DNA from: an uncultured Intestinimonas sp.
Lineage (GTDB): Bacteria > Bacillota > Clostridia > Oscillospirales > Oscillospiraceae
DNA: 36,034 nucleotides
Assembly: GCF_944387245.1 (NCBI RefSeq)
Contig: NZ_CALXEE010000016.1
Span: 1-36,034, forward strand
Direction of reading: 5' to 3'
Shown here piece after piece: positions 1 through 36,034 of this stretch. The position numbers and the translations under genes are program-made. Each line of letters begins with the position of its first letter. Position 1 is the stretch's first letter. Below the pieces are notes generated by a model. The model saw only the letters and a program-made list of their open reading frames with translations. It was not told the DNA's origin and searched no databases.

Positions 1-48
1 GTGAGCCGGAGTATCTGCCGTCTATCCTGCGCAGGAGTGAGGGTCTGA

Positions 49-77
49 GAGCGGCGGGACATACTGTCCCGCCGCTC
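49..77. repeat. Palindromic repeat, copy 1
   Basis: Two perfect 13-bp arms (GAGCGGCGGGACA and its complement) enclose the loop TAC. The same hairpin recurs at 323-349. It is followed by AGCCTGTCGA, which also begins the palindrome at 297-321, so a compound repeat unit appears to be present twice in a rearranged order. There is no T-tract, so a terminator role is not obvious. Confidence 0.75.
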
Positions 78-296
78 AGCCTGTCGAAAAAGTGCCCATA
101 TGTCAAATCGTATGCAAGAGCCTCGCAGAGTTCCGTCGTCCGCAGACGACGGAATCAAGTCAAATCTGTTTTTTCCGGGGACATGTGCCTCGGAAAAAAC
201 ACTTCTCAGGCCGCAAGTGTGGAATTTGGCCGCTCCGGACAAATTATGCGCGCAGCGGCCTGCATCTCTTCGAAAAAATGCTTGCATTTTTGAGAG

Positions 297-349
297 AGCC
301 TGTCGACTTTGTCGACAGGCTCAGCGGCGGGACATACTGTCCCGCCGCT
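297..349. repeat. Compound palindromic repeat, copy 2
   Basis: Two hairpins stand side by side. Positions 297-321 have 11-bp perfect arms (AGCCTGTCGAC) around TTT. Positions 323-349 have 12-bp perfect arms (AGCGGCGGGACA) around TAC, the same as the hairpin at 49-77. The arrangement resembles REP/MITE-type intergenic elements. Confidence 0.75.
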
Positions 350-558
350 CTGACTGTCAAAAGGACCCCAGCAGCTTTTTTGACTGCCTGTATTCCTTTG
401 CATTTCCACATCGGTTGGGGCAGAAATGTCCTTGCTTCGCTTACCACCGCTCTTTGGGGCGCAACCAGAGTCTATACCGAGGAAGGCTTCCCTATGTTTG
501 GCGTCCGCTGCATCGTCATCAACGACAGAGAAGATCCAACAGGTGAAGACGGTGTCCC

Positions 559-1053
559 ATTACCAACGCTGTCCCCACCGCCGAGGGGGCGGTGCAGCTG
601 GCCATGGAGGAGCTGCCCATCACCCTCCACGGGGCCCGGGTGCTGGTGGTGGGCTTCGGCCGGGTGGGAAAGCTCACCGCCCACCGCTTCCGCGCCCTGG
701 GGGCACGGGTGAGCGTGGCCGCCCGGAAGTGGGCCGACCTGGCCTGGGCCGAGGCCTACGGCTACGCCCCCGAGCACCTGGAGGGGCTGGACGAGAGCCT
801 GTGCGCCTATGACCTGGTGGTGAACACCGCCCCCGCCCGGGTGCTGGACGCCCGCCGCCTGGAGCAGCTGGAGCCCGACTGCCTGGTCATCGACCTGGCC
901 TCCCGCCCCGGCGGGGTGGATCTGGAGGCGGCGGCCCGGCTGGGGGTGCGGGTCATCTGGGCCCTCTCCCTGCCCGGCAAGGTGGCCCCCGTCACGGCGG
1001 GGAAGATCCTCCGGGACACCATCTGTCACATTCTCTGTGAGTTAGGAGTCTGA
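559..1053 (+). pseudogene. dpaA: Dipicolinate synthase subunit A, N-terminally truncated
   Basis: DpaA (SpoVFA) and DpaB convert a lysine-pathway dihydrodipicolinate to dipicolinic acid in the mother cell for spore cores. The frame reads NAVPTAEGAVQLAMEELP, then the Rossmann motif GFGRVG, then DLASRPGGVD, all typical of the C-terminal half of the family. Full-length DpaA is about 290-300 residues. Here only about 160 remain, and the in-frame stop TGA at 544-546 lies just before the homology starts. A GTG at 592 could start a 153-residue product, but no good ribosome site precedes it. The stop at 1051-1053 lies 2 nt from dpaB, the usual pairing. It is probably inactive unless the missing half lies upstream of the window as a split gene; an assembly artefact is the main alternative. 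Confidence 0.8.
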
Positions 1054-1055
1054 GC

Positions 1056-1637
1056 ATGGAACACATTCGGGTGGGATTCGCCTTCTGCGGGTCCTTTTGT
1101 ACATACGACCAGGTGATGCCGGCCCTGGAGCGGGCCAAGGCCCGGTACGGGGACGTGACCCCCATCATCTCCGAAAAGAGCGCCGAGACCGACAGCCGCT
1201 TCGGCCCCGCCCACGAGTTCATCCGGGAGATGGAGCGCATCTGCGACCGGCGGGTCATCGACACCATCCTCAAGGCCGAGCCCATCGGCCCCAAAAAGCT
1301 GCTGGATGTGCTCATCATCGCCCCCTGCACCGGCAGCACCCTCTCCCGGCTGGCCAACGGCATGAGCGACACGTCGGTGACCATGGCGGCCAAGGCCATG
1401 TGGCGCAACGGCCGGCCGGTGGTGGTGGCCGTCTCCACCAACGACGGCCTGGCCGGCTCGGCCAAGAACATCGCCGCCCTGCTGGACAAAAAGCACGTCT
1501 TCTTCGTCCCCTACCGCCAGGACGACCCCGTGGGCAAGCCCACCTCCCTGGTGGCCGACTTCACCAGGATCAACGACACGGTGGACGCCGCCCTCCAGGG
1601 CCGGCAGCTCCAGCCCCTGCTGCTGGGTCCGGCGTGA
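1056..1637 (+). CDS. dpaB: Dipicolinate synthase subunit B
   Basis: This flavoprotein-fold subunit works with DpaA in making dipicolinic acid during sporulation. The 193-residue length is normal for SpoVFB. The N-terminus (GFAFCGSFCTYDQV) and the central IIAPCTGSTLSRLANGMSD segment match the phosphopantothenoylcysteine decarboxylase-like flavoprotein fold of this family, and the KPTSLVADF segment near the C-terminus is also typical. The ATG follows AGGAG by a normal spacing and lies 2 nt after the dpaA remnant, so it was translationally coupled to it. The gene itself shows no damage, which makes the truncated partner upstream notable. Confidence 0.93.
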   Translation: MEHIRVGFAFCGSFCTYDQVMPALERAKARYGDVTPIISEKSAETDSRFGPAHEFIREMERICDRRVIDTILKAEPIGPKKLLDVLIIAPCTGSTLSRLANGMSDTSVTMAAKAMWRNGRPVVVAVSTNDGLAGSAKNIAALLDKKHVFFVPYRQDDPVGKPTSLVADFTRINDTVDAALQGRQLQPLLLGPA

Positions 1638-1659
1638 GGGCGCCCCCGGTCCCCTTCCC

Positions 1660-1689
1660 TTGACAGGCCGCCGGAAGTCCGGTTAAAAT
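1660..1689 (+). promoter_or_regulatory. Candidate promoter of diguanylate cyclase gene
   Basis: A consensus -35 TTGACA (1660-1665) stands 18 nt from a near-consensus -10 TAAAAT (1684-1689). The start codon at 1740 follows about 45 nt after the expected start site, behind an AGGTGGGAAG ribosome site. Confidence 0.6.
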
Positions 1690-1739
1690 AATAAGAAAAA
1701 ACAGCCAGCGCGGGACTGGGACACAGGTGGGAAGAACGG

Positions 1740-3638
1740 ATGGGGAAGAAGACAGCACATTGGAAGAGTCCTCTGGCGGCGACGCTGTTGCTGGTGGGCC
1801 TGCTCGCGGCCGCCAGCTTTTTCGTGACCAGCCGGATCAACCAGATGGAGGAGCAGTCCAGCTTTGTCCGGCTGGCCGAGGAGGCCGGCAAGCTGGCCCG
1901 GGGCATGGAGCAGACGGTGCGGTCAGACTGGGAAAAGCTCACCCTGATCGCGGAGATCATGGCCGACCGGCCCGGGGAGATGGAGGAATTTCTGGGTCTC
2001 TATCAGGACACCGGCAGCTTCTTCACCCGGCTGGAGCTGCTGCTGCCGGGAGATGTGGTGGTCACCAGCGACGGGGAGCGGAAAAGCGCCGCCGGCATCC
2101 TCTCCTTTGCGGCGCTCTCCGCCCAGGGGCCCCACGTCTCGGACCGGGAGGAGGGGCTCCACGGGGAGGGCCTGGTGGTGCGGCACTATGTGCCCGTGAC
2201 GGTGGACGGGGAGACGGCGGCGGTGCTGTGCGGGGTCGTCGAGCTGGGGAACATGGTGGAGGACCTGCCCTACACCCCCTACAGCGGCGAGACCGCTGTG
2301 TACATCATCGACGGGGCCACCGGGGATTTCCTCGTGGACACCTGGCACGCCGGCCAGCCCCTGGGCAACATCTGGGAGATGGGCGGCCGCCCCATGGCGG
2401 AGGGCTATGACGACGCCCAGCTCCGCCAGGGCCTGGTGGACGGGGAGAGCAACTTCGTGGTGTTCGTCTCCAACACCACCGGAGAATACCTCTACTTCTA
2501 CTATGCCCCCCTGTCCATCAACCAGTGGCGGGTGGCCATGTCGGTGCCGGAGGACCTGGTCTTCTCCGGGGCGCGGCGCATCCGGAGCCTGCTGGCGGCC
2601 CTGCTGGGGGTGGAGAGCGTGGTCTTTGTCCTCTACATCGGCTGGATGATCCTCTACGTCCGGCGGGAGACGGGGGAGAAGCAGCGGCAGCTGGACGCCA
2701 TCAACTACATCTACGATGTGGAGAAGCTCCTCTTCAACGCCCACGAGCACCGGGAGAACATCTCCCGGTCCCTGGAGGTGGTGGCCCGGATGCTGCCCGC
2801 CCGGCGGGTGGCCTTCACCATGCTGGAGAAGGGGGGCGAGGGGGTCAGCTACCTCTGGGAGGCGGGGGGCCGGACCGAGCTGGGCAGCGCCCTGCTGGAG
2901 GGCGCCCCCGCCCTGGCCGACCGCTTCACCGGCGGCCGGGAGGAGGTCACCGCCCGGGGGGCGGCGGAGGTGCGGGCGCTCCTGCCCGGCGCCCCCGCCG
3001 GCATGGAGGACCTGGCTGCCGTCCCGGTGGAGGACAGCAAGGGGGTGCTCCGGGGGGTCCTGTCGGCCAGCGGCCTGTCCGGCCGGACGGACTGCGCCGC
3101 CATGCTCCGAAGCGTGGGCATCAGCTACGCCATGCTCTCCGGCAATACCAGGACCTACCAGGAGATGCGCCGCCAGGGGACGGAGGACGTCCTCACCGGG
3201 CTATATAACCGCAACCGGTACGCCCAGGACCTGGGCCGCATCGCCTCCGCCTGCCGCACGGGGCTCAGCTGCCTCTTCATCGACGCCAACGGCCTCCACG
3301 AGCTCAACAACACCCAGGGCCACGAGGCCGGGGACCGGATGCTCCAGGCCGTGGCCCGGCAGATCCGGGCCCACTTCGGCGGGGATATGGCCTACCGGGT
3401 GGGGGGCGACGAGTTCATCGTCTTCGCCGTGGATGAGGAGCGGGAGGAGGTCCTCCGCCGGGGAGAGGCCCTGTCCGCCGCCCTGGAGGGTGAGGGCTGC
3501 TATGTCTCGGTGGGGGTGGACTGGGTCCCCGCCCCGGTAGAGGACCTGGAGCAGGTGGTCAAACAGGCCGAAAAGCGGATGTACGACCGCAAGCGGGCCT
3601 ACTACGAGGACGCCTGGCACGACCGCCGGGCCCGGTGA
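1740..3638 (+). CDS. Membrane-anchored diguanylate cyclase (sensor-GGDEF)
   Basis: It is predicted to make cyclic di-GMP from two GTP in response to an extracellular signal. A transmembrane segment at about residues 9-32 and a second at about 283-309 frame an outer sensor domain of Cache type. Next come a coiled linker, a GAF-like region (about 325-470) and a C-terminal GGDEF domain (about 475-628). The domain opens with DVLTGLYNRNRY and carries an intact active site, GGDEF, at 555-559. The product-inhibition I-site is degenerate: the expected RxxD reads FGGD (546-549), so feedback inhibition may be weak. The gene stands alone behind its own promoter and ends at a strong bidirectional terminator. 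The class is certain; the signal is unknown. Confidence 0.92.
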   Translation: MGKKTAHWKSPLAATLLLVGLLAAASFFVTSRINQMEEQSSFVRLAEEAGKLARGMEQTVRSDWEKLTLIAEIMADRPGEMEEFLGLYQDTGSFFTRLELLLPGDVVVTSDGERKSAAGILSFAALSAQGPHVSDREEGLHGEGLVVRHYVPVTVDGETAAVLCGVVELGNMVEDLPYTPYSGETAVYIIDGATGDFLVDTWHAGQPLGNIWEMGGRPMAEGYDDAQLRQGLVDGESNFVVFVSNTTGEYLYFYYAPLSINQWRVAMSVPEDLVFSGARRIRSLLAALLGVESVVFVLYIGWMILYVRRETGEKQRQLDAINYIYDVEKLLFNAHEHRENISRSLEVVARMLPARRVAFTMLEKGGEGVSYLWEAGGRTELGSALLEGAPALADRFTGGREEVTARGAAEVRALLPGAPAGMEDLAAVPVEDSKGVLRGVLSASGLSGRTDCAAMLRSVGISYAMLSGNTRTYQEMRRQGTEDVLTGLYNRNRYAQDLGRIASACRTGLSCLFIDANGLHELNNTQGHEAGDRMLQAVARQIRAHFGGDMAYRVGGDEFIVFAVDEEREEVLRRGEALSAALEGEGCYVSVGVDWVPAPVEDLEQVVKQAEKRMYDRKRAYYEDAWHDRRAR

Positions 3639-3659
3639 CCGCCCAAACCGCACAGAATC

Positions 3660-3704
3660 AAACGCCGTCCCCCTCCGGGCAAGGCCCGGAGGGGGACGGC
3701 GTTT
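3660..3704. terminator. Bidirectional terminator
   Basis: Perfect 21-bp arms (3660-3680 and 3684-3704) enclose the loop AAG, with A- and T-rich ends on both sides. It separates the convergent diguanylate cyclase (+) and xdhC (-) genes and can serve both. Confidence 0.9.
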
Positions 3705-3734
3705 GCGTTAGGAAGGGGGCACGGCGCCTCCCCC

Positions 3735-4748
3735 TCACAGCCGGCCCGACCGGTGGGCGATCAGCTGGGCGGCGATGGAGATGGCGATCTCCGCCGGGGT
3801 CTCCCCGCCGATGGGCAGGCCGATGGGGGAGTGGACCCGGTCCAGCTCCGCCGGCGGAAAGCCCAGCTCCGCCAGCCTTTCCCGGGCGGCGGCCGCCTTG
3901 CGGCGGCTGCCGATGCACCCGATGTAGGGGGCGGGGGTGGTGAGGACCTGGGCGAGCAGCTCAAAATCGCTCTGGTGGCCGGGGGTCATGATGACCACAT
4001 AGTCCCGGTCGGTGACGGTGATGTGGTCGAAAATCCGGCGGTAGTCCCCCAGGATGACCCGGCTGGCCTGGGGGAAGCGCTGGGGCAGGGCGGCCTGGGG
4101 CCGGTCGTCGAAGAGGACCACCCGGAACCCCACATGGGCCAGCAGGGGGCACAGCTCCCGGCCCACGTGGCCGCCCCCGAAGAGGTAGACCACCCCCGCC
4201 CGGACCAGGGGCTCCACGTAGAAGGAGGGGGCCTCCTTCCGGAGAACGCCGCGGCTTAGAAGCATGGGGCGCAGGTCCTCCATGCTGAGGGCGTCGGCGA
4301 AGCGGAGCCCGTGGGAGGCGTCGTAGAGGCCCAGGGACCAGGATAAGCCCTCCTGGACAGGGGTGATGAGCCACACGTCCTCGTCACAGCGGGTCAGGGC
4401 CTCCACAATGGCGTCCAGCACGGGGAGAGCGGCGGCGTCCAGGACCTGGAAGGCCACCGTTACATTACCCCCGCAGATCATGCCGATGTCCTGGACCTCG
4501 TTGGGGGAGAGGCGGAAGGCGTGGACCAGGGAGGCGCCGCCGGAACGGAGGAGCTCCTGGGCGTACTCCTGGCTCTTGCGCTCCACGGCGCCGCCGCCGA
4601 TGGTGCCCCGGCAGGCGCCGTCGGCAAAGACCGCCATTTTGGCCCCCGCCCCCCGGGGGGCGGAGCCGGAGCTGGCCACGATGGTACACAGGACGGCCCC
4701 CTCCCCCCGGTCCAATGCGGCGCGGAGGGCCTCAAAAAGTTCTTTCAT
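3735..4748 (-). CDS. xdhC: XdhC-family molybdenum cofactor maturation protein
   Basis: XdhC proteins bind molybdenum cofactor and deliver it, sulfurated, to xanthine dehydrogenase-type enzymes. The N-terminal XdhC/CoxI domain shows the typical stretches ASSGSAPRGAGAKM, GTIGGGAVE and MICGGNV. The C-terminal Rossmann domain has YLFGGGHVGRELCPL, and further on IGCIGSRRK and the end motif PIGLPIGGETPAEIAISI. The ATG at 4748 is chosen because GGGAGG precedes it at good spacing; a GTG at 4757 is possible. It starts 1 nt after the upstream lipoprotein gene's stop and closes that operon. The likely client is the xanthine dehydrogenase at 16.3-18.9 kb. In selenium-dependent hydroxylase systems a related protein may help add selenium, but nothing here shows that. 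Confidence 0.92.
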   Translation of the reverse strand: MKELFEALRAALDRGEGAVLCTIVASSGSAPRGAGAKMAVFADGACRGTIGGGAVERKSQEYAQELLRSGGASLVHAFRLSPNEVQDIGMICGGNVTVAFQVLDAAALPVLDAIVEALTRCDEDVWLITPVQEGLSWSLGLYDASHGLRFADALSMEDLRPMLLSRGVLRKEAPSFYVEPLVRAGVVYLFGGGHVGRELCPLLAHVGFRVVLFDDRPQAALPQRFPQASRVILGDYRRIFDHITVTDRDYVVIMTPGHQSDFELLAQVLTTPAPYIGCIGSRRKAAAARERLAELGFPPAELDRVHSPIGLPIGGETPAEIAISIAAQLIAHRSGRL

Positions 4749-4749
4749 G

Positions 4750-5880
4750 TCACACACCTCCCTGGGCGCTCTGCCTGCCGATGGAGTTGGCCACCAGGGC
4801 GTCGTACTGCGCCCGGGTCAGCGCGCAGTGGTAGAAGAGATCGTAGTACCGGGCCACCTCCTCATAGAGGTCGTAGCCGGCCTCCTCGGGGTAGAGGAGC
4901 TTGGCCATCCACAGCATCCCCAGGTACCGCTGGACCGAGGGGGGAAAGCCCATCCAGTTGTAGGGGCCCATGGGAGTCTCATAATAATGGCCGGCGGCGA
5001 TGGCGGTGAGCTGCCCCCAGGCGGGGTCCTCCCCCACGGCGTCATAGGCGCTGTCGGGGGCGAAAATGATGTAGTCGGGGTCCCAGAGCAGGATCTGCTC
5101 CAGCCCCACCTCATTGCCGGTGCCCTTGGAGGAGGGGGACTCCACCACCGCCAGGTTGTTGGACAGAAGGTCGATGATCTCGGAGTGGTAGGAGTTTTGG
5201 GCGATGACGTTCTGGCCGTCGGGGCCGGTGATGTAGAGGAGGTCCACCTTGTCCACCCGGCCGGCGATGTCCACGGCCCGGGCGTAGACCTCCTCACAGT
5301 AGGAGGCCAGGGCCTCGGCCTCGGCCTCCATGCCCACCAGATCCCCCAGCAGGCGGTAGGCTTCCCCGGTGGTCTGGGTGGTGGCGGTGATGTGGACAAA
5401 GGGCACGCCGGTCTGCTCCTGAAGGGCGTCCAGGTCCTCCACGATGGTGTCCTTGGGCTCGCCCACGTCGATGACCACCTGAGCGCCGGAGGAGAGCAGG
5501 GTCTCCAGATTCAGCTCACCCTTGCCGCCGTAGAGCTGGCCCAGCAGGGGGAGGTTGTAGTACTCGGTGTCCAGATAAGCCTCGGCACTGGCGTCCCACT
5601 CGTTGGCGATGCCCACCAGCTTGTCGGGGCATAGGGCGAAGAGGACGATCTGGGCCAGGGGGCCGGAGACGGCCACCTTGTCGATCTGGGCGGGGAGCTC
5701 CACCTCGCGGCCCACAGAGTCGGTGAAGATACGGGCCTCGGCGGTGGCGTCGGCCCCGGCACTCTGCGTCTCCACCGGGGCGGAACCGGTGGGGGACGGG
5801 GTGGCGGCGGTGCCGCCGCCGCAGGCGCACAGGGAGAGGCTCAGGGAGAGGGCGAGGAGCAGAGAGAGCGGCTTTTTCAT
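4750..5880 (-). CDS. ABC importer substrate-binding lipoprotein (siderophore/B12/metal type)
   Basis: This is the solute receptor of a type II ABC importer. A lysine-led signal peptide ends in a lipobox LCAC with Cys20 as lipid anchor. A Thr/Ala/Pro-rich linker follows, then the two-lobed periplasmic fold typical of the FepB/BtuF/MolA group, starting at FTDSVGREVELPAQIDKV and continuing with LNLETLLSSGAQVVI. Its ATG overlaps the end of the ATPase gene by 4 nt (ATGA), and xdhC starts just after its stop. Ligands in this superfamily include ferric siderophores, haem, cobalamin and molybdate or tungstate. The xdhC linkage makes a molybdenum-type oxyanion the most attractive guess, but the ligand cannot be read from sequence. 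Confidence 0.88.
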   Translation of the reverse strand: MKKPLSLLLALSLSLSLCACGGGTAATPSPTGSAPVETQSAGADATAEARIFTDSVGREVELPAQIDKVAVSGPLAQIVLFALCPDKLVGIANEWDASAEAYLDTEYYNLPLLGQLYGGKGELNLETLLSSGAQVVIDVGEPKDTIVEDLDALQEQTGVPFVHITATTQTTGEAYRLLGDLVGMEAEAEALASYCEEVYARAVDIAGRVDKVDLLYITGPDGQNVIAQNSYHSEIIDLLSNNLAVVESPSSKGTGNEVGLEQILLWDPDYIIFAPDSAYDAVGEDPAWGQLTAIAAGHYYETPMGPYNWMGFPPSVQRYLGMLWMAKLLYPEEAGYDLYEEVARYYDLFYHCALTRAQYDALVANSIGRQSAQGGV

Positions 5881-7376
5881 GGTTCCAAACTCCTTTCAGT
5901 TTCCGGGGGAATATCCTTGGCGTCGAAGATCAGGACCGATACCGTTCGGTCCACCGGCAGGCGGTAGGGGTACTGGGGGGCGTCCTGGGGCTCCAGCCGG
6001 GCGCGGACAAAGTCCTCGGTGATGTCGCCGGGGTCGGTGTCCTTGCTGTAGAGCCGGAAGAATCGGAGACCGTCCTCCACGCTCTTCAGCGGCTGGTCCA
6101 GGCGCAAGGCCAGCTCCCGGCGGGTGAAGGGGATGCTCAGCTCAGTGAGGCGGCGCTCCAGCTCGGCGCCGCCGTGGCGGCGGTCGGGGATCTTTTCCCG
6201 GGAGAAGCGGTGGTGGGTCCACACCGGCTTCACCACCACTACCTTACCCCGGCACTGCTGGCGGGCGCAGCGGAGGATCTCCTCTGGGGAGCCGAAGAAA
6301 CAGAAGAGCATGGCGTCGTAGGGCTCCGCCGGAGGCTGGGTGAAGAGGTCCCCCTCCCGGATTTCCAGGTTGGGGAAGGTGTTTTTCCGCCGGAGCACGG
6401 CCAGGGCCTCGGCGGAGCGGTCGGCGGCCACTACCTTTCGGAAGCGGGGAGCCAGGGCCAGGCTGGCAAAGCCTAAACCGCAGCCGGCGTCGCAGATGAC
6501 AGCGTCAGCCGGAGCTGCTTCAGCCATTGTTCTAGCGATCTGCTCGTAGAAGTCGGAGCGCTCCGCCGCCGTCTCCATATAGGCCACCATCTCCTCTGTC
6601 CAGTGGTACATGTGCCGGCGGACAGGGGAGAGGAGGGTGCCGTGCTCGGTGCGGGTGAAGCGGACGGGGACCTGGTAGAGGGTGTGGAGGAGGGACTCGT
6701 TCAGGACCTCCTCCGGCGCTCCGTCGGCCAGGATGCGGCCCTGGTGGAGGGCCACCACCCGGTCGGCGTAGAGAAGAGCCAGCTGGGGGTCGTGGCAGGA
6801 GAGGAGGATGGTATAGCTCCGTCGGGCCAGCTCCGCGGTCTTGTCCAGCACCCGGACCCGGTTGCCGAAGTCCAGGCTGGAGGTGGGCTCGTCCATGAGG
6901 AGGATTTTGGCCTGCTGGGCCAGGGCACGGGCAATGAGCACCAGCTGCTGTTCGCCGCCGGAGAGGTGTTGAAAATCCCGGTCAGCCAGGGAGAGAATGC
7001 CCACCTGCTCGAGAGCCTCCAGGGCGATGGCCTCCTCCTTGGGGCCGGGGTTTGCGAAGGGGGAGAGCTGGTGGTGGGTGCCCATGAGCACCATGTCCAG
7101 CACCGGATAGGAGAAGGTGGGGTGGTGATTCTGGGGGATGTAGGCGATCTCCCGGGCCAGGGCCCGGGCGGAGAGGTGCCGGGTGTCCCCGCTTTTAAGG
7201 GCAATGGTCCCCTCATAGCCGGGCAGCAGCCCCAGTACGCACCGGAACAGGGTGGACTTGCCCGCTCCGTTGGCCCCCAGGAGAAAGACCAGCTCCCCCA
7301 CCCCCAGGTGAAGGGACACACCCTGGAGGACGGAGCGGTCTCCGTAGGAGAAGTGCAGATCACGGATGTCCAGCAT
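5877..7376 (-). CDS. ABC importer ATPase fused to SAM-dependent methyltransferase
   Basis: Residues 1 to about 245 form a FecE/BtuD-type ATPase. Walker A is GANGAGKST (34-42), the signature is LSGGEQQ (138-144), Walker B is ILLMDEP (158-164) and the switch His is 195. Residues about 250-499 form a class I SAM-binding methyltransferase-like domain, with motif I CDAGCGLGF (295-303) and the acidic end of strand 2 at Asp319 (VVAADRS). Normal ATPases of this group stop near residue 260, so the second half is an extra domain. I see no frameshift or stop at the junction. The start shares one base with the permease stop (TGATG) and the end overlaps the lipoprotein start, so the fusion sits in an intact coupled operon. 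What the methyltransferase modifies is unknown. Confidence 0.88.
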   Translation of the reverse strand: MLDIRDLHFSYGDRSVLQGVSLHLGVGELVFLLGANGAGKSTLFRCVLGLLPGYEGTIALKSGDTRHLSARALAREIAYIPQNHHPTFSYPVLDMVLMGTHHQLSPFANPGPKEEAIALEALEQVGILSLADRDFQHLSGGEQQLVLIARALAQQAKILLMDEPTSSLDFGNRVRVLDKTAELARRSYTILLSCHDPQLALLYADRVVALHQGRILADGAPEEVLNESLLHTLYQVPVRFTRTEHGTLLSPVRRHMYHWTEEMVAYMETAAERSDFYEQIARTMAEAAPADAVICDAGCGLGFASLALAPRFRKVVAADRSAEALAVLRRKNTFPNLEIREGDLFTQPPAEPYDAMLFCFFGSPEEILRCARQQCRGKVVVVKPVWTHHRFSREKIPDRRHGGAELERRLTELSIPFTRRELALRLDQPLKSVEDGLRFFRLYSKDTDPGDITEDFVRARLEPQDAPQYPYRLPVDRTVSVLIFDAKDIPPETERSLEP

Positions 7377-8470
7377 CAGCGGAACCCTCCCTTTCGCATC
7401 ATGAGATAGAGGAAGAAAGGGGCGCCGATGAAGGCGGTGAGTATGCCGATGGGAATCTCGGTGGCCAGCAGGTTCCGGGATACATTGTCCACCGCCAGGA
7501 GAAAGACGGCGCCGAAGAGCATGGAGGCGGGCATGAGGGCCCGGTAGTCATTGCCCACCAGCCGGCGGCCCAGGTGGGGAACTACAAGCCCCACCCAGCC
7601 GATCATGCCGGAGACCGAGATGGAGGCAGCGGTGACCAGGGTGGCACACAGGGCCAGAATGAGGCGCAGCCGGTTGGTGTGGATGCCCATGGTCCTGGCC
7701 TCCTCGTCCCCCAGGGTGAGCAGGTTGATCCGCCAGCGCAGCAGGAAGAGGGGAACCAGCCCCAGGGCCATGGGGAAGATCACGTAGGCCACGTCGGCGG
7801 TCTTGGTGGCGGAGAGGGAGCCCATGAGCCAGTAGGTGATCTCTGGCAGCTGGTTTGTGGGGTCGGCCACCAATTTAATGTAGGAGGTGGCGGAGGTGAA
7901 GAGGGAGCTCACCATGATGCCGGCCAGGACCAGATTGAGCACCCGTTTGCCAGGGGCACGGGCGGCCAGCAGATAGACCAGGGCCACGGTGAGGATGGAG
8001 AAAAAGAAGGCGGAGGCGGTAACGGCCTGGCTGCGTCCCCCCAGAAGGATGGCCAGAGCGGCGCCGAAGGCGGCGCCGGAGGAGGCGCCCAAGATATCGG
8101 GGGAGGCCATGGGGTTCTGAAAGATGCCCTGGTAGGTGCTCCCCGCCGCCGCCAGGCAGCAGCCCACCAGGCAGGCCATAATGATTCGGGGCAGCCGGAT
8201 CTGCATAACCACCGTCTCCATCTGTCCCGTCCAGGTCACCTCCAAGGGGAAGAGGGGGCCGACGTCCACGCCGGGGAGCCGGTCCAGCAGACCGCCCAGG
8301 GCGGCGCCCAGGCGGTAGAGGAGGACCCGCACCACCTGGTTCAGAGGGACGCCGTACCGGCCGATGCAGAAGGAGAAGAGAAAGACCGCCAGGAGCAGAG
8401 CGCCCAAGGCGGCCAGCTTCCCGGCGGCGTTCTGCCGGGAGGGGCTGAGGGTTTTGCTGTGTTGTTCCAT
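7376..8470 (-). CDS. FecCD-family ABC importer permease
   Basis: This is the membrane subunit of the type II importer, 364 residues with about ten hydrophobic helices. Family marks are LPRIIMACLVGCCLAAAGSTY, cut here for length, then NPMASPDILGASSGAAFG, LGDEEARTMGI, and GWVGLVVPHLGRRLVGND. The C-terminus has PIGILTAFIGAPFFLYL. The ATG at 8470 is chosen because the protein from there matches family length and because a promoter lies just upstream (8510-8538). An upstream start at 8575 would lie outside that transcript. The ribosome site is weak. It heads the operon permease, ATPase-methyltransferase, lipoprotein, xdhC. Confidence 0.9.
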   Translation of the reverse strand: MEQHSKTLSPSRQNAAGKLAALGALLLAVFLFSFCIGRYGVPLNQVVRVLLYRLGAALGGLLDRLPGVDVGPLFPLEVTWTGQMETVVMQIRLPRIIMACLVGCCLAAAGSTYQGIFQNPMASPDILGASSGAAFGAALAILLGGRSQAVTASAFFFSILTVALVYLLAARAPGKRVLNLVLAGIMVSSLFTSATSYIKLVADPTNQLPEITYWLMGSLSATKTADVAYVIFPMALGLVPLFLLRWRINLLTLGDEEARTMGIHTNRLRLILALCATLVTAASISVSGMIGWVGLVVPHLGRRLVGNDYRALMPASMLFGAVFLLAVDNVSRNLLATEIPIGILTAFIGAPFFLYLMMRKGGFR

Positions 8471-8509
8471 TGGCAGGCACCACGCAAACAAAAATTCTGG
8501 TTTGAGATG

Positions 8510-8538
8510 AGTGTAGCAAATTTGCGGGAGGCTGACAA
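8510..8538 (-). promoter_or_regulatory. Candidate promoter of the importer-xdhC operon
   Basis: On the - strand, TTGTCA (8533-8538) stands 17 nt from TACACT (8510-8515). Transcription would start near 8503, about 33 nt before the permease ATG at 8470. This decides the start choice for the permease. Confidence 0.5.
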
Positions 8539-8797
8539 GTACACAGTTCGATAATAAAAAACATTTGTTCGGCATTATCGAATTTATGATACTCGTAAAA
8601 GATAAAAAGGTTTTGAAAGAAAACGGCAGAGAAAAGTGGGAAATAATCCGTATTAGAACACATCCAAATCAAAATTGTAATACTGTGGAGAGAAGGAGAG
8701 AGGAAGGATGGAAGAATATAGAAAAATACAGCGCGGTGTATGGTAATTATCCACAAAAAACAACCCTTAAAATTGGAGGCAACCTGGGAAAAACGGC
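8539..8797. other. A/T-rich divergent intergenic region
   Basis: This stretch separates the importer operon from the purine permease and is markedly A/T-rich against the surrounding DNA. Open frames in it have no family features. A 12-codon frame from an ATG at 8708, behind AGGAAGG, could be a leader peptide but nothing supports it. I looked for the purine riboswitch core expected before a purine permease and did not find it. Confidence 0.4.
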
Positions 8798-8826
8798 TTG
8801 CATTTTTGGAGGCCGGGTAGTATGAT
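8798..8826 (+). promoter_or_regulatory. Candidate promoter of purine permease gene
   Basis: A weak -35 TTGCAT (8798-8803) stands 17 nt from a good -10 TATGAT (8821-8826). This gives a leader of about 48 nt before the ATG at 8881. Confidence 0.4.
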
Positions 8827-8880
8827 GTGTTTGCGATAAATAAATTTAAGCAATAAAAACTTTTTGTGAGGCGGAGAACC

Positions 8881-10212
8881 ATGATGAAGCAACAGACAGG
8901 GACCGGCAGTGTATTCAACTTTGAAGGTGTCCCTTCCGCTGGCCAAATGATTCCCCTTGGGTTCCAGCACGTGGTGGCCGCTGTGGTCGGTATCATTACG
9001 CCGGCCATCCTGATCTCAGATACCTGCGGGCTTTCCGCGGCCGAACGGACGCTGATGATCCAGGTGTCGCTGATCCTGACGGCGGTGGCGACGCTTCTCC
9101 AGCTTTTCCCCATCTTTGGACGCATCGGCTCTCGACTGCCGGTGATCATGGGCATCAGCTTCGCCTACATCCCCACCCTCCAGGCCATCGGCGGACAGTT
9201 CGATTTGGCCACCATTTTGGGCGCTGAGATCGTGGGCGGCTGTGTAGCCATTCTCTTTGGCGTCTTTGTCAAATGGATTCGCCCTCTCTTCCCGCCCCTG
9301 GTCACCGGCACGGTGATCTTCACCATCGGCCTTTCCCTCTATCCCACCGCCGTGCGGTACATGGCCGGCGGCAACGCCACCAGCGAGTGGTTTGGCAACC
9401 CCCGCAGCTGGGCGGTGGCCCTCATCACCCTGGCGGTGGTGGTTTTCCTCAACAACTTCACCAAGGGTATCCTGAAGCTGGCCTCCATACTCATTGGCAT
9501 GGTGGTGGGGTATATCATCGCCTACTTCCTTGGCATCGTGGACCTCTCTGGGGTGAGCGGCGCGGCCTGGTTCGCCCTGCCCCAGTTCATGCCCTTTGAG
9601 ATCAAGTTTGTCCCCTCTGCCTGCGTCTCTCTGGCCATCGTATACGTGGTTAACGCGGTGCAGACCATCGGCGACCTGAGTTCCACAACCATGGGTGGCA
9701 TGGACCGCCTGCCCACAAACAAGGAGCTCGCCGGCGGCATCATTGGTCAGGGCGTCATGAGCATCGTGGGCGCCTTCTTCGGCGGCCTGCCCACCGCCTC
9801 TTACAGCCAGAACGTGGGCATCGTCACCGTCAACCGGGTCATCAACCGGGCCGTCTTTGCGCTGGCTGCTGGTATCCTTCTGGTGGCCGGTCTGGTACCC
9901 AAGTTTGCCTCCATCCTCACCACCATTCCCCAGTGTGTCATCGGCGGCGCCACCATCTCGGTCTTTGCCACCATTACCATGACTGGCATCCGCATGATCA
10001 CCGAGGGTGGCTTCACCCCCCGGAAGAGTTCCGTGGTGGGCCTCTCCGTGGCCCTGGGCGTGGGCATCACCCAGGTGCCCGGTTGCCTGGCCGGCAGTCA
10101 CTTCCCCAGCTGGGTGTCCACCGTGTTCGGCTCCTCTTCTGTGGTGGTGGCCACCATCATGGCCATCCTCCTCAATCTGATCCTCCCCAAGGAACCCGAA
10201 AACAGCAAGTAA
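8881..10212 (+). CDS. NCS2-family xanthine/urate:cation symporter
   Basis: It is predicted to import purines (xanthine, urate or uracil-type bases) with protons or sodium. The 443-residue protein has about 14 hydrophobic segments and the NCS2 fold marks: the TM1 motif GFQH (Gln29-His30), the TM8 stretch NAVQTIGDLSS and the TM10 stretch PTASYSQNVG. Gln310-Asn311 in TM10 is the purine-type version of the Glu seen in uracil carriers. Oddly, the TM8 position that is a nearly invariant Glu in the family is Gln261 here. The ATG at 8881 follows GAGGCGGAG; an in-frame GTG at 8866 overlaps that ribosome site. Its position beside ssnA-ygfK-xdh marks it as the substrate importer for that pathway. Exact substrate is uncertain. 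Confidence 0.9.
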   Translation: MMKQQTGTGSVFNFEGVPSAGQMIPLGFQHVVAAVVGIITPAILISDTCGLSAAERTLMIQVSLILTAVATLLQLFPIFGRIGSRLPVIMGISFAYIPTLQAIGGQFDLATILGAEIVGGCVAILFGVFVKWIRPLFPPLVTGTVIFTIGLSLYPTAVRYMAGGNATSEWFGNPRSWAVALITLAVVVFLNNFTKGILKLASILIGMVVGYIIAYFLGIVDLSGVSGAAWFALPQFMPFEIKFVPSACVSLAIVYVVNAVQTIGDLSSTTMGGMDRLPTNKELAGGIIGQGVMSIVGAFFGGLPTASYSQNVGIVTVNRVINRAVFALAAGILLVAGLVPKFASILTTIPQCVIGGATISVFATITMTGIRMITEGGFTPRKSSVVGLSVALGVGITQVPGCLAGSHFPSWVSTVFGSSSVVVATIMAILLNLILPKEPENSK

Positions 10213-10220
10213 ACGACAAA

Positions 10221-10250
10221 GGAACCCGGCGGCCATGGCCGCCGGGTTCC
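10221..10250. terminator. Bidirectional terminator
   Basis: A perfect 30-nt palindrome with 15-bp half-arms (GGAACCCGGCGGCCA and its complement) lies between the convergent permease and regulator genes. It is flanked by AAA on one side and TT on the other. Confidence 0.8.
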
Positions 10251-10260
10251 TTCTGAGACT

Positions 10261-10908
10261 TTACTTTTCCGAGGCCGACTTAGCCTCGTCGATGTAGCTA
10301 TACAAGGTGTATTTGGAGATACCGAAGTACTTGCATACCTTGTAGCCCGACTTGGTGATGAGGAAGGCGCCGGTGTCGTTGAGGAACTGGATGGCCTTCA
10401 CCTTGTCCTCCTTGTTCATGAGGGCCACCGGCTTGCCCACCAGCTTGACGCTCTGCTCGATGAGCTCGTCCAGCAGGTCGGCCACGTTCCGGGAGATGTG
10501 CTCCGGCTCCTCCTGGGGGAGGTCGGTGGCGGTGAAGCTCTTCAGCACATCCTCCATGGCCAGCATGAGGGTGATGTCGTAGTTGATGGCGAAGATGCCG
10601 ATGGCCTTGCCGTCGTCGTCCCGGAGGTAGATGGTGCTGGATTTGAGGATCTTGCCGTCCTCCGACTTGGTGAGGTAGCTCAGCCGGTCCTCCGGCACCG
10701 CGCCGCCGTCCCGCAGGGCCTCCAGCACCACGTGGGAAGGGCCGTCCCCCACCCTCCGGCCGGAGACATGGCCGTTTTCGATGGCCACGATGGAGGTCTC
10801 CGGGTCGTTGGAGGCCAGGTCGTGGACCACCACCTCACAGTTGGGGCCGAACTGTCGGGCGATGCCCTTGGCCAGCTGGAGGCAGAATTCCAGATTGGAC
10901 GCTTGCAT
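10261..10908 (-). CDS. YheO/DauR-type PAS-HTH transcriptional regulator
   Basis: This is a cytoplasmic DNA-binding regulator of 215 residues. The N-terminal YheO-like PAS domain (about 5-120) shows FGPNCEVVVHDLASND, ENGHVSGRRVGD and IGIFAINYDIT. The C-terminal helix-turn-helix (about 165-210) contains FLITKSGYKVCKYFGISKYTLYSYIDEA, here noted by its central KVCKYFGISKYTLY. The ATG at 10908 is chosen because AAAGGTGG lies 6-7 nt upstream; a GTG further upstream lacks one. It is transcribed away from ssnA from a strong promoter (10947-10975), which makes it the likely local regulator of the purine island. Ligand and sign of control are not visible. Confidence 0.85.
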   Translation of the reverse strand: MQASNLEFCLQLAKGIARQFGPNCEVVVHDLASNDPETSIVAIENGHVSGRRVGDGPSHVVLEALRDGGAVPEDRLSYLTKSEDGKILKSSTIYLRDDDGKAIGIFAINYDITLMLAMEDVLKSFTATDLPQEEPEHISRNVADLLDELIEQSVKLVGKPVALMNKEDKVKAIQFLNDTGAFLITKSGYKVCKYFGISKYTLYSYIDEAKSASEK

Positions 10909-10946
10909 AGCGAACCACCTTTCCCTCAAAAATCAGTTCTATCCTT

Positions 10947-10975
10947 ATTATATCCGTTTGACAGAAGGATTTCAA
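10947..10975 (-). promoter_or_regulatory. Promoter of the YheO-type regulator
   Basis: On the - strand, TTGAAA (10970-10975) stands 17 nt from a perfect TATAAT (10947-10952), about 40 nt before the regulator ATG. This is the best sigma-A promoter match in the window. Confidence 0.75.
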
Positions 10976-11013
10976 CAAAAAGTCAGGCGGCCAAAATATT
11001 TTTGATTTATCTC

Positions 11014-11042
11014 TTGCGCTGTGGGTCAAAATATGATAAAGT
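11014..11042 (+). promoter_or_regulatory. Candidate promoter of ssnA-ygfK-xdh operon
   Basis: TTGCGC (11014-11019) stands 17 nt from TAAAGT (11037-11042). A start near 11049 would give a 160-nt leader that contains the palindrome TTGTGCACAA (11065-11074), the conserved RNA core (11087-11118) and an intrinsic terminator. The non-consensus -35 suggests activation or a low basal rate. Confidence 0.45.
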
Positions 11043-11086
11043 GAATACGGCAGAAGGGCAAGCCTTGTGCACAACTGACAATTCAA

Positions 11087-11118
11087 GCTGTAACGAAGTG
11101 CTGCGCGCACGGGCTGGT
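11087..11118 (+). promoter_or_regulatory. Conserved leader RNA core, copy A (riboswitch-like)
   Basis: This 32-nt segment begins GCTGTAACGAAGTGCT and ends GCGCACGGGCTGGT. It is nearly identical to a 33-nt segment in the nfnA leader (28545-28577, - strand), with one gap and one mismatch. It can fold as AGC/GCT closing an internal loop (TGTAACGAA against GG) and an inner GTGC/GCAC helix. Its last bases run directly into the terminator hairpin at 11116-11143. I recall a published bioinformatic candidate called the ssnA RNA motif, and this may be it, but I cannot confirm the match from sequence alone. Confidence 0.7.
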
Positions 11119-11152
11119 GTTCATTCTGAAAAGAATGGGCACCTTTTGTTTT
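11116..11152 (+). terminator. Leader terminator before ssnA
   Basis: Arms GGTGTTCATTCT (11116-11127) and AGAATGGGCACC (11132-11143) pair over 12 bp with two G-U wobbles around the loop GAAA. TTTTGTTTT follows. It lies inside the ssnA leader, 57 nt before the ATG, and overlaps the end of the conserved core by 3 nt, so it is probably a regulated attenuator. Confidence 0.75.
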
Positions 11153-11208
11153 AAATGGAAAATGTTGACCGGGACAAAGAACCGGAAATCGGATAGGAGG
11201 AGAGGCAC

Positions 11209-12549
11209 ATGCTTCTGATCGGAAACGGAAGGCTCATCACCAGAGATCCCGCCCTGCCCTACCTGGCGGACGGCGCCGTGGCGGTGGAGGGAGAGATCGT
11301 CAAGGAAGTGGGGACCCTGGCCGACCTGAAGGCCAAGTACCCCAACGCCCAGTTTGTGGACGCCAAGGGCGGCGTCATCATGCCCGGCCTCATCAACGCC
11401 CACACCCACATCTACTCCGGCCTGGCCCGTGGCCTGGCCATTGAGGGCAACAACCCCACCAACTTCCTGGAGGTGCTAGAGGGGACCTGGTGGAACATCG
11501 ACCGCCACCTGACCCTGGACGGCACCCGTGCCAGCGCCTACGCCACGGTTCTGGACTGCATCCGGGACGGCGTCACCACCATCTTCGACCACCACGCCTC
11601 CTTCTGCGAGATCCCCGGCTCCCTCTTCGCCATCAAGGACGTGTGCCAGGAGCTGGGTATGCGTGCCTGCCTGTGCTATGAGGTGAGCGAGCGGGACGGG
11701 GAGGAAAAGACCCTCCAGTCCATTCAGGAGAACGCCGACTTCGCCAAGTGGGCCAAGGACGCCAACGACGACATGATTAAGGCCATGTTCGGCGGCCACG
11801 CCCTCTTCACCATCTCCGACAAGACCTTTGAGAAGATGGTGGAGGCCAACAACGGCATGACCGGCTTCCACATCCATGTGGCCGAGGGCATGAACGACGT
11901 CTACGACTCCCTGCGCAACTACGGCTGTCGGCCGGTGAACCGCCTCCTCTACAACGGCATCCTGGGCGACAGGACCCTGCTGGGCCACTGCATCCACATC
12001 TCTCCCGCCGAGATGGACATCATCCGTGAGACGGGCACCATGGTGGTCAACAACCCCGAGTCCAACATGGGCAACGCCGTGGGCTGCTCTCCCGTGCTCC
12101 AGATGTTCCAGAAGGGCATCACCGTGGGCATGGGCACCGACGCCTACACCCACGACATGCTGGAGAGCCTGAAGGTCTTCCTCATCATCCAGCGCCACAA
12201 CGCCTGCCTGCCCAATGTGGGCTGGTGCGAGGCCATGGATATGCTCTTCAAGAACAACGCCGCCATTGCCGCCAAGTACTTTGAAAAGCCTCTGGGCGTC
12301 CTGAAGCCCGGCGCCGCCGCCGACGTCATTGTCATGGACTACAAGCCCTTCACCCCCTTCTCTGACGAGAACATCGACGGCCATATGCTCTTCGGCATGA
12401 TGGGCAAGAACTGCCGCACCACCATCATCAACGGCAAGGTCCTCTACCAGGACCGCCAGTTCGTGGGCATTGATGAAGAAAAGATCAATGCCTGGACCAT
12501 GGAGCAGAGCAAGAAGCTGTGGGGCGAGCTGAACCACCGGACCTACTGA
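11209..12549 (+). CDS. ssnA: SsnA, amidohydrolase-family aminohydrolase
   Basis: This is a metal-dependent hydrolase of the guanine/cytosine deaminase-chlorohydrolase group, always found with selenium-linked molybdenum hydroxylase genes. The 446-residue protein carries the metal site: HTH at His65-His67 in LINAHTHIYSGLARG, the GFHIHVAEG strand near residue 220, LLGHCIHI near 263 and GTDAYTHDM near 310. It starts at the ATG behind AGGAGG. It leads the operon ssnA-ygfK-YitT-like-xdh, with 34 nt to ygfK, and is preceded by the conserved leader RNA. Published genetics link this gene set to anaerobic urate breakdown; whether SsnA deaminates a purine or opens a ring is not settled by sequence. Confidence 0.92.
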   Translation: MLLIGNGRLITRDPALPYLADGAVAVEGEIVKEVGTLADLKAKYPNAQFVDAKGGVIMPGLINAHTHIYSGLARGLAIEGNNPTNFLEVLEGTWWNIDRHLTLDGTRASAYATVLDCIRDGVTTIFDHHASFCEIPGSLFAIKDVCQELGMRACLCYEVSERDGEEKTLQSIQENADFAKWAKDANDDMIKAMFGGHALFTISDKTFEKMVEANNGMTGFHIHVAEGMNDVYDSLRNYGCRPVNRLLYNGILGDRTLLGHCIHISPAEMDIIRETGTMVVNNPESNMGNAVGCSPVLQMFQKGITVGMGTDAYTHDMLESLKVFLIIQRHNACLPNVGWCEAMDMLFKNNAAIAAKYFEKPLGVLKPGAAADVIVMDYKPFTPFSDENIDGHMLFGMMGKNCRTTIINGKVLYQDRQFVGIDEEKINAWTMEQSKKLWGELNHRTY

Positions 12550-12583
12550 AAAGCCCTGAAATAATTGTTGGAGGTCATTCCTT

Positions 12584-15577
12584 ATGAGTGATATCATGCG
12601 CCCCATCCCCTTTGCCCAGCTGATGGACTGGGTCCTCACCGAGTACCAGGAGTACGGCAGCATTTTCGGCGTGAGCAAGCTGGTCCGCCACGAGAACGGC
12701 CAGGCCCTGCCCATCTTCGCCGAGAAGATCGAATCCCCCTATGGCCCCGCCGCCGGCCCCAACACCCAGCTGGCCCAGAACATCATCGCCTCCTACGCCG
12801 CCGGCGCCCGGTTCTTCGAGCTCAAGACGGTGCAGATCATGGACGGCGAGGAGCTCTCCAAGTGTGTGGCCAAGCCCTGCATCACTGCCGGGGACGAGTG
12901 CTATAACTGCGAGTGGTCCACCGAGCTCACCGTGCCACAGGCCTACGACGAGTACGTGAAGGGATGGTTCGCCTGCAAGCTCCTCTCCAAGGAGTTGGGC
13001 CTGGGCGACCCTGACGGCTTCGTGTTCAACATGTCGGTGGGTTACGACCTGGCCGGCATCAAGAGCGAGAAGATCGACAAATACATCGAGGGCATGAAGG
13101 ACGCCTCCGGTTCCGCAGTGTGGAGCGAGTGCATGGACTGGGCCCTGGCCAACCTGGGCAAATTTAAGAAGGTGGACGAGGCCTACGTGAAGGCGGTCAG
13201 CCCCAAGGTCTCCGCCTCCATCACCGAGTCCACCCTCCACGGCTGTCCTCCCGACGAGATCGAGCGTATCGCCACCTATCTCATCACCGAGAAGGGGCTC
13301 AACACCTACGTTAAGTGCAACCCCACCCTCCTGGGCTACGAGTTTGCCCGGCAGCGGCTGGATTCCCTGGGCTTTGACTACATTGTCTTCGACGACCACC
13401 ACTTCCTGGAGGACCTCCAGTGGGCCGATGCCGTGCCCATGTTCCGCCGCCTGATGGCCCTGTGCGCCCAGCGGGGTCTGGAGTTCGGCGTGAAGCTCAC
13501 CAACACCTTCCCTGTGGACGTGGCCGCCGGGGAGCTGCCCAGCCAGGAGATGTATATGTCCGGCCGGTCCCTCTTCCCCCTGACCATCTCCCTGGCCCGG
13601 AAGGTGGCCGAGGAGTTTGACGGCAAGCTGCGCATCTCCTACTCCGGCGGCGCCGACCTCCACAACATCAAGGATCTCTTCCACGCCGGTATCTGGCCCA
13701 TTACCATGGCCACCACCATTCTCAAGCCCGGCGGCTACCAGCGCATGAGCCAGATGGGCGAGCTGCTCATGGACTGCGGCAGCGCCCCCTTCGCCGGGGT
13801 GGATGTCTCCGCCGTGGCCGCCCTGGCCGACGGTGTGGAGAAGACCGAGCTCTACCGCAAGCCCATCAAGCCCCTGCCCCAGCGGAAGATGAACAAGAAG
13901 GTACCCCTCATCGACTGCTTCACCGCCCCCTGCCGCAACGGTTGCCCCATCGAGCAGGACATCCCCGCCTATCTGATGGCCACCAGCCAGGGCAAGTATC
14001 AGGAGGCCCTGGAGATCATCACCCGCCGCAACGCCCTGCCCTTCATCACCGGCACCATCTGCCCCCACCACTGCGCCGACAAGTGCATGCGCAACTATTA
14101 TGAGGAGTCCGTTCGTATCCGGAACGTGAAGCTCCAGGCCGCTCAGGGCGGCTACGACGCCCTGCTGCCCACCCTGAAGGCCGAGGCCCCTGTGGCGGGC
14201 AAGAAGGTGGCCGTGGTGGGCGGTGGCCCCGCCGGTCTCTCCGCCGCCTTCTTCCTCTCCCGTGCCGGGGTGGACGTCACCGTCTTTGAGCGCAAGGACG
14301 GCCTGGGCGGCATTGTCCGCCATGTCATCCCCGAGTTCCGCATCGGCAAGGAGGCCATCGACAAGGACGTGGCCCTCTGCAAGGCATACGGCGCTAAGTT
14401 CGAGCTGGGCGTGGACGTGAAGTCCGCCGAGGAGCTCAAGGCTAAGGGCTTCACCCACATCATCTTCGCCACCGGCGCCTGGAAGCCCGGTGCCGCCGGC
14501 CTGGACTACGGCGAGGAGATCAACGTCATCTCCTTCCTGGAGCAGGCCAAGAAGGCGCCCGAGAGCCTGAAGCTGGGCACCGACGTGGTGGTCATCGGCG
14601 GCGGCAACACCGCCATGGACGCCGCCCGGGCCGCCAAGCGCATCCCCGGTGTAGAGCACGTCCGGCTGGTCTACCGCCGCACCAAGCGGTACATGCCCGC
14701 CGATGAGGAGGAGCTGGCCCTAGCCATCGCTGACGGCGTGGAGTTTATGGAGCTGCTGGCCCCCGTGGGTGTGAAGGACGGTGTCCTCACCTGTTCTGTC
14801 ATGGAGCTGGGTGCCCCCGATGCCTCCGGCCGCCGGTCCCCCGTGGCCACCGGTAAGACCACCGAGATCCCCGCCACCGCCGTCATCACCGCCGTGGGCG
14901 AGCACGTGGAGGAGGCTCCCTTCGTCCAGAGCGGTGTGGCCCTGGACAAGAAGGGCAGCCCCGTAGTGGACGAGGCCATGGCCACCGGTGTGGAGGGTGT
15001 CTACGCCGTGGGTGACGCCCGGAGAGGCCCTGCCACCGTGGTGGAGGCCATCGCCGACGCCGCCAAGGCCGCCCAGGTCATCGTGGACCTGGAGCTAGAC
15101 AAGTATACCAAGCGGAATATCAATGCAGACTATAACAAACCGTTGAGCAAAAAGGGCGACCTTTGCGCCGACTGTGACACCTGCGCCGACACCCGCTGCC
15201 TGGGCTGCCCTACGGTGTGCGAGGTGTGCGCCGACGTCTGCCCCAACCGGGCCAACGTGACCATCGCGGTGCCCGGAAAGCGACAGCGGCAGATCGTCCA
15301 CGTGGACGGCATGTGCAACGAGTGCGGCAACTGCGGCACCTTCTGCCCCTACGACAGCCGGCCCTACAAAGACAAACTTACCCTCTTCTGGAGCAAAGAG
15401 GATTTTGACAACAGCGAGAACGAGGGCTTCCTGCCCCTGGAGGGCAGCAGGAGCCTGGTCCGTCTGGACGGCCAGACGGCAGAGTACGACACCGCCGATG
15501 CGGGCTGCGGCCTGCCCGAGGACATCCGGGTCCTCATCCAGACGGTGCGGAGCGACTACAGCTATCTGGTGAAATAA
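12584..15577 (+). CDS. ygfK: YgfK, multi-domain flavin/iron-sulphur oxidoreductase
   Basis: It is named putative selenate reductase subunit, but is tied to purine catabolism by gene context. There are three parts over 997 residues. Residues about 1-430 are a dihydroorotate dehydrogenase-like TIM barrel. Residues about 440-835 are a glutamate-synthase small-subunit module with Cys-rich FTAPCRNGCPIEQDIP, an FAD motif VVGGGPAGLSAA near 540 and an NADPH motif VIGGGNTAMDAARAAKR near 667. Residues about 855-925 hold dense Cys motifs, including CNECGNCGTFCPYDSRP, for 4Fe-4S clusters. The middle module is a paralogue of NfnB at 26.3-27.6 kb. It may pass electrons to or from Xdh, which lacks a FAD subunit here. 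ATG follows GGAGG by 9 nt. Confidence 0.92.
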   Translation: MSDIMRPIPFAQLMDWVLTEYQEYGSIFGVSKLVRHENGQALPIFAEKIESPYGPAAGPNTQLAQNIIASYAAGARFFELKTVQIMDGEELSKCVAKPCITAGDECYNCEWSTELTVPQAYDEYVKGWFACKLLSKELGLGDPDGFVFNMSVGYDLAGIKSEKIDKYIEGMKDASGSAVWSECMDWALANLGKFKKVDEAYVKAVSPKVSASITESTLHGCPPDEIERIATYLITEKGLNTYVKCNPTLLGYEFARQRLDSLGFDYIVFDDHHFLEDLQWADAVPMFRRLMALCAQRGLEFGVKLTNTFPVDVAAGELPSQEMYMSGRSLFPLTISLARKVAEEFDGKLRISYSGGADLHNIKDLFHAGIWPITMATTILKPGGYQRMSQMGELLMDCGSAPFAGVDVSAVAALADGVEKTELYRKPIKPLPQRKMNKKVPLIDCFTAPCRNGCPIEQDIPAYLMATSQGKYQEALEIITRRNALPFITGTICPHHCADKCMRNYYEESVRIRNVKLQAAQGGYDALLPTLKAEAPVAGKKVAVVGGGPAGLSAAFFLSRAGVDVTVFERKDGLGGIVRHVIPEFRIGKEAIDKDVALCKAYGAKFELGVDVKSAEELKAKGFTHIIFATGAWKPGAAGLDYGEEINVISFLEQAKKAPESLKLGTDVVVIGGGNTAMDAARAAKRIPGVEHVRLVYRRTKRYMPADEEELALAIADGVEFMELLAPVGVKDGVLTCSVMELGAPDASGRRSPVATGKTTEIPATAVITAVGEHVEEAPFVQSGVALDKKGSPVVDEAMATGVEGVYAVGDARRGPATVVEAIADAAKAAQVIVDLELDKYTKRNINADYNKPLSKKGDLCADCDTCADTRCLGCPTVCEVCADVCPNRANVTIAVPGKRQRQIVHVDGMCNECGNCGTFCPYDSRPYKDKLTLFWSKEDFDNSENEGFLPLEGSRSLVRLDGQTAEYDTADAGCGLPEDIRVLIQTVRSDYSYLVK

Positions 15578-15594
15578 GAAAAGAGGAATGGGAA

Positions 15595-16251
15595 ATGCAG
15601 GAGAAGGCGACCCTCAAACGGTATGGGATCTTTCTGATGGGAGTGCTGATATGCGCCATGGGGATCGCCTTCCTCTCCCGATCGGCCCTGGGCACGTCGC
15701 CCCTCTCCAGCGTTTCCTTCGTGCTCTATCTGTCCACCGGCGTCTCCGCCGGGGTCTACACCTTCGCCTGCAACATGTTCTTCCTGGCGGTGGATGTGAT
15801 CCTGACCCGGCGGTTCGGCTGGATGCAGTGGCTCCAGATCCCGGCCACCTTCGTGTTCAGCCTGTGCATCGACCTGTGGCTGGCCGTTATCCCCACCCAG
15901 CTCAACGGCCCCATTTCCCTCAAGGTGCTCTACCTGGTCCTGGGCTGCCCCATCATGGCCCTGGGCATCACCCTGGAGGTGCTGGCCAACGTGACCATCC
16001 TGCCCGGTGAGGGCATCGTCAAGACCCTGGCCGCCAAGGGCGGCTGGGAGTTCGGCAATGTAAAGGTGGCCTTTGACTGCACCCTCACCGCCATCGCGTC
16101 GGTTATCGCCTTCTTTGCCTTCGGCCGGCTCAACGGCGTGGGCATCGGCACCCTGGTGTCCGCCCTGGCGGTGGGCCAGCTGGTGAAGCTCTACTCCCGC
16201 TGCATTCAGCGCGCCGCCCTCCGGCGGGCAGGCGGCGGGGCCGTCCAATGA
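15595..16251 (+). CDS. YitT/YczE-like integral membrane protein
   Basis: It is a 218-residue protein with five to six hydrophobic segments and almost no soluble domain. The N-terminus (RYGIFLMGVLICAMGIAF, then SALGTSPLSSV) and the LGCPIMALGITLEVLANV and LPGEGIVK stretches resemble the YczE/YitT group of uncharacterised membrane proteins. It lies 17 nt after ygfK and 27 nt before xdh, with an AGAGGA ribosome site, so it is co-transcribed with both. No transport signature is known for this group. The location between two catalytic genes of one pathway suggests a role in moving a substrate, intermediate or metal, which is inference only. Confidence 0.82.
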   Translation: MQEKATLKRYGIFLMGVLICAMGIAFLSRSALGTSPLSSVSFVLYLSTGVSAGVYTFACNMFFLAVDVILTRRFGWMQWLQIPATFVFSLCIDLWLAVIPTQLNGPISLKVLYLVLGCPIMALGITLEVLANVTILPGEGIVKTLAAKGGWEFGNVKVAFDCTLTAIASVIAFFAFGRLNGVGIGTLVSALAVGQLVKLYSRCIQRAALRRAGGGAVQ

Positions 16252-16278
16252 ACCACCCTGCGACAGGAGGAAACTATC

Positions 16279-18864
16279 ATGGCTGAGATCTACAGCTTTA
16301 CGGTCAACGGCGTCCTGCGGGAGACGGGGGAGGAGAAGCCCCTCCTGCGCTACCTCCGGGATGACCTGGGCATCACCTCGGTGAAGGACGGGTGCAGCGA
16401 GGGCGCCTGCGGCACCTGCACCATCATCGTGGACGGCAAGGCGGTGCGCTCCTGCATCCTCACCACCAAGAAGGCGGTGGGCAAGACCATCCTCACCGTG
16501 GAGGGCCTCACTGAGGCCGAGCAGGAGGCCTTCGTCTACGCCTTCGGCAAGGTGGGCGCCGTCCAGTGCGGCTTCTGCATCCCCGGTATGGTTCTCTCGG
16601 GCAAAGCCCTGCTGGACCAGGTCCCCGATCCCACCGAGGACCAGATCAAGCAGGCCATCCGGGGCAACGTGTGCCGTTGCACCGGCTACAAGAAGATCAT
16701 CGAGGGCATCACCCTGGCCGGAGCCATCCTCCGGGGGGAGGCCTCCATCGACCCCGAACTGGAGAAGGGCGACACCTACGGCGTGGGCGACCGGGCCTTC
16801 CGCACCGACGTCCGGGACAAGGTTCTGGGTAGGGGAGAGTACGTGGACGATGTCCACATGGAGGGCATGGTCCACGCCTCCGCCGTCCGCTCCCAGTATC
16901 CCCGTGCCCGGGTGCTGGACATCGACGCCAGCGCCGCCCTGGCCCTGCCCGGTGTGCTGGCCGTCCTCACCGCCGACGACGTACCCAACAACAAGGTGGG
17001 CCACATCCAGCAGGACTGGGACGTAATGATCGCCAAGGGGGATGTCACCCGCTGCGTGGGCGACGCCATCTGCCTGGTGGTGGCTGAGACTGAGGACATC
17101 CTTAAAGAGGCCAAAAAGCTGGTCAGGATCGACTATGAACCCCTGGAGCCGGTGCGGAACATCCAGGAGGCCATGGCCCCCGACGCCCCCAAGCTCCATC
17201 CCAACGGCAACCTGTGCCAGTCCCGGCATGTGACCCGGGGCGATGCCAAGGCCGCCCTGGCAAAGTCCAAGTACGTGGTCACCCAGAGCTACACCACCCC
17301 CTTCACCGAGCACGCCTTCCTGGAGCCCGAGTGCGCTGTGGCCTTCCCCTACAAGGACGGCGTGAAGGTGTACACCTCCGACCAGGGCGTCTACGACACC
17401 CGGAAGGAGATCTCCATCATGCTTGGCTGGGACCCCGACCGCATCGTGGTGGAGAACAAGCTGGTGGGCGGCGGCTTCGGCGGAAAGGAGGACGTGTCCG
17501 CCCAGCACATCGCCGTGCTGGCGGCCCTGAAGGTGAACCGGCCGGTGAAGGTGAAGTTCTCCCGGCAGGAGTCCATCAACTTCCACCCCAAGCGCCACTA
17601 TATGGAGGGCACCTTCACCCTGGGCTGCGACGAGAACGGCATCTTCACGGGTCTGGACTGCGAGATCTATTTCGACACCGGTGCCTACGCTTCCCTGTGC
17701 GGGCCGGTGCTGGAGCGGGCCTGCACCCACTCGGTGGGTCCCTACTGCTACCAGAACACCGACATCCGGGGCTTTGGCTACTACACCAACAATCCCCCCG
17801 CCGGCGCCTTCCGGGGCTTCGGCGTGTGCCAGAGCGAGTTCGCCCTGGAGTCCAACATCAACCTGCTGGCCGAGAAGGTGGGCATCTCCCCCTGGGAGAT
17901 CCGCTACCGCAACGCCATTGAGCCGGGGAAGGTGCTGCCCAACGGCCAGATCGCCGACTGCTCCACCGCCCTGAAGGAGACCCTGCTGGCGGTGAAGGAG
18001 GCCTATGAGGCCCACCCCGGCCGGGCGGGCATTGCCTGCGCCATGAAGAACACCGGAGTGGGCGTGGGCCTTCCCGACAAGGGCCGGTGCAAGCTGGCAG
18101 TGAAGGACGGGGTGGTGGGGCTCTACTCCGCCGCCTCCGACATCGGCCAGGGCTGCGCCACCGTATTCCTCCAGGTGCTGGGAGAGACCCTGGGCCTGGG
18201 CCGGGAGCAGATGCGTAACATGGGGGCCAACTCCGAGGTGGCCCCCGACTCCGGCACCACCTCCGGCTCCCGCCAGACCCTCCTCACCGGCGAGGCGGTG
18301 CGCATGGCCGCTGTGGACCTCAAGAAGGATCTGGACGCCGCCGGGGGAGACCTGAGCGCTCTGGAGGGGAAGGAGTACTTTGCCGAGTTCTTCGACCCCA
18401 CCGACAAGCTGGGCTCCGACAAGCCCAACCCAAAGAGCCACGTGGCCTACGGCTTTGCCACCCACGTGGTCATCCTGGACGACGCGGGCAAGGTCAAAGA
18501 GGTCTGGGCCGCCCATGACTCGGGCAAGGTGGTCAACCCCACCTCCATCCAGGGCCAGATCGAGGGCGGCGTCCTCATGGGCCTGGGCTACGCCCTCACC
18601 GAGGACTTCCCCCTGAAGGACTGCGTCCCCCAAGCCAAGTTCGGCACTCTGGGCCTCATGCGTGCCCACCAGATCCCCGACATCCACGCCATCTATGTGG
18701 AGAAGGAGGAGCTGCTCCCCTTCGCCTATGGCGCCAAGGGCATCGGCGAGATTGCCACCATCCCCACCGCCCCCGCCGTTCAAGGCGCCTATTACGCCAT
18801 GGACCACGTGCTGCGCACCAGGCTGCCCATGGAGAATACCTTCTATAAGCCGTCGAAAAAGTGA
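16279..18864 (+). CDS. xdh: Xanthine dehydrogenase, 2Fe-2S plus molybdopterin fusion
   Basis: It hydroxylates purines (hypoxanthine, xanthine) or runs in reverse on urate. It has 861 residues. The N-terminal iron-sulphur domain has the plant-type cluster Cys39, 44, 47, 59 and the second cluster Cys97, 100, 132, 134 (CGFC and CRCTGY). From about 165 on is the molybdopterin catalytic domain, with GGGFGGKED at 397-405, AFRGFGVCQ near 512 and the catalytic Glu824 in GAKGIGE. No FAD subunit is encoded nearby, so electrons must go to another protein, possibly YgfK. The family fusion matches the Xdh named selenium-dependent in clostridia; labile selenium cannot be read from sequence and no in-frame TGA is present. 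ATG follows AGGAGG. Confidence 0.93.
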   Translation: MAEIYSFTVNGVLRETGEEKPLLRYLRDDLGITSVKDGCSEGACGTCTIIVDGKAVRSCILTTKKAVGKTILTVEGLTEAEQEAFVYAFGKVGAVQCGFCIPGMVLSGKALLDQVPDPTEDQIKQAIRGNVCRCTGYKKIIEGITLAGAILRGEASIDPELEKGDTYGVGDRAFRTDVRDKVLGRGEYVDDVHMEGMVHASAVRSQYPRARVLDIDASAALALPGVLAVLTADDVPNNKVGHIQQDWDVMIAKGDVTRCVGDAICLVVAETEDILKEAKKLVRIDYEPLEPVRNIQEAMAPDAPKLHPNGNLCQSRHVTRGDAKAALAKSKYVVTQSYTTPFTEHAFLEPECAVAFPYKDGVKVYTSDQGVYDTRKEISIMLGWDPDRIVVENKLVGGGFGGKEDVSAQHIAVLAALKVNRPVKVKFSRQESINFHPKRHYMEGTFTLGCDENGIFTGLDCEIYFDTGAYASLCGPVLERACTHSVGPYCYQNTDIRGFGYYTNNPPAGAFRGFGVCQSEFALESNINLLAEKVGISPWEIRYRNAIEPGKVLPNGQIADCSTALKETLLAVKEAYEAHPGRAGIACAMKNTGVGVGLPDKGRCKLAVKDGVVGLYSAASDIGQGCATVFLQVLGETLGLGREQMRNMGANSEVAPDSGTTSGSRQTLLTGEAVRMAAVDLKKDLDAAGGDLSALEGKEYFAEFFDPTDKLGSDKPNPKSHVAYGFATHVVILDDAGKVKEVWAAHDSGKVVNPTSIQGQIEGGVLMGLGYALTEDFPLKDCVPQAKFGTLGLMRAHQIPDIHAIYVEKEELLPFAYGAKGIGEIATIPTAPAVQGAYYAMDHVLRTRLPMENTFYKPSKK

Positions 18865-18868
18865 TCCG

Positions 18869-18907
18869 ACGCCCCCGCTCCGCCCCGGCGCAGCGGGGGC
18901 GTTTTTT
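18869..18907 (+). terminator. Terminator of ssnA-ygfK-xdh operon
   Basis: Arms ACGCCCCCGCT (18869-18879) and AGCGGGGGCGT (18892-18902) pair perfectly across a 12-nt loop and are followed by TTTTTT. It lies 5 nt after the xdh stop. Confidence 0.9.
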
Positions 18908-19002
18908 CCCCGGAAGCGTGGGAAAAAGCCTGTCCTCCCAAGGGTTTGGAAGGTGACCTAACAAATTTTCAGGAAACTTGAAAAATATTTTGTTTCCACC
19001 CC

Positions 19003-19030
19003 TTGACATTGTCTGGATACGTGGTATGAT
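19003..19030 (+). promoter_or_regulatory. Promoter of dpaL-ygeY-ygeW-arcC
   Basis: A perfect -35 TTGACA (19003-19008) stands 16 nt from TATGAT (19025-19030). The dpaL ATG is about 55 nt beyond the expected start. With the terminator at 18869-18907, this makes the second half of the purine island a separate transcription unit. Confidence 0.7.
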
Positions 19031-19091
19031 GTACTCAGAATCAGACAAAAAGTATGGAATGCTTTAAAACATTTTGGAGGCGAAAAACGGG

Positions 19092-20327
19092 ATGAAAGAC
19101 CCCATCAAGTGGACGGACAACCACATGCCCAAGAGCGAGGACAAGAATCTGTCCATCATGTCCCTGAGCAACGTGGCCAAGGCGCGGTTTTTCCACAGCA
19201 GCTTCCCCCAGTACTCCATTACCCCTCTGGCCCGGCTGGACGGCATGGCCAAGTACCTGGGGCTGGGCGGGGTCTACGTGAAGGATGAGTCCTACCGCTT
19301 TGGGCTCAACGCTTTTAAGGTGCTGGGCGGCTCCTTCGCTATGGCCAAGTACATCGCCGGTGAGATGGGCCGGGACGTCTCCGAGATGACTTATGATTAC
19401 CTGACCAGCGACTCCTTCCGCAAGGAGTTCGGCCAAGCCACCTTCTTCACCGCCACCGACGGCAACCACGGCCGGGGCATGGCGTGGGCGGCCCACAAGC
19501 TGGGCCAGAAGGCGGTGGTCCACATGCCCAAGGGCTCCAGCCAGTCCCGGTATGACAACATCGCCAAGGAGGGCGCCCAGGTCACCATCGAGGACGTGAA
19601 CTACGACGACTGCGTCCGCATGGCGGCGGCCGAGGCCGAGCAGACCGAGCACGGCGTCATCGTCCAGGACACCGCCTGGGAGGGCTATGAGGAGATCCCC
19701 TCCTGGATCATGCAGGGCTACGGCACCATGGCCAACGAGGCCGCTGACCAGCTCCGGCAGATCGGCGTGAACCGGCCCACCCACGTCTTTGTCCAGGCCG
19801 GCGTGGGCTCCCTGGCCGGCGCCGTGGTGGGCTACTTCACCAACCTCTATCCCAACGATCCCCCCAAGTTCGTGGTCATGGAGGCCCGCGCCGCCGACTG
19901 CCTCTACCGGGGCGCTGTGGCTGGGGACGGAAAGCCCCGCATCGTCACCGGCGACCTCCAGACCATCATGGCCGGTCTGGCCTGCGGCGAGCCCAACACC
20001 CTCTCCTGGGACATTCTGCGCAACCACGTGAGCGCCTTCGTCTCCTGCCCCGACTGGGTGAGCGCCAAGGGCATGCGGATGCTGGGCGTGCCCGTAAAGG
20101 GGGACCCGGTGGTCATCTCCGGCGAGTCCGGCGCCGTGGGCATGGGCTGTCTGGACGCCATCATGTGTGACGACACCTACAAGGATCTGCGGGAGATGCT
20201 GGAGCTGGACCGCTTCAGCCAGGTGCTGATGTTCTCCACCGAGGGCAACACCGACCCGCTGAAGTTCCGCCGGGTGATCTGGGACGGCGAGTATCCCACC
20301 ACCGACTCACCCCAGCACGCCTACTAA
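19092..20327 (+). CDS. dpaL: Diaminopropionate ammonia-lyase
   Basis: This PLP enzyme (YgeX) splits 2,3-diaminopropionate into pyruvate and two ammonia. In anaerobic urate degradation that is the step giving usable carbon. The 411-residue protein has the fold-type II marks: PLP lysine Lys76 in GLNAFKVLGG, TATDGNHGRGMAW for phosphate binding, and QAGVGSLAGAVVG near 235. The ATG at 19092 is chosen over a TTG at 19074 because GGAGG (19076-19080) precedes the former and overlaps the latter. It leads a unit with ygeY (55 nt on), ygeW and arcC. Confidence 0.95.
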   Translation: MKDPIKWTDNHMPKSEDKNLSIMSLSNVAKARFFHSSFPQYSITPLARLDGMAKYLGLGGVYVKDESYRFGLNAFKVLGGSFAMAKYIAGEMGRDVSEMTYDYLTSDSFRKEFGQATFFTATDGNHGRGMAWAAHKLGQKAVVHMPKGSSQSRYDNIAKEGAQVTIEDVNYDDCVRMAAAEAEQTEHGVIVQDTAWEGYEEIPSWIMQGYGTMANEAADQLRQIGVNRPTHVFVQAGVGSLAGAVVGYFTNLYPNDPPKFVVMEARAADCLYRGAVAGDGKPRIVTGDLQTIMAGLACGEPNTLSWDILRNHVSAFVSCPDWVSAKGMRMLGVPVKGDPVVISGESGAVGMGCLDAIMCDDTYKDLREMLELDRFSQVLMFSTEGNTDPLKFRRVIWDGEYPTTDSPQHAY

Positions 20328-20382
20328 GATACGAGCATGTTTTGACGGATGGATCAAATGACTGATAATGGAGGGCACTGAT

Positions 20383-21795
20383 ATGGATTTTGAGCAGATC
20401 AAGAAGGCCGCCGAAGGCTATCGCGCCGACATGACCCGTTTTCTCCGGGATATGATCTCCCACCCCAGCGAGAGCTGCGAGGAGAAGGAGGTCGTGGCCT
20501 GCATCAAGGCCGAGATGGAGAAGCTGGGCTACGACAAGGTGGAGGTCGACGGTCTGGGCAACGTCATCGGCTGGATGGGCGAGGGCGACAAGATCATCGC
20601 CATCGACTCCCACATCGACACCGTGGGCATCGGCAACATCGACAACTGGGAGGCCGACCCCTACAAGGGCTATGAGGACGACGTCATCATCTTCGGCCGG
20701 GGCGGCTCCGACCAGGAGGGCGGTATGGCCTCCGCCACTTACGGCGCCAAGATCATGAAGGATCTGGGCCTCATCCCCGCCGGCTACAAGATCATGGTCG
20801 TGGGCTCCGTCCAGGAGGAGGACTGCGACGGCATGTGCTGGCAGTACATCGTCAACAAGTTCTTCCCCGCCAACGGAATTAAGAAAGAGCAGGTGGAGTT
20901 CGTCATCTCCACCGAGCCCACCGACGGCGGCATCTACCGCGGCCACCGGGGCCGCATGGAGATCCGTGTGGACGTGAAGGGCGTCTCCTGCCACGGCTCC
21001 GCCCCCGAGCGCGGCGACAACGCCATCTACAAGATGGCCGACATCCTCCAGGACGTCCGTGCCCTCAACGAGAACGACGACGCCGACGCCACCGAGATCA
21101 AGGGCCTCGTGAAGATGCTCAATCCCAAGTACAACCCCGAGCACTACGAGGATGCCCGCTTCCTGGGCCGGGGCACCTGCACCACCAGTCAGATCTTCTA
21201 CACCTCTCCCAGCCGCTGCGCCGTGGCCGACTCCTGCGCCATCTCCATCGACCGCCGCATGACCGCCGGCGAGACCTGGGACTCCTGCCTCCAGGAGATC
21301 CGGGATCTGCCCAGCGTGAAGAAGTACGGCGACGACGTGAAGGTGTCCATGTACATGTACGACCGTCCCTCCTGGACCGGCGAGGTCTATGAGACCGAGG
21401 CCTACTTCCCCACCTGGATCAACAAGGAGTCCGCCGCCCACGTCCAGGCTCTGGTGGATGCCCACCACGCCCTCTTCGGCGACAAGCGTCTGGGCTACAC
21501 CGACGCCGACATCAAGCGGGACGCCATGCACCTGCGTGAGGGCCGTCCCCTCACCGACAAGTGGACTTTCTCCACCAACGGTGTGGCCATCCAGGGCCGG
21601 TACGGCATCCCCTGCGTGGGCTTCGGCCCCGGCGCCGAGAGCCAGGCCCACGCCCCCAACGAGATCACCTGGAAGGACGACCTGGTCCGCTGCGCCGCCC
21701 TGTACGCCGCCGTGCCCGGCCTCTACAAGGAGGAGAACAAGACCGACGACGTGACCCAGTTCCGGGCCGGTAAGACCAATAATGACATCAAGTAA
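20383..21795 (+). CDS. ygeY: YgeY, M20-family metallohydrolase
   Basis: This is a zinc-dependent amidohydrolase of the M20/ArgE/DapE fold, the form linked to selenium/molybdenum hydroxylase clusters. The 470-residue protein shows the metal ligands His77 and Asp79 (IDSHIDTVG), Asp110 ([13 protein letters not shown]) and the acidic pair Glu145-Glu146 (VQEED). The dimerisation-domain His lies in [14 protein letters not shown]. It is thought to hydrolyse a ring-opened purine intermediate, yielding diaminopropionate or a precursor, but the substrate is not proved by sequence. The ATG at 20383 follows GGAGGG by 7 nt. Its stop codon lies inside a 22-bp direct repeat shared with the intergenic region. 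Confidence 0.92.
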
Positions 21796-21964
21796 GAAGC
21801 GCGGAGCCGTCGAGCAGGGGAGCCTGGACCGGAGCGAGGGCGAGCGGAGGGCCGTATCGGTCCGCAGACCAGCCTGAGACGAAGGGAAGGCGACCCGACC
21901 GCGAGACGAGCAAAGCGTGACAGTAAGAAGCGCGGAGCCGTCGCGAGCAGGCGCAGCGTGACAG
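21791..21964. repeat. Degenerate tandem repeat after ygeY
   Basis: A 22-bp sequence (AGTAAGAAGCGCGGAGCCGT plus CG) occurs at 21791-21812 and again at 21922-21943. The first copy contains the ygeY stop codon. Each copy is followed, at different distances, by a related GCGAG...GCGTGACAG tail (21901-21923 and 21943-21964). The unit seems to have been duplicated with internal material between. It interrupts the space between ygeY and ygeW. Confidence 0.75.
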
Positions 21965-22021
21965 ACCAGTGCGCAATACGGATGAATTATAAGTTAAAAT
22001 TGAGATAAGGAGACGGTTTTC

Positions 22022-23221
22022 ATGGATAAGACCCTTCAGATGTATATCGACAAGCTCAACAAGCTCAACTTCAAGGACATGTACAACGGCGACTTCTTCC
22101 TGACCTGGGAGAAGACCGACGACGAGATCGAGGCCGTGTTCACCCTGGCCGACGCCCTGCGTTACATGCGTGAGAACAACATCTCCACCAAGATCTTCGA
22201 GTCCGGCCTGGGCATCTCCCTCTTCCGCGACAACTCCACCCGCACCCGGTTCTCCTTCGCCTCCGCCTGCAACCTGCTGGGCCTGGAGGTCCAGGACCTG
22301 GACGAGGGCAAGAGCCAGATCGCCCACGGCGAGACCGTCCGTGAGACTGCCAACATGATCTCCTTCATGGCCGACGTCATCGGTATCCGTGACGACATGT
22401 ACATCGGCAAGGGCAACAAGTACATGCACGAGGTGGTGGACGCCGTCACCGCCGGCAACAAGGACGGGGTCCTGGAGCAGAAGCCCACCCTGGTGAACCT
22501 GCAGTGCGACATTGACCACCCCACCCAGTGCATGGCCGACATGCTGCACATCATCCATGAGTTCGGCGGCGTGGAGAACCTGAAGGGCAAGAAGGTGGCC
22601 ATGACCTGGGCCTACTCCCCCTCCTACGGCAAGCCCCTCTCCGTGCCCCAGGGTGTTATCGGCCTGATGACCCGCTTCGGCATGGACGTGGTCCTGGCCC
22701 ATCCCGAGGGCTACGAGGTCATGCCCGAGGTGGAAGAGGTCGCCAAGAAGAACGCCGAGAAGTCCGGCGGCACCTTCACCAAGACCAACTCCATGGCTGA
22801 GGCCTTCAAGGACGCCGACATCGTGTATCCCAAGAGCTGGGCTCCCTTCGCCGCCATGGAGAAGCGTACCGACCTGTATGCTCAGGGTGACTCCGAGGGC
22901 ATCAAGGCCCTGGAGAAGGAGCTGCTGGCCCAGAACGCCGAGCACAAGGACTGGTGCTGCACCGAGGAGCTCATGAAGACCACCAAGGACGGCAAGGCCC
23001 TTTACATGCACTGCCTGCCCGCCGACATCAACGGCGTCTCCTGTGTGGACGGCGAGGTGGAGGCCAGCGTATTCGACCGCTACCGCGATCCCCTCTACAA
23101 GGAGGCTTCCTTCAAGCCCTACATCATCGCCGCCATGATTTTCCTGGCCAAGGTGAAGGACCCCCAGGCCACTCTGAAGGCCCTGGAGGACCGTGGCATC
23201 GCCCGCTGGTTCCAGAAGTAA
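22022..23221 (+). CDS. ygeW: YgeW, knotted carbamoyltransferase
   Basis: It belongs to the aspartate/ornithine transcarbamoylase family, in the knotted-fold branch found with ygeXY and ygfK. In this pathway it is expected to run phosphorolytically, giving carbamoyl phosphate for ArcC. The 399-residue protein has the carbamoyl phosphate site SLFRDNSTRTRFSF (STRTR at 72-76), IDHPTQCMAD near 165 and the second-domain motif HCLPADI near 330. The ATG follows AAGGAG. Its codons are almost all C/G-ending, with many CGT arginines, as expected for strong expression. A rho-independent terminator follows 80 nt after the stop, so arcC may be expressed less. Confidence 0.93.
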   Translation: MDKTLQMYIDKLNKLNFKDMYNGDFFLTWEKTDDEIEAVFTLADALRYMRENNISTKIFESGLGISLFRDNSTRTRFSFASACNLLGLEVQDLDEGKSQIAHGETVRETANMISFMADVIGIRDDMYIGKGNKYMHEVVDAVTAGNKDGVLEQKPTLVNLQCDIDHPTQCMADMLHIIHEFGGVENLKGKKVAMTWAYSPSYGKPLSVPQGVIGLMTRFGMDVVLAHPEGYEVMPEVEEVAKKNAEKSGGTFTKTNSMAEAFKDADIVYPKSWAPFAAMEKRTDLYAQGDSEGIKALEKELLAQNAEHKDWCCTEELMKTTKDGKALYMHCLPADINGVSCVDGEVEASVFDRYRDPLYKEASFKPYIIAAMIFLAKVKDPQATLKALEDRGIARWFQK

Positions 23222-23301
23222 GACCGCATTCCCGGCGGGAGGCTCTTTCCCGGCCATCCGCCTGACATCTGCCATCCATTTCTGACCTTCCTTCCCCCAA
23301 C

Positions 23302-23357
23302 GGACCCACCCGCCTGATGGAACTGAACTTTCTGTGCGGGTGGGTCCCACTATTTTT
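23302..23357 (+). terminator. Terminator after ygeW
   Basis: Perfect 12-bp arms GGACCCACCCGC (23302-23313) and GCGGGTGGGTCC (23336-23347) enclose 22 nt and are followed by CACTATTTTT. Read-through would be needed for arcC to share the dpaL promoter. Confidence 0.75.
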
Positions 23358-23362
23358 CCCCC

Positions 23363-23599
23363 AGAACAGCGAAGCTGTTCTGGGGCACCCGAGAGTGACT
23401 TCACATGCTCGGCGGAAGTGAATTCCGCCTGCGCCAAGGGTCTGCCAAGGGGCAGACCGCTTGAACGCGCCGGACGGCGCGGGAACAGCTTCGCTGTCCC
23501 GGGGACCCGAAAGTGACTTCATATGCCCGGCGGAAGTGAATTCCGCCTGCGCCAAGGGCCTGCCTGCGGCAGACCGCTTGAGCGCGCCAAAAGGCGCGG
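23363..23599. repeat. Two tandem copies of a 118-bp hairpin-rich repeat
   Basis: Copy 1 (about 23363-23480) and copy 2 (about 23482-23599) repeat with a period of 118 bp. Each holds four hairpins in order: AGAACAGC/GCTGTTCT (GGAACAGC/GCTGTCC in copy 2), GGCGGAA/TTCCGCC, GTCTGCC/GGCAGAC-type and CGCGCC/GGCGCG. Both copies also have AGTGACTTCA. Arms differ between copies while pairing is largely kept. Open frames through it, including an extension of arcC, look spurious. Confidence 0.8.
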
Positions 23600-23652
23600 C
23601 ACGCATTGCCGCCCTAAGTCCGAACAGGTTTGAAAAAACGAGGTGCAGTATC

Positions 23653-24594
23653 ATGGGTAAACGTATCGTGATCGCCCTGGGCGGCAATGCTCTGGGCGAC
23701 AATCTCCCCGAGCAGATGATCGCCGTGAAGCAGACGGCCAAGGCAATCGCCGACCTCATCCAGGAGGGCCACGAGGTGGTTATTGCCCATGGAAACGGTC
23801 CCCAGGTGGGCATGATCCAGAAGGCAATGGCGGAGCTCACCCGCTCCGAACCCGAGAAGTACATCCCCTGCCCGCTGTCGGTGTGCGTGGCCATGAGCCA
23901 GGGCTACATCGGCTATGACCTCCAGAATGCCCTTCGGGAGGAGCTGCTGGACCGGGGCATCGCCAAGGGCGTGGCCACCGTCCTCACCCAGGTGGAGGTG
24001 GACCCCGACGATCCCGCCTTCTCCCACCCCACCAAGCCCATCGGAGCCTTCATGACCAAGGCCGAGGCCGACAAGCTGGTGGCCGAGCGTGGCTACGATG
24101 TCATCGAGGACGCCGGCCGGGGATACCGCCGTGTGGTGGCCTCTCCCAAGCCCGTGTCCATCGTGGAGATCCAGTCCATCCGGGACATGGTGGAGGCCGG
24201 CCTGGTGGTGGTTGCTTGCGGCGGTGGCGGAATCCCCGTCTTCAAGACCGAGGGACACCACCTGAAGGGCGCCGCCGCTGTCATTGACAAGGATTTTGCC
24301 GCCTGCACCCTGGCCCAGCAGCTGGACGCCGACTGCCTCATTATCCTCACCGCCGTGGAGAAGGTGGCCATCCACTTCGGCAAGCCCGACGTGCAGTGGC
24401 TCTCCACCCTGACCCCGGCCCAGGCCGAGAAGTACATGGCCGACGGGGAGTTCGCCCCCGGCTCCATGCTGCCCAAGGTCCAGGCCGCCGTCCAGTTCGC
24501 CCAGTCCAAGGAGGGCCGCACCGCTCTTATCACCCTCCTGGAGAAGGCCAAGGACGGTATTGAGGGCAAGACGGGTACCCTCATTCAGCAATAA
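23653..24594 (+). CDS. arcC: Carbamate kinase
   Basis: It transfers phosphate from carbamoyl phosphate to ADP, giving ATP, CO2 and ammonia, and would harvest the energy released through YgeW. The 313 residues match the family. Marks are the N-terminal IVIALGGNAL, AHGNGPQVGMI near residue 47, VACGGGGIPV near 195 and GSMLPKVQAAVQF near the end. The ATG at 23653 follows GAGGTG; a longer frame from 23461 would add repeat-encoded residues and is rejected. It stands last in the purine island and ends before an inverted repeat. Confidence 0.95.
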   Translation: MGKRIVIALGGNALGDNLPEQMIAVKQTAKAIADLIQEGHEVVIAHGNGPQVGMIQKAMAELTRSEPEKYIPCPLSVCVAMSQGYIGYDLQNALREELLDRGIAKGVATVLTQVEVDPDDPAFSHPTKPIGAFMTKAEADKLVAERGYDVIEDAGRGYRRVVASPKPVSIVEIQSIRDMVEAGLVVVACGGGGIPVFKTEGHHLKGAAAVIDKDFAACTLAQQLDADCLIILTAVEKVAIHFGKPDVQWLSTLTPAQAEKYMADGEFAPGSMLPKVQAAVQFAQSKEGRTALITLLEKAKDGIEGKTGTLIQQ

Positions 24595-24603
24595 GAGAGG
24601 AAA

Positions 24604-24655
24604 CGCCGCCGGTCTAAGGGGAAAATCTCCCTTTTGACCGGCGGCGAAGTCTTTT
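24604..24655 (+). terminator. Probable terminator after arcC
   Basis: Arms CGCCGCCGGTC (24604-24614) and GACCGGCGGCG (24636-24646) pair perfectly. The stretch between them can partly pair inside (AAGGGG with CTCCCTT). AAGTCTTTT follows, so the T-tract is weak. Confidence 0.65.
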
Positions 24656-24734
24656 CCGGGGTTGACCCGGCGCGTGCTTTCCATTAAAATGTAGGAAGCG
24701 AAAGATTGGCCGGCGGGCCAAAGACGGTTGGACG

Positions 24735-25481
24735 GTGGAAAAGTTGGAGAAAACAGCGGTAAAAAAGGGGAGCAGGGGCGTTTCCGTCATGCTGCGGAAG
24801 TACCGGCTGCAGCTGGCCTTCCGGGTAGTGACGGCGGCGGCCACCGTGTGGGTGCTCCTGGCCGACCGTGCCGCCTTCCAGGTGCTGTTGGGCGGGGGCT
24901 TCTGGCAGAGGTTATCCCCGCTCCACCTGCTGTGGTTCCTCTGGATGGGGGATATGGTCCTCCAGCTTATCCCCACCCGTCAGATCGTGGCGCTGGGCTC
25001 ACAGAAGCAGTTTCAGCGCTGGTACCGGCCCATCCCCGATTGGGATGCCGCGGCGCTGGAGGCCTATGTGCGAAAGAGCGACCGGGGGGCCAGAAAGGTC
25101 CTGGTATCCTGGGTGGCCATGACCATCGCCCTGGGAGTTCTGCGGAGCACCGAGGTCTTTGGCACGGAGGAGCTATTCCTCTCCGCCGTGTTCTTCTATG
25201 TGAGTGATCTCATCTGCGTGGTGGTGTGGTGTCCCTTCCGCACATTTCTCATGAAGAACCGGTGCTGTACCACCTGCCGCATCTTCAACTGGGACCACCT
25301 GATGATGTTTGTCCCCTTCCTCTTCATCCCCGGCTTTTATGGCTGGACTCTGCTGGGAATGGCCATAGTGGTGGTAGTGGTGTGGGAGGTCCAGTGGCAC
25401 CGCCACCCGGAGCGCTTCTGGGAGGGGAGCAACCAGGCTCTGCGCTGTGCCAACTGCACCGACCGCCTGTGCGGACGCTGA
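24735..25481 (+). CDS. Unrecognised membrane protein with Cys motifs
   Basis: I do not recognise a named family. The 248-residue protein has about five to six hydrophobic segments (near residues 29-45, 60-78, 120-135, 145-170, 190-217). A basic N-terminus precedes them, and there are two cysteine groups: RCCTTCRIFNWDH near 180 and CANCTDRLC at the C-terminus. Such pairs suggest metal or iron-sulphur binding or a redox role on one membrane face. The GTG at 24735 has a weak ribosome site; an in-frame ATG at 24789 is an alternative that removes 18 residues. It is bounded by terminators on both sides and may be independent of the purine island. Confidence 0.7.
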   Translation: MEKLEKTAVKKGSRGVSVMLRKYRLQLAFRVVTAAATVWVLLADRAAFQVLLGGGFWQRLSPLHLLWFLWMGDMVLQLIPTRQIVALGSQKQFQRWYRPIPDWDAAALEAYVRKSDRGARKVLVSWVAMTIALGVLRSTEVFGTEELFLSAVFFYVSDLICVVVWCPFRTFLMKNRCCTTCRIFNWDHLMMFVPFLFIPGFYGWTLLGMAIVVVVVWEVQWHRHPERFWEGSNQALRCANCTDRLCGR

Positions 25482-25493
25482 TACGAAAAGAAC

Positions 25494-25530
25494 AAAGCCC
25501 TGCCGTTCATTGTGAACGGCAGGGCTTTTC
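25494..25530. terminator. Bidirectional terminator
   Basis: Arms AAAGCCCTGCCGTTCA (25494-25509) and its complement (25513-25528) enclose TTG, with A- and T-runs outside. It separates the convergent membrane protein genes. Confidence 0.85.
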
Positions 25531-25546
25531 CACATCCTGTGGACGA

Positions 25547-26020
25547 TCAGTGGGCCTGGGCGGGCTGGGCGGTAGGCACCCGGAACAGCAGCCGGAAGAT
25601 GAGGCGGCAGAGGGGGCCGCAGTAGAGGAGCTGCCAGATGAGGGCCACAGGCATGTTGCAGCCCCAGGTGTGGATCCAGGTGCCAAAGCTGGGCTCCTTG
25701 AAGAGGAGGGTGGCGATGAGGCTCATGGTGGGACACATGATGCACACGATCATGGTGGAGATGGCGTAGGTGATGAACTGGGGCCGGTCAGTGGGTCGCA
25801 TGAAGGTAAAGGCCAGGCGGGTGGCCAGCTTTTCCACCACGAAGAACTCCAGCACGAAGGCAATGGGGGCCATGATGGACAGTTCGTGGAGGGCCATCAG
25901 GAAGGTCTGGTTGGTGACACCGCCGGTATTGAGTGCCACATTGTAGACGATCATACCGTAGACCATAATGACGGCCATAATGATGGTGAAGACTACGTTT
26001 TGAAATTTGGTTTGGGGCAT
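25547..26020 (-). CDS. DUF2798-type integral membrane protein
   Basis: The 157-residue protein has four hydrophobic segments arranged as two similar pairs, as in DUF2798 proteins (FTIIMAVIMVYGMIVYN first, then ISTMIVCIMCPTMSLIATLL in the second pair). No biochemical function is established for the family. The ATG follows a GGAAAGGAG ribosome site. A promoter-like sequence followed by a terminator lies in its leader (26063-26159), so it may be attenuated. Confidence 0.78.
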   Translation of the reverse strand: MPQTKFQNVVFTIIMAVIMVYGMIVYNVALNTGGVTNQTFLMALHELSIMAPIAFVLEFFVVEKLATRLAFTFMRPTDRPQFITYAISTMIVCIMCPTMSLIATLLFKEPSFGTWIHTWGCNMPVALIWQLLYCGPLCRLIFRLLFRVPTAQPAQAH

Positions 26021-26062
26021 GGGGAAAGGCTCCTTTCCAGAATGAGATGTGAGCCGCGGCGC

Positions 26063-26101
26063 AAAAAAAGAAGGCCGCGAAACCTTCGTCTCGCGACCTT
26101 C
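26063..26101 (-). terminator. Terminator after nfnB or in leader of DUF2798 gene
   Basis: On the - strand, GAAGGTCGCGA (26091-26101) pairs with TCGCGGCCTTC (26070-26080, one G-U pair) across a 10-nt loop and is followed by TTTTTTT (26063-26069). It is about 150 nt after the nfnB stop, but also downstream of a promoter-like site, so it could be an attenuator. Confidence 0.8.
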
Positions 26102-26130
26102 TTCTTCACTGCGACTACTGTTATGTCCCT

Positions 26131-26159
26131 ATTCTAGCCTATTTTCTCCGGCCTCGTAA
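26131..26159 (-). promoter_or_regulatory. Candidate promoter of DUF2798 gene
   Basis: On the - strand, TTACGA (26154-26159) stands 17 nt from TAGAAT (26131-26136). Transcription from here would cross the hairpin at 26063-26101 before reaching the start at 26020. Confidence 0.45.
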
Positions 26160-26251
26160 GTGTTTTTTGCCGATTTGGAAAAAACGGCAGGTTCCACAAG
26201 AGGGGCGGAACAGCAGAGCGGAGACTTGTCACATCTGTGGGGGAAAAGGGC

Positions 26252-27643
26252 TCACTTTTCCTGGATGTACTTGTGAATGGCGGCGGCGGCCTGCTTGCCG
26301 GCTCCCATGGCCAGAATGACGGTGGCGGCGCCGGTGACGGCGTCACCGCCGGCGTAGACGCCGGTGCGGCTGGTGAGGCCGTCCTCGCCGTTGGTGACGA
26401 TGCAGCCGTGCTTGTTGGTCTCCAGGCCGGGAGTGGTGGAGCGGATGAGGGGGTTGGGGGAGGTGCCGATGGACATGATCATGGTGTCCACATCCAGTAC
26501 GAACTCACTGTCGGGGACGGGTACGGGGCGGCGGCGGCCGGAGGCGTCGGGCTCGCCCAGCTCCATGCGGATACACTTCATGCCCTTGACGTGGCCGGTC
26601 TCGTCGCCCAGGACCTCCACGGGATTGGTGAGCAGACGGAAGATGATGCCCTCCTCCTGAGCATGCTCCACCTCCTCCTTACGGGCGGGGAGCTCATCCA
26701 TGCTGCGGCGGTAAACGATGTAGACGTTTTCCGCCCCCAGCCGCTTGGCGCAGCGGGCGGCGTCCATGGCCACGTTGCCGCCGCCCACCACGGCCACAGA
26801 CTTACTCTTGGCGATGGGAGTGTGGCTGTCGGGCCGGTAGGCCTTCATCAGGTTGACCCGGGTGAGGTACTCGTTGGCGGAGTATACCCCGTTGAGGGTC
26901 TCGCCGGGGATGCCCATGAAGGAGGGGAGACCGGCGCCGGAGGCCAGGTAGACGCACTCATAGCCCATGTCCTCCATGAGCTCATCCACGGTGAGCACCT
27001 TGCCGATGACCATATTGGTCTGGAATTCCACGCCCATGGCCTCCAGGGTGGCGATCTCCTTGCGGACCAGCTCCTTGGGGAGCCGGAATTCGGGGATGCC
27101 GTAGACCAGCACGCCGCCGGGGGTGTGGAGGGCCTCAAAGACGGTGACGGCGTAGCCCAGCTTAGCCAGGTCACCGGCGCAGGTAAGGCCGCTGGGGCCG
27201 GAGCCCACCACCGCCACCTTGTGGCCGTTGGGGGCGGCCTTCACCGGCTCCTCTTGAGCGTGCTCGCGATGCCAGTCGGCCACGAAGCGCTCCAGACGGC
27301 CGATGGCCACCGGCTCACCCTTGACGCCCCGAACGCACACGCCCTCGCACTGGCTCTCCTGGGGGCAGACCCGGCCGCAGACGGCGGCCAGGGTGGTGGA
27401 GCGCTCCAGGACCTCATAGGCCCCGGCGAAATCCTCTTCGGCCACCTTGCCGATAAAGGCGGGAATGTCGATGCCCACGGGGCAGCCGCTGTGGCAGGGC
27501 TTCTTGGGGCAGTTGAGGCAGCGCTTGGCCTCCTCCACGGCCATCTCAGCGGTATAGCCCAGGGCCACCTCGTCAAAGTTGTGGCTGCGGACCTCCGGGT
27601 CCTGGCTGGGCATGGGGCATTTTGTCAAACTCATATTGGCCAT
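26252..27643 (-). CDS. nfnB: NADH-dependent ferredoxin:NADP oxidoreductase large subunit
   Basis: This is the NfnB/SudA-type subunit, similar to the glutamate synthase small chain. With NfnA it couples NADH, NADPH and reduced ferredoxin by electron bifurcation. The 463-residue protein has two N-terminal Cys groups for 4Fe-4S clusters (CLNCPKKPCHSGCP near 42-55 and CGRVCPQESQCEGVC near 89-103). An FAD motif VVGSGPSGLTCAGDL and an NADPH motif VVGGGNVAMDAARCAKR follow. The C-terminus holds GVYAGGDAVTGAATV. The ATG sits 2 nt after the nfnA stop, behind GGAGGT. It lacks the glutamate synthase large subunit nearby, which favours Nfn over Glt. Confidence 0.88.
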   Translation of the reverse strand: MANMSLTKCPMPSQDPEVRSHNFDEVALGYTAEMAVEEAKRCLNCPKKPCHSGCPVGIDIPAFIGKVAEEDFAGAYEVLERSTTLAAVCGRVCPQESQCEGVCVRGVKGEPVAIGRLERFVADWHREHAQEEPVKAAPNGHKVAVVGSGPSGLTCAGDLAKLGYAVTVFEALHTPGGVLVYGIPEFRLPKELVRKEIATLEAMGVEFQTNMVIGKVLTVDELMEDMGYECVYLASGAGLPSFMGIPGETLNGVYSANEYLTRVNLMKAYRPDSHTPIAKSKSVAVVGGGNVAMDAARCAKRLGAENVYIVYRRSMDELPARKEEVEHAQEEGIIFRLLTNPVEVLGDETGHVKGMKCIRMELGEPDASGRRRPVPVPDSEFVLDVDTMIMSIGTSPNPLIRSTTPGLETNKHGCIVTNGEDGLTSRTGVYAGGDAVTGAATVILAMGAGKQAAAAIHKYIQEK

Positions 27644-27645
27644 GG

Positions 27646-28488
27646 TCAGCGTACCTCCTGGTTCAAAAGATTGCAGGCTTCCTCGCGGGCGTGGACCTCG
27701 AAGTCTTTGTACATGGCGCCCCGGTGGATGGCCTCGTCAAAGTCCACCTCAAAGCCGTCGAACTCCGGCCCGTCCACGCAGGCGAACTTGGTCTTGCCGC
27801 CCACGGTGAGCCGGCAGCCGCCGCACATGCCGGTGCCGTCGATCATGATGGGGTTCATGGAGACCACGGTCTTGACGTTGTACTTCTTGGTGACGGCCAC
27901 CACGAACTTCATCATCACCAGAGGCCCGATGGCGATGACCTCATCGTACTGCTCGCCGGAGGTGATGAGCTCCTCCAGGGCGGCTGTGACCAGTCCCTTC
28001 TGCCCGCAGCTGCCGTCATCGCTCATGAGGACGAACTTGTCGCTGCAGGCGCGGAACTCATCCTCCAAGATGACCAGATCCTGGTTCCGGAAGCCCACCA
28101 CGCTATGGACCTCGGCGCCCTTCTCGTGGAGGGCCTTGGCCACAGGCAGGGCGATGGCGCAGCCCACGCCGCCTCCCACCACACAGACCTTCTTGAGGCC
28201 GTCCAGCTCACTGGCCCGGCCCAGGGGCCCCACAAAGTCGTGGAGGGACTCGCCCTCCTTCAGGGCGTCCAGCTCCATGGTTCCGGCGCCTACGATCTGG
28301 AAGATGACGGTGACGGTGCCCTTTTCCCGGTCGTAGTCGGCCACGGTGAGAGGGATGCGCTCGGAGTCGGCACAGGCCCGCAGAATGACAAACTGGCCGG
28401 GCAGGGCCTTTTTGGCAATGAGGGGGGCATCCACCACCATCTTGGTGACGGTGGGGTTTAGGGGTGTTTTTTCCACGATACGGTACAT
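27646..28488 (-). CDS. nfnA: NADH-dependent ferredoxin:NADP oxidoreductase small subunit
   Basis: This is the NfnA/SudB-type subunit of 280 residues. It has an N-terminal FAD-binding barrel (PGQFVILRA, RIPLTVADYD), a nucleotide-binding domain (VCVVGGGVGCAIALPVAKAL) and a C-terminal 2Fe-2S site with DGTGMCGGCRLTV followed by FACVDGPEFDG. The ATG at 28488 follows GGGAGGAG; a start at 28566 would run through the leader RNA and is rejected. It forms a two-gene operon with nfnB. Its leader carries the same RNA core as ssnA, which suggests shared control with purine catabolism. Confidence 0.9.
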   Translation of the reverse strand: MYRIVEKTPLNPTVTKMVVDAPLIAKKALPGQFVILRACADSERIPLTVADYDREKGTVTVIFQIVGAGTMELDALKEGESLHDFVGPLGRASELDGLKKVCVVGGGVGCAIALPVAKALHEKGAEVHSVVGFRNQDLVILEDEFRACSDKFVLMSDDGSCGQKGLVTAALEELITSGEQYDEVIAIGPLVMMKFVVAVTKKYNVKTVVSMNPIMIDGTGMCGGCRLTVGGKTKFACVDGPEFDGFEVDFDEAIHRGAMYKDFEVHAREEACNLLNQEVR

Positions 28489-28522
28489 GATGTGCTCCTC
28501 CCTTAGGCAAATATGTGCTGGT

Positions 28523-28583
28523 AAAAAGAAAAGCAACCGCCGTAACCAGCCCGTGCGCACAAGCACTTCGTTACAGCCGTTGC
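28523..28583 (-). terminator. Leader terminator before nfnA
   Basis: On the - strand, GCAACGGCTGTAAC (28570-28583) pairs with GTTACGGCGGTTGC (28533-28546) over 14 positions with one mismatch and one G-U pair. TTTTCTTTTT (28523-28532) follows. The 5' and 3' strands of this stem reach into the ends of the conserved core, so folding of the core and of this hairpin should exclude each other. Confidence 0.75.
28545..28577 (-). promoter_or_regulatory. Conserved leader RNA core, copy B (riboswitch-like)
   Basis: Read on the - strand, this 33-nt segment begins GCTGTAACGAAGTGCT and ends GCGCACGGGCTGGT. It matches the ssnA leader core (11087-11118) in 31 of 33 aligned columns. It ends 57 nt before the nfnA ATG. 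A second possible pairing joins its GCTGGT end with ACCAGC at 28517-28522, which would compete with the terminator stem. Confidence 0.7.
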
Positions 28584-28727
28584 CAAGTCAATTTCACGCT
28601 ATCTAGTTTAGCACATCTCATAGCAAAAGAACAGGTGAAAATTCAGGTCTGCAAAAAAATTATAAGAATGCACAAATGTGAACCCGGCAGACTGTGCGAT
28701 TTCCACAGGGAACAGAGAGGACACGAC

Positions 28728-28782
28728 AAAAAAGCAGGAATCCATCCCATCCGGCAACAGCCGGATGGGATGGATTCCTGCT
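28728..28782 (-). terminator. Terminator of lysA
   Basis: Perfect 23-bp arms (28733-28755 and 28760-28782) enclose AACA. On the - strand they are followed by TTTTTT. It lies directly after the lysA stop. Confidence 0.9.
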
Positions 28783-28785
28783 GAT

Positions 28786-30075
28786 TTACAGGCTGGGATC
28801 GCAGCTGGTGGAGAGGAGGTCCTCCCAGGTCTGCCGCCGGACCATGAGTCCGGAGCGGCCCTCCTTTACCAGGGCCACCGCCGGGATGGGGTTGGAGTTG
28901 TAGTTGCTGGCCATGGAGTAGCCGTAGGCGCCGGTGGAGAGGACGGCCAGAATGTCCCCGGCCTCCAGAGCGGGGAGGGCGGCGTCCCGGAGGAGGATGT
29001 CTCCTGACTCGCAGCACTTGCCGCACACCGTCACCGTCTCTGCGGCGGGAGCCTCTGCCTTGTTGGCGGCAATGGCCCGGTACTTGGCCTGGTAAAGGGC
29101 GGGGCGGATGTTGTCGGTCATGCCGCCGTCTACGGACACGTACTTCCGCACACCCGGGATGTCCTTGATGGAACCCACGGTGTAGAGGGTGATGCCCGCC
29201 TCGCCCACTACGCTGCGGCCGGGCTCGGTGACCACCGCCGGCCGGGGGAGGCCCAGGTCCCGGAAGAAGGCATCGATGCGTTCCATGAGAGGGTCCAGGT
29301 ACCATCCATAGCCCTTGGGCTCCTCATCGGTGTAGCAGATGCCGAAGCCGCCGCCCACGTTGAGCTCGGTCATGGCGAAGTGGTAGCGGCTCCAGGTCTC
29401 CTTCACTAAGCCAAGCACCACCTCCAGGGCCTCCAGGTAGGGCCGGACCTCGAAGAGCTGGGAGCCCACGTGGAAGTGGAGGCCCAGCAGGTCCACCCAG
29501 GGGGAATCGATGGCGGCTTTGATGGCGGGGTAGATGATGTCCTCATCCAGGGGAATACCGAACTTGGAGTCCTTTTTTCCGGTGATGATGTAGTCGTGGG
29601 TGTCGGCCTTGACGCCGGGGGTGACCCGATAGAGGACCTTCATCTTCTTGCCCTTTTGGGCGCAGATGGACTCCAGCAGCGAGAGCTCCTGAAGGCCGTC
29701 GATAATGACGCGTCCTACGCCGCTCGCCACCGCCAGCTCCAGTTCGGCCGGCAGCTTGTTGTTGCCGTTGAACTCAATGCGCTCGGCGGGGAAGCCGGCG
29801 GAGAGAGCACAGGTGAGCTCGCCACCGGAAACCACGTCCACGCACAGTCCAGCGTTCTTCACCAGCCGCAGCAGGGCGGGGGTGCAGAAGGCCTTGGCGG
29901 CGTAGGCTGCACGGGTGTTCTCCCACTTGTCCAGGAACTCGGTATGAAGAGCCTGGAAGCGTCCCTCCAGGGCGGTCTGGGAGTAGACGTACAGCGGGGT
30001 GCCGAAGGTCTTGGCCAGGGTGGTGGTGTCGCAGCCGTCAAAATAAAGGGTATTGTCTCGGATCTCCATGCACAT
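28786..30075 (-). CDS. lysA: Diaminopimelate decarboxylase
   Basis: It makes L-lysine from meso-diaminopimelate, using PLP, in the last step of lysine synthesis. The 429 residues match the family. The PLP lysine is Lys61 in YAAKAFCTP. Other marks are VDVVSGGEL, FHVGSQ for the barrel, LNVGGGFGI, and the C-terminal-domain motif CCESGDILLRD with GAYGYSMASNYN. The ATG at 30075 is chosen because GGGAGGG lies upstream; a second ATG follows at 30069, and the longer frame from 30180 has no ribosome site. It stands alone between two terminators. Confidence 0.94.
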   Translation of the reverse strand: MCMEIRDNTLYFDGCDTTTLAKTFGTPLYVYSQTALEGRFQALHTEFLDKWENTRAAYAAKAFCTPALLRLVKNAGLCVDVVSGGELTCALSAGFPAERIEFNGNNKLPAELELAVASGVGRVIIDGLQELSLLESICAQKGKKMKVLYRVTPGVKADTHDYIITGKKDSKFGIPLDEDIIYPAIKAAIDSPWVDLLGLHFHVGSQLFEVRPYLEALEVVLGLVKETWSRYHFAMTELNVGGGFGICYTDEEPKGYGWYLDPLMERIDAFFRDLGLPRPAVVTEPGRSVVGEAGITLYTVGSIKDIPGVRKYVSVDGGMTDNIRPALYQAKYRAIAANKAEAPAAETVTVCGKCCESGDILLRDAALPALEAGDILAVLSTGAYGYSMASNYNSNPIPAVALVKEGRSGLMVRRQTWEDLLSTSCDPSL

Positions 30076-30225
30076 AGGTGGTTCCCTCCCGATCTTTGGT
30101 GAAGGGGAGCGGGGCTCCCCCAAAATCATCTGGGCACTATTATACCAGCTTTGGCCCGGGGCGCAACCGGAAACCCACAAAATGGGACTTGTTTTTTGGG
30201 GTGGAGACGGCGCGCCGCCCGGACA

Positions 30226-30260
30226 AAAAGGGCCCCAGACATGGTGTCCGAGGCCCTTTT
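30226..30260 (-). terminator. Terminator after Cys-rich small protein gene
   Basis: Arms AAAAGGGCC (30226-30234) and GGCCCTTTT (30252-30260) enclose 17 nt that can pair further. On the - strand the stem ends in TTTT followed by TGTCC. It isolates the small gene from lysA. Confidence 0.75.
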
Positions 30261-30324
30261 CGCGTATCCTACAAACAGGAATGGCAGGATGTGATGTGTC
30301 CCCCTTCCCGTAAAAGGGGCATGT

Positions 30325-30636
30325 TTAGCGGGGACGCTCCCGCTCCTCCGCCATCCGGCGGGCAATCTCCTGGAACTTGGCGGTGACATAGCCGTAGTTG
30401 TCCCGTTGATGAGGCAGGGTGCAGCGGCTGCAATCCTTGATACCCTTTTCCGTGTAGCGGAAGTTGCCGCCGCAGTCGGGTCCAAGGGCGTAGAGGGGAC
30501 AGTAGCAGAAGAGACAGTTGAAATTGTCCGGGTCGCTGGTGGGATGGCAGGGGAAGTACTCGCACTGGCGATGGGAGAAGAAGGAAAAGGCCTTACCTTT
30601 CCAGTGGGGGGCGCCTGCGCGGTCACGTTCACTCAT
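30325..30636 (-). CDS. Cysteine-rich small domain protein
   Basis: This 103-residue soluble protein carries eight cysteines (25, 30, 41, 44, 46, 55, 69, 72) in the pattern of the cysteine-rich small domain family (CEYFPCHP, CLFCYCPLY, DCSRCTLPH). The motif implies metal or iron-sulphur binding. It sits directly below a cobalamin riboswitch and is the only gene before the next terminator, which fits the known link of this domain with cobalamin genes. A role in corrinoid or cobalt handling is therefore likely but unproven. The ATG at 30636 follows GGAAAGGAG. Confidence 0.88.
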   Translation of the reverse strand: MSERDRAGAPHWKGKAFSFFSHRQCEYFPCHPTSDPDNFNCLFCYCPLYALGPDCGGNFRYTEKGIKDCSRCTLPHQRDNYGYVTAKFQEIARRMAEERERPR

Positions 30637-30673
30637 GGCGGACTCCTTTCCATCGTGGCGGTCTCCGGGCAGC

Positions 30674-30705
30674 AAAAAAGCTGCACAGCCCAAACAGCGT
30701 GCAGC
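30674..30705 (-). terminator. Expression-platform terminator of cobalamin riboswitch
   Basis: On the - strand, GCTGCAC (30699-30705) pairs with GTGCAGC (30680-30686) and TTTTTT follows (30674-30679). It lies between the riboswitch aptamer and the Cys-rich gene start, as expected for ligand-dependent termination. Confidence 0.75.
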
Positions 30706-30773
30706 GATATCCCCCGCCGATGGGGCGGGAGGGCGGCACCCTCTCAGGCTCGGAGAGGTTTTTGTGTGCGTCA

Positions 30774-30934
30774 TACGCAGGCAGGTATTCTGACTTCGGC
30801 GTCCAGCGCGGTCCCCGCCTTCCCGGAGCACTTGCTCCAGTGACATCTGGGGACCCCTCCGCCAACACAGCAACGGCTTTGTGCGGGATTCTCACCCGGC
30901 TTCCCTTGTGCAGCGCCATCGGCGCACCTGCGTA
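30774..30934 (-). promoter_or_regulatory. Cobalamin riboswitch
   Basis: Read on the - strand it has the B12-box signatures in order: AAGGGAAGCCGGGTGAGAAT, then CCCGCACAAAGCC, and finally AAGTCAGAATACCTGCC near the 3' end. The closing stem pairs TACGCAGG (30927-30934) with CCTGCGTA (30774-30781). It controls the Cys-rich small protein gene through the terminator at 30674-30705. The aptamer is on the short side but its conserved core is complete. Confidence 0.93.
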
Positions 30935-31045
30935 CCAGAGATATTTACTTGCACCGGTGGAAAGTTCCCACCGGTACCTACCATCATAGCGGCTTTTCCC
31001 CGCCCTGTCAAGTGGACTTTTCCCCCGCCGGCGCCGGAGTGGTGG

Positions 31046-31080
31046 AAAAAACTCCCCGCCGTCTCACGACGGCGGGGAGT
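31046..31080 (-). terminator. Terminator of surface-protein gene
   Basis: Perfect 13-bp arms ACTCCCCGCCGTC (31051-31063) and its complement (31068-31080) enclose TCAC. On the - strand TTTTT follows. It lies just after the stop at 31094. Confidence 0.88.
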
Positions 31081-31093
31081 GGGAAAACGGTGG

Positions 31094-34000
31094 TTACATG
31101 AGGTAGAAGAGCATCTTGGCCACCTCGGCCCGGGTGACGGAGTCGTTGGGCCGGAGCTGGTTGTTGTAGCCGGAAATGATGCCCTGGCCCACCAGGGACT
31201 CCACGTAGGGGAGAGACCAGGCGGGGACGGAGGCGGCATCGCTGAAGGTCAGGGACTGAGTCACATAGCCCTTGCCCTGGATGCGGCCCAGGATGGTCAT
31301 GGCCTCGGCCCGGCTGATGGAGGCGGTGGCCCGGCCCATGAGGACGCCGTTGTCCAGGCTGCCTTTGATGATGCCCTCGGTGTACATGGCCTTCATGGCG
31401 TCCACGCACCAGGAGGGGGTGGTATCCAGGTCGGCGAAGGGGAGGGTGACATCGGAATAAGCGGTAAGATCCAGACCCATCCAGCGGGCCACCATCAGGG
31501 AGAACTCGCCCCGGGTGATGTTCTTATCGGGCTGGAAGAGAAGGCCGGAGCTGGACTCCACACCCTGAACCACACCCATGTCATAGAGGTAGGTGGTGTA
31601 GAGGGCGGCCCAGTGGGCAGTCATATCCACGAAGGGGCTCTGAGAGGTGGTGGAGCCGTCTTCGTTGGTGGTGGGAAGGATGTTGTAGGAGCCGCGGCCC
31701 ACATTGCCGCTCTGGTCCACAGCGGTGACGGTGAGTCGGTGGAGCTTGCCGTCGCTGATGGGGAGGGTATAGGTCAGGGTGCCGGTGGACTCATTCCAGG
31801 TAAAGTTTACGCTCATGCCGTCCAGGGTCAGGGTGATGGCCGACTTGGCAAAGGCCTTGTCCACGTTGTCGGAGACGTAGCCGGTAAGCTTGCCGTTTTC
31901 GGCGGTCACGGTGACGGTGGGGACGGTCTCGTCGGTCAGCGCCTCAGTAGCCGTGGTAAACTGATCCAGATAGATGGTGCCGATGGCCTTCTCGCCGCCG
32001 CCGTAGACCACGGTGAGCCCATGGAGGGCGGCGGTGCCCTCAGGCAGGGCGGCAGTCAGGTGCTTCCAGCCGGTGAAGTCCAAAGCGGAAAGAACCACAT
32101 CGCTGGTGGTGCCGGCACTGTCGGCGATGGTGGCGGTGAGGGTGTTGCCGGAGCCGTCGCCGTAGACCCACATGCTCAGGTAGCGGTCGCCGGTGGGGAT
32201 GGCCAGGGAGGCACCCAGAGAGGCGGAGCCGGTCTCGCCAGCGCTGTAATCCACCCGGGCACTCTGCTTACCGTAGCGCACCAGATCGCCGGAGGACTCC
32301 CGGTTAATCACCGCGTTGGAGGAACTGGTGAGGGCGGACAGACCCTCGTCGGTCTCGAAATCGTCCAGCGTGTTGATATGGCCGACCACGGTGATGGGGA
32401 TGGTGATGTAGGTGCCGCCGGCGCTGACGGTGAGGTTGCCAGTGCCGCTCTTGGTACCGGCGGTGAAAACGCCGTTTTCATCCACAGTGCCCACGGCAGA
32501 GTCTACCGACCAGGTGTAACAGGTGTCCTGACTGGTGAGCGCAATCTTCTTCCAGACCGCGCTGGCAGTGAGATCGATGCTCTCCTGTGGGTCCAGGGCG
32601 ATGGAGGTGACGGGAGCCCCGGTGGCCTGGTTGGTCACCGAGATGGAGTCGGGGGTCTTGACCACGGTGATGGAGGCGCTGCCCTCGGCCCGGTTGGCGG
32701 AGGCGGTGACCTGAGTGGTGCCGCTTTCACTGCCGGCGGTAAAGACGCCGTTCACGTCCACGATGCCGTCGCCGTTGCGGATGGACCAGGAGACGGCGGT
32801 ACTGTCCGAAAAGGTATAGCCGTTCTCATCCACCGGGGTGGCGGTGAGGGCTACCTGGGTGCCGGAGAGGACCACGGAGTCGTAGGGGGTGACATAATAG
32901 TGGTCCAGGACCCCGTTGGGCGAGAGCTCAGAGACCAGGAAAATGCCGTTGCTGACGGTGCGCAGGCTGCCGTCGGAGGGGGAGTTGAGAATGGACATGG
33001 AGGAGGTGCCCGGCAAGGTGGCGCCGATGGTGGTGGAGCCGCCGCCATCCAGAGCCACGGCCTCTACGCAGCCCAACTCAATGAGCCGCTGGGCCACCTG
33101 GGTAAGGGAGGCGCCCACGCTGTAACCGGACTGCCGGCCGTCGATGGCGTAGAAGATCACGCTGCCGTCGGCCTTGATGCCGATGGCGGTGCGGGGGTTG
33201 GCGGTGGAGTCGGTCTGGGGGCCCACCTGGCCATTGGTGACGATCTTGTAGTAGCCGCCGATGGCGGTGACCACATCATTCCACCGACTGTCGGCGGCGG
33301 TGACGTCAATGCTCACCTGGTCGCCGGGCTTCAGGGAGGACACCTGGCCCAGGAGCCATTCGTTGTTCTGCTTGTTGACGGTGAGGACCAGCTTGTCCTT
33401 GGGGATCTGGATGGAGGTGGTGGACTCCAGCACTTGATCAACGGTGCACACCAGACGGCCGCCCACGGTGAGCTCGTCGGAGAGAAGCAGAGAGCCAGTG
33501 ACCTCGTCCACCTGGCGGGTACCCTCAGCGGGGGTGGCGGTCTCCAGGTTCTGGGAATCGGTGGCAATGTCGCCGGAGGATGCGGCATTCGTGTCCTGAG
33601 CTGTCGTCTCCATAGGAGTCTCCTCGGCAGACTCTGAGGCGGTGCCGTCGGTGTCGGTGACATCCAGATCCACGTCCACGGTCTGGCCCACATTGGTGGT
33701 AACGGGGGTGAGGATCACGTCGTAGCCGGGGCTGGTATGCTGGGTGGTGGTGCTGAACTCGTCAGTGTAGAGGTAGAGGCCGCCTTCGTGCTTGCCGTCG
33801 GCGGCGGTGCGGGTCTTGTTCACATCGGTGACCCGCATGGTGGAGCCGTTGAAGGTGGCGGTGACGGCCAGGTCGGGCTTGCCGATAAAGGCGGTGCCAT
33901 CGGCCAGAAAGCCAACGGCGTAGTAGCCGCCGGAGGTGGTGCGCAATACGCCGTCGCTGATAATGACGCCCAAGGCATTGCCGGTGGAGAGATCGAAGAA

Positions 34001-34330
34001 GTCGCCGTTGACGCCGCCCACCACCCGGAGCCCCTGGGCCTCCAGGGACTTGGCCATGGTGGCCAGGTCCTGCCGGGACATGAGCTTGTCCCCGTAGACT
34101 ACCACGGGGTAGACGCCGTCGGCGGGGGAGTAGGAGATGTACCGCTCGGTGCGCAGGTCGGACTTGGAGTTGCTCCAGAAAACCTGCTCCACCAGATCAG
34201 AGCCGGGCGCCAGGGAGACGGTGCCGCCGTGGAGCTCGTCGCCCAGAGCGATGGACGCGGACGCGGCGGGGGAGAGCCCCACCAGAACGGCCAGGGTCAG
34301 CGCAGTGGCCCGGATGCCAAATCGTTTCAT
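31094..34330 (-). CDS. Secreted phosphodiester glycosidase-like (NAGPA) protein with SLH anchor
   Basis: This is a large cell-wall-attached protein, 1078 residues. A signal peptide (KRFGIRATALTLAVLVGL...ASAS) leads into a NAGPA-type phosphodiester glycosidase domain (about 60-470). That domain contains GGVNGDFFD early and the hallmark DGGGSTTIGATLPG late. A Glu/Thr/Ala-rich stretch (about 235-290) interrupts it. Next come bacterial Ig-like repeats (TAGSESGTTQVTASA and TAGTKSGTGNLTVSAGG), a carbohydrate-binding-like region, and three C-terminal SLH repeats with ITRGEFSLMVARW, ISRAEAMTILGRI and VTRAEVAKMLFYL. The ATG at 34330 follows GGAGG by 7 nt. It probably acts on wall or exopolysaccharide phosphodiester-linked sugars, which is inference. 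It is flanked by terminators. Confidence 0.88.
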   Translation of the reverse strand: MKRFGIRATALTLAVLVGLSPAASASIALGDELHGGTVSLAPGSDLVEQVFWSNSKSDLRTERYISYSPADGVYPVVVYGDKLMSRQDLATMAKSLEAQGLRVVGGVNGDFFDLSTGNALGVIISDGVLRTTSGGYYAVGFLADGTAFIGKPDLAVTATFNGSTMRVTDVNKTRTAADGKHEGGLYLYTDEFSTTTQHTSPGYDVILTPVTTNVGQTVDVDLDVTDTDGTASESAEETPMETTAQDTNAASSGDIATDSQNLETATPAEGTRQVDEVTGSLLLSDELTVGGRLVCTVDQVLESTTSIQIPKDKLVLTVNKQNNEWLLGQVSSLKPGDQVSIDVTAADSRWNDVVTAIGGYYKIVTNGQVGPQTDSTANPRTAIGIKADGSVIFYAIDGRQSGYSVGASLTQVAQRLIELGCVEAVALDGGGSTTIGATLPGTSSMSILNSPSDGSLRTVSNGIFLVSELSPNGVLDHYYVTPYDSVVLSGTQVALTATPVDENGYTFSDSTAVSWSIRNGDGIVDVNGVFTAGSESGTTQVTASANRAEGSASITVVKTPDSISVTNQATGAPVTSIALDPQESIDLTASAVWKKIALTSQDTCYTWSVDSAVGTVDENGVFTAGTKSGTGNLTVSAGGTYITIPITVVGHINTLDDFETDEGLSALTSSSNAVINRESSGDLVRYGKQSARVDYSAGETGSASLGASLAIPTGDRYLSMWVYGDGSGNTLTATIADSAGTTSDVVLSALDFTGWKHLTAALPEGTAALHGLTVVYGGGEKAIGTIYLDQFTTATEALTDETVPTVTVTAENGKLTGYVSDNVDKAFAKSAITLTLDGMSVNFTWNESTGTLTYTLPISDGKLHRLTVTAVDQSGNVGRGSYNILPTTNEDGSTTSQSPFVDMTAHWAALYTTYLYDMGVVQGVESSSGLLFQPDKNITRGEFSLMVARWMGLDLTAYSDVTLPFADLDTTPSWCVDAMKAMYTEGIIKGSLDNGVLMGRATASISRAEAMTILGRIQGKGYVTQSLTFSDAASVPAWSLPYVESLVGQGIISGYNNQLRPNDSVTRAEVAKMLFYLM

Positions 34331-34518
34331 GCTGTTGCCTCCAAAAATCATTGCAGGGTGAAAGGGAACGGGACTGGCCGTTGGGCGGCCCATTCATGAT
34401 AGGTATAATCCTAACACACCCCCCCTTTTTTGTAAACGGCAGAGGCTGGGAAAAGCTGTCGTTTTGCTGCCGGAGAGACCAATGTTAGGAAAAAGTTAGA
34501 ATGCCGGCGCGGCAAACG

Positions 34519-34556
34519 AAAATCCCGGCAGACCGGATTATGACGGTCTGCCGGGA
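34519..34556 (-). terminator. Terminator of hemW
   Basis: Arms TCCCGGCAGACC (34523-34534) and GGTCTGCCGGGA (34545-34556) pair perfectly across 10 nt. On the - strand TTTT follows (34519-34522). It lies 20 nt after the hemW stop. Confidence 0.85.
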
Positions 34557-34576
34557 CGGTATGCGGGGCGCTGGGA

Positions 34577-35797
34577 TCAAGGGGCAGATGGCTCGGAGGG
34601 AGGGGGCGGCGGAGGTGTTTTTTGTACCTTGGGAAGGGTAGTCTCCAAGGTGGCGCTCTCCTGCCGCTCCAGCAGCTCACCGATGAGCTGGTTGGAGATG
34701 AGGAAGCCGATGGGGGTGAGCCGCCAGCGGTGCCCGTCCCGGGCGGCCCAGCCGTTGTGCTCATATTCGGCCAGCTTGGCCTCGATGGGGTCGAAATTCA
34801 TAAAATATTCCCGCCGGTACTCCCACTCCTCGATGCCGCGGGTGGTCCGCAGCCGGAGCATAAGGTACTCTCCTGAACGCTCCCGCTTGGGGATGAGGTC
34901 GTCGGAGTCGATGATGGGCTTGCCGCCCAGCACTCCGTCGATATAGCCGTCCAGATCCCGGAGGAAGGAGAAGCGCCGACCGCCGAAATCGGAGTGGGCG
35001 CCTGGCCCGAAGCCCAGGTAGGGCCGGGTGAGCCAATATTTCAGGTTGTGCCGCGATTGAAAGCCGGACTGGGCAAAATTGGAGATCTCATACTGGTGAT
35101 AGCCGGCGTGCTCCAGCCGGGCCACCATCCACAGGTACATGTCAGCCTGCATGTCGTCGTCCGGGAGGGTCTCACCCCGGGACACCCGGGCGCACAGGGG
35201 TGTGCCCTCCTCGACCTTCAGGCCGTAGCCGGAGATGTGCTGGGGCTGGAGGGCGATGGCCTTCTCCACCGAGTCCTGCCACCGGGCCATGTCCTGGCCG
35301 GGCAGACCGTACATTAGGTCCAGGGTCAGATTTTTGATCTTGGCCTCCCGGATGGCGGCCACCGCCTCCTGGACCTGCTGGAAGGAGTGGGGCCGGTGGA
35401 GGGCGGCGAGCTCGTCGTCGTGGGCGGACTGCATCCCCAGGGAGACCCGGTTGATGCCCGCCCGGCGGAGGCGCACCATGCTCTTCTTGTCCACGCTCTC
35501 GGGGTTGGCCTCCATGGTGACCTCAGCGTTGCCGGCCACCTCGAACTTCCGCCGGATCACGGAGAGCAGTTCACGGATGCGCTTTTCTCCGTAGAAGCTG
35601 GGGGTGCCGCCGCCGAAGTAGATGGTGTCCACCAGATAGCCCTTGGCCTGGGGGGCGGTCTCCTTGATGTGGGTCAGCAGAGCCTTCTGGTAGTCATCCA
35701 TGCGCTCGGTGCGGCCGGACAAGGAATAGAAGTCACAGTAGTCGCACTTGCTTTTGCAAAACGGTATGTGGATGTAGAGGCCCAGCTGCTTTCCCAT
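34577..35797 (-). CDS. hemW: Radical SAM protein HemW
   Basis: This is the coproporphyrinogen oxidase-like radical SAM protein now regarded as a haem chaperone. The 406-residue protein has the cluster motif CKSKCDYC (Cys14, 18, 21), FGGGTPS near 62, EANPESV, and GINRVSLGMQS. MYGLPGQ and the tail domain with FGPGAHSDF follow. The ATG at 35797 follows AAGGTGGG; a longer frame to 35866 lacks a ribosome site. A short Pro-rich tail ends the protein. It is often near hrcA-dnaK in Firmicutes, and a divergent gene starts nearby. Confidence 0.92.
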   Translation of the reverse strand: MGKQLGLYIHIPFCKSKCDYCDFYSLSGRTERMDDYQKALLTHIKETAPQAKGYLVDTIYFGGGTPSFYGEKRIRELLSVIRRKFEVAGNAEVTMEANPESVDKKSMVRLRRAGINRVSLGMQSAHDDELAALHRPHSFQQVQEAVAAIREAKIKNLTLDLMYGLPGQDMARWQDSVEKAIALQPQHISGYGLKVEEGTPLCARVSRGETLPDDDMQADMYLWMVARLEHAGYHQYEISNFAQSGFQSRHNLKYWLTRPYLGFGPGAHSDFGGRRFSFLRDLDGYIDGVLGGKPIIDSDDLIPKRERSGEYLMLRLRTTRGIEEWEYRREYFMNFDPIEAKLAEYEHNGWAARDGHRWRLTPIGFLISNQLIGELLERQESATLETTLPKVQKTPPPPPPSEPSAP

Positions 35798-35903
35798 GGC
35801 GGTCCCACCTTGCTTCAAAATCGAATCATGATAAATCATTATACCGCGTTTTTCATCTGATGGCAATGAAGCGCGGGGAATTTCCGGCCAAAAGCAAAAG
35901 AGA

Positions 35904-35932
35904 TTGGCCGGGGATGGAAAGCGTGTTATACT
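35904..35932 (+). promoter_or_regulatory. Promoter of the partial gene at window end
   Basis: TTGGCC (35904-35909) stands 17 nt from TATACT (35927-35932), about 40 nt before the GTG start at 35972. Confidence 0.6.
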
Positions 35933-35971
35933 AAAATGACATGTACTTATTTAAGAAAGGAGAAGAGGCCT

Positions 35972-36034
35972 GTGGAGCGCATAGGGGTACCGGGGACGGC
36001 GGAAAAGCAGATCCGGCGGGTAAGCTTTACCGTG
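35972..36034 (+). CDS. Start of unknown gene, cut by window edge
   Basis: A GTG codon follows AAAGGAG (spacing about 10 nt) and a good promoter. The frame stays open for 21 codons to the window end, beginning MERIGVPGTAEKQIRR. This is too short to name. Confidence 0.5.
   Translation, partial: MERIGVPGTAEKQIRRVSFTV

Follow-up and report, generated by a model that had tools for sequence, protein, structure and literature searches.

The leaders of ssnA and nfnA in a 36,034-nucleotide stretch of DNA from an uncultured Intestinimonas sp. (the window) carry copies of one short RNA, which is probably a cis-acting, transcription-terminating switch of the ssnA RNA family, with a candidate aptamer, ON polarity and yanthine as the first and uric acid as the second candidate ligand. 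Computation yielded the family match, the association with particular genes, the paired helices and the terminators; it also showed core and terminator to be mutually exclusive in the nfnA and hyuA leaders and in 15 more. In the mechanism that we propose, the 33-nt core, which consists of an outer helix (P1), an 8-nt conserved bulge and an inner helix (P2), would act as a putative aptamer. A small molecule would hold the core folded, and the terminator behind it could then not form. Blocked termination would allow read-through into ssnA-ygfK, hyuA and nfnAB, the last of which can supply NADPH; i.e., the RNA would be a genetic ON switch. The likeliest ligand would be an early pathway intermediate, yanthine (2,8-dioxopurine), followed by uric acid. 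We infer that the core binds a ligand, which ligand it binds, that the polarity is generally ON and how the abutting ssnA terminator of the window is controlled.

The RNA copies and the genes behind them

The core before ssnA (11087-11118, + strand, 32 nt) and that before nfnA (28577-28545, - strand, 33 nt) were compared directly. The original prediction that these segments agree in 31 of 33 columns was confirmed; the differences are one gap and one C/T. The predicted GTGC/GCAC inner helix is present in both copies, together with an outer helix. The suggestion that the segment may be the published ssnA RNA candidate also held, as both copies match Rfam family RF03031. The ssnA copy scores 50.6 bits (E 3.5e-11), and the nfnA copy (E 1.6e-6) falls 0.5 bit below the gathering score of 37.3 bits; at that threshold, the ssnA copy is the sole copy reported in the window. 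Four of the five nfnA copies of the genus pass the cut-off, with scores of 39.5-44.5. Each leader has its terminator, as claimed, which abuts the outer helix at ssnA and overlaps the entire core at nfnA, where the terminator arms take up the P1 strand and the conserved GUAAC. The proposed spacing of 50-60 nt between terminator and start codon applies to ssnA (56 nt from the end of the U-tract) and not to nfnA (34 nt). In the fold predicted for the state before completion of the ssnA terminator, the upstream segment pairs with the core's 3' half and with the 5' arm of the terminator. The features are listed in Table 1.

Table 1. Positions of the RNA elements and neighbouring genes in the window
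Feature	Position	Strand	Basis or remark
Xanthine/uracil-type permease, upstream of the cluster	8866..10212	+	PF00860
YheO-like PAS + HTH regulator gene, divergent from ssnA	10261..10929	-	PF08348, PF13309
Upstream segment AGAAGGGCAAGCCUUGUGC, possible alternative fold with putative role	11052..11070	+	predicted pairing
ssnA RNA (RF03031) in ssnA leader	11078..11125	+	Rfam covariance-model match
ssnA copy, outer helix P1	11085-11089/11112-11116	+	outermost pair A-G, non-standard
ssnA copy, conserved bulge GUAACGAA	11090-11097	+	
ssnA copy, inner helix P2 (GUGC/GCAC)	11098-11101/11107-11110	+	
ssnA terminator GGUGUUCAUUCU-GAAA-AGAAUGGGCACC-UUUUGUUUU, abuts P1	11116..11152	+	intrinsic terminator
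ssnA, amidohydrolase	11209..12549	+	NF005540, 653.9 bits
ygfK, flavin/Fe-S reductase	12584..15577	+	TIGR03315, 1383.4 bits
YczE-like membrane protein, ssnA strand	15595..16251	+	44.7 bits, under curated cut-off of 205
Selenium-dependent xanthine dehydrogenase (XDH) family protein, ssnA strand	16279..18864	+	TIGR03311, 1276.8 bits
ygeX, diaminopropionate ammonia-lyase	19074..20327	+	
ygeY, M20-family hydrolase of the pathway	20368..21795	+	
ygeW, carbamoyltransferase	22022..23221	+	
arcC, carbamate kinase	23461..24594	+	
nfnB	26252..27643	-	TIGR01316
nfnA	27646..28488	-	NF004862
nfnA terminator GGCAAC.GGCUGUAAC...GGUUACGGC.GGUUGC-UUUUCUUUUU	28523..28584	-	fold z -3.65
Second RNA copy, nfnA leader	28538..28586	-	36.8 bits
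nfnA copy, outer helix P1	28579-28575/28551-28547	-	
nfnA copy, inner helix P2 (GUGC/GCAC)	28566-28563/28556-28553	-	

The first copy precedes a run of genes on one strand, ssnA-ygfK-yczE-like-XDH-ygeX-ygeY, and the second precedes nfnA-nfnB, which is convergent with ygeW-arcC. NfnAB couples ferredoxin, NADH and NADPH, and it could be the NADPH source that feeds YgfK. According to excerpts of PMC12507026 and PMC12990295, the enzymes of the reductive uric-acid pathway are SsnA, YgfK, HyuA, YgeW, YgeY and YgeX together with an XDH homologue. Uric acid is dehydroxylated to yanthine, which YgfK and SsnA convert to ureidomethyl-hydantoin with NAD(P)H; HyuA then opens the ring of this product, and the remaining enzymes yield pyruvate (excerpts of PMC12507026 and PMC12990295). 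The action of SsnA and YgfK on yanthine is known from in vitro work (PMC12507026, in part). These studies, as far as the excerpts go, described the pathway at the enzyme level as late as 2025 and were done in bacteria other than the organism of the window (PMC12507026, PMC12990295). The purine breakdown that was earlier linked to NfnAB is this reductive uric-acid pathway (PMC12507026, in part), and NfnAB is its possible supply.

Several further features of the window lie beside these genes. The YczE-like gene is located between ygfK and the XDH gene, and several relatives have the same arrangement. Two overlapping open reading frames (24735-26137, +) without NCBIfam or Pfam match lie between arcC and nfnB; the approximately 1.6 kb between these two genes is absent in the relatives S068 and S113, where arcC follows nfnB by approximately 0.1-0.2 kb. 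A 20-pair inverted repeat followed by a U-tract (28734-28781, -) forms a strong terminator between lysA and nfnA, and a weak Rfam match of this repeat to a microRNA is surely false. A cobalamin riboswitch (RF00174, 95.7 bits) is found at 30763-30946 (-), and a BtuC/BtuD-like ABC transporter with a periplasmic binding protein is encoded at 4750-8575 (-). A 1099-aa open reading frame at 31094-34393 (-) contains a phosphodiester glycosidase domain and S-layer homology domains.

The source genome (a 2.31-Mb draft in 136 contigs, 82% complete) holds three copies of the RNA, each before a pathway or supply gene; the third lies on another contig, 36 nt before the hyuA reading frame, and scores 45.8 bits. 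We compiled 115 non-redundant sites from 80 genome hits, the 2 window copies and 33 sites of a pattern scan of genome contigs. Five pattern hits that arose by chance (L053, L061, L065, L070 and L091) were dropped, as were L048, which sits at the edge of its locus, and redundant copies; two phylum hits below the cut-off (G398 and G589) were kept out of the census; no pathway protein was found in the 3 kb of either locus. The first downstream gene encodes SsnA at 104 sites, NfnA at 4 and HyuA at 3, and is unassigned at 4, of which S072 and S088 run off the record and S075 and S077 are chance hits under the cut-off. We also searched 11 genomes of the genus, of which 8 carry the RNA; this search contributed one further site each before ssnA, hyuA and nfnA, which gives 118 sites: 105 before ssnA, 5 before nfnA and 4 before hyuA (114 assignable), 2 cut and 2 by chance. 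The expectation that hits would be limited to purine and Nfn genes agreed with this census, in which the assignable sites all precede pathway or supply genes; the regulon is larger than had been proposed, as it includes hyuA. YgfK follows ssnA at 89 of the 104 ssnA sites, and at the other 15 the sequence ends 0-1225 nt behind ssnA.

Among 300 genomes of the family to which the window belongs, 75 have both the RNA and SsnA, 3 the RNA only, 16 SsnA only and 206 neither (Fisher p 1.6e-50, for genomes that are related to each other). The three genomes with the RNA only comprise two chance hits and G185, whose ssnA is cut by a contig end. In samples of the phylum, SsnA was found in 89/396 genomes and an RNA hit in 4/398, with two above the cut-off, i.e., the source genome and G666. 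As the RNA is this rare in spite of the frequency of SsnA, it is mainly a device of the window's family and not of all ssnA genes. A diverged RNA before other ssnA genes was considered and rejected: the model R1, applied to 37 SsnA loci (8 from the 16 family genomes that lack the RNA, 28 from other families and L214), recovered L214 alone, which is the known G666 site, and its next two hits had E values of 0.24 and 1.6. The sole above-cut-off copy outside the home family in the 398-genome sample (L172, in G666, from another family of the phylum) precedes ssnA-ygfK-hyuA-XDH, and horizontal transfer of this whole unit is possible. In Oscillibacter, locus L086 has two divergent copies (3550-3574, -, and 6164-6188, +), of which one precedes ssnA and the other hyuA; permease and regulator genes lie in between.

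Core structure and terminators

We aligned 66 distinct cores from 110 sites, excluding the mis-anchored S086 and S101; of the 33 columns, 17 are invariant. The chance hits S075 and S077 and the weak, unanchored S076 were left out of the pair counts and of the terminator counts below. The five pairs of P1 and the four pairs of P2 are formed in 96.5% of 594 cells, and shifting the partner by 1-3 columns destroyed this pairing. The outermost P1 pair is weak, being unpaired in 20 of the 66 cores. Three of the nine pairs change on both sides (A-U to G-C, C-G to U-A and U-G to A-U); the other six carry little information, four being constant and two showing a change on a single side in one sequence. 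There were 9 double-change cells vs 3.0 in shuffles (1/500 shuffles as high), and the count of three double-changed pairs was matched by 139/500 shuffles, in a control that leaves the relatedness of the sequences in place. The two-helix core is therefore conserved by structure, and the covariation expected of its stems is present and modest.

Folding energy by itself fails to predict the core. The isolated 48-nt ssnA element folded worse than 199 of 200 shuffles, with P1 missing from its lowest-energy fold, and the isolated nfnA element was unremarkable (z -0.80). When the terminator was included, the z values of the ssnA, nfnA and hyuA leaders were -2.23, -3.65 and -4.27, respectively.

A terminator was defined as a hairpin of at least 5 pairs ending at a U-rich tract. 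By this rule, 111/112 anchored leaders have one vs 111/448 leaders shuffled behind the core; with an energy of at most -15 kcal/mol, the counts were 104/112 and 14/448. When at least 3 P1/P2 bases had to be consumed in addition, 27/112 real and 9/448 shuffled leaders remained, and hairpins sharing at least 3 core bases with no energy cut occurred in 27/112 and 47/448. The 112 leaders were then sorted into four architectures, partly by hand, the direct and abutting classes being assigned by hand. An automatic label for exclusive pairing was given to 28/111 leaders, of which 22 were kept on inspection and S015, S027, S055, S059, S102 and S110 were set aside.

In the direct architecture (22 leaders), the terminator stem uses up bases of P1, P2 or the bulge. 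This set includes 4 nfnA, 3 hyuA and 15 other leaders by computation; one more nfnA and one more hyuA copy were recognized by eye. In two hyuA copies, the terminator takes the 3' half of the core (ACGGGCUUCC.../...GGGAGCCCGU), and in S067 the 13-nt 3' arm of the terminator is complementary to GCGCGCACGGGCC in that half. In the nfnA copies and the hyuA copy S109, the terminator invades the 5' half. Because the terminator at these leaders consumes core bases, folded core and terminator exclude each other, which points to an ON switch. The clearest indication that the folded core works against termination is that the terminator invades one half of the core in some leaders and the other half in others, and excludes the folded core in both cases.

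Class A is the largest architecture (68 leaders). In 66 of these, a GRUAG on the 5' side pairs with a CUAYC behind the core, two mis-anchored leaders being uncounted; this pairing excludes P1 because it shares bases with P1. In addition, a CACUC/GAGUG helix or a variant of it (CACUG/CAGUG in 2 leaders) is possible in 64/68, compared with 12% of shuffles, and this helix overlaps the base of the terminator. Four leaders have a 10-11-bp helix that uses the whole CUAUC. These leaders fit a scheme in which formation of P1 frees an antiterminator. A broader test for such an antiterminator, which paired CUAUCNNNN with the 36 nt that follow, did no better than shuffles in class A, with 1/68 leaders below 0.05.

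In the abutting architecture (6 leaders, including ssnA of the window, or 7 with the genus-search site L268), the terminator begins at the last base of P1. In 7 of the 16 other leaders, the bases immediately after P1 form a helix of 8-10 bp with the terminator arm, which was matched by at most 6/300 shuffles; no terminator was found by the rule in S065.

Candidate ligands, polarity and other explanations

Our tentative reading is that the ssnA RNA is a yanthine riboswitch activating the two enzymes that consume yanthine and, in the window's genus, hyuA and nfnAB as well. The constant target of the RNA is ssnA-ygfK. At least 7 kb of downstream sequence is available for 32 of the 67 class-A ssnA sites, and 26 of these 32 had no further pathway gene on that strand in a tblastn scan whose queries were the source genome's own proteins only; the other 6 have hyuA downstream, one of them with XDH also. 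A TIGR03311 XDH-family protein is present in 30/30 RNA-bearing genomes tested. As the targets SsnA and YgfK consume yanthine, while its maker is mostly outside the regulon, yanthine would be the simplest ligand, with uric acid close behind it.

We regard it as somewhat doubtful that the same RNA senses uric acid (or xanthine), which would amount to substrate induction of the whole pathway. In the window, the XDH-type gene lies behind ygfK in the same orientation; therefore, uric acid is as arguable as yanthine in this genome. The XDH-family gene lies behind ssnA, on the same strand and within 10 kb, in 7/30 RNA-bearing genomes, the source genome included (G000, G206, G287, G022, G014, G068 and G666, from the coordinates), and at 12/104 ssnA sites within the up to 8.5 kb examined. 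However, in the other 23/30 genomes it is elsewhere or on the other strand, although draft contigs hide some of the linkage. Moreover, neither RF03031 nor a purine element reached the gathering score in 20 XDH loci, and no RF03031 match precedes the window's permease gene. The idea that another known RNA stands before XDH genes was also considered and rejected, as the 20 loci yielded just FMN and TPP elements. The permease gene is present at 14/115 sites within the sequence examined. Uric acid draws further support from published work: RNA-seq in distant gut bacteria, as relayed in excerpts of Percudani's commentary, showed uric-acid induction of ygeX, ygeY, ygeW, ygfK and ssnA (PMC12990295), and an RNA sensor for xanthine or uric acid exists, namely NMT1 (PMC7373994, in part).

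Control by a protein would place an RNA-binding antiterminator of the LicT/BglG (RAT) or ANTAR type on the core, which we consider improbable. The size of the core, its asymmetric-bulge hairpin and its overlap with a terminator resemble RAT sites, and a YheO-like PAS + HTH gene stands beside ssnA, divergently oriented, at 26/104 ssnA sites, the window included. However, the LicT/BglG RNA-binding domain (PF03123) occurs in just 2/18 near-complete RNA-bearing genomes, and ANTAR (PF03861), present in 13/18, is missing in 5/18 and is thus not a general requirement; on these counts, known protein antiterminators were ruled out as the general mechanism. Among class-A sites, the YheO-like gene was found at S078 only, at least 1.4 kb of upstream sequence having been examined for 108/115 sites. 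The domains of its product are of the DNA-binding type. Given the divergent position of the gene, a protein may govern part of the response through the promoter, and the YheO-like regulator is probably a second, promoter-level control beside the RNA.

A switch of OFF polarity, in which folding of the core by the ligand would release the terminator and so signal product or sufficiency, seems improbable to us. It draws on the ssnA leader of the window and three close relatives. The ssnA terminator of the window shares no paired base with P1 or P2, and the predicted sequestration of its arm is 7.8 kcal/mol in the ligand-free fold vs 5.5 kcal/mol with the core forced. The relatives S100 (7.7 to 5.0), S053 (3.4 to 2.8) and S104 (5.9 to 5.5) change in the same direction, and S066 goes the opposite way (1.8 to 3.9 kcal/mol). 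The ssnA leader of the window is accordingly ambiguous in polarity, and its modelled energies alone hint at the opposite of ON. However, core and terminator cannot coexist at nfnA and hyuA of the same genome, and a pathway switched ON at two sites and OFF at a third is unlikely. Of the 81 leaders scored, 48 lean ON, because the 5' arm of the terminator became more sequestered by over 0.5 kcal/mol when the core was forced, and 14 lean OFF, because it became less so (class A, 39 up and 9 down of 63; others, 9 up and 5 down of 18), in a noisy test that was given little weight.

The view that the segment is a mere repeat or a chance likeness with no part in regulation has nothing in its favour beyond the shortness of the core and can be dismissed: instead of being scattered, the three copies in 2.31 Mb all precede pathway or supply genes, the association with genes extends over 300 genomes, the helices covary and the terminators far exceed shuffled controls.

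Significance and relation to known systems

With these results, the regulon of an orphan RNA family is defined, the logic of its switching can be read at several sites, and its candidate ligands are narrowed to two. The pathway that it controls is relevant to uric acid in the human gut. If the RNA senses yanthine or uric acid, it would tell when gut bacteria run the pathway, and it would be a ready-made biosensor part. We also propose that, in the window's genus, uric-acid reduction draws on electron bifurcation by NfnAB.

The RNA belongs to an orphan family that is already known; the ssnA RNA candidate was reportedly among the set of 224 described by Weinberg et al. in 2017, and some of the gene contexts may already be in the original report. 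In a search of mainly open-access literature, we found no paper on the ligand of the ssnA RNA or RF03031 and none on yanthine together with a riboswitch. New here are the three-site regulon (ssnA, hyuA and nfnA), the exclusion between core and terminator, the finding that the RNA is almost confined to one family, and the nomination of a ligand. The elements share sequence, two-helix structure and the position before ssnA with the Rfam ssnA RNA, whose gathering score the ssnA and hyuA copies of the source genome exceed (50.6 and 45.8 bits); they differ in that the nfnA copy falls just short of it, and in the hyuA and nfnAB targets and the exclusive terminators described here.

LicT/BglG RAT sites are likewise short bulged hairpins that overlap an intrinsic terminator; however, their cognate protein domain was not found in 16/18 genomes with the ssnA RNA. 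Of the nine Rfam matches that the window yielded with E values of up to 10, none was to the NMT1 model, which the library presumably includes. The xanthine riboswitch NMT1, as presented in excerpts of Yu and Breaker 2020 (PMC7373994), belongs to the same metabolic area and is also a hairpin with a conserved internal bulge. NMT1 RNAs act as OFF switches, likely at the level of translation initiation (PMC7373994, in part), whereas the expression platform here is a terminator, and the polarity is ON where it can be read.
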